This document shows positions 1 to 64,000 of a DNA stretch of 64,000 nucleotides, piece by piece; the stretch's first letter is position 1; every line of letters begins with the position of its first letter. Location: NCBI RefSeq assembly GCF_019656335.1, contig NZ_BPLZ01000001.1, positions 62,001-126,000 on the forward strand, in the 5' to 3' direction. This DNA is from Pseudomonas sp. NCCP-436 (GTDB lineage: Bacteria > Pseudomonadota > Gammaproteobacteria > Pseudomonadales > Pseudomonadaceae). The position numbers were made by a program, and so were the translations under genes. The notes beneath the pieces are model-generated. The model worked only from the letters and a program-made list of their open reading frames with translations, ran no database searches and was not told the DNA's origin.

Positions 1-494
1 GGGAAGGCGGCAAGTATAGGGATTTCGTTCTGCTGAATGAAGCCTTCTGCACAAAAAATAGCCAAATCTGAGATCAGTGTGCTGCTTTAACCTGCCCTGC
101 CGATTACACCGTGTAAGGAAACCTGATGGCGAGCTTATAGGAATTAGAAAAATAGAATATTTATAAAGCTTGTTCTTTATGTTTATTAATAGGTTGGATC
201 ATTTCTGTGGATAAGCTCATGTAGCCCTTGCCCTGCAAGAGATTTGGCGAAGGAAAACACTGTGTTGATCCTGCTCTCTTCCGCTGAAAAAGCAGGGCAT
301 GGCCTGTGAGTCGAACGAGTTCTTATCAACAGGTGTTTTTTCCAGCGACTTGCCCAGAGACTTATGGGTATGGTTCAGGGCTGTTTTTCCACAGGTTTCA
401 GGAAAGCAGAATAACTCCGTACAGGCGAGACGGACTCGCCCTTCAGGATCATCGTGGGAAAGAGATGAAGGGCACCGCGATACGATGCTTTGAA
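1..494. other. intergenic region left of mnmE with DnaA boxes (second origin-like cluster)
   Basis: No convincing gene is seen here. A perfect DnaA box in minus orientation (TGTGGATAA) lies at 206-214. One-mismatch boxes lie at 323-331 (TTATCAACA) and 385-393 (TTTTCCACA). An AT-rich stretch covers about 141-190. In Pseudomonas, mnmG (gidA) lies beyond mnmE on the same strand, so this would be the mnmG upstream region. A DnaA-box cluster upstream of gidA, in addition to the one upstream of dnaA, is remembered from work on P. putida. Whether it fires as an origin or acts as a regulatory or DnaA-titrating site cannot be told from sequence. Confidence 0.6.
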
Positions 495-1862
495 TTACTT
501 ACCGATGCAGAAGCTGGAAAAGATCCTTCCCAGCAAATCGTCACTACTAAAGGCACCAGTGATCTCGCCAAGAGCCTGCTGGGCCATGCGCAGATCTTCA
601 GCCAACAGTTCCCCGGCACCCAGCAGGGTTAGCTGCTGGCGACCGTGCTCAAGGTAGCGTTCGGCCTGGTGCAGAGCTTCCAGATGGCGTCGGCGTGCGC
701 TGAAGCCGCTTTCGGCCGTTTGTTGATAGCCCATGCAGGCCTTAAGGTGATCGCGCAGTAGATCCAGGCCAGCGGCGGATTTGGCCGAAAGAGACAGGGT
801 TACGTGTCCATCTCCACTGGTTTGCAGTGTGATGGCTTCGCCGGATAGATCAGCCTTGTTACGGATCAGCGTGACACGTGCTGGATCCGGGCGACTATCG
901 AGAAATTCCGGCCAAAGAGCGAAGGGGTCGACTGCTTCCGGTGCGGTGGAGTCCACTACCAGAAGTACCCGGTCGGCCTCGCCGATGGCTTTGAGCGCAC
1001 GTTCCACGCCGATACGTTCGACCTGGTCGTCGGTGTCGCGCAGCCCGGCGGTATCGACAACATGCAGCGGCATGTCGTCAATGTGGATATGTTCGCGCAG
1101 CACGTCACGGGTGGTACCGGCGATATCGGTGACGATGGCCGCCTCGCGGCCGGCCAGGGCGTTGAGCAGGCTTGACTTGCCTGCGTTGGGGCGGCCGGCA
1201 ATGACCACCGTCATGCCATCGCGCAACAAAGCTCCCTGCCCTGCTTCGCGCAGCACGGCGCTCAGTTCGGCGCGCACTTCGTCCAGTTGAGCCAGTACCT
1301 TGCCGTCGGCAAGAAAGTCGATCTCCTCCTCGGGAAAATCGATGGACGCCTCGACATAGATACGCAGTCGGATCAGCGATTCGGTCAGCGCGTGTACACG
1401 ACGGGAGAACTCCCCTTGCAGAGAACGCAGGGCGTTGCGAGCAGCCTGCTCGGAGCTGGCTTCGATCAGGTCGGCAATCGCTTCGGCCTGAGCCAGATCC
1501 AGCTTGTCGTTGAGGAAGGCACGTTCGCTGAACTCTCCCGGGCGTGCCAGGCGGGCACCCAACTGCAGGCAGCGCCGCAGCAGCAGGTCGAGCACCACCG
1601 GGCCTCCGTGTCCCTGCAGCTCCAGTACATCCTCGCCAGTGAAGGAATGCGGCCCGGGAAAGAAGATTGCCAGACCTTCGTCCAGAGGCTGGCGATCTTC
1701 GCCATAGAACGGCCCGTGATGGGCATAGCGCGGCTTGAGCGGCCGGCGACAGATGGAGTCGGCCAGTTGCCCAGCCAGCGGGCCTGAAATGCGCACTATT
1801 CCCACTCCACCACGGCCCTGGGCTGTGGCGACGGCGGCGATGGTGTCTCGGGCATGGTGCAT
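495..1862 (-). CDS. mnmE: tRNA-5-carboxymethylaminomethyl-2-thiouridine GTPase MnmE
   Basis: A 455-residue protein of normal MnmE (TrmE/ThdF) length. With MnmG it makes the cmnm5 modification at U34 of several tRNAs. The N-terminal tetrahydrofolate-binding domain opens with [20 protein letters not shown] Ras-like G domain inserted in the helical domain begins with the P-loop GRPNAGKSS near residue 225 and has the switch motif DTAGLRDT. The C-terminus ends in CIGK, carrying the family's catalytic cysteine. It is separated from yidC by a terminator for the upstream operon, so it probably has its own promoter. Confidence 0.97.
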
Positions 1863-1890
1863 AGCGGGCTCTCGTATTCGTCAGACAGCA

Positions 1891-1914
1891 AAACGCCCCG
1901 GTCAAGGGGCGTTT
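1891..1914 (-). terminator. rho-independent terminator after yidC
   Basis: Perfect 9-bp inverted repeat (AAACGCCCC at 1891-1899 and its complement at 1906-1914). Read on the minus strand it is GC-rich and runs into TTTTG. It lies just downstream of the yidC stop and upstream of mnmE, so it should end the rpmH-rnpA-yidD-yidC transcript. Confidence 0.75.
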
Positions 1915-1940
1915 GCGGGTGGCCGTAAGAGGCTGGCAGG

Positions 1941-3686
1941 TCAGGCTCCGGCCGGCTTCGCTGCCGCTTCGATCCTGCGGGTAATGTACCACTGCTGGGC
2001 GATGGACAGGATGTTGTTGACCACCCAGTACAGTACCAGGCCTGCAGGGAACCACAGGAAGAAGAAAGTGAAGATGATCGGCATCAGTTTCAGTACGCGC
2101 GCCTGCATGGGATCCGGAGGCGTCGGGTTGAGCTGCTGCTGAATGAACATGGTGGCGCCCATGATGATCGGCAGAATGAAGAACGGATCCTTGATCGACA
2201 GGTCCGTGATCCACAGCAGCCAGGGCGCCTGGCGCATTTCCACGGATTCCAGCAGTACCCAGTACAGAGCGAGGAATACCGGCATCTGCACGAGAATCGG
2301 CAGGCAGCCGCCCAGCGGGTTTATCTTCTCCTTCTTGTACAGCTCCATCATCGCCTGAGACATCTTCTGGCGATCATCACCGTACTGCTCTTTGAGCGCT
2401 TGCAGCTTCGGCGATACCGCACGCATGCGGGCCATCGACTTGTAGCTGGCGGCCGACAGTGGGAAGAAGATCAGCTTGATGATGATGGTCAGAACAATGA
2501 TGGACCAACCCCAGTTGCCCAGCAGGCCGTGAATTACTTCCAGCAGCCAGAAAATGGGTTGGGCGAGGAACCAGAGGAAACCGTAGTCGACGGTCAGCTC
2601 CAGGCCAGGGGACAACGAGCCCAGGTGCTCCTGCAGCTTGGGGCCGGCGTAGAGGACTGCACCGGTTTCGCCCTTGGCGCCGGCAGCGACCTGAAGTGCC
2701 GGACCGGTGAAGCCGACGATGTAGTTGCCCTGGCTGTCCTTGCGGGTCTGAACCAGGTTGCTGCTGTTGGCGTCCGGTACCCAGGCAGTGACGAAGTAGT
2801 GTTGCAGCCAGGCAACCCAGCCACCTTGCACAGTGTCCTTGAAGGGTTGCTTGTCGATGTCCTTCATCGACAGCTTTTTATAAGGCTCATCGGCCGTCCA
2901 TACCGCAGCACCCAGATAGGTAGCGGTGCCGGTAGCAGTGGTGGAGGACGGATCGCCGCTGCTGTCACGCTTGAGTTGGGCAAACAGGTTTCCGCTCCAG
3001 GCCTGCTCGCTCTGGTTGTCGATCAGGTAGCGAACATCCACCTGATAGGCGGCCGGATCCACGCAGCCGGTTTTCTTCTGCTGCTGCTCACGGGCGGAGC
3101 ACTGGGGGTTGAGGCCGCGCTTGAAGCTGTAGCGCTTGATGTAGTTCACACCGTTGTTGCTGTAGGTCAGATCGACCACCAGGCTGTCTTGGCCGTCGGC
3201 CAGGCTGTAGTTGTTCTTTGCACTGTGCCAGAGAGCGCGACCGGCAGAGCTGTCCGGAGCGTTCTGGCCGATCAGCCCGCTCTGTGCCAGGTAGGTGCGC
3301 TCACTGCCGTTGTCGAACAGCTGGAACGGGACATCCGGGCGATCCTGACGACGCGGGTATTGCGGCAGGCGCAGCTGTACCACATCGCCACCGCGTGGAT
3401 CGATGGCCAGATCCAATACGTCGGTGGTGACGCGGATCAGTTCCTCATTGCGGGCAACAACCGGAGCAACTGTTGCTGCGCTGGGTTCAGCAACGGCTGT
3501 CGGCACATCATCGGTATTCTGGCTGGAGGACGCCGCAGGGGCATCCGGCAGGGCGGGCGTCAGCGATGCCGAGGTACTGGCCTCGGCAGGCAGGGCAGCC
3601 TGACCATAATCCTCGTTCCATTGAAGAACCATGAGGTAGGACACGACTGCCAGGGCGACGATCAGGATCGAGCGTTGGATATCCAT
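1941..3686 (-). CDS. yidC: membrane protein insertase YidC
   Basis: A 581-residue inner-membrane insertase/chaperone that works alone or with SecYEG. It has an N-terminal membrane anchor (ILIVALAVVSYLMVLQW), a low-complexity Ala/Ser/Thr linker, the large periplasmic beta-domain typical of Gram-negative YidC, and a C-terminal conserved membrane core of about five helices starting near residue 360, including the WGWSIIVLTIIIK segment. It is the last gene of the rpmH-rnpA-yidD-yidC operon, with a 2-bp gap after yidD. Length and order match other pseudomonads. Confidence 0.97.
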   Translation of the reverse strand: MDIQRSILIVALAVVSYLMVLQWNEDYGQAALPAEASTSASLTPALPDAPAASSSQNTDDVPTAVAEPSAATVAPVVARNEELIRVTTDVLDLAIDPRGGDVVQLRLPQYPRRQDRPDVPFQLFDNGSERTYLAQSGLIGQNAPDSSAGRALWHSAKNNYSLADGQDSLVVDLTYSNNGVNYIKRYSFKRGLNPQCSAREQQQKKTGCVDPAAYQVDVRYLIDNQSEQAWSGNLFAQLKRDSSGDPSSTTATGTATYLGAAVWTADEPYKKLSMKDIDKQPFKDTVQGGWVAWLQHYFVTAWVPDANSSNLVQTRKDSQGNYIVGFTGPALQVAAGAKGETGAVLYAGPKLQEHLGSLSPGLELTVDYGFLWFLAQPIFWLLEVIHGLLGNWGWSIIVLTIIIKLIFFPLSAASYKSMARMRAVSPKLQALKEQYGDDRQKMSQAMMELYKKEKINPLGGCLPILVQMPVFLALYWVLLESVEMRQAPWLLWITDLSIKDPFFILPIIMGATMFIQQQLNPTPPDPMQARVLKLMPIIFTFFFLWFPAGLVLYWVVNNILSIAQQWYITRRIEAAAKPAGA

Positions 3687-3688
3687 GA

Positions 3689-3934
3689 TTATTCGGCCAT
3701 CGAAGGGGAACGGGATGAATTGGCGGGTGGAACCGGATCATAACCGCCGGGATTCCAGGGGTGACAACGGCCGAGACGGCGCGCTGCCAGCCAGCCACCG
3801 CGAACGAAGCCATGCTGTTCGATGGCTTCGTAGGCGTAGTTGGAGCAACTGGGGTAAAAGCGACAGTGGCATGCCATCAGCGGACTGATCGCATAGCGAT
3901 ACACCTGGATACAGGCTAGGGCCGCCTTACGCAT
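3689..3934 (-). CDS. yidD: membrane protein insertion efficiency factor YidD
   Basis: An 81-residue protein starting [17 protein letters not shown]. It carries the family signature [15 protein letters not shown] and a later [15 protein letters not shown] block. YidD is a small inner-face membrane protein that helps YidC-dependent insertion. The chosen start overlaps the rnpA stop by 8 bp, the usual arrangement. The same frame is open further upstream, but that extension would cover rnpA and has no family match. Confidence 0.93.
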
Positions 3935-4331
3935 GGGAGTGGTCGCTTGTCCCGGGGGAGTTTTCAGCGTTTTCGGTTGATCGGTTGCGGGCCAGACGTT
4001 TCCAAAGCTTGCCGAACTGGCGTGCCAGCTCAGCATTCTCCAGATCGCCCAGCCCCTTGCGGGCAACCACCACGATATCCCAGCCTGCCAGGCAGTCCTG
4101 GTTGAGACGGAAGGATTCGCGGATTTGACGCTTGATGCGGTTGCGTTCGACTGCGAGCTTGACGCTCTTCTTGCCGATCACCAAACCCAGGCGGGGGTGA
4201 CCGAGCTGGTTGTCGCGCGCCAGTAGCAGGACATTTCTGCCCGGAGCCTTACCGCTGGGGGAGTCGAAGACTGCCTTGAATTGCCGGGGAGTGAGCAGTC
4301 GCTTATCCCGGCTGAAGCCTCGACTCACCAC
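3927..4331 (-). CDS. rnpA: ribonuclease P protein component
   Basis: A 134-residue basic protein, the protein cofactor of RNase P, which matures tRNA 5' ends. It shows the opening [18 protein letters not shown], the conserved RNR-type motif ([12 protein letters not shown]) and the ending [12 protein letters not shown]. The C-terminal tail of about 15 residues is variable among pseudomonads. It sits immediately downstream of rpmH, as in nearly all bacteria, and overlaps yidD. Confidence 0.96.
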
Positions 4332-4344
4332 CTGTCTGGATGAA

Positions 4345-4479
4345 TTAGACAGTCAGACGCTTGCGGCCCTTGGCGCGACGACGCGACAGGACGGCACGAC
4401 CGTTCTTAGTAGCCATGCGAGCACGGAAACCGTGGGTACGAGCGCGCTTGATGGTGCTGGGTTGGAAAGTGCGTTTCAT
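4345..4479 (-). CDS. rpmH: 50S ribosomal protein L34
   Basis: A 44-codon gene. The product begins [19 protein letters not shown] and ends [12 protein letters not shown], the canonical highly basic L34. It is the first gene of the leftward rpmH-rnpA-yidD-yidC operon, and its 5' end borders oriC, divergent from dnaA. The start codon (CAT on the plus strand at 4477-4479) was read directly. Confidence 0.97.
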
Positions 4480-5010
4480 GGTGCTTTACCTGGGTGATCG
4501 ACGAGGGTCGGAATGACCCTGGTTTAAAGAGACCGGCAATTCTAGTGAAAGCCTCGCGGCAGGTCAATTTCCAACCAGCCTTAATCGTCTGGTCCAGGCA
4601 GATAAAAGAAAGATAAGAAGAAAAGCATTTAAAGCTCTTTTTCTATATTTATGTATATAGGCAAGTCAGTCATCTGTGGAAAACCCCTTCAGAGCTTAGA
4701 GCTACCTGGCTTTGCTGATCTGATAAAGCTGTCCGGAACCCGTGTGCTTTCGGTGTGAAGGCTTGTGGCAGCCTGAGGATGAAAAGGATAATTATCCACA
4801 GAATAGGTTATCCCTCACCCTCTCCCCAGTGATTTACCCATGGTTCAGGAAGCCTTATCCACAAGTCTTGTTTGGTGCTGCCTGTATCATGATGGAGTAA
4901 ATAACACCTTGATTTTGCTTGGCGATCTTCGTCTGCTCATGTGGATAACCTCGGCCTGGACCGGTACAATGACGATCGTTCAAGCATCGCCGCCTATATA
5001 GAGGTAGTCA
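4480..5010. other. oriC: chromosomal replication origin oriC (rpmH-dnaA intergenic)
   Basis: Gene-free 531 bp between divergent rpmH and dnaA, the known position of Pseudomonas oriC. Perfect DnaA boxes (TTATCCACA) lie at 4792-4800 and 4855-4863 on the plus strand and at 4940-4948 on the minus strand. A one-mismatch box (TGTGGAAAA) lies at 4675-4683. An AT-rich run at about 4600-4660 left of the boxes is the likely unwinding element. The dnaA promoter must lie in the right half, so DnaA autoregulation through the 4940 box is plausible. Confidence 0.93.
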
Positions 5011-6507
5011 GTGTCAGTGGAACTATGGCAGCAATGCGTCGAGCTATTGCGCGACGAATTGCCCGCTCAGCAATTCAACACCTGGATCCGTCCTCTACAG
5101 GTTGAAGCCGAAGGCGACGAGCTGCGCGTTTATGCGCCTAATCGCTTCGTGCTCGATTGGGTCAACGAAAAATACCTCAGTCGCCTGCTGGAGCTGTTGG
5201 GAGAGCGTAGCGATGGCATGGTTCCGGCGCTTTCACTGCTAATTGGCAGTCGGCGGGCTGCTACCGCACGAGTGGCACCAACAGCGCCGCTTTCGGCTGC
5301 TGCGCGTGTGGCTCAGCAGCAGGGACTGCAGCAATCCCGTACAGCTGTGACTAAACCTGCTGTATCGGTTCAGGAAACGTCGCATAACAGCTTCGACTCC
5401 ATGGCCGGACAATTGCCGCCACCGCAGGTACCTGCGGTGGCACCACGTCCCGAGCGTACGGTACAGGTTGAAGGTGGGCTCAAGCACACCAGTTACCTGA
5501 ACCGCACCTTCACCTTCGACAATTTCGTTGAGGGCAAGTCCAACCAACTGGCACGGGCTGCCGCCTGGCAGGTGGCCGACAATCTCAAGCATGGCTACAA
5601 CCCGTTGTTTCTCTATGGCGGCGTAGGTCTTGGCAAGACTCACCTGATGCACGCTGTGGGTAACCATTTGTTGGCCAAGAACCCCAATGCCAAGGTGGTC
5701 TATCTGCATTCCGAGCGCTTCGTGGCCGACATGGTCAAGGCGTTGCAGCTCAATGCGATCAACGAGTTCAAGCGGTTCTACCGCTCAGTGGATGCACTCC
5801 TGATTGACGACATCCAGTTTTTCGCCAAGAAGGAGCGTTCCCAGGAAGAGTTTTTCCACACCTTCAATGCCCTGCTTGAGGGCGGTCAGCAGGTGATCAT
5901 TACCAGCGACCGTTACCCGAAGGAAATCGAAGGGCTTGAGGAGCGCTTGAAGTCTCGCTTCGGCTGGGGTCTGACCGTCGCTGTTGAGCCGCCGGAGCTG
6001 GAAACTCGTGTCGCCATTCTGATGAAGAAGGCAGACCAGGCCAAGGTGGAACTGCCACACGACGCAGCATTCTTTATTGCCCAGCGCATTCGCTCCAACG
6101 TGCGTGAGTTGGAAGGTGCGCTGAAGCGGGTGATTGCTCATTCGCACTTTATGGGGCGTGAGATCACCATCGAGCTGATCCGAGAGTCACTCAAGGATCT
6201 GCTGGCTCTGCAGGACAAGCTGGTAAGCATCGACAATATCCAGCGCACCACTGCCGAGTACTACAAGATCAAAATGTCGGATCTGCTCTCCAAGCGGCGC
6301 TCGCGTTCCATTGCGCGGCCGCGGCAGGTGGCTATGGCGCTGTCGAAAGAGCTGACCAATCACAGCCTGCCGGAGATCGGCGTAGCCTTCGGCGGGCGGG
6401 ATCATACTACGGTATTGCATGCATGCCGTAAGATTGCTGAACTTAGGGAATCCGACGCGGACATCCGTGAAGACTACAAGAATCTGTTGCGTACCCTGAC
6501 CACCTGA
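5011..6507 (+). CDS. dnaA: chromosomal replication initiator DnaA
   Basis: A 498-residue protein starting at GTG ([13 protein letters not shown]), the start used in other pseudomonads. Domain I is N-terminal, followed by a variable Ala/Pro/Gln-rich linker (about residues 85-160). The AAA+ domain has Walker [10 protein letters not shown] and Walker [10 protein letters not shown]. The C-terminal domain IV carries the DnaA-box-binding signature [15 protein letters not shown]. It binds the boxes of the adjacent oriC and loads DnaB. First gene of the dnaA-dnaN-recF-gyrB series. Confidence 0.98.
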
Positions 6508-6574
6508 TCGCGATCGGGGTGAGGCAAAGACGAGCTCCTTAATTACGAATATCCACGAGGCAAGGGACTAGACC

Positions 6575-7678
6575 ATGCATTTCACCATTCAACGCGAAGC
6601 CCTGTTGAAACCCCTGCAACTGGTCGCCGGCGTCGTGGAGCGACGCCAGACGCTGCCGGTACTGTCCAATGTGCTGATGGTGGTCGAGGGACAGCAACTG
6701 TCGCTGACCGGTACCGATCTGGAGGTTGAGCTGGTAGGCCGGGTCACGCTGGAGGATGCGGCTGAGCCGGGGGAAATCACCGTTCCGGCGCGCAAGCTGA
6801 TGGACATCTGCAAGAGCCTTCCGGCCGATGCGCTGATCGACATCCGGGTCGACGAACAGAAGCTGCTGGTCAAGGCCGGTCGCAGCCGTTTCACGCTGTC
6901 CACTCTGCCCGCCAACGACTTTCCCGCTGTTGAGGAAGGCCCGGGCTCATTGACCTTCAACCTGCCACAGGCCAAGTTGCGCCGTCTGATTGACCGCACC
7001 AGTTTTGCCATGGCCCAGCAGGACGTGCGCTATTACCTCAACGGGATGCTGCTGGAAGTGCAAAACGGCTTGCTGCGTGCGGTGGCTACCGATGGCCATC
7101 GTCTGGCGCTGTGTTCGATGGAAGCCGCCATTCAGCAGGACGGCAAGCACCAGGTCATCGTGCCGCGCAAGGGGATTCTCGAACTGGCCCGCCTGCTTAC
7201 CGAGCAGGATGCTGAGGTAAGCATCCTGCTGGGTCAGCACCATATTCGCGCCAATACCGGGGAATTTACCTTCACTTCCAAACTGGTTGACGGCAAGTTC
7301 CCGGACTACGAGCGCGTGCTGCCACGTGGTGGTGACAAGTTGGTAGTGGCGGATCGTCAGGGCCTGCGTGAGGCCTTCAGTCGTACTGCCATCCTGTCCA
7401 ACGAAAAGTATCGTGGGATCCGTCTGACCCTGGCAGCAGATTTGCTGAAAATCCAGGCTAACAACCCCGAGCAGGAAGAAGCCGAGGAGGAAATTGCCAT
7501 CGAGTACGCTGGCGGTAATCTGGAAATCGGCTTCAACGTCAGTTATCTGCTTGATGTGCTGGGTGTGATGACTGCTGAACAGGTTCGTCTGACTTTGTCT
7601 GACTCCAACAGCAGTGCCCTGCTGCAGGAAGCGGACAATGAGGATTCCGCCTACGTTGTCATGCCCATGCGCCTCTGA
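6575..7678 (+). CDS. dnaN: DNA polymerase III beta sliding clamp
   Basis: A 367-residue protein with three clamp folds, the normal length. It starts MHFTIQREALLKPLQLV and ends in the typical AYVVMPMRL. It encircles DNA and tethers polymerases and repair enzymes. It lies 67 bp after dnaA, probably partly co-transcribed with it, and is followed by a strong hairpin before recF. Confidence 0.98.
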   Translation: MHFTIQREALLKPLQLVAGVVERRQTLPVLSNVLMVVEGQQLSLTGTDLEVELVGRVTLEDAAEPGEITVPARKLMDICKSLPADALIDIRVDEQKLLVKAGRSRFTLSTLPANDFPAVEEGPGSLTFNLPQAKLRRLIDRTSFAMAQQDVRYYLNGMLLEVQNGLLRAVATDGHRLALCSMEAAIQQDGKHQVIVPRKGILELARLLTEQDAEVSILLGQHHIRANTGEFTFTSKLVDGKFPDYERVLPRGGDKLVVADRQGLREAFSRTAILSNEKYRGIRLTLAADLLKIQANNPEQEEAEEEIAIEYAGGNLEIGFNVSYLLDVLGVMTAEQVRLTLSDSNSSALLQEADNEDSAYVVMPMRL

Positions 7679-7746
7679 TTCAACAGCATGGCCGGAGGGG
7701 GATAGATCCTCCGCTTTCAATTTCCTCCTCCGCTACTGTCTCTGTT

Positions 7747-7772
7747 CCGATCCCGCTTTAGAGCGGGATCGG
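7747..7772 (+). terminator. hairpin between dnaN and recF (terminator or attenuator)
   Basis: Perfect 11-bp stem (CCGATCCCGCT at 7747-7757 with its complement at 7762-7772) and a 4-nt loop, followed by only TTT before CCGCC. The stem is strong but the U-tract is short, so partial termination within the dnaA-dnaN-recF-gyrB series is more likely than complete termination. Confidence 0.55.
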
Positions 7773-7792
7773 TTTCCGCCAAAGGTCAACGG

Positions 7793-11321
<3,529 letters not shown>

Positions 11322-11365
11322 TGGTTTTGTCGACGGGCAGGTTAATTGGCATGATTTAACGAGTT

Positions 11366-11379
11366 ATTGTCATGACAAT
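11366..11379. repeat. perfect 14-bp palindrome downstream of gyrB
   Basis: ATTGTCATGACAAT is perfectly self-complementary. It lies 45 bp after the gyrB stop and 11 bp before the gyrB terminator. It could be an operator half-site pair or the remains of a repeat, and no regulator can be named from sequence. Confidence 0.5.
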
Positions 11380-11390
11380 TTCTGTCACTA

Positions 11391-11414
11391 CCCCGGCCTA
11401 GCGCCGGGGTTTTT
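11391..11414 (+). terminator. rho-independent terminator of gyrB
   Basis: A 7-bp GC stem (CCCCGGC at 11391-11397 with GCCGGGG at 11403-11409), a 5-nt loop, and a run of five T. It ends the dnaA-gyrB transcription unit and marks the right edge of the conserved backbone before the accessory segment. Confidence 0.9.
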
Positions 11415-11574
11415 CTTTGTAGATCAGGCAGTTGGACATAGCCACACAGTCCCGCATAGGTGTGCTGTGTAGTGAAGCTACAAGGAATAGGCGAAAAATC
11501 TCGTTTTGGCGTGGACGAATTCTGGGAGATTCGGCGGGGCGGATGGATCGCCTCAATTCATGCCAATCAAAATA

Positions 11575-11616
11575 GCATCGCCCATCAGTAGTCATTACTG
11601 ATGGGCAGTGCGATGC
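11575..11616. repeat. long hairpin in the gyrB-IS intergenic region
   Basis: A perfect 10-bp inverted repeat (CCCATCAGTA at 11581-11590 and its complement at 11596-11605) with a 5-nt loop, extended outward by GCATCG (11575-11580) pairing with CGATGC (11611-11616) around a small bulge. Read on the minus strand it is followed by CTATTTTG, so it could be a weak terminator for leftward transcription from the IS. The rest of 11415-11725 shows no gene. Confidence 0.5.
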
Positions 11617-11661
11617 GACCCGCTTGCGGCTTCTTTAAAACGAACCGCATGCTGATGTGCC

Positions 11662-11693
11662 TTCCACCCTTCCACCCTTCCACCCTTCCACCC
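11662..11693. repeat. 8-bp tandem repeat, four copies
   Basis: Four exact head-to-tail copies of TTCCACCC, followed by a partial fifth unit (TTC). It sits between the gyrB terminator region and the left end of the IS3-family element. Polymerase slippage could make its copy number variable between strains. Confidence 0.85.
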
Positions 11694-11718
11694 TTCTGGA
11701 GGTGGGCAAAGTTATTTT

Positions 11719-12805
<1,087 letters not shown>

Positions 12806-12854
12806 TTAGATGGCGGGGACGATCCCGCCCGCTGAAACGCCAGGAGTGATCGTG

Positions 12855-13142
12855 ATGGATAAGCCGAGTCAGGCCGATGTTATTCACTGCGCGGTATGCG
12901 GCATTGACACGCGTGTATCTGGCTACGGTCAGCAATTTGGCAGCTTGCAAGCGCTGTGGGGGTATGGCTCGCAGCACGATGGCGAGCGTTACCGCGTGCA
13001 TCTTTGCGAGCCATGTTTCTTCGGGACGTTGGCCTATCTTCGCGAGCAGCGCCGTATCCACACGATGTTTGATGATGATCAACCCACGGATAATCAGGAA
13101 TTTGGAAGGGTTGCTCGCGATGACTTTTTTGGTGAGTCGTAA
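12855..13142 (+). CDS. hypothetical protein with two CxxC knuckles
   Basis: 95 residues from an ATG with a good ribosome site (AGGAG, about 8 bases before). An upstream in-frame ATG at 12810 lacks one. Two Cys pairs (CAVC near residue 11 and CEPC near residue 53) suggest a small zinc-binding fold. The middle is aromatic and Gly-rich, and the tail is acidic. No family is recognised. It lies between the truncated IS and the arsA remnant, in an accessory segment. Confidence 0.6.
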   Translation: MDKPSQADVIHCAVCGIDTRVSGYGQQFGSLQALWGYGSQHDGERYRVHLCEPCFFGTLAYLREQRRIHTMFDDDQPTDNQEFGRVARDDFFGES

Positions 13143-13177
13143 CGAGCTTTTCGACGCCATGGTCGGGACGAACAAGA

Positions 13178-13487
13178 CTACTTGCTGAGTGCCAGCAGAC
13201 GCTTAACCCTACAGGCTCCTCTGCCAAAAGCGGAATGACCGCATAGTGCTCCGCATGCTCGGTCGCGGAACGCTCAATTTCCCGTAGCTCATTGACCGCC
13301 CGCTAATGTGATTACCGATCTGTAAGCCGAATACCTGGCCCACATTGGAGGCTGGATCAGTGCTCACCAGCAGCACCCGCTTGCCCTGACGGCTCAGCTC
13401 CAAGGCTGTCGCCTAGGCAATGGACGTCTTGCCGACCCCGTCCTTGCCGGTAAAAACAGGAAGCGCGGTGCAGTCGATAAAGCGCAT
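13178..13487 (-). pseudogene. arsA: arsA remnant (arsenite-transport ATPase), internally deleted
   Basis: The minus strand from the ATG at 13487 reads VFTGKDGVGKTSIA, an ArsA P-loop, then an in-frame TAG at 13413-13415, then ELSRQGKRVLLVSTDPASN, the ArsA region after the P-loop. After IGNHI the reading shifts frame and continues as NELREIERSATEHAEHYAV and IPLLAEEPVG, which is the ArsA C-terminus. A second shift allows the ending VKRLLALSK at 13180. Roughly five hundred codons between the two ends are missing. It is 10 bp downstream of acr3, so it was once the ATPase partner of the pump. Confidence 0.85.
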
Positions 13488-13497
13488 GGCAGCCCCC

Positions 13498-14577
13498 TTA
13501 GCGGTGGTTGAGGCTGTTCTCGTACCAATTGCGTGTGTTGTTGACCATTCGTACCAGGCAGAGCATCACCGGCACTTCTATCAGCACGCCGACCACTGTC
13601 GCCAGGGCGGCGCCCGAGTTGAAACCGTACAGGACAATAGCCACGGCAACCGCCAGCTCGAAGAAGTTCGAAGCGCCGATCATGGTGGCCGGGCCTGCCA
13701 CGTCATGGCGCACTTTCAGCGTATGGCAGAGCCAGTAACCCAGCGCCGCGATGAACAGTGTCTGCACCAGCAGGGGAATTGCGATGATGCCGATGACCAA
13801 AGGCTGCTCGACAATCGACTCCCCCTGGAAGGAGAACAGCAGCACTAGGGTTGCCAGCAGAGCCAGAATGGAGAACGGAGAGATTCTGGCCAGAGCCTTC
13901 TGAAAGCTCGCTTCGCCACGCTTCATCAAGTGAACTCGCAGAAACTGGGCGATGGCCAGCGGGATGACGATGTACATCACCACGGAAAGCAGCAAGGTGT
14001 CCCAGGGCACCGGGATCGAAGAGACGCCGAGCAGCAAGGCGACGATGGGCGCAAAGGCAAACACCATGACCAGATCGTTGAGCGCTACCTGGGTCAGTGT
14101 GAAGTTGGCATTGCCCTTACACAGGTTGCTCCAGACGAACACCATCGCCGTGCAGGGCGCCGCACCGAGCAGAATCAGGCCGGCCATATAGCTATCCAGC
14201 TCCTCGGCGGGTAGCCAGGGTGCAAACACCTGCTTGATGAAAAACCAGCCAATCAGCGCCATGGAAAACGGCTTGACCGCCCAGTTGACGAACAGGGTGA
14301 CGAACATGCCGTTCTTCTGTTGGCGCACTTCACTGATTGCGCTGAAGTCGATCTTCATCAGCATCGGGATGATCATCACCCAGATCAGCAGACCGACCGG
14401 GATATTGACCTTGGCGACTTCCAGGGCGCCTACGGCCTGGGCCGCTTGCGGAACAACCAGGCCAAGGATGGTGCCCGCCACGATGCACAGGAACACCCAC
14501 AGGGTCAGGTAACGCTCAAAAACACCCAGCGGAGCCCCGGAGGCCTGTTTCAGGGCGACTTCACACGCATTCGTCAT
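13498..14577 (-). CDS. acr3: arsenite efflux permease, ACR3 family
   Basis: A 359-residue protein with about ten membrane segments. It exports arsenite driven by the proton-motive force. Family hallmarks include LLIWVMIIPMLMKIDF, AAPCTAMVFVWS with the conserved Cys-Thr of ACR3, NDLVMVFAFAPI and GASNFFELAVAVAI. It is divergent from arsR across a 110-bp region holding an inverted repeat. The downstream ATPase gene is a remnant, so the pump must work as a secondary carrier. Confidence 0.95.
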   Translation of the reverse strand: MTNACEVALKQASGAPLGVFERYLTLWVFLCIVAGTILGLVVPQAAQAVGALEVAKVNIPVGLLIWVMIIPMLMKIDFSAISEVRQQKNGMFVTLFVNWAVKPFSMALIGWFFIKQVFAPWLPAEELDSYMAGLILLGAAPCTAMVFVWSNLCKGNANFTLTQVALNDLVMVFAFAPIVALLLGVSSIPVPWDTLLLSVVMYIVIPLAIAQFLRVHLMKRGEASFQKALARISPFSILALLATLVLLFSFQGESIVEQPLVIGIIAIPLLVQTLFIAALGYWLCHTLKVRHDVAGPATMIGASNFFELAVAVAIVLYGFNSGAALATVVGVLIEVPVMLCLVRMVNNTRNWYENSLNHR

Positions 14578-14614
14578 CTTTGCTGCCTTCCTCGTTCGCC
14601 TGGCGCGCAGAGCG

Positions 14615-14659
14615 CCATATATTCACTTTTCCACATATTCGGAAAAGGTAATATATTGG
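14615..14659. promoter_or_regulatory. ArsR-type operator between acr3 and arsR
   Basis: An imperfect inverted repeat centred on TTTTCC (14627-14632) and GGAAAA (14641-14646). It extends outward into CCATATATTCAC on the left and its near complement GGTAATATATTGG on the right. It lies in the 110-bp divergent promoter region of acr3 and arsR, where an ArsR dimer would bind and be released by arsenite. Confidence 0.65.
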
Positions 14660-14687
14660 CTCGCATGCATGTTGGATAGGGGGCAGC

Positions 14688-15077
14688 ATGAGTCAGACAA
14701 AGCCAAATACAGAGCCCAACGGCAGCCAACCCATGTCGCCAATCGAGGTGTTCAAATGCCTGTCCGATGAGACGCGGGCGCGCATCGTTTTTCTGGTGAC
14801 CCAGGAGCAGGAGCTGTGTGTCTGTGAACTGACCTCGGCACTGGAAGCAGCACAACCAAAGATTTCCCGACACCTGGCCATGCTGCGCAGCGGCGGCCTA
14901 CTGGAAGATCGACGCAAAGGCCAGTGGGTGTACTACCGCTTGCATCCGCAGTTGCCGGAATGGGTGAGCGAGATCTTGAAAAAGACCCTGGACAGCAATG
15001 CCGAATGGTTGCGCCAGGACGTGCAGCGCCTCCGGCAAATGCGTGATCGCCTCGGGAGCAAGACTGCCTGCGATTAG
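14688..15077 (+). CDS. arsR: arsenic-responsive transcriptional repressor ArsR
   Basis: A 129-residue winged-helix protein of the ArsR/SmtB family. The motif ELCVCEL supplies the Cys pair for arsenite or antimonite at the DNA-binding helix. QPKISRHLAMLRSGGLLEDRR is the recognition region, given here in part as KISRHLAMLR. It starts at the ATG with a G-rich ribosome site. A second ATG 15 codons in (MSPIEVFKCL) is possible and closer to the family's usual start. It heads a plus-strand ars operon. Confidence 0.95.
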   Translation: MSQTKPNTEPNGSQPMSPIEVFKCLSDETRARIVFLVTQEQELCVCELTSALEAAQPKISRHLAMLRSGGLLEDRRKGQWVYYRLHPQLPEWVSEILKKTLDSNAEWLRQDVQRLRQMRDRLGSKTACD

Positions 15078-15161
15078 ACGCAAACGCTCAACTCGAAAGC
15101 GATGCACTCAAGTCCAAGCCGAACAGAAGCGGCCAGCTGTAGCCCAATAGGTAATGACCCC

Positions 15162-15872
15162 ATGATTGACAATCTGCCCAACGTCGTCGAGGAGCTGTTT
15201 GACCGCTCTATCCCGGCAAAACTGAATCTCCCCGAAGGGGGGCACAAGCCGCGCATTCTGCTGCTCTATGGCTCCAACCGAGAGCGCTCCTACAGTCGAC
15301 TGCTAACTCAGGAAGCGGCACGCTTGCTGGAAGCCTTCGGTGCGGAAACCAGAATCTTCAATCCTTCCGGCCTGCCCATGCCGGACGATACTGACAGCAG
15401 CCATCCCAAGGTCAAGGAACTCATCGACTTGGTGCTCTGGTCGGAAGGTCAGGTGTGGTGCTCACCGGAGCGCCATGGAGCCATGACCGGCGTGTTCAAA
15501 TCGCAGATCGACTGGATACCGCTGGCCATGGGTGCCATCCGCCCCAGTCAGGGCAAGACCCTGGCCGTCATGCAGGTCTGTGGCGGCTCGCAATCCTTCA
15601 ATGCGGTTAACCAGATGCGCGTTCTGGGGCGCTGGATGCGCATGTTTACTATCCCCAACCAATCGTCGGTGCCCAAGGCCTACCTTGAATTCGACGAGGC
15701 CGGACGCATGAAACCCTCCAGCTATTACGACCGCGTAGTGGACGTCATGGAGGAACTGGTCAAGTTCACCCTGCTGCTGCGGGGGCACAGCGACTATCTG
15801 GTCGACCGCTACTCGGAACGTAAAGAGTCCGCTGAAGAACTCTCCAGGCGCGTCAACCAACGCAACCTCTGA
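15162..15872 (+). CDS. arsH: NADPH-dependent FMN oxidoreductase ArsH
   Basis: 236 residues from [13 protein letters not shown], a start with an AGGT ribosome-like sequence. The frame is open to an ATG at 15102 that would add 20 unmatched residues. It has the flavodoxin-like fold with the phosphate-binding loop [11 protein letters not shown] and the [20 protein letters not shown] block specific to ArsH. It oxidises trivalent organoarsenicals and counters oxidative stress. It lies between arsR and arsC. Confidence 0.93.
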
Positions 15873-15911
15873 CTGAAAGATATCGTTGCCGATAGGGCAC
15901 AGGAGCACAGC

Positions 15912-16382
15912 ATGCGAGTTCTCTTTATGTGCACAGCCAACAGCTGCCGCAGCATCCTGTCCGAGGCGATGTTCAATCATCTGGCCCCAGATGGCTTCGA
16001 AGCGGTCAGCTCTGGCAGCTTTCCCAAGGGGCAGGTGCTGCCGCGCAGCCTGACGACTCTGCAACAAGCTGGAATCTCCACCGAGGGGCTGAGCAGCAAG
16101 GGCAATGATGCGTTCGAGGGAAACCCTCCGGACATCGCCATCACGGTCTGCGACAAGGCTGCCGGCGAGGCCTGTCCGGTGTACTTCGGCTCGGCGCTGA
16201 AGGCCCACTGGGGGCTGGCGGATCCCTCGGACGTGCAAGGCACTGATAGCGAGGTGGATGCTGCCTTTCGAAGCATCCTGACGCGGATCGAGAAGCGCTG
16301 TCGTGCGTTCCTCGCCTTGCCCTTCGAACAGCTGAGCCGCGACGAACTCCAGCGTGAGCTTGACAGAATCGGAACGATCTAA
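15912..16382 (+). CDS. arsC: arsenate reductase ArsC, low-molecular-weight phosphatase type
   Basis: A 156-residue protein. The N-terminal active-site loop is MCTANSCRSILSE (a CX5R-type phosphatase loop). The later VCDKAAGEACPVYFG segment supplies the additional cysteines, and HWGLADPSD is the conserved acid region. It reduces arsenate to arsenite for export by Acr3. It follows arsH by 39 bp in the same operon. Confidence 0.95.
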   Translation: MRVLFMCTANSCRSILSEAMFNHLAPDGFEAVSSGSFPKGQVLPRSLTTLQQAGISTEGLSSKGNDAFEGNPPDIAITVCDKAAGEACPVYFGSALKAHWGLADPSDVQGTDSEVDAAFRSILTRIEKRCRAFLALPFEQLSRDELQRELDRIGTI

Positions 16383-16408
16383 GCGCGATATGAACACCGG
16401 AGGGTGAG

Positions 16409-16822
16409 ATGTCACTTCAGGCCAAAATTGTTCTGCCGGATGAATTTCCCGCCCTTGCAAAAGCACTTCAGGACGCGGGGCTGCCAGCTGATGACATTGC
16501 TCTTCTTGGGCGAGTCTTCTACTCATTTTCCTTGGATGGGCAACACATCGGTTATGCCGGGTTAGAGATCTATGGCCCTGTCGCCTTGCTTCGTTCGGTA
16601 TGGGTTGCGGAGCAGCATCGCCAGCGCGGGCTAGGCAGCCGAGTGGTCAGTGAGATGGAAAGGATCGCCTTTCAGAGCGGCGTCGAAAGCCTGCATCTTC
16701 TGACTAAGAACCAAGCTACATTCTTGGGTTTACCCCATTTCCACGGACGGTTCCACAACGCATGCGCGGATTATGAAAGTGCTCGTGTAATTAGCAGGGC
16801 CGCACGCGTCTGCTACGACTGA
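16409..16822 (+). CDS. ArsN-like GNAT acetyltransferase of the ars operon, probably frameshifted near the 3' end
   Basis: A 137-residue GNAT protein, 26 bp after arsC. The acetyl-CoA-binding motif is WVAEQHRQRGLGSRVVSEM near residue 70. Family members in ars operons usually continue after motif B with an FFxxLGF-type strand. Here the reading goes ATFLGLPHFHGR, while another frame gives LGFTPFPRTVP from the same bases (about 16722 onward). A small deletion there probably changed the frame, and the last 30 residues look foreign. Acetylation of an arsenic species or antibiotic is the presumed role. Confidence 0.7.
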   Translation: MSLQAKIVLPDEFPALAKALQDAGLPADDIALLGRVFYSFSLDGQHIGYAGLEIYGPVALLRSVWVAEQHRQRGLGSRVVSEMERIAFQSGVESLHLLTKNQATFLGLPHFHGRFHNACADYESARVISRAARVCYD

Positions 16823-16924
16823 TTTCATGCCAGACGAGCGAAGAGGTTTTCACTGGTGGTGTTGTCGCCGCAATGCCCGAAGGCTTGCCTTGTGATTGCC
16901 CCCGGAAATGTGTGAAGACCATTT

Positions 16925-18106
16925 TTATTGTTGCTTGAAGGCTTCCTCCTTCTCCCGGGCTCCCGCCACCCGCAGGGTATTACGCCCGGCATTCTTGGCG
17001 GCATAGAGTGCCGTGTCGGCCTGATGCAGCAGCTCAGTGAGATTCGTGTGTTCGTCCACATGCGATACGCCGCAAATACCGGCGCTGAAGCTTAGGTTGA
17101 TGGAGTGTCCAGCAAATCGCGCCGGTTTGTCGCAGAAGGTGCGACGTAACTGGTCGACCAGTTGCAACGCTCCGTCCGCATCGGTACCGGGTAGCACCAG
17201 CAGGAACTCTTCCCCACCGTAGCGTCCTACATGATCATGCCTGCGTAAACGGCGTTGCAGGTGTGTAGCGCAGTACTTGAGCACGTCGTCGCCGATCAGA
17301 TGGCCGTAACTGTCGTTGATCCGCTTGAAGTGGTCGACATCGAGCATAGCGATGGCCAGAGGAGTCTTCAGCCGGCAGGCACGCTCTATTTCATCGGTGA
17401 AATGTTCGATAATCGCCCGGCGGTTGGGGATACCAGTTAGCGTGTCGAGCATTGCCGTCTGGCGTAGCTGGGATTCGATGCGCTCGCGGGATAGCAACAC
17501 CAGACCGAAAGACAGCATCAGCACCGTAGCTGCGCCGATGGAAACCGAGAAGGTCTGTTTCAGGTTGCTGACGTTGTAGTGCATTTCTGCCGGTGCACCG
17601 CTGAGTATCACCACAACGCGCATACCCAGACCAGTGAGACTGAGGGCAGAACCGAATAGCAGTACGCGGTGAGCCCGGCCGCCTGGCACGGAATATCGGC
17701 GACTGAAGTGGAAAACCAGCAGGCACTGGCACAGTAGCACCATACAAGCTGTCAGTTGGCGGGGTATCTGGGTGTTGAGCAGTACAGTCAGCAACACGAC
17801 CTGTACTACGGGGAAAGTGAAGGCCAGTTTCCAGGGCGGCGGACGGCCGTGGATCAATGGCAGACTGACGGTATAGAAGGCCATGGCGGTCGACAGCAGG
17901 GTGTTGGCCAGCACGTAGCTGATCCACAGTGGCGCATGACCGAATAGGGTGTAACCAACATAGGCGAGTGAATGCGAGAGCATTCCAAGGCCGGTGGTGA
18001 GCATGCCATCTCGGTGATCCAGCCGGCCCACCAGAATCAAGCAACTGCCCATCAGCACCGCGACCAGTGCCACAGCACCGAACAGCGTCTGGGTATGGGC
18101 GACCAT
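16925..18106 (-). CDS. membrane-bound diguanylate cyclase (GGEEF)
   Basis: A 393-residue protein. The N-terminal half (about residues 1-190) is a multi-pass membrane sensor of roughly six helices. The C-terminal half is a GGDEF domain with an intact GGEEF active site at about residue 297 and an RRHD inhibitory I-site five residues before it. It should make cyclic di-GMP with product inhibition. It has no partner gene and is convergent with the arsenic operon. The sensed signal is unknown. Confidence 0.93.
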   Translation of the reverse strand: MVAHTQTLFGAVALVAVLMGSCLILVGRLDHRDGMLTTGLGMLSHSLAYVGYTLFGHAPLWISYVLANTLLSTAMAFYTVSLPLIHGRPPPWKLAFTFPVVQVVLLTVLLNTQIPRQLTACMVLLCQCLLVFHFSRRYSVPGGRAHRVLLFGSALSLTGLGMRVVVILSGAPAEMHYNVSNLKQTFSVSIGAATVLMLSFGLVLLSRERIESQLRQTAMLDTLTGIPNRRAIIEHFTDEIERACRLKTPLAIAMLDVDHFKRINDSYGHLIGDDVLKYCATHLQRRLRRHDHVGRYGGEEFLLVLPGTDADGALQLVDQLRRTFCDKPARFAGHSINLSFSAGICGVSHVDEHTNLTELLHQADTALYAAKNAGRNTLRVAGAREKEEAFKQQ

Positions 18107-18662
18107 GATTTTCCATTGTCTTTATCGGGTGGTCTACTGTATTACAGTCGCCCGCTGACGAGATAGCAAAATGACATCCCTGCTTCTGTCGCGCACTATG
18201 TAAAAGATCTCCAACGTGGGGAGCACAACTGAGTAGAGACAGCCGAGTGCTGTTATGTGCCGTATCTGACCTTCACGCTGTGATTGCGGATGACCAGGTC
18301 GTCGGTAAAACCAGCCAGGCAGATGGCTGGAAGAGCCGGCAGCGTGCAGAGCAAAGGGGGATGCAGCTGCGACCAAAGGGCACTTGGCTGACGCTCACGT
18401 CATGGATCTGAAATCCGCCGCAGCAGGTTTTACAAGACTGGCTTGAGCGAATAGATGCCGAACTCTTTTCCCCGGGCGGTTATCCCGGATAACCCGTCCC
18501 GGCGCAGCTTCTGGCGGTGTGCTTTACGCGTTCGTCCGTGTCCTGCCGGTTAACGTATGCCCTGTGTGAGCCTCTTTCGCTTGATGGCTTTTTGCTATAA
18601 GACCAGCAAGATACGTGGCACCGTAGCCCTGCCCGGTCTTTTTATGAACATCTTATCCACAG
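18107..18662. other. gene-free region with palindrome and a perfect DnaA box
   Basis: No credible gene: an 80-codon minus-strand frame at 18134-18376 has no recognisable features. A perfect inverted repeat GGTTATCC-c-GGATAACC spans 18478-18494. A perfect DnaA box TTATCCACA lies at 18653-18661, directly beside the plsC stop codon and about 13.7 kb from oriC. It is the boundary between the accessory segment and the backbone. Confidence 0.6.
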
Positions 18663-19430
18663 TTAGCGGGCTTCGGCCGGCGTCTCTGCTGACAGTGCTT
18701 CACCACGCAGGGCTGCTTGCTGACATCTGACCCACTGGTAGGCGCGCTCGTTGAGTTCGGCGATAGCACGTGGGCCCTCCCCCTCGGCGTGCATAGGCGC
18801 GCCAATGATCACCTGAATGGTGCCGGGGCGCTTGCCCCAGCCTTCCTTGGGCCAGAATTCGCCGGCATTGTGTGCGATCGGCAATACCGGCAGACCAGCG
18901 TTCACCGCCAGCGCCGCTCCGCCACGGGAGAACTTGCCGAGTTGCTCCGGCGGGTTTCGCGTACCCTCGGGAAATACCAGCACCCAGGCACCCTGGCGCA
19001 GTCGCTCGTCGCCCTGGCGGGCCATCTGCTTGAGCGCCGCCTTGGGATTGCTGCGATCGATGGCGATAGGTTTGAGCAGAGCCATGCCCCAACCGAAGAA
19101 CGGCACATGCAGCAGTTCACGCTTGACTACCTGTGATAGCGGCTCGAACAGCGCGGAGAGGAAGAAGGTTTCCCAGGTACTCTGGTGGTTGGCGAGAATC
19201 ACGCAGGGGCGCTGGGGGATGTTCTCCAGGCCGCGTACCTCGTAGCGGATGCCGGCCACCACCCGAGCTAGCCAGACTGCGCAGCGACACCAGGTCTGAA
19301 TGACGAAGCGATAGCGCTGACGAAATGGAAGTAGTGGTGCTACCAACAGACTGATCAGGCACCAGAAGAACGAACTGGACGACAGCAGCAGGTAGAAAAG
19401 CGTGGTTCTGAAAGCCTGCAGTATCGTCAT
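18663..19430 (-). CDS. plsC: 1-acyl-sn-glycerol-3-phosphate acyltransferase (PlsC family)
   Basis: 255 residues from the ATG at 19430 (MTILQAFRTTLFYLLLSSS). Upstream in-frame codons were rejected because they overlap gmhB. It has an N-terminal membrane helix, the acyltransferase motif NHQSTWE (NHxxxxD/E type) near residue 80 and VFPEGTRNP near residue 150. It acylates lysophosphatidic acid in phospholipid synthesis. The neighbouring gmhB and glyS match the backbone order of P. aeruginosa. Confidence 0.94.
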   Translation of the reverse strand: MTILQAFRTTLFYLLLSSSSFFWCLISLLVAPLLPFRQRYRFVIQTWCRCAVWLARVVAGIRYEVRGLENIPQRPCVILANHQSTWETFFLSALFEPLSQVVKRELLHVPFFGWGMALLKPIAIDRSNPKAALKQMARQGDERLRQGAWVLVFPEGTRNPPEQLGKFSRGGAALAVNAGLPVLPIAHNAGEFWPKEGWGKRPGTIQVIIGAPMHAEGEGPRAIAELNERAYQWVRCQQAALRGEALSAETPAEAR

Positions 19431-19443
19431 GGAGCCTCGTACC

Positions 19444-19977
19444 TTAGGAAGTGAGCAGTTGGTCGGCGACCGCTGCGAGATCATCGAACACCAGGGTTCC
19501 TGGTGGCAACGGCCTGGTCAGGGTGCGTTCGCCCTTGCCGGTTTTTACCAGAACGGGCTGACAGTCGACGGTCAGCGCCGCCTGCAGGTCACTGCTGCTA
19601 TCGCCGACGAACCAGACTCCTGCCAGATCTGTGGCGTAGTGTGCAGCAATCTGCCAAAGCAGGCCGGGCTTAGGCTTGCGACACTCGCAGTGGTCATCCG
19701 GCCCGTGCGGGCAGTAGGCGATCAGGCCAAGCTCACCACCCTGCTCTGTCACCAGTTGGCGCAGGCGTGCGTGCATCGATTCCAAAGTCGCCAGATCGTA
19801 GTAGCCGCGAGCGATGCCGGACTGGTTGGTGGCTACCGCCACGATCCAGCCGGACCTGGACAGACGTGCGATGGCACTGATCGACGAGGGGATCGGAATC
19901 CACTCGTCGAGTGACTTGATGTAGGCGTCGGAGTCTTCGTTAATGACGCCGTCGCGGTCGAGAATCAGCAGTTTCAT
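19444..19977 (-). CDS. gmhB: D-glycero-beta-D-manno-heptose-1,7-bisphosphate 7-phosphatase
   Basis: 177 residues from MKLLILDRDGVINED, where the HAD nucleophile motif DRDGV (DxD) is immediately N-terminal. The Cys/His zinc cluster CPHGPDDHCECRKPKPG is diagnostic for GmhB. VGDSSSDLQAA is the HAD motif IV. It removes the 7-phosphate in the ADP-heptose pathway for LPS core. It is 13 bp upstream of plsC on the same strand. A GC hairpin (19997-20022) separates it from glyS. Confidence 0.95.
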   Translation of the reverse strand: MKLLILDRDGVINEDSDAYIKSLDEWIPIPSSISAIARLSRSGWIVAVATNQSGIARGYYDLATLESMHARLRQLVTEQGGELGLIAYCPHGPDDHCECRKPKPGLLWQIAAHYATDLAGVWFVGDSSSDLQAALTVDCQPVLVKTGKGERTLTRPLPPGTLVFDDLAAVADQLLTS

Positions 19978-20039
19978 TCGGCGATCCGGGGGCCGACGGG
20001 TGGGCGCGAAGGCTCCCACCCGGTCTGCCCGTGCCTCTT

Positions 20040-22094
20040 TCAGCCAAGCAGCGAGATGTCTGCCACGCCGAGGAACAGCCCGCGCAGGCGGGCCAGCAGG
20101 GCGTAACGGTTGGCGCGCACGCGGGCGTCCTCGGCGTTGACCAGTACCGCCTCGAAGAAGGCGTCTACCGGGTCGCGCAGATCCGCCAGTCGGGCCAGTG
20201 CCTCACGATACTGGCGTGCGACGGACAGCGGCTGCACGGCCTGGTCGGCCTGCTGAATGGCCGCGTGCAGGGCGAACTCGCTGGGGCTGTCGAAGTAGTG
20301 AGCCTCGACCTGTTCGGCGATACTGCCTTCGGCCTTGCTCAGCAGGTTCGATACACGCTTGTTGGCGGCGGCCAGGGCTTCGGCCTGTGGCAGTGCGCGG
20401 AACGCCTGCACGGCCTGTATGCGCTGGTCGAAGTCCAGTGCCGATACTGGGCTTACCGCGCGTACAGCCTGGTACACGGCGACATCGATGCCCTCGTCTT
20501 CGTAGCGGGCACGCAGGCGGTCGAAGATGAAGTCCAGTACCTGGGGGGCCAGGCCCTGGGCCTTGACCTTGTCGCCGTATTGGCCGATGGCGAAGTTCAC
20601 CGCGGCGACCAGGTCGAGATCCAGGCCCTTCTCGATCAGGATGCGCAGTACGCCGAGAGCAGCACGACGCAGGGCATAGGGATCCTTGGAGCCGGTCGGC
20701 AGCATGCCAATGCCGAAGATGCCGACCAGGGTGTCGAGCTTGTCGGCCACCGCGACTGCAGCACCGGTGAGGGTGCTCGGCAGCTCGGCGCCGGCGCCAC
20801 GCGGCATGTACTGTTCGTTCAACGCCAGGGCGACGTCTTCCGGTTCGCCATCGTTGAGTGCGTAGTAGTAACCGGCGATACCCTGCATTTCTGGGAACTC
20901 GCCGACCATCTCAGTGGCCAGGTCGCATTTGGACAGCAGGCCGGCACGGGCAGCGCGCTGCTCGTCACCACCGACCTGGCTGGCGATGAAACCGGCCAGC
21001 GCGGAGACGCGGCGAGCCTTGTCGAACACCGAGCCAAGCTGGGCCTGGAATACCACGTTGGCCAGGCGCTGGTTGAAGCTTTCCAGACTTTGCTTCTTGT
21101 CCTGTTTGAAGAAGAACTCGGCATCGGTCAGACGTGGACGCACCACCTTCTCGTTGCCGGCGACGATTTGTGCCGGATCCTTGGACTCGACGTTGGCCAC
21201 GGTGATGAAGCGCGGCAGCAGCTTGCCGCCCGCATCGAGCAGGCAGAAGTACTTCTGGTTGTCCTGCATGGTGCTGATCAGCGCTTCCTGCGGAACCTCG
21301 AGGAAGCGTTCCTCGAAGGAGCAGACCAGCGGCACTGGCCACTCGACCAGCGCAGTGACTTCATCGAGTAGTGCCGGCGGCACGATGGCGGTGCCGTTCT
21401 CGGCTGCGGCCAGCTCGTCGACACGGCGGCTGATCAACTCGCGGCGCTCGGCGAAGTCGGCCAGCACGAAGGCGCTGCGCAGATCCTCGACGTAGCTGGC
21501 CGGGCTGCTGATGTGCACCTCGCGGTTGGCATGGAAGCGGTGACCACGAGACACGCGACCGGCCTTCTGTGCGAGGATCTCGCAGTCGACCACGGTGTCG
21601 CCGAACAGCATCACCAGCCACTGGGTCGGACGCACGAACTCGTCGCGGCGTGCGGCCCAGCGCATGCGTTTGGGGATCGGCAGGTCGTTCAGCGAGTCGC
21701 TGACGATGGTCGGCAGCAGGTTCACCGCCGGCTGGCCGGCAATGTGCTGGGCGTAGCGCAGTTTCGGGCCACTGCGGTCGATTTCGCTGATGTCCACGCC
21801 GCACTTGCGGGCGAAGCCCAGCGCGGCCTGGGTCGGGTTGCCGTCAGCGTCGAAGGCGGCCTGGATGGGCGGGCCGTCGAGGTTCATGCTGCGATCCGGC
21901 TGTTGGCTGGCCAGCTGTTCTACCAGTACTGCCAGACGACGCGGCGCGGCATATACGTGAGCGTTCGCATAGTTCAGGCCGGCGGCCTTCAGGCCTTTTT
22001 CAATACCGGCGAGGAAGGCGTCACCGAGAGATTTGAGCGCCTTCGGTGGCAGCTCTTCGGTACCCAGTTCGACCAGGAAATCTTGTGCACTCAT
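20040..22094 (-). CDS. glyS: glycyl-tRNA synthetase beta subunit
   Basis: A 684-residue protein of normal length, starting [20 protein letters not shown]. It includes the conserved [11 protein letters not shown] and PIPKRMRW blocks, an HD-type central domain and the C-terminal anticodon-binding region. It forms the alpha2beta2 enzyme with GlyQ. Its ATG overlaps the glyQ stop by 4 bp (ATGA), so the two are translationally coupled. A 446-codon frame on the opposite strand is a shadow. Confidence 0.97.
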
Positions 22095-23038
22095 GCTTGC
22101 GCCTCCAGCTTGGCCAGTACTTCGTCACGCAGTTCGGGGGTGGCCATGGGGAAGCCGAGTCGGGCGCGGGCCTGCAGGTAGCTCTGCGCCACGGCGCGGG
22201 CCAGGGTGCGCACGCGCAGGATGTACTGCTGGCGCGCGGTCACAGAGATGGCGCGGCGGGCATCCAGCAGGTTGAAGGTGTGCGAGGCCTTGAGCACCAT
22301 CTCGTAGGTTGGCAGCGGCAGCTGCAGTTCGATCAGGCGGTTGGCTTCGCTCTCGTAGAAGTCGAACAGCTCGAACAGCTTCTCGACGTTGGCGTGCTCG
22401 AAGTTGTAGGTGGACTGCTCCACCTCGTTCTGATGGAACACGTCGCCGTAGGTCACGGTGCCGAACGGGCCGTCGGTCCAGATCAGGTCGTAGACCGAAT
22501 CGACGCCCTGCAGGTACATGGCCAGGCGCTCCAGGCCGTAGGTGATCTCGCCGGTCACCGGGTAGCACTCGATGCCGCCAACCTGCTGGAAGTAGGTGAA
22601 CTGGGTGACCTCCATGCCGTTGAGCCAGATTTCCCAGCCCAGCCCCCAGGCGCCGAGGGTCGGCGACTCCCAGTTGTCTTCGACAAAGCGGATGTCATGC
22701 ACTTCCGGATCCAGGCCGATGGCCCTGAGCGAGCCCAGGTACAGCTCCTGGAAGTTTTCCGGATTGGGCTTCAACACCACCTGGAACTGGTAGTAGTGCT
22801 GCAGGCGGTTGGGGTTTTCGCCATAGCGGCCATCGGTCGGACGGCGCGAGGGCTGCACGTAGGCGGCGTTCCAGGTTTCTGGACCGACGGCGCGCAGGAA
22901 GGTGGCGGTATGGAAGGTTCCGGCGCCCACTTCCATGTCATAGGGTTGCAGCACCACGCAGCCCTGCTCGGCCCAGTAGTTCTGCAAGGCCAGGATCAGA
23001 TCCTGGAAGGTGCGCACGGCAGGCTTGTTCTGGCTCAC
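22091..23038 (-). CDS. glyQ: glycyl-tRNA synthetase alpha subunit
   Basis: 315 residues from the GTG at 23038 ([19 protein letters not shown]), preceded by AGGTAA. The open frame continues 26 codons upstream, but the family starts here. Class II aminoacyl-tRNA synthetase core blocks include [19 protein letters not shown] and [19 protein letters not shown]. It supplies the catalytic site for glycine activation. Upstream lies a short divergent promoter region shared with tag. Confidence 0.96.
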
Positions 23039-23208
23039 GAAAAAGTTACCTGTGGAGGCTTGCGAGGAAAGCTGGGGAGTATATCGAAACTCGACGCAGG
23101 CCGCAGGGTACGGCACGTTGGCATCGTCCCATCAGGTGCAATGGCTGTATTTATATCCAGATATATTGTCGTTATAGTCGCCGCATCATCCTGACCGAGG
23201 CTTTTTCC

Positions 23209-23763
23209 ATGCCCCGCTGCTTCTGGTGTACCGACGATCCCCTGTACCAGGCCTATCACGACGAGGAGTGGGGTGTGCCGCAGCGCGATCCGCAGCATCT
23301 GTTCGAGATGCTGTTGCTCGAAGGCGCGCAGGCCGGTCTGTCGTGGATCACCGTGCTGAAGAAGCGCGAACGCTATCGCCAGGTGCTGCACGGTTTCGAC
23401 CCCGAGCATCTGGCGCGGTTGAGCGATGACGAGATCGAGGTGCTGATGCAGGATCCGGGCATCATTCGCAACCGCCTCAAGCTCAGGGCCGTGCGGCAGA
23501 ACGCCCGGGCCTGGCTGCAGCTGGAAGATCCGGCGGGTTTCCTCTGGTCGTTTGTCGGCGGCGCACCAAAGATCAATCATTTCAGCGAACGTAGCCAGGT
23601 GCCGGCGGTAACGGCGGAGGCCGCTGCCATGAGTAAGGCGTTGAAGAGAGCCGGTTTCACCTTTGTTGGGCCAACCATCTGCTATGCCTTCATGCAGGCC
23701 ACCGGCATGGTGATGGATCACACAACCGATTGTGACCGCTATGAGCAACTGAAGGCCGGCTAA
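23209..23763 (+). CDS. tag: DNA-3-methyladenine glycosylase I
   Basis: A 184-residue protein opening MPRCFWCTDDPLYQAYHDEEWG with the Tag zinc-binding Cys and the conserved YHDEEWG motif. GAQAGLSWITVLKKRE and FVGPTICYAFMQATGMVMDH complete the family pattern. The conserved Cys/His residues at both ends bind zinc. It excises 3-methyladenine from DNA. It is divergent from glyQ, and the 170-bp gap contains a small TATATC-CA-GATATA palindrome (23152-23165). Confidence 0.96.
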   Translation: MPRCFWCTDDPLYQAYHDEEWGVPQRDPQHLFEMLLLEGAQAGLSWITVLKKRERYRQVLHGFDPEHLARLSDDEIEVLMQDPGIIRNRLKLRAVRQNARAWLQLEDPAGFLWSFVGGAPKINHFSERSQVPAVTAEAAAMSKALKRAGFTFVGPTICYAFMQATGMVMDHTTDCDRYEQLKAG

Positions 23764-23834
23764 ACGCCGGCTTTACTGACTGGGCTGACCTGCGCCGCTA
23801 CAATTGATGCTTTTCTGAGCGGTAGGAGTCTGTC

Positions 23835-24722
23835 GTGGAAAAACTCAAGGGCGCCTTGGTGGTCGGCTTTTTGCGCCTGTTCGCGTTGCTGCCATGGCCT
23901 GTAGTGCAGGCGCTGGGCAACGCCATCGGCTGGCTGATGTGGAAGCTGCCGAACGGCTCGCGCGAAGTGGTGCGGATCAATTTGAGCAAGTGCTTCCCCG
24001 AGTTGAACGAGGCCGAACTGGACAAGCTGGTTGGACAAAGCCTCAAGGACATCGGCAAGACCCTCACCGAGAGCGCCTGTGCCTGGATCTGGCCGGCGCA
24101 GAAATCGCTCAAGCTGATCCGCGAAGTGGAAGGCCTGGAGGTGCTGCAGCAGGCCCTGGCCTCGGGCAAGGGTGTGGTCGGCATCACCAGTCACCTGGGC
24201 AACTGGGAAGTGCTCAACCACTTCTACTGCAACCAGTGCAAACCGATCATTTTCTATCGCCCGCCCAAGCTCAAGGCGGTCGATGAACTGCTGCAGAAGC
24301 AGCGCGTGCAGATGGGCAACCGCGTTGCGCCATCGACCAAGGAAGGCATCCTCAGCGTCATCAAGGAAGTGCGCAAGGGCGGCGCCGTGGGCATTCCGGC
24401 CGACCCCGAGCCGAGTCGCTCGTCGGGTGTGTTCGTGCCCTTTCTCGGTACCACCGCCCTGACCAGCAAGTTCGTCCCCGGCATGCTCAGCGGTGGCAAG
24501 GCAGTCGGCGTGTTCCTGCATGCGCTGCGCCTGCCGGACGGCAGCGGTTACAAGGTGATTCTCGAGGCGGCGCCCGAGGGCATGTACAGCGATAACGTCG
24601 AGGAAGGCGTGGCGGCCATGAGCGAAGTGGTCTCGCGCTACGTGCGCGCCTACCCGAGCCAGTACATGTGGAGCATGAAGCGCTTCAAGAAGCGTCCGGA
24701 TGGCGAGGCCAAGTGGTACTGA
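23835..24722 (+). CDS. lipid A / lysophospholipid acyltransferase (LpxL/HtrB family)
   Basis: A 295-residue inner-membrane acyltransferase. After an N-terminal hydrophobic helix it has the catalytic HxxxxE motif in ITSHLGNWEVLNHF near residue 118 and the PADPEPSRSSGVFVPF block. The syntenic P. aeruginosa gene encodes a secondary lipid A acyltransferase of the HtrB type, so a role in late acylation of lipid A is likely. It is the last backbone gene before the seven-gene cluster, whose last gene converges on it. Confidence 0.9.
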   Translation: MEKLKGALVVGFLRLFALLPWPVVQALGNAIGWLMWKLPNGSREVVRINLSKCFPELNEAELDKLVGQSLKDIGKTLTESACAWIWPAQKSLKLIREVEGLEVLQQALASGKGVVGITSHLGNWEVLNHFYCNQCKPIIFYRPPKLKAVDELLQKQRVQMGNRVAPSTKEGILSVIKEVRKGGAVGIPADPEPSRSSGVFVPFLGTTALTSKFVPGMLSGGKAVGVFLHALRLPDGSGYKVILEAAPEGMYSDNVEEGVAAMSEVVSRYVRAYPSQYMWSMKRFKKRPDGEAKWY

Positions 24723-24741
24723 AGCGGCTGCGTCAACCGCT

Positions 24742-25773
24742 CTAAAGCTCCAGTTCCAGCCTTTTGCCAGTGAAATCCCGCAATTTGCCGTGCAGCAGCA
24801 ACTGGCGAATCCAGGGGCCGAGCAGATCCTGCCGGCCGTCGAGCATCTGCGCCGGCCCCCAGTGTCCGGCGCAGTCGGCGAAACGCTGATGCTGGGCGCT
24901 GACGGCTTCGAGGATGCGCTTGTCCTGGCGCAGCACCACGCCCAGTAGCGGCCGCATCACAGCCTGCTTCAGCCAGCCGGGTAGCCAGCCGCGGCGGCTG
25001 ACGATGCGCGCGATCACCTGCAACTGACCGGCTTCGGCAGGGATCAGCCAGGCGCTGATCAGCAGCGTGAGCCGGCCGCGGGCGTCGCGGTACTCGATTT
25101 CCGCCAGGCCCGGCAGGCGGAAGCGGCCGAAACTCTCGCCGCGGCTGCCTTCGAACAGGCGCGAGATCAGCCCGGCCTGCTTGCCCTCCTCGCTGTAACG
25201 CGCCTCGATCCCGTCTTCCAGCGCGCGGATATCGGCGATCACCCGCTGGCGCCTGTCGTCGCGGCGAATCCAGCCGGCGTGGACGAAATGGGTATGGAAG
25301 GCGTCGAGGAAGTTCTCCGCCGCCTCCTGCAGGCTGCAACGCACCTGGTCGTGCATCCAGAACTGATCCACATCTTCCTGTACCGCGCCATTGGGATTGG
25401 GCAATGGCGGGGTCGGCAGCATGCTGTCGCGTACCCAGATCAGGCCGTGTGCCTCCAGCGTCTGCAGCGGCTGCAACAGCCTGGTGGTGCTGCCCTGGTC
25501 GAGACTGCCGGGGGCGCGGATGCACTGCCCGGCGCCGTCGAAACGCCAGCCGTGGTAGGGGCACTCGACCGCACCGTCGCGCACGCAACCGGCGCTGAGT
25601 GGCGCGAAGCGGTGCGGACAGCGATCCGGCAATGCCGCCGGGCGGCCGTCACTCTCGCGAAACAGCACCAGCGGCCGGCCATGCAGCACGCGCGCCAGCG
25701 GTCGGCGGGTGCCGAGCTGGTGGCTGGTCGCCAGCGGCCACCAGTACGCCAGAGGCTGCTCGGTCGGATTCAT
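24742..25773 (-). CDS. Rieske [2Fe-2S] non-heme iron oxygenase, last gene of the biosynthetic cluster
   Basis: 343 residues from MNPTEQPLAYWWPLATSHQ, with an AGGAAG ribosome site. The start overlaps the previous stop as ATGA. The Rieske centre has CPHR (near residue 55) and CPYHGW (near residue 75), the CxH...CxxH ligands. The catalytic domain has ENFLDAFHTHFVH, fitting the 2-His-1-carboxylate iron site. The enzyme should hydroxylate, demethylate or cyclise a small molecule with electrons from a reductase that is not encoded here. Substrate unknown; as the last gene, a tailoring role is inferred. Confidence 0.88.
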   Translation of the reverse strand: MNPTEQPLAYWWPLATSHQLGTRRPLARVLHGRPLVLFRESDGRPAALPDRCPHRFAPLSAGCVRDGAVECPYHGWRFDGAGQCIRAPGSLDQGSTTRLLQPLQTLEAHGLIWVRDSMLPTPPLPNPNGAVQEDVDQFWMHDQVRCSLQEAAENFLDAFHTHFVHAGWIRRDDRRQRVIADIRALEDGIEARYSEEGKQAGLISRLFEGSRGESFGRFRLPGLAEIEYRDARGRLTLLISAWLIPAEAGQLQVIARIVSRRGWLPGWLKQAVMRPLLGVVLRQDKRILEAVSAQHQRFADCAGHWGPAQMLDGRQDLLGPWIRQLLLHGKLRDFTGKRLELEL

Positions 25774-26897
25774 AGTTTCAGCTTCCTCATCAGCGGTACG
25801 CCCAGCCCCTGCAGCAGTGCGGCCAGGGTGCGCCAGACCAGGCGCTGGCGCAGTGGCAGGTGGGCGATATGCACCAGGCTGTACTCGATCTGCGGCTGAC
25901 CGCCGCGCAGGCGCTTGAAGTGTGCCGCACCGGAGCTGAAGTTGAGCAGCATGTGGCGTCTGGCCGCCTCCTCCAGGCACAGCCGGGTCAGCTGGCGATA
26001 GAGCCCGGTGCGCTGTGGCAGTGCGGTGTCATAGCCGACGATGGGCGCGCTGAGCACGCTATCGCTGGCGAACCAGCCGGCGACCCCGTCGATGCGCCCG
26101 CAGGCCGCGCGCATTACGCGCAGTTCGAGCCAGCCGTCCCGCTGGCCCTGTTCCAGCCAGGCCGCGCTGTAATGCGGGTTGAGAACGCTGTACTTGTCCA
26201 GATAGAGCAGGTTGTAGAGCGCTTCGATGCGCTCGAACTCGGCGTGGCTGAGGTTTGCTCCGGTCTCCACCCGGTAACCGCTGCGCCGCAGCAGCGTGGC
26301 ATCGAGCCGGCAGTTGTGGTGACGCAGATAGGCGCTGTCGGCGCCGTCGCGGCCATCGAACAGATAGATCTGGCGGCTGGGCACGGCGAGGTAGCCGAGC
26401 GCGTGCAGGCGTTCCAGCAGTACGCCATTGCTAGCCGGGTTGAGCGAGCGAAAGCCGAAGGCATGAGTCGGAAAGCGCTGGCGCAGCAGTGCGGTCAGCT
26501 CCTCCAGTCCTTCGCCCTGCCAGTGCGTCGGGTACAGATTGGTCGACAGCAGCCAGTTGTTGACCTGCACGATGCGGTCGATGCGGGCGCTGCGCAGCAG
26601 CCGTTCGACGCCATCGACCAGCGGCTTGAGCAGTTTCGCCAGCGGCCGGCTGGGCAGACGCTGCAACTCGTCACGGGCATAACCGCTGTAGGCGGTCAGG
26701 GGCGAGACCACGTAGCAGTTGTCGATTCGCTCGCCGCCCTGGTTGATCGATACCGGCATCTGCCAGCGGCCCAGATCGAGCAGTTGCAGTTCGCAGGCAA
26801 GGTTGCCGATACCGCGTTCGGCATGTTCGCGGACGTAACGCGCGGCGGCGCTGTCGAGCTGCGCCAGCTGTGGATCGTCGGCAGTCAGCAGCTTCAT
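25770..26897 (-). CDS. GNAT/FemAB-like acyl- or aminoacyl-transferase of the cluster
   Basis: 375 residues from MKLLTADDPQLAQLDSAAA. The start overlaps the ATP-grasp stop as ATGA. No strict family signature was recognised. The C-terminal half has a GNAT-like layout, and the motif LNFSSGAAHFKRLRGG resembles the substrate/CoA-site end of FemAB/GNAT proteins. It is soluble except for a hydrophobic C-terminal stretch (LVWRTLAALLQGLGVPLM) that may touch the membrane. Tight coupling to its neighbours suggests it transfers an acyl or amino-acyl group in the same pathway. The exact reaction is unknown. Confidence 0.7.
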   Translation of the reverse strand: MKLLTADDPQLAQLDSAAARYVREHAERGIGNLACELQLLDLGRWQMPVSINQGGERIDNCYVVSPLTAYSGYARDELQRLPSRPLAKLLKPLVDGVERLLRSARIDRIVQVNNWLLSTNLYPTHWQGEGLEELTALLRQRFPTHAFGFRSLNPASNGVLLERLHALGYLAVPSRQIYLFDGRDGADSAYLRHHNCRLDATLLRRSGYRVETGANLSHAEFERIEALYNLLYLDKYSVLNPHYSAAWLEQGQRDGWLELRVMRAACGRIDGVAGWFASDSVLSAPIVGYDTALPQRTGLYRQLTRLCLEEAARRHMLLNFSSGAAHFKRLRGGQPQIEYSLVHIAHLPLRQRLVWRTLAALLQGLGVPLMRKLKL

Positions 26898-28048
26898 GAC
26901 CCTGGCGCTCCATCGAGCGGCTGGCCGTCCCATTCGATATCCGCTGTCGAGGCTGCCAGCAGACCGCGTCGGCGCCTCAGCGCACGTACCGCAATCTCGC
27001 CGACACCGAGCAGCTGCGCCGCCAGCGGACCGAGGTCGCCGCCGCGCAGGATCACGTCGCGCGCCGCGCGGTAGTCGGACCAGAAGCGGCGGCTGGCGAG
27101 ATGACGCGGGGCGCCGATCAGCAGCATCGCCAGCGCCACCATGCGCGGCGCCGGGCTCGGCAGCAGCGGTTCGCCGGGCGTGTTCAGGGCGTTCACCAGC
27201 GCCGTGGGCCGGTCGCCGAACAGATGGATGCCGCTGGTTGCGCGCGGGTTGCATTCGAGGACGTGAAAGCGCCCCTGGGCATCGGTGATGAAGTCGAAGC
27301 CGACCTGGCCGGTATAGCCGGTGGCGCGGCCAAAGTCCTCGACGAACGCCTGCACGGCTTGCGGCCGTACCGGCTGGAAATAGATACCCGAGCCGCGCCC
27401 GACGCGGTACAGCGGCCGGTAGCAGGCATGGGCGCGCAACTGTCCGTCGACCAGCAGGCTGAAGCTGCAGTGCTCGTCGCCGGCAACGAAGCGCTGGGCG
27501 ACCCAGGGCTGCTCCGCTGTCGGCCGCAACGCCTCGACGGCGCGCGCATGCGGGCGAATCAGGGTGCGTGAGGCAAAGCGCGAGTAGGCCGGCTTGAACA
27601 CCCAGTCGCCGTGCTCGGCGGCCAGGGCGAGGCAGTCTTCGCGGCTTTGCAGCAGGCGTGTATCGGGCGCTTCCAGCGGCCAGCCGCGGCTCATTTCGGC
27701 GAAACGGCCCTTGTGATGCAGGCGGTGCAGCAGCTCGAAATCGCTGGTCAGCACCCGGCACAACGGCGCCAGTTGCGCCAGGCCATGGGCCAGGTAGAAG
27801 GCTTCCTCGCAGGTCGGCACGATCAGCTCGATGCCGTCCTGGCGAACGCGCCCGGCCAGGGCCTCGATCCAGGCCTGCGGGTTGCTGCGCGGCTCCGGCA
27901 GGCGGACGAAATGGTCCACCGCCCGGCTGGAACGCGCCAGTGGCCAGGCCAGCGAGTCGCCGACGCTGACGGTCCAGCCGCTGGCGGCAAATGCCCGGGC
28001 CCATTCCAGACAGGCCGGCGCCCGCGCGCCGAGGATCAGTACGTGCAT
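26894..28048 (-). CDS. ATP-grasp carboxylate-amine ligase of the cluster
   Basis: 384 residues from MHVLILGARAPACLEWARAF, with a strong GGAGGAAAC ribosome site. The start overlaps the adenylate-enzyme stop by 13 bp. It has an N-terminal pre-ATP-grasp Rossmann-like domain. The ATP-grasp fold includes WVFKPAYSRFASR (phosphate/lysine strand), PWVAQRFVAGDEHCSFSLL and FHVLECNPRATSGIH with the metal-binding E and N. Such enzymes form amide or ester bonds through an acyl phosphate. It could join an amino acid to the acyl product, which is inference. Confidence 0.85.
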   Translation of the reverse strand: MHVLILGARAPACLEWARAFAASGWTVSVGDSLAWPLARSSRAVDHFVRLPEPRSNPQAWIEALAGRVRQDGIELIVPTCEEAFYLAHGLAQLAPLCRVLTSDFELLHRLHHKGRFAEMSRGWPLEAPDTRLLQSREDCLALAAEHGDWVFKPAYSRFASRTLIRPHARAVEALRPTAEQPWVAQRFVAGDEHCSFSLLVDGQLRAHACYRPLYRVGRGSGIYFQPVRPQAVQAFVEDFGRATGYTGQVGFDFITDAQGRFHVLECNPRATSGIHLFGDRPTALVNALNTPGEPLLPSPAPRMVALAMLLIGAPRHLASRRFWSDYRAARDVILRGGDLGPLAAQLLGVGEIAVRALRRRRGLLAASTADIEWDGQPLDGAPGS

Positions 28049-29391
28049 GGCGTTTCCTCCGGGCGGCGCTGCAGCAGCAGGCGGCGGCGCTTGGCGCCGG
28101 GCGCATCCGCCTGCCATTGGCTGACATGCAGCGTTGCAGGCTGCACCTGCTGTTGTTTAAAGAATCTCGTCAGTGCCTGACGCAGGGCCGCCTCCGCCGG
28201 GTCATGCTGCGCCGCCTGCAGTTGCAGCTGCCAGTCCATGCCGTCCTGGCAGATGCGCCACTGCTCCAGCTGCGTGGCGGCGGTGGCGACGGCGCGGCGC
28301 AGCAGGTCGGGATAGAGCGGGCGCAGGCCACTGCCATCCAGCGCCGGCAGCCACAGCACTTCATCGGCGCGGCCCTCGATGGCGGCCAGGGTGCGTTCGG
28401 CGCGGCCGCAGGGGCAGGGCTCGGGCGCCAGTTGCAGGATGTCGTTGAGGCGATAGCGCACGATGATCTGCGTGGTGCGCGAGAAGTCGGTGACCAGCGG
28501 CTGGAAGCGCCGCTGCTGGTTGTCCAGCCACTGCGGCTCGATCAGCAGGTGGCTTTCGTTCAGGTGCAGGTTGCCGTGCTCGCAGCTGTAGCCGAGAAAG
28601 CCTTCGCTGGCCTGGTAAATCTGCGCCGGGCGGCGGCCGAACACCTGCTCGATGCGCCGGGCATCCTCTTCCTCCAGCACCTCGGCCACCGAGACCAGAT
28701 GCCGTGGGGCGATGTTCAGGCGCCCGCTCGCCTGCAGCTCGGCCAGGCCGCGCAGCACCGTGGCCGGGGCCACCAGCACATGCGGCTGCTGACCTTCGAG
28801 TTTGCCCAGCGCGGCGTCCAGGCCGAGCAGCAGGTCATGGAAGACGAAGTCGATACGGCGGCTGGACAGCGTGGTGTACAGCCGGCTGTTGGCGCGCAGG
28901 AAGAAGGCGATGCGCAGCGGCGGCCGCCACGGCAGCAGATGGCCGAGCAGGCCTGTCGGCAAGGTGCGCGCCAGCAGCGTGCCGGCCCAGCGTTCGCGTT
29001 CCTCGCGGCTGACCAGAAAGACCCCGCGATGGCCGGATGTGCCGCTGGAAAGGCCAACGGTCAGTTCGCCCAGCTGCGGGCTGAAATCCCGCGACTGTTC
29101 GGCCTGCAGCGCAACCTCCAGAGCAGGCTGCAGCTCGATGCCGCGGCTGTTGCAGGCGCCGAATTCGCTCATCAGCAGCGCCTTGTCCATCTCCGGCCAG
29201 CGCTCCAGCGGCAGCCCGCGAAAGGCGCGCAGGCGCGGCGCCTGCGGCGCGGTTTCACGCAGAAAGCGCCGCAGCTGGCGCGCCTGCCAGGCCTCCAGCC
29301 GGCGCCGGTCGGAGAAGCGCAGCCACCAGCGGCTGTGGATGAAGCTGCCGGCAACCCGCAGCAGGCTGCGCAGATGCTCAAGGCCGTGCAT
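28036..29391 (-). CDS. adenylate-forming enzyme, F390 synthetase/PaaK-like
   Basis: 451 residues. The nucleotide-binding motif SSGTSGHRGVFL lies near residue 113. Further motifs are YQASEGFLGYSC (acyl-adenylate site), YRLNDIL and the Cys pair CPCGR typical of CapK/PaaK-type ligases. It should activate a carboxylic acid as an acyl-AMP and perhaps pass it to CoA or an amine. The start overlaps the metallo-hydrolase stop by 14 bp. No carrier protein gene is present in the cluster. Confidence 0.85.
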   Translation of the reverse strand: MHGLEHLRSLLRVAGSFIHSRWWLRFSDRRRLEAWQARQLRRFLRETAPQAPRLRAFRGLPLERWPEMDKALLMSEFGACNSRGIELQPALEVALQAEQSRDFSPQLGELTVGLSSGTSGHRGVFLVSREERERWAGTLLARTLPTGLLGHLLPWRPPLRIAFFLRANSRLYTTLSSRRIDFVFHDLLLGLDAALGKLEGQQPHVLVAPATVLRGLAELQASGRLNIAPRHLVSVAEVLEEEDARRIEQVFGRRPAQIYQASEGFLGYSCEHGNLHLNESHLLIEPQWLDNQQRRFQPLVTDFSRTTQIIVRYRLNDILQLAPEPCPCGRAERTLAAIEGRADEVLWLPALDGSGLRPLYPDLLRRAVATAATQLEQWRICQDGMDWQLQLQAAQHDPAEAALRQALTRFFKQQQVQPATLHVSQWQADAPGAKRRRLLLQRRPEETPCTY

Positions 29392-30232
29392 GCAATGCCT
29401 CTGCGGCGATTTCGCAGTGCGACGGTAGGATCAGCAGCGACGGTTCGCGACGGGCCAGCTCGCCGATGGCGGCGAAGGTCTGGCGATAGGTGCGTATCCC
29501 GCTGCTGCTGAAGCACAGGGTCGGGGCCGGTGGCAAGCGGCCTTCGCGGCAGGCAGGCAGCGAATAGCAGGCGTCGGCCACCAGCAGCAGCGGCCCGCCG
29601 CTGGCGTCGGGGATGCACAGGCCGAGCTGGCCGTGGCTGTGGCCGGGCAGCGCGACACCGAGCAGGCTGCCATCGCTGAGCAGGTCGAAGCCTTGCGTGA
29701 AGGGTGCCATCCACGCCGGCAGCGAGCGCTGCGGACAGTCGTCGGCATGTTCCAGGCGCGTGGCGAAATCGTCCGGCAGCATACCCGGCAGCCGTCCCTG
29801 CACGGTGGCGCGCCAGCGTCTGCCGCGCAGTGCCAGCACATGCTCGCTCTCGGTACGCAGGGCGATGATGCGGGCCTGGGGAAAGTCACGCAGACCGGCG
29901 ACATGGTCGCCATGAAAATGCGAGACGATCACTGCGCCGATATCCTCGCGGCGGATGCCGCGTGCGGCGAGCTGCGCCGACAGGCACTCGTGGGCAGGGA
30001 GATGCACCGGTAACAGGCTGCCGTAGAGGCGCTCGGGAAACACGGCGGTGGCATCGAGAAAGTGCTGCGCATAGCCGGTGTCGTAGAGCATCCAGCCGCG
30101 CGTCGGGTGGCGCAGCAGGGCGCAGTAGGAAGGAAAGTCCACCTGATGCAGCCCGGCTCCGCGCGCAGCCATGCAGGCCAGGTGGCGGCAACTGCCGACT
30201 CGCAGCCAGGCGACGTCGATCGATGCGCTCAT
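29378..30232 (-). CDS. metallo-beta-lactamase-fold hydrolase of the cluster
   Basis: 284 residues from MSASIDVAWLRVGSCRHL. The start overlaps the reductase stop as ATGA. The metal motif SHFHGDHVAGL (HxHxDH) lies near residue 112, with later ligands in LPGHSHGQLG, VADACYS and LPSHCEI. That set is like the lactonase/glyoxalase branch of the superfamily. In context it could hydrolyse a thioester or lactone intermediate, or protect against a lactone. The substrate is not known. Confidence 0.86.
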   Translation of the reverse strand: MSASIDVAWLRVGSCRHLACMAARGAGLHQVDFPSYCALLRHPTRGWMLYDTGYAQHFLDATAVFPERLYGSLLPVHLPAHECLSAQLAARGIRREDIGAVIVSHFHGDHVAGLRDFPQARIIALRTESEHVLALRGRRWRATVQGRLPGMLPDDFATRLEHADDCPQRSLPAWMAPFTQGFDLLSDGSLLGVALPGHSHGQLGLCIPDASGGPLLLVADACYSLPACREGRLPPAPTLCFSSSGIRTYRQTFAAIGELARREPSLLILPSHCEIAAEALHARP

Positions 30233-31227
30233 CGGCTGTGCTCCAGCCACCAGGCTGCGTGGCGGCGAATGCCCTCTTCGAGATCGACACCGGGCTGCCA
30301 GCCCAGCTCGCGGCGAATCGCCGAGGTATCCAGCGTCTGGCTGAAGGCGAGTACGCCGGCGCTGTAGCGGGTCAGCAGCGGCTCCCTGCCGCCGCTCAGA
30401 TGCGCGCCGGCTTCGAACAGGCGGGCGACGCCGGACACCAGCGGCCAGGGCAGCCGGCGGGTGTGCAGCGGCAGTGCGAAGGCCGTGGCGACGCGCTCCA
30501 GCAGATGGTCGAGGCGGATCGCTTGGCCATTGCTGACGTTGTACAGGTTGTAGCGACGCGGCAAGGGGCGGGTGAGGCCGAGCCAGACGGCATCGACCAG
30601 GTTGTCGATATAGGTCAGGTCGAGTTCGGCCCGCCCGCCGCGCATCAGCGGAATCGCACCACGGCGCATCACACGCAGCATGCGCGGCATCAGCGTGGCG
30701 TCCCATGGGCCGAACACGGCGCGCGGACGCAGCACCACGGTCTGCGCGATATCGGCTTCCCGCAGCAGCGTCTCGGCCATGCCCTTGGTTTGCGCATATC
30801 GGTTTACCGGGGGCGGCAGGGGATCGTCCTCGCGTACGCCGAGGCGGTCCTGAAAGGCGAAGTACAGGCTCGGTGTCGAGAGATGCACCAGGCGCTCGAT
30901 GCCATGCGAGCGGCAGGCGTGAATGACCTCCTCGGTCGAGGCGACGTTGGCGCGCCGAAACGCCTCGGCGCTGCCCCATGGCGCCGACAGCGCGGCGCAG
31001 TGCACCAGGGCATCGGCGCCTGCGGCGGCTTCGCTCAATGCCGCCTGCGCCTGCGGCGTGCCGTGTTCGACGGGCAGGAAGCGCATCGCGCCAGGGGCGT
31101 GGGCCAGGACTTCATCGGCGGCCTCGCGGCTGCGGCCGCAGAACACCACCTCGCAACCCTCGGCAGCCAGGCGCCAGGCGATATGCCGTCCGACGAAGCC
31201 GGTGCCTCCGGTGAGCAGAACCTTCAT
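30229..31227 (-). CDS. NAD(P)-dependent reductase/epimerase, OleD-like extended SDR
   Basis: 332 residues. The nucleotide-binding TGGTGFVGRHIA is at the N-terminus. The active-site YAQTKGMAE (YxxxK) lies near residue 155 after the serine-containing HLSTPSLYF. The sequence is of the 3-beta-HSD/OleD type, which reduces beta-keto acids to beta-hydroxy acids. Its position directly after a ketoacyl synthase (ATGA overlap at 31224-31227) fits reduction of that enzyme's product. Confidence 0.88.
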   Translation of the reverse strand: MKVLLTGGTGFVGRHIAWRLAAEGCEVVFCGRSREAADEVLAHAPGAMRFLPVEHGTPQAQAALSEAAAGADALVHCAALSAPWGSAEAFRRANVASTEEVIHACRSHGIERLVHLSTPSLYFAFQDRLGVREDDPLPPPVNRYAQTKGMAETLLREADIAQTVVLRPRAVFGPWDATLMPRMLRVMRRGAIPLMRGGRAELDLTYIDNLVDAVWLGLTRPLPRRYNLYNVSNGQAIRLDHLLERVATAFALPLHTRRLPWPLVSGVARLFEAGAHLSGGREPLLTRYSAGVLAFSQTLDTSAIRRELGWQPGVDLEEGIRRHAAWWLEHSR

Positions 31228-32243
31228 TGCAGCTCCAGCAGCATGCCGCCCAGCGAAAGCCCGGCGCCGGTGCCGAGTAGCAGCACGCGCTGGCCGGCGT
31301 CGATACGACCGTCGCGCAGGCCGATGTCGAGGGCGGTCGGCAGCGAGGCGGCCACCTGATTGCCGTACTCGGCAAAAATGTCAATCACCTGCTCGCTGGC
31401 AAAACCCAGGCGTTTGCGCAGGTGTTCCATCGCCAGGTGACTGGCCTGGTGCGGAACCACCCGGTCGATTTGCACCTGCTGCAAGCCCGCCTCATCGAGC
31501 AGTGATTGCAGAAATGCCGGCAGATGAGTCGAGGCCAGGCGGAATACCGCCTTGCCCTGCATGCTGAAGCGGCTCAGTGCGGCGAAGTTCTGCTCGCCGC
31601 GCGACGGATGATGACGTGAGCCGCCCGCGGCGATCTGGCACAGCGTGGCGCCCTCGGAGTAGGTGCGCAGCTGCGCCGCGAGAATGTTCAGCCTCAGCCC
31701 GTCGCCATCGTGCCCGAGCACCACAGCGGCGGCGCCGTCGCCGAAGATGGCGGCGCTGTGCAGCTGCTGCCAGTCCAGGCCGCAGGAGGCGATATCGGCG
31801 CATACCAGCAGCACCCGGCGATAACGCCCGGCTGCCAGCGCCCAGGAAATCTGATCCAGGGCAGCGATGAAGCCCAGGCAGCTGGCGTTGATGTCGAAGG
31901 CGGGAATGCCGCTTGCGCCCAGGCCAAGTTCGCGGTGGATGAGCGCGGCATTGCAGGGCATGCCCTGATCCATGGTGCCGCTGGCGGCGATCACGCAGTC
32001 GAGCTCCCCGGCAGTCAGCCCGGCGGCCTGCAGCGCCTTCTGCGCGGCCTGCGAGGCAAGGGCGGCGGCAGTGTCTGCGGCAGATGCCACGGCGCGGCTG
32101 CGTACGCCGCTCAGGCGTTCGGTGCTGCCGTCGGGCAGGCCGAGAGAACGGTCGATTTCGCTGCTCTTCAGGCGCTGCGCTGGCAGGGCATGGCCGCTAC
32201 CCAGCAGTGTCAGGATGCGGCGCGGTAAGGAGTCGACTGGCAT
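31224..32243 (-). CDS. 3-oxoacyl-ACP synthase III-like (KAS III/OleA-type) condensing enzyme, first gene of the cluster
   Basis: About 339 residues from MPVDSLPRRILTLLGSGHA. The frame is open to an ATG at 32282, and neither start has a clear ribosome site. The catalytic triad is complete: Cys in DINASCLGFIAAL, His in VPHQASHLAM and Asn in YGNQVAASLPTAL. It should condense two acyl thioesters or an acyl with a malonyl unit. It leads a seven-gene operon, unlike housekeeping fabH, and has an OleD-like neighbour, so a dedicated secondary-metabolite or long-chain ketone role is inferred. Confidence 0.88.
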   Translation of the reverse strand: MPVDSLPRRILTLLGSGHALPAQRLKSSEIDRSLGLPDGSTERLSGVRSRAVASAADTAAALASQAAQKALQAAGLTAGELDCVIAASGTMDQGMPCNAALIHRELGLGASGIPAFDINASCLGFIAALDQISWALAAGRYRRVLLVCADIASCGLDWQQLHSAAIFGDGAAAVVLGHDGDGLRLNILAAQLRTYSEGATLCQIAAGGSRHHPSRGEQNFAALSRFSMQGKAVFRLASTHLPAFLQSLLDEAGLQQVQIDRVVPHQASHLAMEHLRKRLGFASEQVIDIFAEYGNQVAASLPTALDIGLRDGRIDAGQRVLLLGTGAGLSLGGMLLELQ

Positions 32244-32539
32244 GCACAGTCCATTGTTCAGGCATCGGTTGTAGCCCGCCATGATGAACCAGCGGGGCGT
32301 TCAAGCCTACTCCCCATGCAGCCTTGCGCTGTTTTTTCGTGAGCCAGGGCGCTATTGCTCCCGGAGCGCTCGTCAGTATCCGGCGGCGGCCGCCATTCGG
32401 CGCTTTGTGTGTGCGTGCCCGGGGTAGCAAACTGCTCTGGTCTCAGCGCAGCACGAGGGCTCGCCTGAGCTTTTTGCTGGGCGCCTGCGCGCTAATGCGT
32501 TATTAAGGGCGACATCGCTTGTCCATTCATGGAGCCGTC

Positions 32540-32806
32540 ATGTCGAACCAGCGTCAGCAGGTGCGTACCCCGATGAAGTGTCGGATCAAGATCAGCCATC
32601 CGAATTTCGGTGAACTGCTGGCGCAGACACGCGACCTGTCCGACAGCGGCGTCTATGTGAAGCACCCGGATATGGCGGCTCTGTCGATTGGCGCGGAAGT
32701 GACCGGCCAGGTGCAGGACCTGCCCTTTCCCGCGCCGGTACTGAAGATGGAAGTGATGCGCGTGGACGCCGAAGGGGCTGGCCTGCGGTTTATCGGCGAA
32801 GCCTGA
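32540..32806 (+). CDS. PilZ-domain protein
   Basis: 88 residues from MSNQRQQVRTPMKCRIKIS. A PilZ-type beta-barrel is indicated by RDLSDSGVYVKHPD (the D/NxSxxG motif) near residue 38, and an arginine (RQQVRTP) sits near the N-terminus. PilZ domains bind cyclic di-GMP. The syntenic backbone gene in P. aeruginosa follows lpxL directly, so the seven-gene cluster has been inserted between them here. Confidence 0.88.
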   Translation: MSNQRQQVRTPMKCRIKISHPNFGELLAQTRDLSDSGVYVKHPDMAALSIGAEVTGQVQDLPFPAPVLKMEVMRVDAEGAGLRFIGEA

Positions 32807-32905
32807 ACGAGGCTGCCCAACCGGCAGGCGCAATGAATGCCGGATGACGCTCCAGCAGGCGCTTCAGCCGTGATTTTTTGCCGGCTTCGGCGCCGCTGAA
32901 GTGCA

Positions 32906-33730
32906 TCAGTGCGCTTCGTTGACCGCGCTGAGAAAGGCCTGCGTGCGCTCCTGTTGCGGGTTGCCGAACAGCTGCTCCGGGGTGCCCTGTTCGTGAATGC
33001 AGCCCTGGTGGAAGAAGCACACACGGTCGGCGAACTCGCGGGCGAAGCCCATCTGGTGAGTGACCATCAGCATGGTCAGGTTGTGTTCGCTGCCCAGGCG
33101 GCGGATCACGTTGAGCACCTCGCCGCACAGTTCGGGGTCGAGTGCCGAAGTCACCTCGTCGAACAGCATCACCTTGGGCCGCATGGCCAGGGCGCGGGCG
33201 ATGGCCACGCGTTGCTGCTGGCCGCCCGATAGCTGCGAGGGATAGTGGCCGAGCTTCTCGCCCAGACCGACCATCGCCAGCAGGTCCTCGGCGCGTTCCG
33301 TGGCTTCCTTCTTGCTCATGCCCAGCACCTGCACCGGAGCCTCGATGACGTTCTGCAGCGCGCTCATGTGCGGGAACAGGTTGAAGCTCTGGAACACCAT
33401 GCCGATCTTGCCGCGCACCTTGCGCTGGTGGCTGGCGCTGGCCGGCACCAGGCGGCCAGCGCGCGCGGGCATGTGGGTCAGCGGCTCGCCGTCGACCATG
33501 ATCAGGCCTTCGTCGATGGTCTCCAGGGTCATCAGTGCGCGCAGCAGGGTGGACTTGCCCGAGCCGCTGGGGCCGATGATGGCGACCTTCTCGCCCTCGT
33601 TCACCTCGAGGTTGAGGTTGTTCAGGCAGGTGAAGTTGCCGTAACGCTTGGTCACGTCGGTGAAGCGGACGATGGGCTGGGTCATGGTCGAATTCTCTGC
33701 CGCGGCGGGCGAATGGAGAAAGGCGGTCAT
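32906..33730 (-). CDS. ehuA: ectoine/hydroxyectoine ABC transporter ATPase EhuA
   Basis: 274 residues from the ATG at 33730, which overlaps the ehuD stop (ATGA) and follows a strong GGAGGTAA ribosome site. A second ATG 15 codons in (MTQPIVRFTDVTKRYG) is where many homologues begin. Walker A is GPSGSGKST, the signature is LSGGQQQRVAIARAL, and Walker B is VMLFDEVTSALD. It energises polar-amino-acid-type uptake. Assignment to ectoine rests on the flanking catabolic genes. Confidence 0.9.
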   Translation of the reverse strand: MTAFLHSPAAAENSTMTQPIVRFTDVTKRYGNFTCLNNLNLEVNEGEKVAIIGPSGSGKSTLLRALMTLETIDEGLIMVDGEPLTHMPARAGRLVPASASHQRKVRGKIGMVFQSFNLFPHMSALQNVIEAPVQVLGMSKKEATERAEDLLAMVGLGEKLGHYPSQLSGGQQQRVAIARALAMRPKVMLFDEVTSALDPELCGEVLNVIRRLGSEHNLTMLMVTHQMGFAREFADRVCFFHQGCIHEQGTPEQLFGNPQQERTQAFLSAVNEAH

Positions 33731-34389
33731 CGTGGGGTTACCTCCAGGCGGTCTTCCATGCGCCGCACGCACCAGGCCAGAGCCAGGCTGAGGGCAAGGA
33801 AGAACAGGCCAACCATGGTGATGGGTTCAAGGTAGCGGAAACTCTCGGAGCCGATGTTCTTGGCCTGCTGCATGATCTCGACCACGGTGATGGCCGACAG
33901 CACCGGCGTGTCCTTGAGCATCGCCACCAGGTAGTTGCCCAGTGCCGGCAGGATCGGGCGCAGCGCCTGCGGCAGGATGATGTTGCGGTAGGCGGTCAGC
34001 GGCGCCATGTTCAGCGCCGTCACCGCCTCCCACTGGCCGCGCGGCACGGCGTCGAGGCCGGCGCGGTACACCTCGGCGGTGTAGCAGGCGTAGTGCAGGG
34101 CAATGCCGAGGATGCCCGCCTGCAGCGCGGTGAGGTTCAGTCCGTAGTTGGGGAACACGTAGAACAGGAAGTACACCTGGATCAGCAGTGGCGTGCTGCG
34201 GATGAACTCGATCAGCCCGGCCACCGGCCAGGACAGCCACAGCTGGTTGCTGCGCCGGGCGATGGCCAGCAGCAGGCCGACGACGATGGCGATGGCGAAG
34301 CCGGCGAAGGTGATCAGCAGGGTATTGAGCGAGGCCTTGAGCAGGTCCGGGAGGATGCTCAGGGCGAAATCCCAGTCGAAGAAGTTCAT
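33727..34389 (-). CDS. ehuD: ectoine/hydroxyectoine ABC transporter permease EhuD
   Basis: A 220-residue HisM-type permease with about five membrane helices and the EAA loop around REAVTALNMAPL-like residues (here QWEAVTALNMAPLTAYRN). FFDWDFALSILPDLLKASL precedes the first helix. Its start overlaps the ehuC stop as ATGA, and its stop overlaps ehuA. It forms the membrane channel with EhuC. Confidence 0.9.
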   Translation of the reverse strand: MNFFDWDFALSILPDLLKASLNTLLITFAGFAIAIVVGLLLAIARRSNQLWLSWPVAGLIEFIRSTPLLIQVYFLFYVFPNYGLNLTALQAGILGIALHYACYTAEVYRAGLDAVPRGQWEAVTALNMAPLTAYRNIILPQALRPILPALGNYLVAMLKDTPVLSAITVVEIMQQAKNIGSESFRYLEPITMVGLFFLALSLALAWCVRRMEDRLEVTPR

Positions 34390-35045
34390 TGCAGGCCACC
34401 TCGGATTCGGCCACGGCTGAGGCGGAGTTCAACCATGCGCATGCCCAGGTTGATCACCTGCGCCATGAGGAAGTACAGCACCAGTGCCAGGGCGAAGATC
34501 TCCAGGGTCATGAAGGTCGCCTGATCCAGCTGGCGGGAGCGGAAGGCGAGGTCGGACAGGGTGATCAGCGACACCAGGGAGGTGTTCTTCAAAAGCTCGA
34601 TCAGCAGGTTGGTGCCGGGCGGAATCGCAGCCAGCAGCGCCTGCGGCAGGATGATGCGCAGGAAGCGTTTCGATGGCCGCATGTTCAGAGCGGTACAGGC
34701 CTCGTACTGGCCCTTGGCCACCGAGCGGATGGCACCGCGCATCACCTCCGCGCCATAGGCACCGATGTGCAGGCCGAGGCCGACGATGGCCACGGTGTAG
34801 GCGCTCATCTCGACGTTGAACGGCGGCATCGGCAGCACGAAGTACAGCCAGAACAGCTGCACCAGCAGCGAGGTGCCGCGGAATATCTCGATATAGGTGA
34901 TGGCCAGCCAGCGCAGCGGGGCGATGGGTGACAGCCGGCCGAGGGCGGCGATGACTGCCGAGACGATGGCCAGCAGCGAGCCCCAGAAGGTGACTTGCAC
35001 GGTGACCCAGGCGCCTTGCAGCAGCAGGGGAAGAAGATCGGTCAT
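34386..35045 (-). CDS. ehuC: ectoine/hydroxyectoine ABC transporter permease EhuC
   Basis: A 219-residue membrane permease of the polar amino-acid type. It has an EAA-like loop (QYEACTALNMRPSKRFLR) and a glycine-proline IILPQALLAAIPP segment. It is 64 bp after ehuB and coupled to ehuD. The order ehuB-C-D-A is that of ectoine importers in rhizobia and other proteobacteria. Confidence 0.9.
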   Translation of the reverse strand: MTDLLPLLLQGAWVTVQVTFWGSLLAIVSAVIAALGRLSPIAPLRWLAITYIEIFRGTSLLVQLFWLYFVLPMPPFNVEMSAYTVAIVGLGLHIGAYGAEVMRGAIRSVAKGQYEACTALNMRPSKRFLRIILPQALLAAIPPGTNLLIELLKNTSLVSLITLSDLAFRSRQLDQATFMTLEIFALALVLYFLMAQVINLGMRMVELRLSRGRIRGGLQ

Positions 35046-35109
35046 GAATGTCTACCGCTCTATGTTCGAAAACGTGCCACGCACTATGGTGCGTGGCGGG
35101 GTTCGCTCA

Positions 35110-35955
35110 TTACTGGCCGCAGAGTTCGGCGGCGGTCTTGTCGGTGATGTTGGACTGGTCGAAACCGAAGGGCTTGACCGTGGCCAGGTGCTCTTCGCTG
35201 CCGATCCACTCCTTCAGCTGGGCATTGACCGCATCACGCAGTTCCTTGTCTTCCGGACGGAAGGCCAGGGCGCCGTAGCCGGTGTGGGCGGGATCGTCCT
35301 TGAACTCGGCGATGGCTTCCACGCTGCTGCCGCCTTTCTCGGCCAGGCCCTTCATGGTCAGCTGAGTGCCGACCGCGGCATCGGCACGACCGGCGCGCAC
35401 CGCCTGCAGCTGCGCGGTGGTGTCCGGCACCTGGAGGATCTGACTGTCGCTGATGCCGGCATTGCGGGCATAGGCCAGGTTCACCGTGCCGGACATGATC
35501 GCCAGCTTGGCACCGCTCTTGGCGATGTCTTCGTAGCTGTGCAGATTCTTCGGATTGCCGGCCTTGGTCAGCAGGGTGTCGGGCAGCTGGTAGTGCGGAT
35601 CGGTGAACAGCACCTGCTTGCAGCGCTCGGGCGTGATGTACATGCCGGCGGCGATCAGGTCGAAGCGACTGGCGCGCAGGCCGGGGATCAGCGAACCCCA
35701 TTCGGTCAGCACCGGATTGACCTTCTCGACGCCCATGCGCTCGAAGATCTTCTTGACGATTTCCGGCGATTCACCGGTAACGCTGCCGTCGAGGGCGGTA
35801 TAGGCGAACGGCGTTTCGTTGGCGTAACCGATGCGTACGCTGCTGCTGTCCCTGACCTTGTCCAGGGTCGAGGCCTGAGCACAGACCGTGAAGCCGGCTA
35901 GCAGGACGGAGGTCAGCGCGAGGCGGCTGAAGCGAGAGGGGATAACGCTACTCAT
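35110..35955 (-). CDS. ehuB: ectoine/hydroxyectoine-binding periplasmic protein EhuB
   Basis: A 281-residue solute-binding protein (SBP_bac_3 fold) with an N-terminal signal peptide (SRLALTSVLLAGFTVCAQAS, cleaved near residue 28). The mature start DKVRDSSSVRIGYANETPF and the VTGESPEIVKKIFERMG block fit EhuB. It delivers ectoine to EhuCD. It is transcribed divergently from enuR, and the 233-bp gap between them should hold both promoters and the regulator site. Confidence 0.9.
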   Translation of the reverse strand: MSSVIPSRFSRLALTSVLLAGFTVCAQASTLDKVRDSSSVRIGYANETPFAYTALDGSVTGESPEIVKKIFERMGVEKVNPVLTEWGSLIPGLRASRFDLIAAGMYITPERCKQVLFTDPHYQLPDTLLTKAGNPKNLHSYEDIAKSGAKLAIMSGTVNLAYARNAGISDSQILQVPDTTAQLQAVRAGRADAAVGTQLTMKGLAEKGGSSVEAIAEFKDDPAHTGYGALAFRPEDKELRDAVNAQLKEWIGSEEHLATVKPFGFDQSNITDKTAAELCGQ

Positions 35956-36188
35956 CTTGGTATTCTCCTGTTTCTTGTAGTCCGCCAGTGGCGGTGTGCT
36001 GTGTTAGGAGGCAGGTAAATCAAGAGCGTTGTTGGCGCGCTATGCGCCGGGTGGCATTTTTGGAGGTCTGTTTCCACCCGTGGCTCAAGCATACAAAGGC
36101 TTTTTTCGCTGCGGCATTGCACTAGGACAATTGAATCGCAACCCCGCACGCGTGATGCTGGGGCACAGTCGCCAGTAGAGAGCCGTCG

Positions 36189-37586
36189 ATGCAGAACTGG
36201 AAGAAGGCCCTGGCCAACGCGCGCCCGGGCGAGTCGAAATACAAGCTCCTGGTTCAGGCGGTCGCCGCCGATATCGAACAGGGTACCCTGATCGAAGGCC
36301 AGCGGTTGCCACCGCAACGTCAGGTTTCGGATGCGCTGGGCATCAGCGTGCAGACCGTGACCAACGCCTACAAGGAACTGGAACGCCAGGGCCGCGTGCG
36401 CTGCGAGGTGGGGCGTGGCAGCTTCGTTTCAAGGCGCACCAGCGAGCGCGTGGCCACCAGCATGCTCGACCGTACCGAGCAGGCGCTGATGGACTTCTCC
36501 AATGCGCGCATTCTGCATACTGACGCCCACGACCGCCTGTGGCGGCAGACCTGCCTGGAGTTGGCGCAGGAGGTCGACCAGCCGTGGATTCACGCCTTTC
36601 GTCCGATCGCCGGCATGCAGCATCAGCGCGAGGCCGCGGTGCGCTGGCTGGCGCGTCTGGGCATGGATGTCGGCACCGAGGACGTGTTGCTGACCAGCGG
36701 CGCTGCCCACGCCATCTTCCTTGCTCTGGCCACATTGGCCGGGCCAGACGACGTGGTGCTCTGCGAAGGCCTGACCGACCACGGCGCTATCGGCAGTTCG
36801 CAGGTGCTCGGTTTCACCCTCAAGGGCCTGGAGATGGATCGCTACGGGCTCAATCCCGAGCATTTCGAGGACATGTGTGGCAACGAGCGCATCACCGCGC
36901 TGGTCTGCACGCCCAACCTGAACAATCCCACCAGTGCGCTGATGCCCGACGAGCGCCGCCGCGAGATCGCCGAAATCGCCCGCCGCTATGGCGTGTACAT
37001 CATCGAGGACGACGTCTACGGCCCGCTGCTGGCCGGTCAGCAGGTCACGCGGCCGCTCAGCCACTATGCACCGGAGCTGTCGTTCTATTGCACCAGCATG
37101 ACCAAGTCGGTGCTCACCGGTCTGCGCATCGGCTATCTGGTGATGCCCAAGCGCCTGGCTTTGCGCACCGAGAGCATCCTGCGGGTCAACAGCTGGATGG
37201 CGCCGTCGCTGCTGGGTGAGATCGCCACACGCTGGATCAATTCCGGCGAGGCCGAGGATCTGGTGCAGCTGCAGCGCCAGCTGCTGGCCAACCGGCAGGC
37301 GCTGGTGGAAAAGGAACTGGGCGAGCACCTGATCGGCAACCACCCCTATTCGCTGAACAGCTGGCTGCGCGTGCCCGAAGGCTGGGATACCGACAGCCTG
37401 CTGCGTGAGCTGCGCCGGCGCAACGTCGCGCTGACCCTGCCCGATCCCTTCGTTCCGCCGGGCATGCCGCGGCCGCGCGCGGTACGCCTGTGCGTCGGTG
37501 CCGAATGCAGTGAAGCGAAGATGCGCCAGGGCGTGCGGATCGTGCGTGACGTCTTCGAGCAGTACCCGAAGGTGCATGATTTCTAG
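36189..37586 (+). CDS. enuR: MocR-family ectoine-responsive regulator EnuR
   Basis: 465 residues: an N-terminal GntR winged helix (LPPQRQVSDALGISVQTVTNA, shortened here to the core LPPQRQVSDALGIS) followed by a fold-type I aminotransferase domain. The PLP lysine is in SMTKSVLTGLRIGYL near residue 306. EnuR-type repressors bind PLP and respond to N-acetyl-diaminobutyrate and diaminobutyrate, intermediates of ectoine breakdown. It lies between divergent ehuB and the downstream eut genes, as expected for a local regulator. Confidence 0.88.
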   Translation: MQNWKKALANARPGESKYKLLVQAVAADIEQGTLIEGQRLPPQRQVSDALGISVQTVTNAYKELERQGRVRCEVGRGSFVSRRTSERVATSMLDRTEQALMDFSNARILHTDAHDRLWRQTCLELAQEVDQPWIHAFRPIAGMQHQREAAVRWLARLGMDVGTEDVLLTSGAAHAIFLALATLAGPDDVVLCEGLTDHGAIGSSQVLGFTLKGLEMDRYGLNPEHFEDMCGNERITALVCTPNLNNPTSALMPDERRREIAEIARRYGVYIIEDDVYGPLLAGQQVTRPLSHYAPELSFYCTSMTKSVLTGLRIGYLVMPKRLALRTESILRVNSWMAPSLLGEIATRWINSGEAEDLVQLQRQLLANRQALVEKELGEHLIGNHPYSLNSWLRVPEGWDTDSLLRELRRRNVALTLPDPFVPPGMPRPRAVRLCVGAECSEAKMRQGVRIVRDVFEQYPKVHDF

Positions 37587-37600
37587 CACGGTAAGAAGTT

Positions 37601-37835
37601 TCGCGGCTGAAGCCGCTCCTACAACATCTCCGACGGTATAAGGATTTAGCCCCCTCTCCCGCTTGCGGGAGAGGGTTGGGGAGAGGGGCTCTTGTAGCCC
37701 GGATGAAATTCGGGAGTGGTTTGTTCCAATGCTTCCCGGATTTCATCCAGGCTACAAGCGGGTGCACGCGGCGCACCCTACGGTCGACGTGTCTGTAGGG
37801 TGCGCCATGCGCACCGATTTCCACGCGGTACAAAC
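37601..37835. repeat. cluster of intergenic palindromic (REP-like) repeats between enuR and eutB
   Basis: Four separate inverted repeats are stacked in about 235 bp. GCGGCT-ga-AGCCGC (37603-37616), followed by TCCTACAA, resembles the Pseudomonas REP core. CCCTCTCCCGC-tt and its complement lie at 37652-37675. A roughly 25-bp pair starting CTTGTAGCCCGGATG lies at 37691-37716 and 37732-37758. GCGCACCCTAC and its complement lie at 37771-37781 and 37795-37805. No coding capacity is seen. Such repeats may affect transcript stability or termination between enuR and eutB. Confidence 0.8.
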
Positions 37836-37921
37836 GCCCAGATAAAAAATCGTCCTAGTACATTCAGCCTCTCAATTTCCCGCCCATATACTCGGCCGCA
37901 CACCTTCACGGAACGTGCGCC

Positions 37922-38893
37922 ATGTCTTCCATCCCCTTCGATGACCTGCTTCAGGCCCGCCAGCGTATCGCCGGCCTGGTACGCCAGACGACGCTGGAGC
38001 ATTCGCCCAGCCTCAGCCGCCTGGCCGGTGTGCCGGTATGGTTGAAGCTGGAGTCGCAGCAGGCCACCGGCAGCTTCAAGCTGCGTGGTGCGAGCAACGC
38101 AGTGGCGCAGCTGGATGATGCGCAGAAGCGCCTCGGCGTGGTCACTGCGTCCACCGGCAACCACGGCCGCGCGCTGGCCTTCGCCGCCGCGCAGCAGGGC
38201 GTGAAGGCGATCGTCTGCCTCTCCGAGCTGGTGCCGCAGAACAAGGTGCGCGCCATTCGTGAACTGGGCGCCGAGGTGGTGATCAGCGGTCGCAGCCAGG
38301 ACGACGCCCAGCTCGAAGCCCTGCGCATCGCCCGCGATCAGGGCGCCGCGTTCATCCCGCCCTTCGACCACCCGCACGTGATCGCCGGCCAGGGCAGCCT
38401 GGGCCTGGAGATTCTCGAGCAGTGTCCGGACGTCTGCGAAGTGCTGGTGCCGTTGTCCGGCGGTGGCCTGTTCGCCGGCGTGGCGCTGGCGATCAAGGCG
38501 GCCAGCCCGGCGATTCGCACCCACGGCATCAGCATGCAGCTGGGCGCGGCGATGCACGCCAGCCTGCAGGCCGGCGAGCCGGTGGAGGTGCAAGAGCTGC
38601 CGACCCTGGCCGACTCGCTCGGCGGCGGCATCGGCCTGGACAACCGTTACACCTTCGCCATCACCCGTGAGCTGTGCGACCAGGTTCATCTGCTCGACGA
38701 AGCCTCCATCGCCCGCGGCATTCGCCATGCCTACCGCGAGGAGCGGCTGGTAGTCGAAGGCGCCGCAGCGGTGGGCATCGCCGCCCTGCTCGATGGCCTG
38801 ATCGAGCCGCGCGGCCCGGTGGTGGTGGTGATCAGCGGCCGCAATATCGATATCGACCAACACCTGCGCGTGCTCAATGGCGCAGACGCCTGA
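37922..38893 (+). CDS. eutB: EutB, threonine dehydratase-like enzyme of (hydroxy)ectoine catabolism
   Basis: A 323-residue fold-type II PLP enzyme. The PLP lysine is in ATGSFKLRGASNAV near residue 50. The phosphate-binding loop is PLSGGGLFAGVALA near residue 180, and the asparagine loop is ASTGNHGRALAFA. In ectoine loci EutB works with EutC on hydroxylated intermediates of hydroxyectoine. Alone the sequence would be called a threonine/serine dehydratase, so the name rests on context. It is 9 bp before eutC. Confidence 0.88.
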   Translation: MSSIPFDDLLQARQRIAGLVRQTTLEHSPSLSRLAGVPVWLKLESQQATGSFKLRGASNAVAQLDDAQKRLGVVTASTGNHGRALAFAAAQQGVKAIVCLSELVPQNKVRAIRELGAEVVISGRSQDDAQLEALRIARDQGAAFIPPFDHPHVIAGQGSLGLEILEQCPDVCEVLVPLSGGGLFAGVALAIKAASPAIRTHGISMQLGAAMHASLQAGEPVEVQELPTLADSLGGGIGLDNRYTFAITRELCDQVHLLDEASIARGIRHAYREERLVVEGAAAVGIAALLDGLIEPRGPVVVVISGRNIDIDQHLRVLNGADA

Positions 38894-38902
38894 GGAACCT
38901 CC

Positions 38903-39880
38903 ATGGCCAAGACCCTGATTCTCAACCAGGCCGATCTGCGCGATTGCGTCGGCCTCGACACTGACAGCCTTGAGGTGGTGGAGAACGCCTTCCGTCTGCT
39001 CGCCACCGCTGCCGTGGCGATGCCGCCGATCCTGCGTCTGGACGTGCCCGAGCATAATGGCGAGGTGGACGTGAAGACCGCCTACCTGCCCGGCGTGGCG
39101 CACTTCGCGATCAAGGTCAGCCCCGGCTTCTTCGACAATCCCAAGCTCGGCCTGCCCAGCCTCAATGGCCTGATGATGCTGTTCTCGGCGCAGACCGGCC
39201 TGGCTGATGCGCTACTGCTGGATAACGGCTACCTCACCGCGGTGCGTACTGCTGCCGCTGGCGCCATCGCCGCCAAATGGCTGGCCCGCGAAGACGCCAA
39301 GGTGGTCGCCATCCTCGGTGCCGGCGAGCAGGCACGCCTGCAGTTGCAGGCCCTGCGCCTGGTGCGCGATGTAAGCGAGGTGCGTATCTGGGCGCGTGAT
39401 CCCGCCAAGGCCCAGGCCATGGCCGCCGAGCTGGACGATGCGCGCGCGGTGGACAGCGTCGACGCGGCGCTAGATGGAGCCGATATCGCCATCACCACCA
39501 CGCCCAGTCGCGAGCCGCTGATCCAGCCGCAACACCTGCGCTCCGGCCTGCATATCACTGCCATGGGCTCGGATGCCGAGCACAAGAACGAGATCGCCCC
39601 CGCCGTGCTGGCGCGGGTCGATGCCTATGTCCCCGACCGCCTGAGCCAGACCCGCGTGCTCGGCGAGCTGCACCACGCCATCGCCGCCGGCCTGGTCGCT
39701 GCCGATGCCGACTTCGCCGAACTCGGCCAGGTGATCGCCGGCCAGCGCCCGGGGCGCACCTCGGCTGCGCAGATCACTCTGTGCGACCTGACCGGTACCG
39801 GCGCGCAGGACACCGCCATCGCCAGTCTTGCCTACCAGCGCGCCGTCGCGGCCGGCAAAGGCCTCAGTTTCGATTCCTGA
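38903..39880 (+). CDS. eutC: EutC, ornithine cyclodeaminase-like enzyme of (hydroxy)ectoine catabolism
   Basis: A 325-residue protein of the ornithine cyclodeaminase/mu-crystallin family. The NAD-binding motif VAILGAGEQARLQLQAL lies near residue 135, and the N-terminal substrate region includes KVSPGFFDNP. In eut operons it partners EutB in processing hydroxyectoine derivatives. It is translationally close to eutB. The classical partner EutA is not found in this window. Confidence 0.88.
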   Translation: MAKTLILNQADLRDCVGLDTDSLEVVENAFRLLATAAVAMPPILRLDVPEHNGEVDVKTAYLPGVAHFAIKVSPGFFDNPKLGLPSLNGLMMLFSAQTGLADALLLDNGYLTAVRTAAAGAIAAKWLAREDAKVVAILGAGEQARLQLQALRLVRDVSEVRIWARDPAKAQAMAAELDDARAVDSVDAALDGADIAITTTPSREPLIQPQHLRSGLHITAMGSDAEHKNEIAPAVLARVDAYVPDRLSQTRVLGELHHAIAAGLVAADADFAELGQVIAGQRPGRTSAAQITLCDLTGTGAQDTAIASLAYQRAVAAGKGLSFDS

Positions 39881-39937
39881 AACCTACGGGCGCGGCACGC
39901 CGCGCCTGAATAACCGTTCCATCACGAGGGCAACGCA

Positions 39938-41128
39938 ATGTCCGAAATCGTCGTCAACCTCCCCTTCAGCCGGGAGGAATATGCCCAGCGTCTGGCCAAG
40001 ACGCGCAGCGCCATGCAGGCCAGGGGCATCGAGCTGCTGATCGTCACCGACCCGTCCAACATGGCCTGGCTCACCGGCTATGACGGCTGGTCGTTCTACG
40101 TGCACCAGTGCGTGCTGCTGGCGCTCGATGGCGAGCCGGTCTGGTATGGCCGTGGTCAGGACGCCAACGGTGCCAAGCGCACGGTGTTCATGCAGCAGAG
40201 CAACATCGTCGGTTATCCCGACCACTACGTGCAGTCCACCGAGCGCCACCCGATGGACTACCTGTCCAGGGAGGTCATCACCGCGCGTGGCTGGGACAGG
40301 CTGACCATCGGCGTCGAGCTGGACAACTACTACTTCAGCGCCGCTGCCTACGCCTCGCTGCAGCGCAACCTGCCCAACGCCCGTTTCGTCGACTCCACCG
40401 CGCTGGTCAACTGGCAGCGGGCGATCAAGTCGCCCACCGAGATCGGCTACATGCGCATCGCGGCGAAGATCGTCGAGCAGATGCATGCGGCGATCTTCGA
40501 CAAGATCGAGCCGGGCCTGCGCAAGAACGAGCTGGTGGCCGAGATCTACCGCACCGGCATCCTCGGTGCCGACGGTCATGGTGGTGACTACCCGGCCATC
40601 GTGCCGTTGCTGCCCACCGGCGCCGATGCCAGCGCGCCGCACCTGACCTGGGACGACTCGCCGATGATCAGCGGCGCCGGCACCTTCTTCGAGATCGCCG
40701 GCTGCTACAAGCGCTATCACTGCCCGCTGTCGCGCACCATCTACCTGGGCAAGCCGCCACAGCATTTCCTCGACGGCGAGAAGGCCGTGGTCGAAGGCAT
40801 CGCCGCCGGCCTGGAGGCCGCCAAGCCGGGCAATACCACCGGCGATATCGCCCGCGCCTTCTTCAAGGTGCTGGAGAAGTTCGGCATCCACAAGGACAGC
40901 CGCTGCGGCTACCCCATCGGTATCAGCTACCCGCCAGACTGGGGCGAGCGCACCATGAGCCTGCGCCCGAGCGATGAAAGCGTGCTGCAACCGGGGATGA
41001 CCTTCCACTTCATGCCCGGCCTGTGGCTGGACGACTGGGGCCTGGAAATCACCGAGTCGATTCTGATCACCGACAGCGGCGTGGAAACCTTCTGCGATGT
41101 GCCGCGCAAGCTGTTCGTGAAGGACTGA
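39938..41128 (+). CDS. eutD: ectoine hydrolase (EutD/DoeA)
   Basis: A 396-residue protein of the M24 creatinase/prolidase-like fold. The N-terminal domain has MAWLTGYDGWSFYVHQC and the C-terminal pita-bread domain has HGGDYPAIVPLLPTG and HFMPGLWLDDWGLEIT. EutD opens the pyrimidine ring of ectoine to N-acetyl-diaminobutyrate. It has a good GAGGG-type ribosome site and is followed 4 bp later by eutE. The length equals that of characterised DoeA enzymes (about 400). Confidence 0.92.
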   Translation: MSEIVVNLPFSREEYAQRLAKTRSAMQARGIELLIVTDPSNMAWLTGYDGWSFYVHQCVLLALDGEPVWYGRGQDANGAKRTVFMQQSNIVGYPDHYVQSTERHPMDYLSREVITARGWDRLTIGVELDNYYFSAAAYASLQRNLPNARFVDSTALVNWQRAIKSPTEIGYMRIAAKIVEQMHAAIFDKIEPGLRKNELVAEIYRTGILGADGHGGDYPAIVPLLPTGADASAPHLTWDDSPMISGAGTFFEIAGCYKRYHCPLSRTIYLGKPPQHFLDGEKAVVEGIAAGLEAAKPGNTTGDIARAFFKVLEKFGIHKDSRCGYPIGISYPPDWGERTMSLRPSDESVLQPGMTFHFMPGLWLDDWGLEITESILITDSGVETFCDVPRKLFVKD

Positions 41129-41132
41129 CGCC

Positions 41133-42137
41133 ATGACCGACGTTCTGCGCGACAACCCCATCAGCCCCACGGTCGATTTCGACCGTGACGGCGTACAGCA
41201 CGGCTTTCTCAAGCTGCCCTATTCCCGCGACGATTCGGCCTGGGGCGCGGTGATGATTCCGGTTACCGTGGTGAAGAACGGCAGCGGCCCCACCGCCCTG
41301 CTTACCGGCGGCAACCATGGTGACGAGTACGAAGGCCCGCTGGCGTTGAGCAAGCTGGCCCAGCGCCTGCGCGCCGAGGACGTCACTGGCCGCGTGATCA
41401 TCGTGCCGTTCATGAACACTCCGGCGGTGCAGGCCGGCACCCGCACCTCGCCCATCGACAAGGGCAACCTCAACCGCAGCTTCCCCGGCAAGCCGGATGG
41501 CACGGTGACGCAGAAGATCGCCGACTACTTTCAGCGCACCCTGCTGCCGCTGGCCGATGTGGTGCTGGATATCCACTCCGGCGGCAAGACCCTGGATTTT
41601 CTGCCCTTCGCCGCCTGCCACGTGTTGCCGGACAAGGATCAGGACGCCGCCTGCGCCGCCGGCATGCGCGCCTTCGCCGCGCCCTACTGCATGCGCATGC
41701 TGGAGCTGGATGCGGTGGGCATGTACGACACCGCCGCCGAGGAGCAGGGCAAGGTGTTCGTCACCACCGAGCTGGGTGGCGGCGGCAGCAGCACGGCGAA
41801 AAGCCTGGCCATCGCCGAGCGTGGCGTGCGCAACCTGCTGATCCACTTCGGCCTGCTGCAGGGCGAAATCGAGGCCGGCGAGTCGGTGATGCTGGACATG
41901 CCCGATGGCGACTGCTTCGTCGCCAGCGAAGACGATGGCCTGCTGGAGATGTGCCGCGACCTCGGCGAGACGGTGGAAAAGGGCGAGGTGATCGCCCGGG
42001 TACACAGCGTGCGCCGCACCGGCGAGCCGGCCCGGGAATACCGCGCCAGACGCAGCGGCCTGCTCGCTGCCCGGCATTTCCCCGGGCTGGTGAAAAGTGG
42101 CGATACCCTCGCGGTGGTCGCCGACGTGGTGGGCTGA
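41133..42137 (+). CDS. eutE: N-alpha-acetyl-L-2,4-diaminobutyrate deacetylase (EutE/DoeB)
   Basis: A 334-residue zinc deacylase of the succinylglutamate desuccinylase/aspartoacylase family. Metal ligands are in TGGNHGDEYEGP (HxxE) near residue 60 and VVLDIHSGGKTLDF near residue 150. TELGGGGSS carries the catalytic glutamate. It removes acetate from N-acetyl-diaminobutyrate to give 2,4-diaminobutyrate. It is 4 bp after eutD and 11 bp before doeX, so the three are co-transcribed. Confidence 0.92.
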   Translation: MTDVLRDNPISPTVDFDRDGVQHGFLKLPYSRDDSAWGAVMIPVTVVKNGSGPTALLTGGNHGDEYEGPLALSKLAQRLRAEDVTGRVIIVPFMNTPAVQAGTRTSPIDKGNLNRSFPGKPDGTVTQKIADYFQRTLLPLADVVLDIHSGGKTLDFLPFAACHVLPDKDQDAACAAGMRAFAAPYCMRMLELDAVGMYDTAAEEQGKVFVTTELGGGGSSTAKSLAIAERGVRNLLIHFGLLQGEIEAGESVMLDMPDGDCFVASEDDGLLEMCRDLGETVEKGEVIARVHSVRRTGEPAREYRARRSGLLAARHFPGLVKSGDTLAVVADVVG

Positions 42138-42148
42138 GAGGAGCGCGC

Positions 42149-42625
42149 ATGCACAAGCTCGACCGCTATGACCTGAAGATCCTGCGCATCCTTTCCGAGG
42201 ATGGGCGGATCACCAAGTCGGCCCTGGCCGAGGCGATCAACCTCTCGGTGACGCCGGCCTGGGAGCGGGTGCGCAAGCTGGAAGGCGCCGGGCTGATCAA
42301 GGGCTATCGTGCGCAGATCGACTGGGCGGCGCTGTTCAGGAGCCAGCAGGTGCTGGTGGAAATCACCCTGGCGCGGCACACCGCCCAGGACATGCGCCGC
42401 TTCGAGCAGCGCCTGGCCGAGGTGCCGGAGGTGGGCTTCTGCTACGCCACCGGCGGCGGCGTCGACTACATCGCCATGATCCGCGCCCGCGACATCGACC
42501 ACTACCAGCGTTTCGTCGACCAGCTGCTGCTGGAAGACCTGGGCATCGAGCGCTACTTCACCTACATCGTCACCAAGACCATCAAGGCGGACGCCTCGGG
42601 CGCGCCCACTGAGTTGGACGACTAG
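42149..42625 (+). CDS. doeX: Lrp/AsnC-family regulator DoeX
   Basis: 158 residues from MHKLDRYDLKILRILSEDG with ribosome site GAGAGGAGC. It has an N-terminal winged HTH (LSVTPAWERVRKLEGAGLI) and a C-terminal RAM ligand-binding domain. In ectoine loci an AsnC-type regulator (DoeX/AsnC) follows doeB/eutE and is thought to sense ectoine breakdown products. Its stop overlaps the convergent binding-protein stop by 4 bp (CTAG). Confidence 0.9.
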   Translation: MHKLDRYDLKILRILSEDGRITKSALAEAINLSVTPAWERVRKLEGAGLIKGYRAQIDWAALFRSQQVLVEITLARHTAQDMRRFEQRLAEVPEVGFCYATGGGVDYIAMIRARDIDHYQRFVDQLLLEDLGIERYFTYIVTKTIKADASGAPTELDD

Positions 42626-43548
42626 AGCTTCGCTTTAACCGCCGCCAGCCCTTCACCGCCATCACGGGTTTTCACGCCCTCCAGCCAGCCGTCGAGCACC
42701 GCGGGATTGGCCTTTACCCAGCTCCTGATCGCCGTGGCATTGGCGACGCGGCGGTTGAGCACTTCGTCCATGATGGTGTTCTCCATCTCCTGGGTGAACT
42801 TCAGGTTGCTCAGCAGCTTGCCCACGTTCGGGCATTCGGCCACATAACCCTTGCGCGCCAGGGTGTTGACCGAGCCGGTGCTGCCAAAGAATTTCTCGCC
42901 GCCCTTGAGGTACTGCATATCGAACTGCACGTTCATCGGGTGCGGCGTCCAGCCGAGGAACACCACGAACTCGTCGCGCTTCACCGCCCGCCCGACCTGC
43001 ACCAGCATCGCCTGCTCGCTGGATTCCACCAGTTGCCAGTCGCCCAGGCCGAACTCGTTACCTTCGATCATCTGGCGGATGTAGTCGTTGGCCGGCGAGC
43101 CGGAGCCGATGCCGTAGATCTTCCTGCCGAACTGGTCGGCGAATCTGGCCAGATCGCTGAAGTCCTTCACGCCGGCTTCGTGGACGTAGGTTGGCACGGC
43201 CAGGGTGTATTCGGTGCCGCCGAGGTTTTCCACCACCTTGTCGACCTGGCCGCTTTCCACGTAGCGCTCATAGTCGTGCTGGCCGGCCGGCATCCAGTTG
43301 CCGAGGAACACGTCCACCTGGCCCTTCTGCAGCCCGGCGAAGATGATCGGCACTGCCAGCGTGCGGGTCTGCGGTTTGTAGCCGAGGCTGTCGAGCAGCA
43401 GGCTGGCGATACCGTTGGTCACGGCGATATCGCTCCAGCCCGGGTCGGCGAGGGTCACGGTGGAGCAGTTGGCACTTTCGGTTTGCGCCTGGGCGCCGCA
43501 GGTGAAGGCCAGCAGCGAGGCGCCAATCAGGATGGCTTTGAGCGTCAT
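42622..43548 (-). CDS. choline/betaine-type ABC transporter substrate-binding protein
   Basis: 308 residues with a clear signal peptide (ILIGASLLAFTCGAQAQ, cleaved near residue 22). OpuAC/ChoX-type fold with all expected aromatic cage positions: W in DPGWSDIAV, W in VFLGNWMPAG, Y in GGTEYTLAVP and W in VVFLGWTPHP. It should bind choline, glycine betaine or a related quaternary amine in the periplasm. No permease or ATPase is adjacent, so it is an orphan binding protein, as in other Pseudomonas that share one core transporter. Confidence 0.9.
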   Translation of the reverse strand: MTLKAILIGASLLAFTCGAQAQTESANCSTVTLADPGWSDIAVTNGIASLLLDSLGYKPQTRTLAVPIIFAGLQKGQVDVFLGNWMPAGQHDYERYVESGQVDKVVENLGGTEYTLAVPTYVHEAGVKDFSDLARFADQFGRKIYGIGSGSPANDYIRQMIEGNEFGLGDWQLVESSEQAMLVQVGRAVKRDEFVVFLGWTPHPMNVQFDMQYLKGGEKFFGSTGSVNTLARKGYVAECPNVGKLLSNLKFTQEMENTIMDEVLNRRVANATAIRSWVKANPAVLDGWLEGVKTRDGGEGLAAVKAKL

Positions 43549-43787
43549 GAGTGAATCCTTTCAGGTGAGTCGCGCCCTGACCTTAACGGGCGAGAGCGCA
43601 CGGCTCAACCACCGGCTCGCGATTGGACGCGATCGAGCGGAAACAAGAAGGATCAGCGGCCAACCGTTCGTCGAGTCTTCTGCCACGAAAGTGAACCAGG
43701 GGCTTGCCCGGGCTGTCCCTCACCGGGACGGGCAGGAGGCTGGTTTTCGATGCAATGCCTTGATTCGGAAGGTCCTCCGCGCAAGGT

Positions 43788-44315
43788 GTGTCACCAGGGT
43801 CACTGAGTTTGAAGAAGTTTTTCACGTCATTTTTTCTGGGGGGCGCTCTTTTACTGGGGATTTGTACCCAGGCCTCCGCCACCTTTCGCATTCACACCAT
43901 CCCGGCTGCCCCGCAAGCGGCCGAGCAGAAACCGGCCCGCGAGGTGATCGACCGCGCCCTCGGTGCCCTGGGGACACCTTATCGCTGGGGCGGCACCAGC
44001 CCTCGCCAGGGCTTCGACTGCAGCGGTCTGGTGCAATACGCATTCAAGACCCAGGACGACCTCGAACTGCCGCGTACTTCCAGAGACCTGGCGCGGCTGG
44101 ATGCGCCCACAGTGAGGCGCAGCGATCTGCAGCCGGGCGACCTGCTGTTTTTCCGCATTCGCAGCGGTTCGGTGGATCACGTGGCCATCTACATCGGCGA
44201 GGGACGTTTCGTCCATGCACCGCGGCGCGGCACCAGGGTGCGCATCGACCGTCTCAACGATACCTACTGGCAGCGCCATTTCCAGTTGGCCAAGCGCGTC
44301 GTGCCGACGGCCTGA
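43788..44315 (+). CDS. secreted NlpC/P60 peptidoglycan endopeptidase
   Basis: 175 residues from the GTG at 43788. A TTG at 43809 starting LKKFFTSFFLGGALLLG is an equally likely start and gives a typical signal peptide ending near QASA. The NlpC/P60 catalytic Cys lies in GFDCSGLVQYAF, the His in SVDHVAIYIGEGRFVHAP. It cleaves peptide stems of peptidoglycan. Its stop abuts the convergent GNAT stop (TGATCA). No partner gene is nearby. About 239 bp before it (43549-43787) shows no gene. Confidence 0.9.
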   Translation: MSPGSLSLKKFFTSFFLGGALLLGICTQASATFRIHTIPAAPQAAEQKPAREVIDRALGALGTPYRWGGTSPRQGFDCSGLVQYAFKTQDDLELPRTSRDLARLDAPTVRRSDLQPGDLLFFRIRSGSVDHVAIYIGEGRFVHAPRRGTRVRIDRLNDTYWQRHFQLAKRVVPTA

Positions 44316-44987
44316 TCAGGTCCTGAAGGTTTCCAGGCGCTGTTTCTGCTGGCCGTCGGCGGCAAAGTTGTCGGCTGCCAGCCAGCGCTCGAAGGCCTCT
44401 CGGCGCACGGCCCATTCACCGTCGATGATGGCGAACCAGGCGGTGTCGCGGTTTCTGCCCTTGCGCACCATGTGCTGGCGAAAGAGCCCTTCGTGGACGA
44501 AGCCGAAGCGCTCGGCGGCGCGCCTGGAACGCGCGTTGGCGTTGTCGCACTTCCACTCCAGGCGGCGATAGCCGAGATCGTCGAAGGCGTGGCGGGCCAG
44601 CAGGTAAACCGCCTCGGTCGCGCCAGGTGTGCGCTGCATCGACGCCCCGAAGACCACGTGGCCGATCTCGATGCTACCGTCCTGCGGGGTGATGCGCAGG
44701 TAACTGAACAGCCCCAGGGCGCGCCCCGAGCCCTGCTCCAGCACCGTGTAGAACAGTGGATCGCGGCTGCCGGCATTTTTGGTGAGCCAGGCATCGAATG
44801 CGCCGCGTTCGTTGAACGGGCCATAGGGCAAATAGTCCCACAGCGCCGGGTCCGGCCCCTGCAGAGCGGCCCACAGATCATCGCCGTGGCGTGTGGCGTC
44901 GAGTGCCTCCAGACGTACGAAACGGCCCGGCAGCGTACGCTGATCCGGCGTCGGGCGAGGTTGCCAGTGGCTGAGGTCCCGGGTCAT
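44316..44987 (-). CDS. GNAT acetyltransferase, RimJ/RimL type
   Basis: 223 residues from MTRDLSHWQPRPTPDQRTL. RimJ/RimL-like layout: GRFVRLEALDATRHGDDLW at the N-terminus, then EAVYLLARHAFDDLGYRRLEWK and NARSRRAAERFGFVHEGLFRQ around the acetyl-CoA site. The substrate is probably a protein N-terminus or small amine. The start codon shares one base with the stop of the upstream GNAT gene (TGATG), so they are coupled. Confidence 0.88.
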   Translation of the reverse strand: MTRDLSHWQPRPTPDQRTLPGRFVRLEALDATRHGDDLWAALQGPDPALWDYLPYGPFNERGAFDAWLTKNAGSRDPLFYTVLEQGSGRALGLFSYLRITPQDGSIEIGHVVFGASMQRTPGATEAVYLLARHAFDDLGYRRLEWKCDNANARSRRAAERFGFVHEGLFRQHMVRKGRNRDTAWFAIIDGEWAVRREAFERWLAADNFAADGQQKQRLETFRT

Positions 44988-45427
44988 CAAAACAGCTTCC
45001 TGTACTGGATGAAGCCGGAGCGATCGGCAATACGGTCGTAGAGCTGGCGCCCGCGGTAGTTGGCTTCCTGAGTCAGCCAGTGCACGCGGCTGGCGCCGGC
45101 TGCCCGGGCCTGTGCATAGACATGTTCGATCAGCGCAGCACCGATGCCGCTGCCGCGAGTGTTTTCGGCCACGTACAGATCCTGCAGGTAGCAGTAGTCG
45201 CCCTCGGTCCAGCAACTGCGGTGGTAGATGAAATGCACCAGGCCGACGGCCTGGCCATCGAGCCAGGCGAGCGCGGCATGCATGGGTTCGGCCGGGTCGA
45301 GAAAGCGCTGCCAGGTCAGTGCGCTGGCCGCAGCGGGGATCTCGGTCTGGTAGAAGCGCTGGTAGCCGTGCCACAGCGGCAGCCAGGCAGCGTGGTCATC
45401 GGTGCCGATAGGGCGGATTTCGAGCAT
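44987..45427 (-). CDS. GNAT N-acetyltransferase
   Basis: 146 residues from MLEIRPIGTDDHAAWLPLW. The acetyl-CoA motif DLYVAENTRGSGIGAALIEH (shown here as ENTRGSGIGAALIEH) lies near residue 85, and the C-terminal NYRGRQLYDRIADRSGFIQY is typical. Substrate unknown. It sits between a PaiB-like protein (13 bp upstream) and a RimJ-type GNAT, forming a three-gene minus-strand operon that resembles polyamine- or amine-detoxification modules. Confidence 0.88.
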   Translation of the reverse strand: MLEIRPIGTDDHAAWLPLWHGYQRFYQTEIPAAASALTWQRFLDPAEPMHAALAWLDGQAVGLVHFIYHRSCWTEGDYCYLQDLYVAENTRGSGIGAALIEHVYAQARAAGASRVHWLTQEANYRGRQLYDRIADRSGFIQYRKLF

Positions 45428-45440
45428 GGCGGTGTTCCTC

Positions 45441-46073
45441 TCAGTCCAGGGTGGACATACGGGCGGCAAGTTCGTGGTTGCGCGGGCTGGGTGAGGCGCT
45501 CAGCCCGGCACGCACGCCTGCCTGGTCGGCAGCCGAGCGGTTCTGGCCGAGCTTCCACTTGCCCTGCAGACGACGGATCGGCAGTGCGAAACCGACGATG
45601 GCGCGGAGCATGGTGTCGAGGTATTCGCGTGGTGCATCGCTAACCGCCCAGGGCTGCGCCTGCTGACGCTCGTGGCGGTCGCTGAGACGGCTGACCAGCT
45701 GCAGCAGGCGTTCGGGCTCATCGAACACTTCGGCCTGGCCCCAGGCGTGCACGGCGATGTAGTTCCAGGTCGGCACCACCTTGCCGTGCTCGGCCTTGGC
45801 CGGATACCAGCCCGGGTGGACGTAGGCGTCCGGGCCGTTGAACACCACCAGCGCTTCGGCGCCGCTGGCGAGGTCGCGCCAGTGCGGGTTGGCGCGGGCG
45901 AAATGGCCGTACAGAGTGCCGAACTCACCCTCGCCCGGCTCCAGCAGCAGCGGCAGATGGCTGGCCTGCAGGCCCTGTTCGCCAGAGCTGGTCAGCACGG
46001 CCAGGCCACTGGCATCGATCTGTGCATGGAGGGTGGCCAGGTCGTCCTGGCGGAATGCAGAGGGGCAATACAT
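45441..46073 (-). CDS. PaiB-like FMN-binding regulator
   Basis: 210 residues from MYCPSAFRQDDLATLHAQI. The PaiB/FMN-binding negative transcriptional regulator family is shown by HLPLLLEPG, GHFARANPHWRDL and PTWNYIAVHAWGQAEVFD. Its beta-barrel is of the flavin-reductase type. In Bacillus, PaiB works with the acetyltransferase PaiA. Here two GNAT genes follow in the same operon. It is divergent from a MocR-type regulator with a 76-bp gap. Confidence 0.87.
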   Translation of the reverse strand: MYCPSAFRQDDLATLHAQIDASGLAVLTSSGEQGLQASHLPLLLEPGEGEFGTLYGHFARANPHWRDLASGAEALVVFNGPDAYVHPGWYPAKAEHGKVVPTWNYIAVHAWGQAEVFDEPERLLQLVSRLSDRHERQQAQPWAVSDAPREYLDTMLRAIVGFALPIRRLQGKWKLGQNRSAADQAGVRAGLSASPSPRNHELAARMSTLD

Positions 46074-46149
46074 GGGCGTCTCCTGGTTTCGATGCGCCCA
46101 TGCTAGGCAGGATATTGGTTCCCTGTAAGATCCATTTACAGGCAGTTTC

Positions 46150-47622
46150 ATGGAGCCAATCATGCCCGCTACGCCACCCTTGCCGGTCGATCTGTCCGGT
46201 ATCCGCCTCGACCCTGCAGCCGGCCTGTCGCGCCAGCTCTATCAGGCGTTGCGCGAACGCATTCTCGATGGTCGCCTGCCGGGCAATACGCGTCTGCCGG
46301 CCAGTCGTGACCTGGCCAGGCAGTTGGCGATATCGCGCAATACCGTGACCCGTGCCTTCGACCAGTTGTACGCCGAGGGCTATGTCGAAGGTCGGGTGGG
46401 TGACGGCACCTATGTGGCCGATCTGGCCCTGGCGCGGCCGGTTGTGCCAGCCATACCCTGCGCACCGGATCCGGGTGCCTCGCTGCAGCGCCATTCTCTG
46501 CCCGCTCCGCTGACGGGGGCGCCGCGTGCCTTCCGTATCGGCGTGCCGGCTTTCGACCTGTTCCCCTTCGACACCTGGGCGCGCCTGCAGGCACGCTTCT
46601 GGCGTCGGCCCTCGCCTGAGCGCCTGGGCTATGGCGACCCGGCCGGCGATCGCACGCTGCGCGAACTGGTGGCCGCCTATCTGCGCAACGCCCGCGGGCT
46701 GGCCTGTGACCCGCGGCAGGTCGTGATCACCTGCGGCGCCCAGCAGGCGATCAGCCTCTGCGCGCAGTTGCTGGTGCAGCCAGGCGACCGGGTAGCGGTG
46801 GAAAACCCGGGCTATCGCGCCGCCGCTTACGCCTTTGCCGTGGCGGGCGCCGACCTGCGTGGCGTGCCGCTCGATGGCGAGGGCATGGAGACCACGGCGC
46901 TGGTAGCCATCGAGGGCTGTCGCCTGGCCTATGTGACGCCGTCGCACCAGTACCCGACCGGCGTCACCCTGTCGCTGGCGCGGCGCCTGGAGTTGCTGGA
47001 ATGGGCCGAGCGCCAGGACGGCTGGATCGTCGAGGACGACTACGATGGCGAATACCGCTACAGCGGCACGCCGCTGGCACCGCTGGCCGCGCTGGATCGT
47101 CAGGGTCGCGTGCTGTACGTCGGCACCTTCTGCAAGATCGCCTTCCCGGCGCTGCGCCTGGGCTATCTGGTGCTGCCGCCGGCACTGGCGGAGGCCTTTG
47201 CCCAGCGCCAGGCGCTGCAGATGCGTCATAGCGAGATCGGCACTCAGGCGGTGATGGCCGAGTTCATCGCCGCCGGGCATTTCCAGCGTCACGTGCGGCG
47301 CATGCGGCAGGCGGCACGACAGCGTCGCGATGCCCTGGTACGGGCCTGGCCGCAGACGCTGCCCGGCTGTGCGCCGCTGCCGTGTGTGGAGGCCGGGCTG
47401 CACCTGTGCGTACGGGTCGACAGCCTGGCCCGCGAGCGCGAACTGGTCAGTGCCGCGCGGGCAGCCGGAGTGGAGATGAACGCGCTCAGCGATTACTGGC
47501 TGGAGGACAGCGTCGAGCCTGGCGATGCCCGTGCCGGGCTGGTGCTGGGTTTCGCGGCAGTGCCCGAGGCGCAGATCGACGAAGCGGTGCGGGAGCTGCG
47601 GCGGGCCTGGCGTCTGTCGTAA
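46150..47622 (+). CDS. MocR/PdxR-like GntR-aminotransferase regulator
   Basis: 490 residues. The GntR winged helix has LPASRDLARQLAISRNTVTR near residue 55, and the aminotransferase-fold domain has VTPSHQYPTG, DDYDGEYRY and the PLP-lysine segment YVGTFCKIAFPALRLGYL. A second ATG is 4 codons in. It lies divergent from the PaiB-like/GNAT operon, which it probably controls, a common arrangement. It differs clearly from EnuR. Confidence 0.9.
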   Translation: MEPIMPATPPLPVDLSGIRLDPAAGLSRQLYQALRERILDGRLPGNTRLPASRDLARQLAISRNTVTRAFDQLYAEGYVEGRVGDGTYVADLALARPVVPAIPCAPDPGASLQRHSLPAPLTGAPRAFRIGVPAFDLFPFDTWARLQARFWRRPSPERLGYGDPAGDRTLRELVAAYLRNARGLACDPRQVVITCGAQQAISLCAQLLVQPGDRVAVENPGYRAAAYAFAVAGADLRGVPLDGEGMETTALVAIEGCRLAYVTPSHQYPTGVTLSLARRLELLEWAERQDGWIVEDDYDGEYRYSGTPLAPLAALDRQGRVLYVGTFCKIAFPALRLGYLVLPPALAEAFAQRQALQMRHSEIGTQAVMAEFIAAGHFQRHVRRMRQAARQRRDALVRAWPQTLPGCAPLPCVEAGLHLCVRVDSLARERELVSAARAAGVEMNALSDYWLEDSVEPGDARAGLVLGFAAVPEAQIDEAVRELRRAWRLS

Positions 47623-47755
47623 TGCTCGGCAAGCCAGGTGTCGGCGGCCATGCCCGCCTGATTCTTGCACGCGCGGGTAGCTTCGTCGGAAAACCTATCC
47701 CGAAAGTCAACAACAGGCTAGAATGCGCGCCGCTCGACGCCATATCGGCGGCGGC

Positions 47756-47789
47756 AGTGGGTTCCCTCACCCCACTCCATGAAAAAGGA
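47756..47789 (+). ncRNA. preQ1-I riboswitch-like element upstream of yhhQ
   Basis: Within 34 nt the sequence has a hairpin AGTGGG / CCCACT enclosing TTCCCTCAC, followed by a short linker and the A-rich tail AAAAAGGA. This order (GGGTTCC loop, ACCCC, A-rich tail ending in the Shine-Dalgarno) matches the compact H-type pseudoknot of preQ1-I riboswitches. The AAGGA tail is the ribosome site of yhhQ, 7-8 bases before its ATG, so ligand binding would hide it and shut translation. Confidence 0.82.
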
Positions 47790-47796
47790 CGCAGAC

Positions 47797-48450
47797 ATGA
47801 CCCTGATTCCCGCATCGGTCAGCCGCCCCGTGCTGGCCGGCCTGATCGCCTTCCACATCCTCATCATCATCGCCAGCAACTACCTGGTGCAGCTGCCGAT
47901 CACCCTGTTCGGCTGGCATACCACCTGGGGCGCGTTCAGTTTCCCGTTCATCTTCCTGGCCACCGACCTCACCGTGCGCCTGATCGGCAAGCATGCCGCG
48001 CGGGTGGTGATCGCCCGGGTCATGCTGCCGGCGCTGCTGGCTTCCTACGTGGTCTCGGTGCTGTTCCACGAGGGGGCTTTCGGCGGCCTGGCGTCGCTCG
48101 GCGAGTTCAACCTGTTCGTGTTCCGTATCGCCGTGGCCAGCTTCCTCGCCTATGCCTTCGGCCAGTTGCTCGATATTCAGGTGTTCGACCGCCTGCGTAC
48201 GATGCGCCAGTGGTGGATCGCCCCCACCGCCTCGACCATCCTCGGCAACCTGCTGGATACCTTCCTGTTCTTCTCGGTGGCCTTCTGGCGCAGCGACGAC
48301 CAGTTCATGGCCGTCAACTGGGTGGAAATCGCCACGGTGGACTACGTGATCAAGCTGGCCATCAGCCTGATGCTGTTCGTGCCGCTGTACGGCATGCTGC
48401 TCAGCGCCATCATCCGCGCCCTGCCGCAGCGACCGGTGACGGCCGCCTGA
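47797..48450 (+). CDS. yhhQ: queuosine precursor transporter (YhhQ/QPTR family)
   Basis: 217 residues from MTLIPASVSRPVLAGLIAF. An ATG 6 codons upstream lies inside the riboswitch-like element and was rejected. About six membrane helices, with the COG1738 signatures NYLVQLP, FIFLATDLTVRLIG and STILGNLLDTFLFFSVAFW. YhhQ imports preQ0/preQ1 for queuosine tRNA modification. The preQ1-I element upstream supports this function directly. Confidence 0.92.
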   Translation: MTLIPASVSRPVLAGLIAFHILIIIASNYLVQLPITLFGWHTTWGAFSFPFIFLATDLTVRLIGKHAARVVIARVMLPALLASYVVSVLFHEGAFGGLASLGEFNLFVFRIAVASFLAYAFGQLLDIQVFDRLRTMRQWWIAPTASTILGNLLDTFLFFSVAFWRSDDQFMAVNWVEIATVDYVIKLAISLMLFVPLYGMLLSAIIRALPQRPVTAA

Positions 48451-48583
48451 GGCGGCGGCAAAAACCTGCTGCCGACGGTCTTCGTACAGAAAAATCTGCG
48501 GTCACGCCGCTCCGGCTTGGAAAAAACGCCAAGCCGCCCTTCCCTAACATGTCTCCCATGCCCATCTGCCCGGAGACATCGCC

Positions 48584-50047
48584 ATGCCCCTCGATCATCC
48601 CCTGCTGTTCAAATCGCTGTGCTACGTCGACGGCCACTGGGTGCACAGTGACGACGGCGCCAGCGTGGCGGTACAGAATCCCGCCGACCAGAGCGTGATC
48701 GGCCATGTGCCAATGCTTGGCGAGAAACAGATCAGCGCTGCGGTGGATGCCGCCCAGCGCGCCTTCGCCAGCTGGCGCGAACAGAGCCTGGATGCCCGTG
48801 CAGGCCTGCTACGGCGCTGGGCCGAACTGATCCTGCAACATCAGGAAGATCTGGCGCGCATTCTCAGTCAGGAGCAGGGCAAGCCGCTGGCCGAAGCCCG
48901 TGGCGAGATCCGCTACGCGGCCAGCTTCATCCCCTGGTTCGCCGAAGAGGCGCGCCGGCTATACGGCCAGACCATCCCCAGCCATATCCCCGGTGCCCAG
49001 CTCGGCACGCTGAAGGAGCCGGTCGGCGTCTGCGCCCTGCTCACGCCGTGGAATTTCCCCAGTGCGATGATCACTCGCAAGGCCGCTGCCGCCCTGGCGG
49101 CCGGCTGCACCGTGGTGGTCAAGCCGGCGCACGAGACGCCCTACAGTGCCTTTGCCCTGGCCCAGCTGGCCGAGGAGGCGGGGTTTCCCGCCGGCGTGTT
49201 CAACGTGGTGCTGGGCGAGCCACAGATGGCCATGGAGACGCTGGTCAAGGACACCCGCGTGCGTTCGGTGAGCTTCACCGGCTCGACCCGGGTCGGCAAG
49301 CTGGTGCTGCAGGCCGCCGCCGAGGACGTGAAGAAGGTGGCGCTGGAGCTGGGTGGCAATGCGCCGCTGATCGTCTGCGCCGATGCCGATCTCGACCACG
49401 CCGTGCAGGTGGCGCTGGATGCCAAGTTCCAGACCTCGGGGCAGGACTGCTGCGCGGCCAACCGTATTCTGGTGGAACGCCCGGTCTATGAAGAATTCCT
49501 GCAGCGCTTCGCTAGGGCCGTGCGCGGCCTGCGTGTCGGCCCCGGCAGCGACGAGCGCAACCAGATCGGCCCGCTGATGCACCAGGCCGCGCTGGATGCC
49601 ACGGCCGCGCGCGTCGCCGATGCCGTCGAACGGGGCGCGCGTCTGCTCGCCGGCGGCGAGCCGCATGCACTGGGCGGCTGGTTCTGGCAGCCGACGCTGC
49701 TGGCCGATGTCACCGACGACATGCGCATCTACCGCGAGGAAAACTTCGCCCCCATCGCCGGCGTCCGCGCCTTCGACAGCCTGGATGAGGCCGTGGCCAT
49801 GGCCAATGACACCGAATACGGCCTGGCCGCCTACATTTGTTCCAACCGCGTGGACGTCGTCCACCCGCTGATTCGCCGCCTCGATCACGCCATGGTGGCG
49901 GTCAACGGCACCAAGTTCACCGGCCACCCGATTCCCTTCGGTGGCATGAAAGCCTCCGGCCTCGGCCGCGAGGGTGGTACGGAAGGCTTCGAGCCCTTCG
50001 TCGAAACCAAGTACTTCTGCATCCATCATCAGGGCCAGCGCTACTGA
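48584..50047 (+). CDS. doeC: aspartate/succinate-semialdehyde dehydrogenase (DoeC)
   Basis: A 487-residue NAD(P)-dependent aldehyde dehydrogenase of the SSADH type. It has LTPWNFPSAMITRK, the glutamate in ALELGGNAPLIV near residue 255 and the catalytic Cys in TSGQDCCAANRIL near residue 289. In ectoine breakdown DoeC oxidises aspartate-4-semialdehyde to aspartate. By sequence alone it could be gabD-like. The adjacent doeD and the ectoine locus decide the name. Confidence 0.85.
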   Translation: MPLDHPLLFKSLCYVDGHWVHSDDGASVAVQNPADQSVIGHVPMLGEKQISAAVDAAQRAFASWREQSLDARAGLLRRWAELILQHQEDLARILSQEQGKPLAEARGEIRYAASFIPWFAEEARRLYGQTIPSHIPGAQLGTLKEPVGVCALLTPWNFPSAMITRKAAAALAAGCTVVVKPAHETPYSAFALAQLAEEAGFPAGVFNVVLGEPQMAMETLVKDTRVRSVSFTGSTRVGKLVLQAAAEDVKKVALELGGNAPLIVCADADLDHAVQVALDAKFQTSGQDCCAANRILVERPVYEEFLQRFARAVRGLRVGPGSDERNQIGPLMHQAALDATAARVADAVERGARLLAGGEPHALGGWFWQPTLLADVTDDMRIYREENFAPIAGVRAFDSLDEAVAMANDTEYGLAAYICSNRVDVVHPLIRRLDHAMVAVNGTKFTGHPIPFGGMKASGLGREGGTEGFEPFVETKYFCIHHQGQRY

Positions 50048-50067
50048 GCCCCACCCGGAGGATTTCC

Positions 50068-51444
50068 ATGAGCCATTACGACGAGCTGTTCGCCCAGGAC
50101 CGTGCCCACTTCATGCACCCGTCCACTCACGCCCACGATCACGCCAGCGGCGCGCTCAAGGGACGCATCATCAAAAGCGCCTCGGGCATTCGCATCAAGG
50201 ATCACGAAGGTCGCGAGCTGATCGACGCCTTCGCCGGTCTGTACTGCGTGAACATCGGCTACGGCCGCACCGAGGTGGCCGAGGCGATCTACAAGCAGGC
50301 CAAGGAGCTGGCCTACTACCACACCTACGTCGGTCACTCGACCGAGGCCATCATCGAGCTGTCGGCGCGCATCATCGACTGGGCGCCCAAGGGTATGAAG
50401 AAGGTCTACTACGGCATGTCCGGCTCGGACGCCAACGAGACCCAGATCAAGCTGGTGCGTTACTACAACAACGTGCTCGGGCGCCCGGCGAAGAAGAAGA
50501 TCATCTCGCGCCAGCGCGGCTACCACGGCTCGGGCATCATGACCGGCAGCCTCACCGGCCTGGCCAGCTTCCACCAGCATTTCGACCTGCCGCAGCCGGA
50601 CATCAAGCACGCCGCCTGCCCGCACTTCTACAAGGCGCCGGCCGGCATGGACGAGGCAGCCTTCGTCCGCCACTGCGCCGAGGATCTGGAGAAACTGATC
50701 CTCGCCGAAGGCCCGGATACCGTGGCCGCCTTTATCGGTGAACCGGTGATGGGCACCGGCGGCATCATCGTCCCGCCCAAGGGTTACTGGGAGGCGATCC
50801 AGGCCGTACTGGCCAAGTACGACATCCTGCTGATCGCCGACGAAGTGGTCTGCGCCTTCGGCCGCCTCGGTACGCCGATGGGCAGTCAGATGTTCGGCAT
50901 GCAGCCGGACCTGATCACCACCGCCAAGGGCCTGACCAGCGCCTACGCACCGCTTTCCGCGGTGATCGTCGGCGAGAAGGTATGGAGCGTGATCGAAGAG
51001 GCCTCCGCCCGCGACGGCGCCATGGGCCATGGCTGGACCTATTCCGGCCACCCGATCTGCGCCGCTGCGGCGCTGGCCAACCTGGACATCCTGGAGAAGG
51101 AAAACATCGCCGCCAATGCCGCCGAAGTCGGCGCCTACCTCAACCAGCAGCTGCGCCAGACCTTCGAAGGTCATCCGCTGGTCGGTGAAGTGCGTGGCGT
51201 CGGCATGCTCGCCGCGCTGGAGTTCATGGCCGACCGCGAGGCACGCACGCCGTTCGATGCATCGCTCAAGGTGGGTCCGCGGGTCTCCGCCGCATGCCTG
51301 GAACGCGGTATGATCGCCCGTGCCATGCCGCACGGCGACATCCTCGGCTTCGCCCCGCCGCTGGTGCTGAGCCGCGCCGAAGCGGACGAGGTGGTGGGCA
51401 TCGCCAAGGCCGCAGTGGATGCGGTGGCCAGCGAGGTGCTCTGA
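50068..51444 (+). CDS. doeD: diaminobutyrate transaminase (DoeD), class III aminotransferase
   Basis: 458 residues from MSHYDELFAQDRAHFMHPS with ribosome site CCGGAGGA. Class III aminotransferase with YGMSGSDANETQIKLVRYY, the acidic ADEVVCAFGRLG and the PLP lysine in ITTAKGLTSAYAPLSA near residue 290. DoeD transaminates 2,4-diaminobutyrate to aspartate-4-semialdehyde, the substrate of DoeC encoded 20 bp upstream. It completes the ectoine-to-aspartate route. Confidence 0.88.
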   Translation: MSHYDELFAQDRAHFMHPSTHAHDHASGALKGRIIKSASGIRIKDHEGRELIDAFAGLYCVNIGYGRTEVAEAIYKQAKELAYYHTYVGHSTEAIIELSARIIDWAPKGMKKVYYGMSGSDANETQIKLVRYYNNVLGRPAKKKIISRQRGYHGSGIMTGSLTGLASFHQHFDLPQPDIKHAACPHFYKAPAGMDEAAFVRHCAEDLEKLILAEGPDTVAAFIGEPVMGTGGIIVPPKGYWEAIQAVLAKYDILLIADEVVCAFGRLGTPMGSQMFGMQPDLITTAKGLTSAYAPLSAVIVGEKVWSVIEEASARDGAMGHGWTYSGHPICAAAALANLDILEKENIAANAAEVGAYLNQQLRQTFEGHPLVGEVRGVGMLAALEFMADREARTPFDASLKVGPRVSAACLERGMIARAMPHGDILGFAPPLVLSRAEADEVVGIAKAAVDAVASEVL

Positions 51445-51515
51445 GTCGAGCAGTGCGCAAGGTGGATGGCTGCGGCCATCCGCCCTCACCCATCCCCACC
51501 GTTTCGGATATCGAT

Positions 51516-52805
51516 CTAGCGCGGCTGGGCCGCCGCCACCGGCAGCGCCTGCAGGCGCGACAGGTGCAGGGCTACGGCCAGCGCCACCAGCAGCAACGAG
51601 CCGATGAACAGGCCGAGGCCGTCCCAGCCGGCTGCCTGCCAGAACACGCCGCCCAGGGTACCGGCCACGCTGGAGCCGACGTAGTAGCAGAACAGGTACA
51701 GCGACGACGCCTGCCCCTTGGCCTGGGTGGCACGGCGGCCGATCCAGCTGCTCGCCACCGAGTGGGCGCCGAAGAAGCCGAAGGTGAACAGCAGCATGCC
51801 CACCAGTACCGCCGCCAGGTTGTCGACGATGGTCAGGGCCAGCCCGCCGAGCATCAGGCCGATGACCGCCCACAGCACCTTGCGCCGGCCCAGCTTGTCG
51901 GCCAGTGCGCCAATTTGCGCCGAGCTGTAGATACCGGACAGGTACACCACCGAGAGCAGGCCGATGCTGGTCTGGTCCAGGCGGAACGGCGCCTCGATCA
52001 GGCGGTAGCCGATGTAATTGAACAGGGTGACGAAACTGCCCATCAGCAGGAAGCCGAGCAGGAACAGCCAGGGCAACCCGGCATCGCGGAACTGCAGGAT
52101 GTAGCCCTGCAGCAGGCTGCGTGGGCGCAGCGAGCGTGGGCGGAAGTTGCGCGACACCGGCAGCAGGCGCCAGAACAGCAGCCCGGCCAGTACGCCTAGG
52201 CCGCCAAGTGTGCCCAGCACGGCGTGCCAGGACATGTAGTCGACCAGTACCCCGCTGAGCAGGCGCCCGCTCATGCCGCCGATGGCGTTGCCACCGATAT
52301 ACACGCCCATGGCCAGGCCCAGGTGCAGCGGGTCGATTTCCTCACAGAGGTAGCTCATGGCCACGGCCGCCAGGCCGCTCAGGGCCAGGCCGACCAGTGC
52401 GCGCATCAGCAGCACGCCTTCCCAGGTCGGCATCAGCGCGCTGCCGACGGTGAACAGCGCCGCGGCCAGCAGCGAGACCACCATCACCGGCTTGCGTCCG
52501 AGCGCATCGGACAGCGGGCCGGTGATCAGCAGGCCGACGGCCATGGTGATGGTCGACACCGAGAGAATCAGGCTGCTCTGCGCCGCGCTCAGGGCGAACT
52601 GCTGCGACAGCATGGGCATCATCGGCTGCACGCAGTAGAGCAAGGCAAAGGTGGCGAAACCGCCGCAGCACATCGCCAGCAGGGTGCGCAAAAAGGCGTG
52701 GGTGCCCTTCTCGATATAGACGGGAGCCGCAGTCAGGCTGCCAGGAGCAGGCTCCTCGTCGGCGGGTACGCACTCGTTGGGCGCGTGGGGAACGGGTTGG
52801 CGCAT
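51516..52805 (-). CDS. MFS transporter (drug/metabolite efflux type)
   Basis: A 429-residue protein with about twelve membrane helices. The first 40 residues are a polar extension. The motif-A loop GPLSDALGRKPVMVVSLL follows helix 2, with a repeat ALADKLGRRKVLWAV in the second half. Substrate unknown; exporters of this shape remove drugs or sugars/amino acids. It is divergent from a LysR gene that probably controls it, and it converges with doeD. Confidence 0.9.
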   Translation of the reverse strand: MRQPVPHAPNECVPADEEPAPGSLTAAPVYIEKGTHAFLRTLLAMCCGGFATFALLYCVQPMMPMLSQQFALSAAQSSLILSVSTITMAVGLLITGPLSDALGRKPVMVVSLLAAALFTVGSALMPTWEGVLLMRALVGLALSGLAAVAMSYLCEEIDPLHLGLAMGVYIGGNAIGGMSGRLLSGVLVDYMSWHAVLGTLGGLGVLAGLLFWRLLPVSRNFRPRSLRPRSLLQGYILQFRDAGLPWLFLLGFLLMGSFVTLFNYIGYRLIEAPFRLDQTSIGLLSVVYLSGIYSSAQIGALADKLGRRKVLWAVIGLMLGGLALTIVDNLAAVLVGMLLFTFGFFGAHSVASSWIGRRATQAKGQASSLYLFCYYVGSSVAGTLGGVFWQAAGWDGLGLFIGSLLLVALAVALHLSRLQALPVAAAQPR

Positions 52806-52976
52806 GGTGACCTCGTGGGCGTGCGTTTTTCGGGCAAAGACCTGCCGTCACGCAGGGATCTGCCCGCGCGAGGACTGTTCTTGTCGTTGGAATGCCACAA
52901 GGATAAGTAGGACGCTATTTTTCATCCAATATAATATTCGACACCAATGATATGTTTTGCGACTTATGGAGGGCTC

Positions 52977-53876
52977 ATGGAGCTGCGTCACCTGCGCTAT
53001 TTCGTCGCCGTCGCCGAGGAGCTGCATTTCGGCCGGGCCGCCGAACTGCTGGGCATTTCCCAGCCGCCGCTGAGCCAGCAGATCCAGGCGCTGGAGCAGG
53101 AGTTGGGCGTGCGCCTGTTCGAGCGCAGCAACCGGCATGTGGCGCTGACCGATGCCGGCCGGCTGTTTCTCGAGGAAACCCGGCAGACCCTGGCCCAGGT
53201 CAGTCGCTCGGTGGATGTGGTGCGGCGCGCCGAGCAGGGCGAGATCGGCGAGCTGCAGATTGGCTTCACCGCGTCCGCGCCCTTCGTCTCGATGATCCCC
53301 CGCGCAGTGTTCGCATTCCGTCAGGCCTTTCCTGCCGTGCACCTGAATCTGCAGGAGATGACCAGCAGCGAGGTCAGCCAGGCGCTGATCGAACGTAAGC
53401 TGCAGATCGGCATGATCCGCCCGCTGGAGCTGCCGGCCCAGCTGGAAGCGGTGGAGTTGCTGCGCGAGCCGCTGATGGCCCTGCTACACGCCAATCATCC
53501 GCTGGCCGCTGACGAGGATCAGGGGTTGGCGCTGGCCGAGTTGGCCGACGAGCCGTTCGTGTTCTTTCCACGGGGTCATGGCACCGGGCTTTACCCGCAG
53601 TTGTTCAACCTGGCGCGCCAGGCCGGTTTCAGCCCACGGGTCAGCCAGGAAGCGCACGAAGCGATGACCATCATCGGCCTGGTGGCCGCCGGTCTCGGGG
53701 TTTCGGTGTTGCCCTCGTCGTTTCGTCGGGTGCGGATCGACGGGGTGGTGTTTCGCCCGCTGCTCGACGCCGATGCCACCACCGCGGTCTGGCTGGTCAA
53801 GCGTCGCCAGGAGCATTCGCCGCTGGCGCAGGCCTTCGTCGATCTGCTGACCCGGGAAGTGCAGGCGATGCAGTAG
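52977..53876 (+). CDS. LysR-family transcriptional regulator
   Basis: 299 residues from MELRHLRYFVAVAEELHFG. Typical N-terminal winged HTH (AAELLGISQPPLSQQIQALE) and a C-terminal two-lobed effector domain (residues 90-290). The start with GGAGGG ribosome site was preferred over an ATG 10 codons earlier. It is divergent from the MFS gene across 171 bp containing AT-rich ATATAATATTC. Effector unknown. Confidence 0.92.
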   Translation: MELRHLRYFVAVAEELHFGRAAELLGISQPPLSQQIQALEQELGVRLFERSNRHVALTDAGRLFLEETRQTLAQVSRSVDVVRRAEQGEIGELQIGFTASAPFVSMIPRAVFAFRQAFPAVHLNLQEMTSSEVSQALIERKLQIGMIRPLELPAQLEAVELLREPLMALLHANHPLAADEDQGLALAELADEPFVFFPRGHGTGLYPQLFNLARQAGFSPRVSQEAHEAMTIIGLVAAGLGVSVLPSSFRRVRIDGVVFRPLLDADATTAVWLVKRRQEHSPLAQAFVDLLTREVQAMQ

Positions 53877-53906
53877 GTCGCGGACAGGGCGTGGTCTGCC
53901 CGCTGC

Positions 53907-54227
53907 TCAGGGGCGGGCGGGCTTGTCCAGCTTGCGCAGGAACACGGTCATTTCCTTCTCCGCCTGCTTGTCGCCCTTGTGCTGCGCAGCGGCGATGCCC
54001 TGTTGCCATGCCGCCCGTGCGCCGTCCGCATCTCCGCCTGTTTGAAGAGCCTTGCCCAGCAGCTTCCAGGCGGCGGAATAGTTCGGGTCGAGTTCGACGC
54101 AGCGTTGCAGGTGCTCGGCTGCCAGCGCGGCGTTGCCGCCATCCAGATATGCCTTGCCCAGACCGAAGCGCAGCAGGGCGTTATCCCGACCGGCGTCCAG
54201 CATCTTTTCCAGTGCCTCGGTACTCAT
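53907..54227 (-). CDS. TPR-repeat protein
   Basis: 106 residues from MSTEALEKMLDAGRDNALL with a GGGAGG ribosome site. An in-frame TTG directly before it is not needed. About two and a half tetratricopeptide repeats (RFGLGKAYLDGGNAALAAE, AWKLLGKALQTGGDADGAR) suggest a protein-protein adaptor. The conserved Pseudomonas backbone gene at this place, just before trkA, is of the same kind. Partner unknown. Confidence 0.88.
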   Translation of the reverse strand: MSTEALEKMLDAGRDNALLRFGLGKAYLDGGNAALAAEHLQRCVELDPNYSAAWKLLGKALQTGGDADGARAAWQQGIAAAQHKGDKQAEKEMTVFLRKLDKPARP

Positions 54228-54253
54228 CAATCCTCCCGCCGTAGCCGGCCACT

Positions 54254-55627
54254 TCAGAAGAAGGTCAAGCCTGCCTGGAACAGCCGCTCGACATCACGGA
54301 TGTACTTCTTGTCGACGACGAACAGGATCACGTGGTCGCCGGCTTCTATCACCGTATTGTCGTGGGCAATCAGCACTTCCTCGTCACGGATCACCGCACC
54401 GATGGTGGTGCTCGGCGGCAGGGCTATGTCGCGGATCATGCGGCCGATCACCTTGCTCGATTTGGCATCGCCGTGGGCAATTACTTCCAGTGCCTCGGCC
54501 GCGCCGCGACGCAGGCTGTGCACGCTCTCGATATCGCCACGACGCACATGGGTGAGCAGGGTGCCGATGGTGGCCAACTGCGGGCTGATGGCAATGTCGA
54601 TCTCGCCACCCTGCACCAGATCCACATAGGCCGGGTTGTTGATCAGCGCCATCACCTTGCGCGCGCCCATGCGCTTGGCCAGCAGCGAGGACATGATGTT
54701 GGCCTCGTCATCGTTGGTCAGAGCCAGGAAGATGTCGGCGTCGTTGATGTTTTCTTCCAGCAACAGATCACGGTCGGAGGCGCTGCCCTGCAGCACGATG
54801 GTGCTTTCCAGGCTTTCCGAAAGATGCCGGCAGCGTGCCGGGTTCATCTCGATGATCTTCACCTGATAGCGGCTTTCGATGGCTTCGGCCAGACGCTCGC
54901 CAATATGTCCGCCACCGGCGATGACCACCTTCCGGTAGTCGTCCTCAAGTCGGCGCATCTCGCTCATCACCGCACGGATGTGCGCCCGCGCAGCGATGAA
55001 GAACACCTCGTCGTCGGCCTCGATGACAGTGTCGCCCTTCGGCATGATTGGCCGGTTGCGGCGGAAGATCGCTGCCACCCGGGTATCGACATTGGGCATA
55101 TGGGCGCGGAGCTGACGCAGTTGCTGACCAACCAGAGGCCCACCGTAGTAGGCCTTGACCGCGACCAGCTGCGCCTTGCCTTCGGCAAAGTCGATGACCT
55201 GCAACGAGCCCGGGTATTCGATCAGGCGCTTGATGTAGTTGGTCACCACCTGCTCCGGGCTGATCAGCACGTCAACCGGAATCGCCTCGTTGCAGAACAA
55301 TGCCTCGCGGGTCAGGTAAGCGGTCTCACGAACACGGGCGATGCGCGTAGGGGTGTGAAACAGGGTATAGGCTACCTGACAGGCGATCATGTTGACTTCA
55401 TCGCTGTTGGTAACTGCCACCAGCATGTCGGCATCGTCGGCACCGGCCTGGCGCAGCACCGTGGGGAAGGAGGCCTTGCCCTGCACGGTGCGGATATCGA
55501 GACGATCGCCAAGATCGCGCAGGCGGTCGCCATCGGTATCTACCACGGTGATGTCGTTGGCTTCACTGGCCAGGTGTTCCGCCAGGGTGCCACCTACCTG
55601 GCCGGCGCCGAGAATAATGATCTTCAC
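54254..55627 (-). CDS. trkA: Trk potassium uptake system NAD-binding subunit TrkA
   Basis: A 457-residue protein with two RCK repeats. The first opens [19 protein letters not shown], the second [17 protein letters not shown] near residue 235. Both carry the GxGxxG NAD(H) motif. TrkA gates the TrkH/G potassium channel at the inner face of the membrane. Downstream of rsmB on the same strand, as in P. aeruginosa. Confidence 0.96.
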
Positions 55628-55753
55628 TGAAGGGCTCCGTTTGGCCTGTGCACAGCCAGGCCAGTACCTGTGGCAGGCCGCAGCAGGGCGTCTACATGGC
55701 GCAGCAGTGTACCGCTGCAGTCGGCGCTTTCCGAGTCCGTTTTGTGCGGTGGA

Positions 55754-57055
55754 TCAGCTTAGCCGCTTGTGCAGCTTCGCGTAATAGAAACCGTCGTGAC
55801 CGTCCGGCTGCGGCAGCAGTTGACGACCATGGCCAGGCTGCAGGCCAAAGGCTCCGTCTATCGGCAGTTCGCAGGCATCGGCAGTACGGCTGAGGAAGGC
55901 GGCGATGGTGTCACTGTTCTCCATCGGCAGCACCGAGCAGGTGGCGTAGAGCAGGATGCCGCCAGGCGCCAGGGTCGGCCACAGGGCGTCGAGCAACTGG
56001 CCCTGCAGTTGGGCCAGGGCAGGGATGTCCTCGGGCTGGCGGGTCAGCTTGATGTCCGGGTGACGGCGAATCACGCCAGTGGCAGAGCAGGGCGCATCGA
56101 GCAGGATGCGCTGGAACGGCGAGCCATCCCACCAGGCTGCAGTATCGCGGCCGTCGGCGGCGATCAGCCGGGCTTCGAGACCGAGCCGGTGGAGATTTTC
56201 CCGCACCCGCGCCAGCCGTCTGGGCTCCAGATCGAGAGCCAGTACCTCGGCCAGCGCCGGTTCGGCTTCCAGCAGATGACAGGTCTTGCCGCCTGGCGCA
56301 GCACAGGCATCCAGCACACGCTGACCAGGCGCCAGGTCAAGCAGATCCGCGGCCAACTGCGCGGCTTCGTCCTGAACACTGACGCGACCTTCGGCAAAGC
56401 CGGGCAGGCTGGTGACATCACATGGACGCAGCAGACGTACGCCGTCGCGGCTGAACCGGCAGGCCTCGGCCTCGAAACCGGCAGCGCGCAGCTCGCTCAG
56501 GTAGGCGTCACGACTGCCGTGACGGCGATTGACCCGCAGGATCAGCGGCGGGTGGACGTTGTTGGCAGCGCAGATAGCCTGCCAGCGCTCCGGCCAATGG
56601 GCCTTGAGCGTCTTTTGCAGCCAGCGTGGATGTGCGGTGTGCAGCACTGGGTCACGATCCAGCTCGGCATACAGAGCCTCATGCTCGCGCTGGGCACGGC
56701 GCAGCACCGCATTGAGCAGGCCCTTGGCCCAGGGTTTCTTCAAAGCGCCGGCGCAGCCTACCGTCTCACCAATGGCAGCATGCTCGGGAATGCGGCTGTG
56801 CAGCAGCTGATAGAGACCGACCAGCAACAAGGCTTCCACATCCCTGTCGGCAGCCTTGAAGGGTTTCTCCAGCAGTTTCCCGGCCAACAGTTGCAGACGC
56901 GGCTGCCAGCGTGCCGTGCCGAAAGCCAGATCCTGCGCCAGCGCCCGATCGTGCGCGGCGACCCGCTCCAGCTGCGGCGGCAGACTGCTACCCAGCGAAG
57001 CCTTGCCGGAGAGCACGGCCGTCAGGGCACGTGCAGCCGCCAGACGCGGATTCAT
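55754..57055 (-). CDS. rsmB: 16S rRNA m5C967 methyltransferase RsmB
   Basis: A 433-residue protein. It has a NusB-like N-terminal RNA-binding domain (about residues 1-130) and a Rossmann methyltransferase domain with [15 protein letters not shown] (AdoMet loop). The catalytic cysteines are in [16 protein letters not shown] and YATCSVLP. It methylates C967 of 16S rRNA. Its start overlaps the fmt stop as ATGA. Confidence 0.96.
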
Positions 57056-57984
57056 TGCCCCAGTACCAGGCCAGGCGCGAACTGCTCGCGGCGACTGTTA
57101 TAGAGGTCGGCAAACGCCAGCGGCTTGCCGCCGGGCAGCTGCAGGCGGGTCAGGCGCAACGCACCCTCGCCACAGGCTACGGTCAGGCCGTGCTTGTCGG
57201 CTGCGAGGATGCTGCCCGGCGCGCCTTGTCCCTGGCCGAGTTCGGCAGCGTGTACTTTCAGCGTTTCACCAGCCAGCGTGGTATGGCAGATCGGCCAGGG
57301 GTGGAAGGCGCGCACCAGGCGCTCCAGCTCGGCGGCCGGCCGACTGAAGTCGAGCCGTGCCTCGTCCTTGCTCAGTTTGTGCGCGTAGTTGGCCAAGGCA
57401 TCATCCTGCACTTCACCCCTCAGCGTGCCGGCTTCCAGGCCATCAATCGCCTGCAGCACCGCCTGCGGGCCAAGCTGGGCCAGGCGGTCATGCAGCGTGC
57501 CGCCAGTATCGTCGGGGCTGATTGACGTGCTGACCTTGAGCAGCATCGGCCCGGTATCCAGGCCCGCCTCCATCTGCATCACGGTAACGCCGCTTTCGGC
57601 GTCACCGGCCTGCACAGCACGCTGGATCGGCGCCGCACCACGCCAACGCGGCAGCAACGAGGCGTGACTATTGATGCAGCCCAGACGCGGGGTGTCGAGT
57701 ACCGCCTGCGGCAAGATAAGCCCATAGGCCACCACTACCATCAGATCCGGCCTGAGCTCTGCCAGCTCGGCCTGCGCCTCCTCGTTACGCAGGCTGGCCG
57801 GCTGGTAGACCGGGATGCCATGAGCGACAGCAAGTTGCTTGACCGGGCTGGGCATCAGCTTCTGCCCGCGCCCGGCCGGACGATCCGGCTGGGTATAGAC
57901 AGCCACGACCTGGTGGTTGCTGGTCAGCAGAGCTTTAAGATGTTCGGCGGCAAATTCCGGGGTGCCGGCAAAAACGATACGCAT
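57052..57984 (-). CDS. fmt: methionyl-tRNA formyltransferase
   Basis: A 310-residue protein opening [19 protein letters not shown]. It has the formyltransferase signature [20 protein letters not shown] (shown in part: [13 protein letters not shown]), with catalytic N, H and D residues, and a C-terminal OB-fold tRNA-binding domain. It formylates initiator Met-tRNA. def lies upstream on the same strand but is separated by the 166-bp palindromic element, which may reduce readthrough from def. Confidence 0.97.
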
Positions 57985-58000
57985 GGGGTCACCAAAGAAA

Positions 58001-58166
58001 AAGGCTTGCCTGGCAGGTCACATGGAAACTACTGCGCTCGGTTATGCCGCGTTGAAAACAGGCTCGGACTGCTCATTTACAGCTCGTAAACTCCGCGTCC
58101 TCGTCTGTTTTCGCCTTGCCTAACCTTCGCTCGTGACGTTTCCATGCGACCTGCTACGCAAGCCTT
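58001..58166. repeat. 166-bp nested palindromic element between fmt and def
   Basis: The terminal 29-bp arms (58001-58029 and 58138-58166) match with three mismatches and begin AAGGCTTGC. Inside them GAAAACAG (58054-58061) pairs with CTGTTTTC (58105-58112), and the centre is TTTAC-agctc-GTAAA (58076-58090). All pairs share the centre near 58083, so the whole unit can fold into one long hairpin or cruciform. It has no coding capacity of its own. It resembles a MITE-like or large REP-type chromosomal repeat. Confidence 0.82.
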
Positions 58167-58179
58167 GGGAATAAATGAA

Positions 58180-58686
58180 TCAGGCGCGCTGGCGATGCTG
58201 TTTTTCCAGCTTCTTCTTGATCCGGTCACGCTTGAGGTTGGACAGGTAGTCGACGAACAGCTTGCCGTTGAGGTGGTCACATTCGTGCTGGATGCACACG
58301 GCTAGCAGACCCTCGGCGATCAGCTCGAAGGGCTTGCCGTCGCGATCCAGCGCACGGATCTTCACCTTCTGCGGACGATCGACGTTCTCGTAGAAGCCGG
58401 GCACCGAGAGGCAGCCCTCCTGATATTGATCCATCTGATCGGTCAGTGGCTCGAACTCGGGGTTGATAAACACCCGCGGCTCGGACTTGTCCTCGGACAG
58501 ATCCATCACCACAACACGCTTGTGCACATTCACCTGGGTCGCGGCCAGGCCGATGCCCGGCGCGTCATACATGGTCTCGAACATGTCGTCGACCAACTGG
58601 CGAATGGAATCATCCACGACATCCACCGGCTTGGCGATGGTGCGCAGGCGTGGATCAGGAAATTCGAGGATATTCAGGATCGCCAT
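58180..58686 (-). CDS. def: peptide deformylase
   Basis: A 168-residue protein with the three class I motifs: [10 protein letters not shown] near residue 45, EGCLSVPG near residue 90, and QHECDHLNG (HExxDH) near residue 133. It removes the formyl group from nascent proteins, the partner step to fmt. It is divergent from tsaP. Confidence 0.97.
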
Positions 58687-58839
58687 ATGCGTTTGTGATG
58701 CACTTGTAGAATAAAGTCAAAATCCGCTGCTAAGATGATGAACAGCATTGAAAAACGGCTTCACGCCGCGAATTCAGCGGGTTTGACACGCGGCGCTAGG
58801 GCGCTTCACGTGAAGGCACATAATAAAGGGATTCACCGA

Positions 58840-59880
58840 ATGAGGAAATCACTACTCGCCCTGCTGCTCACTGCAGCTGGCGGCATGGCGATGGCCGGCA
58901 TGGCCCAGGCCGAAGTGCAACTCAAGGAAGGCCATCCGGAACGCTATACCGTAGTCAAGGGCGATACCCTCTGGGACATTTCCGGCAAGTTCCTGCGTCA
59001 GCCGTGGAAGTGGCCGGAAATCTGGCACGCCAACCCCCAGGTTGCCAACCCTCATCTGATCTATCCCGGTGACACCCTCAACCTTGTCTACATCGACGGC
59101 CAGCCGCGCCTGATGCTCAATCGCGGCGAGTCGCGCGGCACCATCAAGCTGTCACCTCAGGTGCGCAGCATACCGATGGCCGAGGCGATCCCGACCATTC
59201 CGCTGGAGGCGATCAACAGCTTCCTGTTGAGCAACCGCATCGTCAACTCCCCCGAGGAATTCAACGACAAGCCCTATATCGTCGCCGGCAACGCCGAGCG
59301 CGTGATCAGCGGCGCCGGCGACCGTGTCTACGCTCGCGGCCAGTTTGATCTGGAACGTCCGGTCTATGGCATCTTCCGGCAGGGCAAGACCTATCTGGAT
59401 CCGAACACCAATGAATTCCTTGGGATCAACGCCGACGACATCGGCAGTGGCGAGATCGTCGCGCAAGAGAATGACATCGGTACCCTGGTGCTGAGCCGCT
59501 CGACCCAGGAAGTGCGTCTTGGCGACCGCCTGTTCCCCACCGAGGAACGCCCGATCAACTCCACCTTCATGCCCAGCGAGCCGTCCTCCGAGATCGACGG
59601 TCTGATCCTCGACGTACCGCGCGGCGTCACCCAGGTCGGCCAGTTCGACGTGGTAACCCTGAACAAGGGCTCCCGTGACGGTCTGGAAGTGGGCAACGTG
59701 CTGGCGGTGTACAAGACTGGTGAAACCGTGCGCGACCGTGTCACCGGCGAGAGCGTGAAGATTCCGGACGAGCGCTCTGGCCTGCTGATGGTGTTCCGCA
59801 CCTACGACAAGCTCAGCTACGGCCTGGTGCTGGTCGCCAACCGCCAGTTGGCGGTAATGGACAAAGTACGCAACCCGTAA
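58840..59880 (+). CDS. tsaP: LysM-domain protein TsaP (type IV pilus secretin-associated)
   Basis: 346 residues from MRKSLLALLLTAAGG. An open stretch of 35 codons upstream overlaps the promoter and was rejected. The signal peptide ends at MAQAEV near residue 24. A LysM domain (YTVVKGDTLWDISGKFLRQ, here cited as VVKGDTLWDISGKF) near residues 35-85 binds peptidoglycan, followed by a large C-terminal domain (NRGESRG to the end). The syntenic P. aeruginosa homologue belongs to the TsaP family that anchors the pilus secretin. Confidence 0.9.
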   Translation: MRKSLLALLLTAAGGMAMAGMAQAEVQLKEGHPERYTVVKGDTLWDISGKFLRQPWKWPEIWHANPQVANPHLIYPGDTLNLVYIDGQPRLMLNRGESRGTIKLSPQVRSIPMAEAIPTIPLEAINSFLLSNRIVNSPEEFNDKPYIVAGNAERVISGAGDRVYARGQFDLERPVYGIFRQGKTYLDPNTNEFLGINADDIGSGEIVAQENDIGTLVLSRSTQEVRLGDRLFPTEERPINSTFMPSEPSSEIDGLILDVPRGVTQVGQFDVVTLNKGSRDGLEVGNVLAVYKTGETVRDRVTGESVKIPDERSGLLMVFRTYDKLSYGLVLVANRQLAVMDKVRNP

Positions 59881-59886
59881 TGCCCG

Positions 59887-59912
59887 ATGAGCCCCGCTGA
59901 TGCGGGGCTCAT
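59887..59912 (+). terminator. terminator between tsaP and dprA
   Basis: Perfect 11-bp inverted repeat ATGAGCCCCGC (59887-59897) with GCGGGGCTCAT (59902-59912) and a TGAT loop, directly after the tsaP stop. The following GCTTTGC is a weak T-tract, so termination may be partial. Because the stem is symmetric it may also block leftward transcription. Confidence 0.7.
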
Positions 59913-59959
59913 GCTTTGCGCGCCAGGATGGCGCGTCCGCCGTTCAGGGAAGAACCAGC

Positions 59960-61063
59960 ATGCCTGTTCCTGCCAGCCTTTCCCCCGCCGAACTGGAAGC
60001 GCGCCTGCGCCTGCACCTGCTGCCGGAGCTGGGCCCACGCCGTTTCCGCAAGCTGCTGACAGCCTTCGGCAGCGCCTCGGCGGCACTCAGTGCCCCAGCC
60101 GGTGCCTGGCGGGCGCTGGGCTTGCCGGCCGGCTGTTCCGAACCACGACGCAGTGCGGAAATTCGCCAGAAGGCGGCGGCCGCTCTGAACTGGCTGGAAG
60201 ATCCCACACAACACCTGCTGATGTGGGACGATCCACGTTACCCGGCGCTACTGGCCGAGCTGCCCGACGCACCGCCGCTATTGTTCGTGGCCGGCGATGT
60301 GGAGCTGCTGCAGCGCCCGCAACTGGCGCTGGTCGGCAGCCGGCGTGCCTCTCCGCCAGGACTGGACAACGCCCGGGCATTTTCCCGCAGCCTGGCAGCC
60401 GGTGGTTTCGTCATCACCAGCGGGCTTGCCCTGGGCATCGACGGCGCCGCCCACCAGGGTGCGCTGGAAGCAGGCGGCCATACCCTGGCGGTTCTCGGCA
60501 CCGGACTGCAGTGCCTCTATCCCAGACGCCATGCCGGACTGGCAGCACGGATCATCGCCCAGGGCGGTGCACTGGTATCGGAACTACCGCTGGACAGCCC
60601 GCCACAGGCGGCCAACTTCCCGCGGCGTAATCGCATCATCAGCGGCCTGTCGCTCGGTGTGCTGGTGATCGAGGCCAGCCCGTCCAGCGGATCCTTGATC
60701 ACCGCCCGGCTGGCCGCCGAGCAGGGCCGTGAGGTCTACGCCATTCCCGGCTCGATCCATCATCCGGGAGCCCGTGGCTGTCATCATCTGATCCGTGAGG
60801 GCGCCATTCTGGTGGAGAGTATCGAGCATATCCTCGAAGCCCTGCGCGGCTGGCAGACACCTGTCGGCCAGCCTTGCGCAGCAATGAGCAATACACCGGA
60901 TCACCCACTGCTAACCCTCCTGCACGCCGCACCGCTCAGTACCGAGGCGCTGGTTCAGGCCAGCGGCCAACCGCTGGCCGAGGTGTTGGCCGCCCTAACC
61001 GAGCTGGAACTCGATAGCCGGGTCTGCAACCAGGCGGGGCTCTGGATGGCCCGCACGCCCTAG
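59960..61063 (+). CDS. dprA: DNA-processing protein DprA (Smf)
   Basis: 367 residues from MPVPASLSPAELEARLRLH. An in-frame ATG 20 codons upstream lies in the terminator region. It has an N-terminal SAM-like region, the Rossmann-like DprA core with VGSRRASPPGLDNARAF and TSGLALGIDGAAHQGALE, and a winged-helix C-terminus (residues 300-367). It binds single-stranded DNA and loads RecA on DNA taken up by transformation. Confidence 0.95.
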   Translation: MPVPASLSPAELEARLRLHLLPELGPRRFRKLLTAFGSASAALSAPAGAWRALGLPAGCSEPRRSAEIRQKAAAALNWLEDPTQHLLMWDDPRYPALLAELPDAPPLLFVAGDVELLQRPQLALVGSRRASPPGLDNARAFSRSLAAGGFVITSGLALGIDGAAHQGALEAGGHTLAVLGTGLQCLYPRRHAGLAARIIAQGGALVSELPLDSPPQAANFPRRNRIISGLSLGVLVIEASPSSGSLITARLAAEQGREVYAIPGSIHHPGARGCHHLIREGAILVESIEHILEALRGWQTPVGQPCAAMSNTPDHPLLTLLHAAPLSTEALVQASGQPLAEVLAALTELELDSRVCNQAGLWMARTP

Positions 61064-61275
61064 GCTCTGTATGAAATTGCCCGTGCCCGGCGACTTGTCC
61101 TTGCATGCACGAGAAGCCGCTGAAGAAAGAGCTACGAAAGTCGCCTCAAGCCAATGTCATCGCTGATGGCACTGTTCATACGGCTTACAGACGAGTTCTA
61201 GCTGCATATTTGCGTCTACAGTCGGCCGAACGAGTTGGATAGACTGCCGGCCATTCGTTCAGCGGGAGACAGCCG
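61064..61275. other. gene-free region, possible degenerate mobile-element relic
   Basis: 212 bp with no gene. The left part starts GGCTCTGTATGAAAT, which resembles the terminal repeat style of some Pseudomonas insertion sequences. A loose partner TTCATACGG occurs about 110 bp later (around 61176-61184). The match is weak. Otherwise nothing is seen except the presumed tsaC promoter. Confidence 0.3.
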
Positions 61276-61833
61276 ATGGCCAGCAACTGGCAGATACAGC
61301 AGACAGCGCAAGTGGTACGCCAGGGCGGGGTAATCGCCTATCCGACCGAAGCGGTCTGGGGGCTGGGTTGCGACCCATGGAACGAGACGGCGGTGTACCG
61401 CCTACTGGCACTCAAGGAGCGGCCAGTGCACAAGGGCCTGATCCTGGTTGCCGGAAGTATGGAGCAGTTCGACTTCCTCCTCGATGACCTGCCGGACATC
61501 TGGCGCCAGCGCCTGGCCGACAGTTGGCCCGGACCGAACACCTGGCTGGTGCCACACCGTGAACTGCTGCCCGAATGGATTACCGGTGAGCACGACAGCG
61601 TAGCCCTGCGCGTCAGCGACCACCCGCTGGTGCAGGCACTGTGCCGCGAGGCCGGGCCTATCGTATCCACCTCAGCCAACCCGGCTGGCCGCCCCTCGGC
61701 GCGCTCGCGCCTGCGCGTTGAACAGTACTTTCACGACCAGTTGGACAAGGTACTCGGTGGTGCGCTTGGCGGGCGCAAAAATCCCAGCCTGATCCGCGAT
61801 CTGCGCAGCGGTGAAGTGATCCGACCGTCCTGA
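61276..61833 (+). CDS. tsaC: threonylcarbamoyl-AMP synthase TsaC (YrdC)
   Basis: A 185-residue single-domain YrdC protein. [20 protein letters not shown] is the nucleotide/threonine pocket (here cited as [12 protein letters not shown]), with [10 protein letters not shown] and [15 protein letters not shown] as conserved loops. It makes threonylcarbamoyl-AMP for t6A37 tRNA modification. The short form (no Sua5 domain) is normal for gammaproteobacteria. Confidence 0.96.
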
Positions 61834-61883
61834 AATTGGCAGCGGCTGCCCGGAAACCTCCAGGCTGCCGCCGAATCAAGAGG

Positions 61884-63917
<2,034 letters not shown>

Positions 63918-63950
63918 TTCCGCAGCCCGGCCTACACAACAGGATTTCTC

Positions 63951-64000
63951 ATGGACCGCTACTGCGTCTTCGGCAACCCCATCGGCCACAGCAAATCACC
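63951..64000 (+). CDS. aroE: shikimate dehydrogenase AroE (5' end only, cut by the window edge)
   Basis: Sixteen codons are visible: MDRYCVFGNPIGHSKS, with the NPIGHSxSP substrate loop, preceded by AGGATT. It reduces 3-dehydroshikimate in aromatic amino-acid synthesis. The gene follows hemF by 33 bp, the backbone order in pseudomonads. Confidence 0.93.
   Translation, partial: MDRYCVFGNPIGHSKS

Follow-up and report, generated by a model that had tools for sequence, protein, structure and literature searches.

In the 64,000-nt stretch of Pseudomonas sp. NCCP-436 DNA that was analyzed (the window), seven complete open reading frames were found on the minus strand at 24742–32243, with successive overlaps of 4, 4, 14, 13, 4, and 4 bp. 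These results reproduced the coordinates and the 4–14 bp overlaps of the seven minus-strand genes that an earlier reading, made from the letters alone (the sequence-only reading), had described. The genes and their borders are as follows.

23835–24722, plus strand: lpxL-like acyltransferase, flanking gene, left border of the insertion
24742–25773, minus strand: Rieske oxygenase with a VanA_C domain, DdmC/SxtT-like, 343 aa, module gene
25770–26897, minus strand: Fem/MprF-type tandem-GNAT transferase, perhaps aminoacyl-tRNA dependent, 375 aa, module gene
26894–28048, minus strand: ATP-grasp ligase, 384 aa, module gene
28036–29391, minus strand: TIGR02304 adenylate-forming enzyme, PaaK/F390-like, 451 aa, core gene 4
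29378–30232, minus strand: metallo-beta-lactamase-fold (MBL) hydrolase, AHL lactonases nearest, 284 aa, core gene 3
30229–31227, minus strand: OleD-like NAD(P)-dependent reductase, 332 aa, core gene 2
31224–32243, minus strand: KAS III ketosynthase, MxnB/CorB side of the FabH family, 339 aa, core gene 1
32244–32518, no strand: intergenic stretch separating the divergently oriented KAS and pilZ genes, presumed operon promoter region
32519–32806, plus strand: PilZ-domain gene, flanking gene, right border of the insertion

Compared with three near relatives, dN/dS was 0.10–0.24 for all seven genes, which are under purifying selection. The GC content of the cluster was 0.66–0.71, against 0.61–0.655 in six neighboring genes. 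Between 24600 and 32700, a sigma-70 consensus promoter (no site) and terminators (four sites, shuffle mean 2.8) were both rejected; RNA elements gave no match at gathering scores in 22000–34000, and no tRNA was found within the window. The pilZ search covered 29 genomes, 18 of them without a pilZ match at the cut-off used, and lpxL adjoined pilZ in all nine other pilZ loci of the same genus (L108–L116), with a largest gap of ~260 bp, confirming that the cluster is inserted between two genes that are neighbors elsewhere in the genus. At a tenth pilZ locus (L117), from another family, no lpxL was seen.

The KAS triad, C122/H265/N295, was invariant in a 20-row alignment. With a profile of 20 cluster KAS, MxnB scored 331 bits, E. 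coli FabH 237, and OleA structures 117, and MxnB and CorB were the nearest solved structures. In OleA, E117 is a catalytic glutamate supplied by the other subunit (PMC4578411). At this position the window KAS carries Met and the 41 cluster KAS compared carry L (18), M (15), or I (8), and both KAS from ole loci carry E. On PRK09258, the window KAS reached 126.6 bits, below the cut-off of 285, and the two ole-locus KAS reached 463 and 467; on the KAS III model PRK07204 (NF005541) it reached 383.6 bits, under the curated cut-off of 402. In a 46-row tree, built without L018, L049, L001, and rows of <250 residues, OleA stood apart (100/100) and the cluster KAS forked with MxnB/CorB (89/92, not starred), in a topology with weak basal support and several long branches in which a long row may attract MxnB; rows L078 and L079 represent other genera (G479 and G662), not Pseudomonas. 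An identity as OleA was therefore rejected, given the PRK09258 score, the absent glutamate, and the separation in the tree, where the KAS lies on the FabH side and the OleA-like reading was not upheld.

Where E. coli FabH has H-A-F-P, the cluster KAS have Q-x-[LMI]-P and MxnB and CorB have Q-A-V-P, and a G-T motif near the C-terminus, common to MxnB/CorB, was present in 40 of the 41 cluster KAS. The residues typical of MxnB/CorB, the interconnecting ketosynthases of myxopyronin and corallopyronin, were all found in the KAS: the same C-H-N triad, no glutamate, and Gln plus a hydrophobic residue at the diagnostic positions, where OleA has Tyr and Glu. In contrast to the MxnB/CorB systems, the window operon has no polyketide assembly line, and the KAS is followed by a reductase, a hydrolase, and an adenylate enzyme.

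The best NCBIfam match of the reductase was OleD (NF042422; 184.1 bits, below the curated cut-off of 580), and it was 33% identical to an ole-locus OleD that passes this cut-off; judged by sequence, it is a true OleD relative. Thus, of the OleA/OleD resemblance proposed for the first two enzymes, the OleD half stood while the OleA half fell. In the MBL hydrolase, H105-x-H107-x-D109-H110/H198/D220 were invariant in 23 rows, but the further ligand H272 was not. AHL lactonases were its nearest relatives, with scores of 68.7 and 50.1 bits on the AttM and AiiA models, below the curated cut-offs of 390 and 375. The product of core gene 4 belongs to TIGR02304 (aden_form_hyp, “F390 synthetase-related”), at 394.4 bits against a cut-off of 251.9; no characterized member of this family was found in the open-access literature searched. 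A “coenzyme F390 synthetase” gene is listed for P. aeruginosa ATCC 27853, and a Desulfotalea fatty-acid cluster has a gene annotated as F390 synthetase. In BLASTP, the adenylate enzyme gave E 0.17 with the L083 OleC, which scores above the OleC cut-off (1008 vs. 900), and E 1.4 with the L085 OleC, which scores below it. OleC and OleB membership were rejected, since similarity to OleC was absent and no alpha/beta-hydrolase (OleB) occurs among the seven proteins, consistent with the absence of both noted earlier.

The ATP-grasp protein matched PF02655 at 23.8 bits (cut-off 23.2) and PRK06849 (NF005315, named “hypothetical protein”) at 400.6 bits, under the curated cut-off of 406. Its fold was confirmed on a predicted model (pLDDT 88.5; Z 24.1 to 2pn1 and 21.7 to PylC), and E265-C-N267-P-R269 was invariant in 10 rows. 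The Fem-like protein matched PF13480 at 22.7 bits (cut-off 22), and its sequence gave only chance-level matches against the PDB. Its tandem-GNAT fold was confirmed on a predicted model (pLDDT 84.5), which aligned with the Sbb17 peptide synthase (Z 16.8), FemX (Z 16.2), FemA, and MprF (Z 15.1) at Z 15–16.8 over 254–287 residues; the acetyl-CoA-dependent tandem GNATs VipF and mycothiol synthase are also similar in fold (Z 13–15). This protein therefore shares the fold of the MprF/Fem/streptothricin-type aminoacyl-tRNA-dependent transferases, although it is only 9–18% identical to them in structural alignments. The Rieske protein (PF00355, 75.6 bits, and VanA_C) retained C52-x-H54, C71-x2-H74, and D157-x2-H160-x4-H165 in all seven rows. 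Taken over the whole operon, the family calls of the sequence-only reading held for all seven proteins by profile matches, and for the ATP-grasp and Fem-like proteins on models as well, and the active-site motifs it regarded as intact were invariant in the KAS, MBL, Rieske, and ATP-grasp alignments, H272 of the MBL excepted.

To describe the distribution of the cluster, 57 loci from five phyla were used; they were selected by an ADEN match of >200 bits to our own profile, a selection that cannot show cores without ADEN, and are probably 56, as L013 and L077 are almost certainly one contig (both 522,340; KAS identical). All four core genes were present in 55 of these 57 TIGR02304-type loci, on the stretch available for each. 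KAS was absent from L023, and in L006 (plasmid pBASL58) the core was spread out and KAS was cut at the stretch edge; L015 is a 3.5-kb contig. In the reverse direction, 23 plasmid records contained a close KAS (E ≤ 1e-40) and 20 of them had an adenylate enzyme nearby, and P. amygdali pMPPla107 carried KAS, OLED, and MBL without ADEN. As a negative control, 21 loci in which all PaaK-like proteins are distant ones (L028–L048, several on short contigs) contained neither KAS nor MBL; OLED-type matches, both weak, came from two of them (34 and 58 bits). Pattern matches in one viral-contig scan numbered 18, none of them a relative.

The core was accompanied by an ATP-grasp module like that of the window in 28 of the 57 loci, by PAP2, fatty-acid hydroxylase, and desaturase in 16 (E. 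coli among them), by glycosyltransferases in four, one weak, and by DUF3419 plus a Fem-like gene in two; one locus (L014) had two modules in one run, and six had no recognized module, so that the core may be self-sufficient or use other partners. PAP2, FA_hydroxylase, and FA_desaturase were identified by Pfam in the E. coli set and their relatives elsewhere by profile; Glyco_transf_21 was found in L008 and L016, with relatives in L025 and, weakly, L022. The gene order of the window was kept in all 12 other genomes of the genus sample that have this type (the L066 contig stops within the Rieske gene), and this, with the core whole in nearly all loci, confirmed that the genes are linked in relatives. 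Between E. coli L005 and Enterobacter L016, colinearity (76% identity) extended over the nar genes and almost the entire core, broke at the module, which differs between the two at the same chromosomal site, and resumed beyond it. These results demonstrate that the operon consists of two units, a core of four genes and a module that can be exchanged, a division missed by the sequence-only reading, and that the core is spread over at least five phyla, E. coli included. The module of the window is itself composite, because its genes also occur in partial sets: ATP-grasp and Rieske genes without a Fem-like gene in L079, L105, and L106, ATP-grasp alone in L004 and L006, and ATP-grasp plus Fem-like genes without a core on two Deinococcus plasmids.

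With moderate confidence, we propose a modular lipid-type system, in which the core makes and activates an acyl backbone and the module adds head groups and oxidation, giving an aminoacylated lipid. The KAS III would form a C–C bond between two activated acyl units, yielding a beta-keto acyl chain whose keto group the OleD-like enzyme would reduce to a hydroxyl; the metallo-hydrolase may then release the acid from a thioester or open a lactone, and the TIGR02304 enzyme would adenylate the acid and pass it to a nucleophile. Head groups and oxidation would follow from the separate, exchangeable module: in the window, the ATP-grasp ligase would couple the backbone to an amino acid or to another amine or acid, the Fem/MprF-like enzyme would transfer an aminoacyl group to it, with aminoacyl-tRNA as the probable donor, and hydroxylation of the product would fall to the Rieske oxygenase. 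The order of these steps could differ, as the OleD-like, MBL, and ANL families each cover a wide range of reactions. The earlier suggestion of a biosynthetic operon, probably for a fatty-acyl-derived product with amide- or ester-type chemistry and oxidation, was supported, and the modules consist mostly of lipid or head-group enzymes (PAP2, FA_hydroxylase, FA_desaturase, Glyco_transf_21, DUF3419, and the Fem/MprF fold). A simple hydropathy scan found no transmembrane-like stretch in six of the seven window proteins and a marginal one in KAS, so a soluble small molecule would fit equally with a membrane lipid. A more specific version, which we regard as doubtful, is that the core defines a new class of two-tailed lipid backbone, a corynomycolate-like 2-alkyl-3-hydroxy acid with two fatty chains and no glycerol or sphingoid base, found in at least five phyla and about one-eighth of complete E. 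coli genomes, and carrying swappable aminoacyl, glycosyl, SAM-derived (DUF3419), and phosphatase/hydroxylase/desaturase cassettes.

The same core could also be an Ole-like pathway with replaced parts. KAS III and the reductase would then produce a 2-alkyl-3-hydroxy acid, which the TIGR02304 enzyme, as a substitute for OleC, would convert to a beta-lactone; the metallo-hydrolase would take the role of OleB and act on that lactone, and the module would decorate the beta-lactone or a derivative. The OleD-related reductase, the adenylate enzyme, which belongs to the wider superfamily of OleC, and the closeness of the MBL to lactonases agree with this. However, the OleA glutamate is missing in 41 of 41 cluster KAS, the adenylate enzyme has no sequence similarity to the OleC that passes its cut-off, and MBL lactonases hydrolyze rather than decarboxylate, which makes this pathway improbable. 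A similarly low probability is given to a soluble pyrone- or butenolide-type signal or antibiotic, in which an MxnB/CorB-like KAS would fuse a beta-keto chain to another acyl chain and the remaining enzymes would reduce, open, and amidate the ring. Such a product would suit the kinship of the KAS with MxnB and CorB, including the Q-x-[hydrophobic]-P and G-T motifs, and the lactonase-like MBL, and alpha-pyrone formation by MxnB is reported (PMC5724707); it fits poorly with the lipid-type enzymes of other modules and with the absence of PKS, NRPS, carrier protein, and transporter among the seven genes.

Least probable of all is an ordinary decarboxylative KAS III that joins a starter to malonyl-ACP, giving a single-chain beta-hydroxy acid and then a surfactant or signal of the N-acyl amino acid (lipoamino acid) type. 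While the position of the KAS on the FabH side of the tree and the suitability of PylC/L-amino-acid-ligase type ATP-grasp ligases for amide formation are in its favor, the cluster KAS have the MxnB/CorB-like replacement of the FabH H-A-F-P stretch, and glycosyltransferase and DUF3419 modules are explained less naturally.

Among known systems, the OleABCD olefin/beta-lactone pathway has the same set of ketosynthase, OleD-type reductase, adenylate-forming enzyme, and hydrolase, and fatty acyl chains, its known substrate, are probably used by the window cluster too. The window differs in that its ketosynthase is not OleA (no Glu117), its adenylate enzyme is not OleC, its hydrolase has a metallo-beta-lactamase fold where OleB has an alpha/beta fold, and it has extra tailoring modules. 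The bacterial ceramide pathway (Spt, CerR, CerS, AasR, and AcpR) may be analogous in that a lipid backbone undergoes keto-reduction, an acyl/amide step, and activation of an acid, but the window operon has no PLP-dependent serine palmitoyltransferase and KAS III would make the C–C bond; judged by Spt, a known ceramide-type pathway was rejected, as no Spt or PLP-dependent transferase is among the seven proteins. No described pathway for the cluster was found in the open-access literature, in line with the sequence-only reading, and as subscription papers and preprints lay mostly outside the search, a description elsewhere is possible. That these four enzymes recur together across at least five phyla, with no described product found, points to an unexplored branch of bacterial acyl/lipid metabolism, in which cassette exchange at one chromosomal site is a natural experiment separating backbone from head-group genes. 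The cluster is carried by E. coli Nissle 1917 and ATCC 25922, making it directly testable.

The operon occupies the minus strand between 32243 and 24742 and, as claimed by the sequence-only reading, consists of seven overlapping genes, all of them complete, with successive overlaps of 4, 4, 14, 13, 4 and 4 bp:

Gene 1, minus strand: KAS, a KAS III
Gene 2, minus strand: OLED, an OleD-like reductase
Gene 3, minus strand: MBL, a metallo-beta-lactamase-fold hydrolase
Gene 4, minus strand: ADEN, a TIGR02304 adenylate-forming enzyme
Gene 5, minus strand: GRASP, an ATP-grasp protein
Gene 6, minus strand: FEMAB, a Fem/GNAT-like transferase
Gene 7, minus strand: RIESKE, a Rieske oxygenase

The host genome comprises 3.68 Mb in 43 contigs. 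Compared with three close relatives, all seven genes showed dN/dS values of 0.10–0.24 and are under purifying selection. The GC content of the cluster (0.66–0.71) was higher than that of six neighbouring genes (0.61–0.655). When the PilZ-domain protein was used as query against 29 relatives, matches were obtained in 11, own genome included; the lpxL-like gene adjoined pilZ in all nine other same-genus loci, with a gap of up to ~260 bp, confirming that the cluster is inserted between genes that are otherwise adjacent, while no lpxL was seen at one further pilZ match from another family. The cluster occupied this site in the window and in three comparison loci (L067, L069 and L011); for the remaining same-type clusters of the genus, neither lpxL nor pilZ was found within 8 kb of ADEN in the stretch examined.

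Linkage of the first four genes, the core, was assayed in 57 loci with an ADEN match above 200 bits, taken from plasmid records and genome contigs and excluding the window. All four core genes were present on the stretch in 55 of them, and with an 8-kb limit they were together in 50 of the first 53. In 21 control loci carrying only distant PaaK-like proteins, KAS and MBL were never found and a weak OLED-type match occurred in two. Reversely, ADEN was nearby in 20 of 23 plasmid records with KAS at 1e-40, the exceptions being Paracoccus TOH with KAS alone, the P. amygdali megaplasmid pMPPla107 (L125 5794-9044) with KAS, OLED and MBL and no ADEN within 6 kb, and a Priestia plasmid (L126 5779-9407), where a related KAS adjoins genes for an acyl carrier protein and an MMPL transporter. 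On two Pseudomonas plasmids of ~0.9 Mb, the core was scattered in one (L006) and divergent but compact in the other (L007).

A TIGR02304 gene above the curated cut-off was present in 18 of 298 genomes of the genus sample, own genome included. Thirteen of these 18, the window and L066 (Rieske gene cut by a contig end) among them, had the window's gene order, and five carried another module; together with the core linkage, this bears out the shared synteny that the earlier reading had proposed to check. In the class sample, 3/369 genomes matched at 1e-40 (own included; two of the three over the cut-off), and in the phylum sample 10/398 matched the profile at 1e-60 (own included). Outside the phylum, the core was found in Paenibacillus, Pontibacillus, Fusobacterium, Nocardioides and a Ktedonobacterales MAG. 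Of 5,426 complete E. coli genomes, 672 carried the E. coli form of the cluster, Nissle 1917 and ATCC 25922 among them, with 671 covering at least 80% of the query. The distribution is patchy, as for a trait gained and lost. In ABU 83972, the core and its PAP2/hydroxylase/desaturase module sit between narI and the tyrosine tRNAs (L005 5155-12036; L049).

The first two enzymes had been likened to the OleA/OleD pair, and the comparison held for the reductase only. OLED shared 33% identity over 332 columns with OleD of the ole locus L083 and, judged by its sequence, is a genuine OleD relative. As yardsticks, KAS, OleC and OleD of L083 exceeded the cut-offs of PRK09258, NF045786 and NF042422, respectively, and in the second ole locus, L084, KAS exceeded that of PRK09258 and OleD its own. 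A profile of 20 cluster KAS proteins scored 331 bits on MxnB, 315 on CorB, 237 on E. coli FabH and 117 on OleA. In a 46-row tree, a comparison of the kind suggested by the earlier reading, 41 cluster KAS, window included, grouped with MxnB and CorB (fork support 89/92, on long branches), while those of L083 and L084 stood apart from the rest. OleA uses E117, and the PpyS E105A variant lost photopyrone production, whereas MxnB and CorB, placed inside the FabH clade, have V94 (passages of PMC4578411). At this glutamate position, the cluster KAS had L (18), M (15) or I (8), compared with V in MxnB and CorB, F in FabH and E in the ole KAS. An OleA-like KAS was therefore rejected on its profile score, tree position and missing catalytic glutamate; MxnB and CorB are nearest by profile.

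MBL was closest to N-acylhomoserine lactonases and 4-pyridoxolactonase, far under their naming cut-offs. ADEN is a TIGR02304 member whose nearest solved relatives were phenylacetate-CoA ligases (at most 63 bits); it had no Pfam family match, and no similarity to OleC was found. The predicted GRASP model (pLDDT 88.5) had an ATP-grasp fold, with 2pn1 (Z 24.1), GAR synthetases and PurK (Z ~21–24) and PylC (Z 21.7) as neighbours. That of FEMAB (pLDDT 84.5) resembled aminoacyl-tRNA-dependent peptide synthases (Z 16.8), FemX (16.2) and MprF (15.1), but also other tandem GNATs (Z 13–15). RIESKE resembled dicamba demethylase and SxtT.

Among the 57 loci, 28 had GRASP, 22 of these with FEMAB and RIESKE as well, and 16 had PAP2, a fatty-acid hydroxylase and a desaturase; L014 carried both module types. 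Four loci encoded a glycosyltransferase of PF13506, a family that includes ceramide glucosyltransferases, or one related to it: Pfam recognised those of L008 and L016, while L025 and L022 were assigned by similarity, the L022 match being weak and at a contig end. Two (L120, L121) had FEMAB with a DUF3419 protein, the family of BtaA, which makes betaine-lipid head groups. Six lacked any recognised module.

Most likely, the core builds and then activates a beta-hydroxy acyl backbone, which the module would decorate. A lipid product is favoured, because most of the module enzymes at other loci are of kinds that, in known systems, work on a lipid's hydroxyl or chain. For the window, a hydroxylated lipid bearing an amino acid is expected, which would retain the acyl origin, linkage and oxidation step of the fatty-acyl-derived amide or ester proposed earlier. 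A two-tailed backbone, the boldest version, seems rather unlikely; it would draw on the kinship of KAS to ketosynthases joining two chains and on the head-group modules. The passages describing oleABCD and oleACD clusters (PMC7064751), MxnB (PMC5724707) and five Caulobacter ceramide genes (PMC11324152) do not contain the seven-gene combination, and no paper on the cluster came up in the open-access library searched; so, in agreement with the earlier reading, known enzyme families stand here in an arrangement for which no description was found.

Module exchange was seen directly between E. coli (L005) and Enterobacter (L016). Positions 1-9039 and 5-9036, respectively, aligned at 76% identity over the nar genes and the core, stopping ~200 bp before the ADEN end. 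Past the break, L005 carries PAP2, hydroxylase and desaturase genes, and L016 two glycosyltransferases, one of the family-21 type and the other weakly recognised, along with a second reductase; the alignment restarts at 12051 and 12637, respectively. The ATP-grasp and Fem-like pair may be a unit of its own, since two Deinococcus plasmids (L118 6769-9017; L122 6754-9011) have it with no core on the stretch examined. In clusters without the window's module, ORFs of 215 aa (L008 5211-5858), 530 aa (L007 9265-10857) and 590 aa (L078 9694-11466) adjoin the core and matched no Pfam family. An unannotated Rieske-type sequence in a Paraburkholderia cluster (L002 11501-12626) spans two overlapping ORFs, as if frameshifted, and in one genome of the genus the cluster is directly followed by an ORF that combines a YopE domain with an ADP-ribosyltransferase exoenzyme domain (L068 12989-14440).
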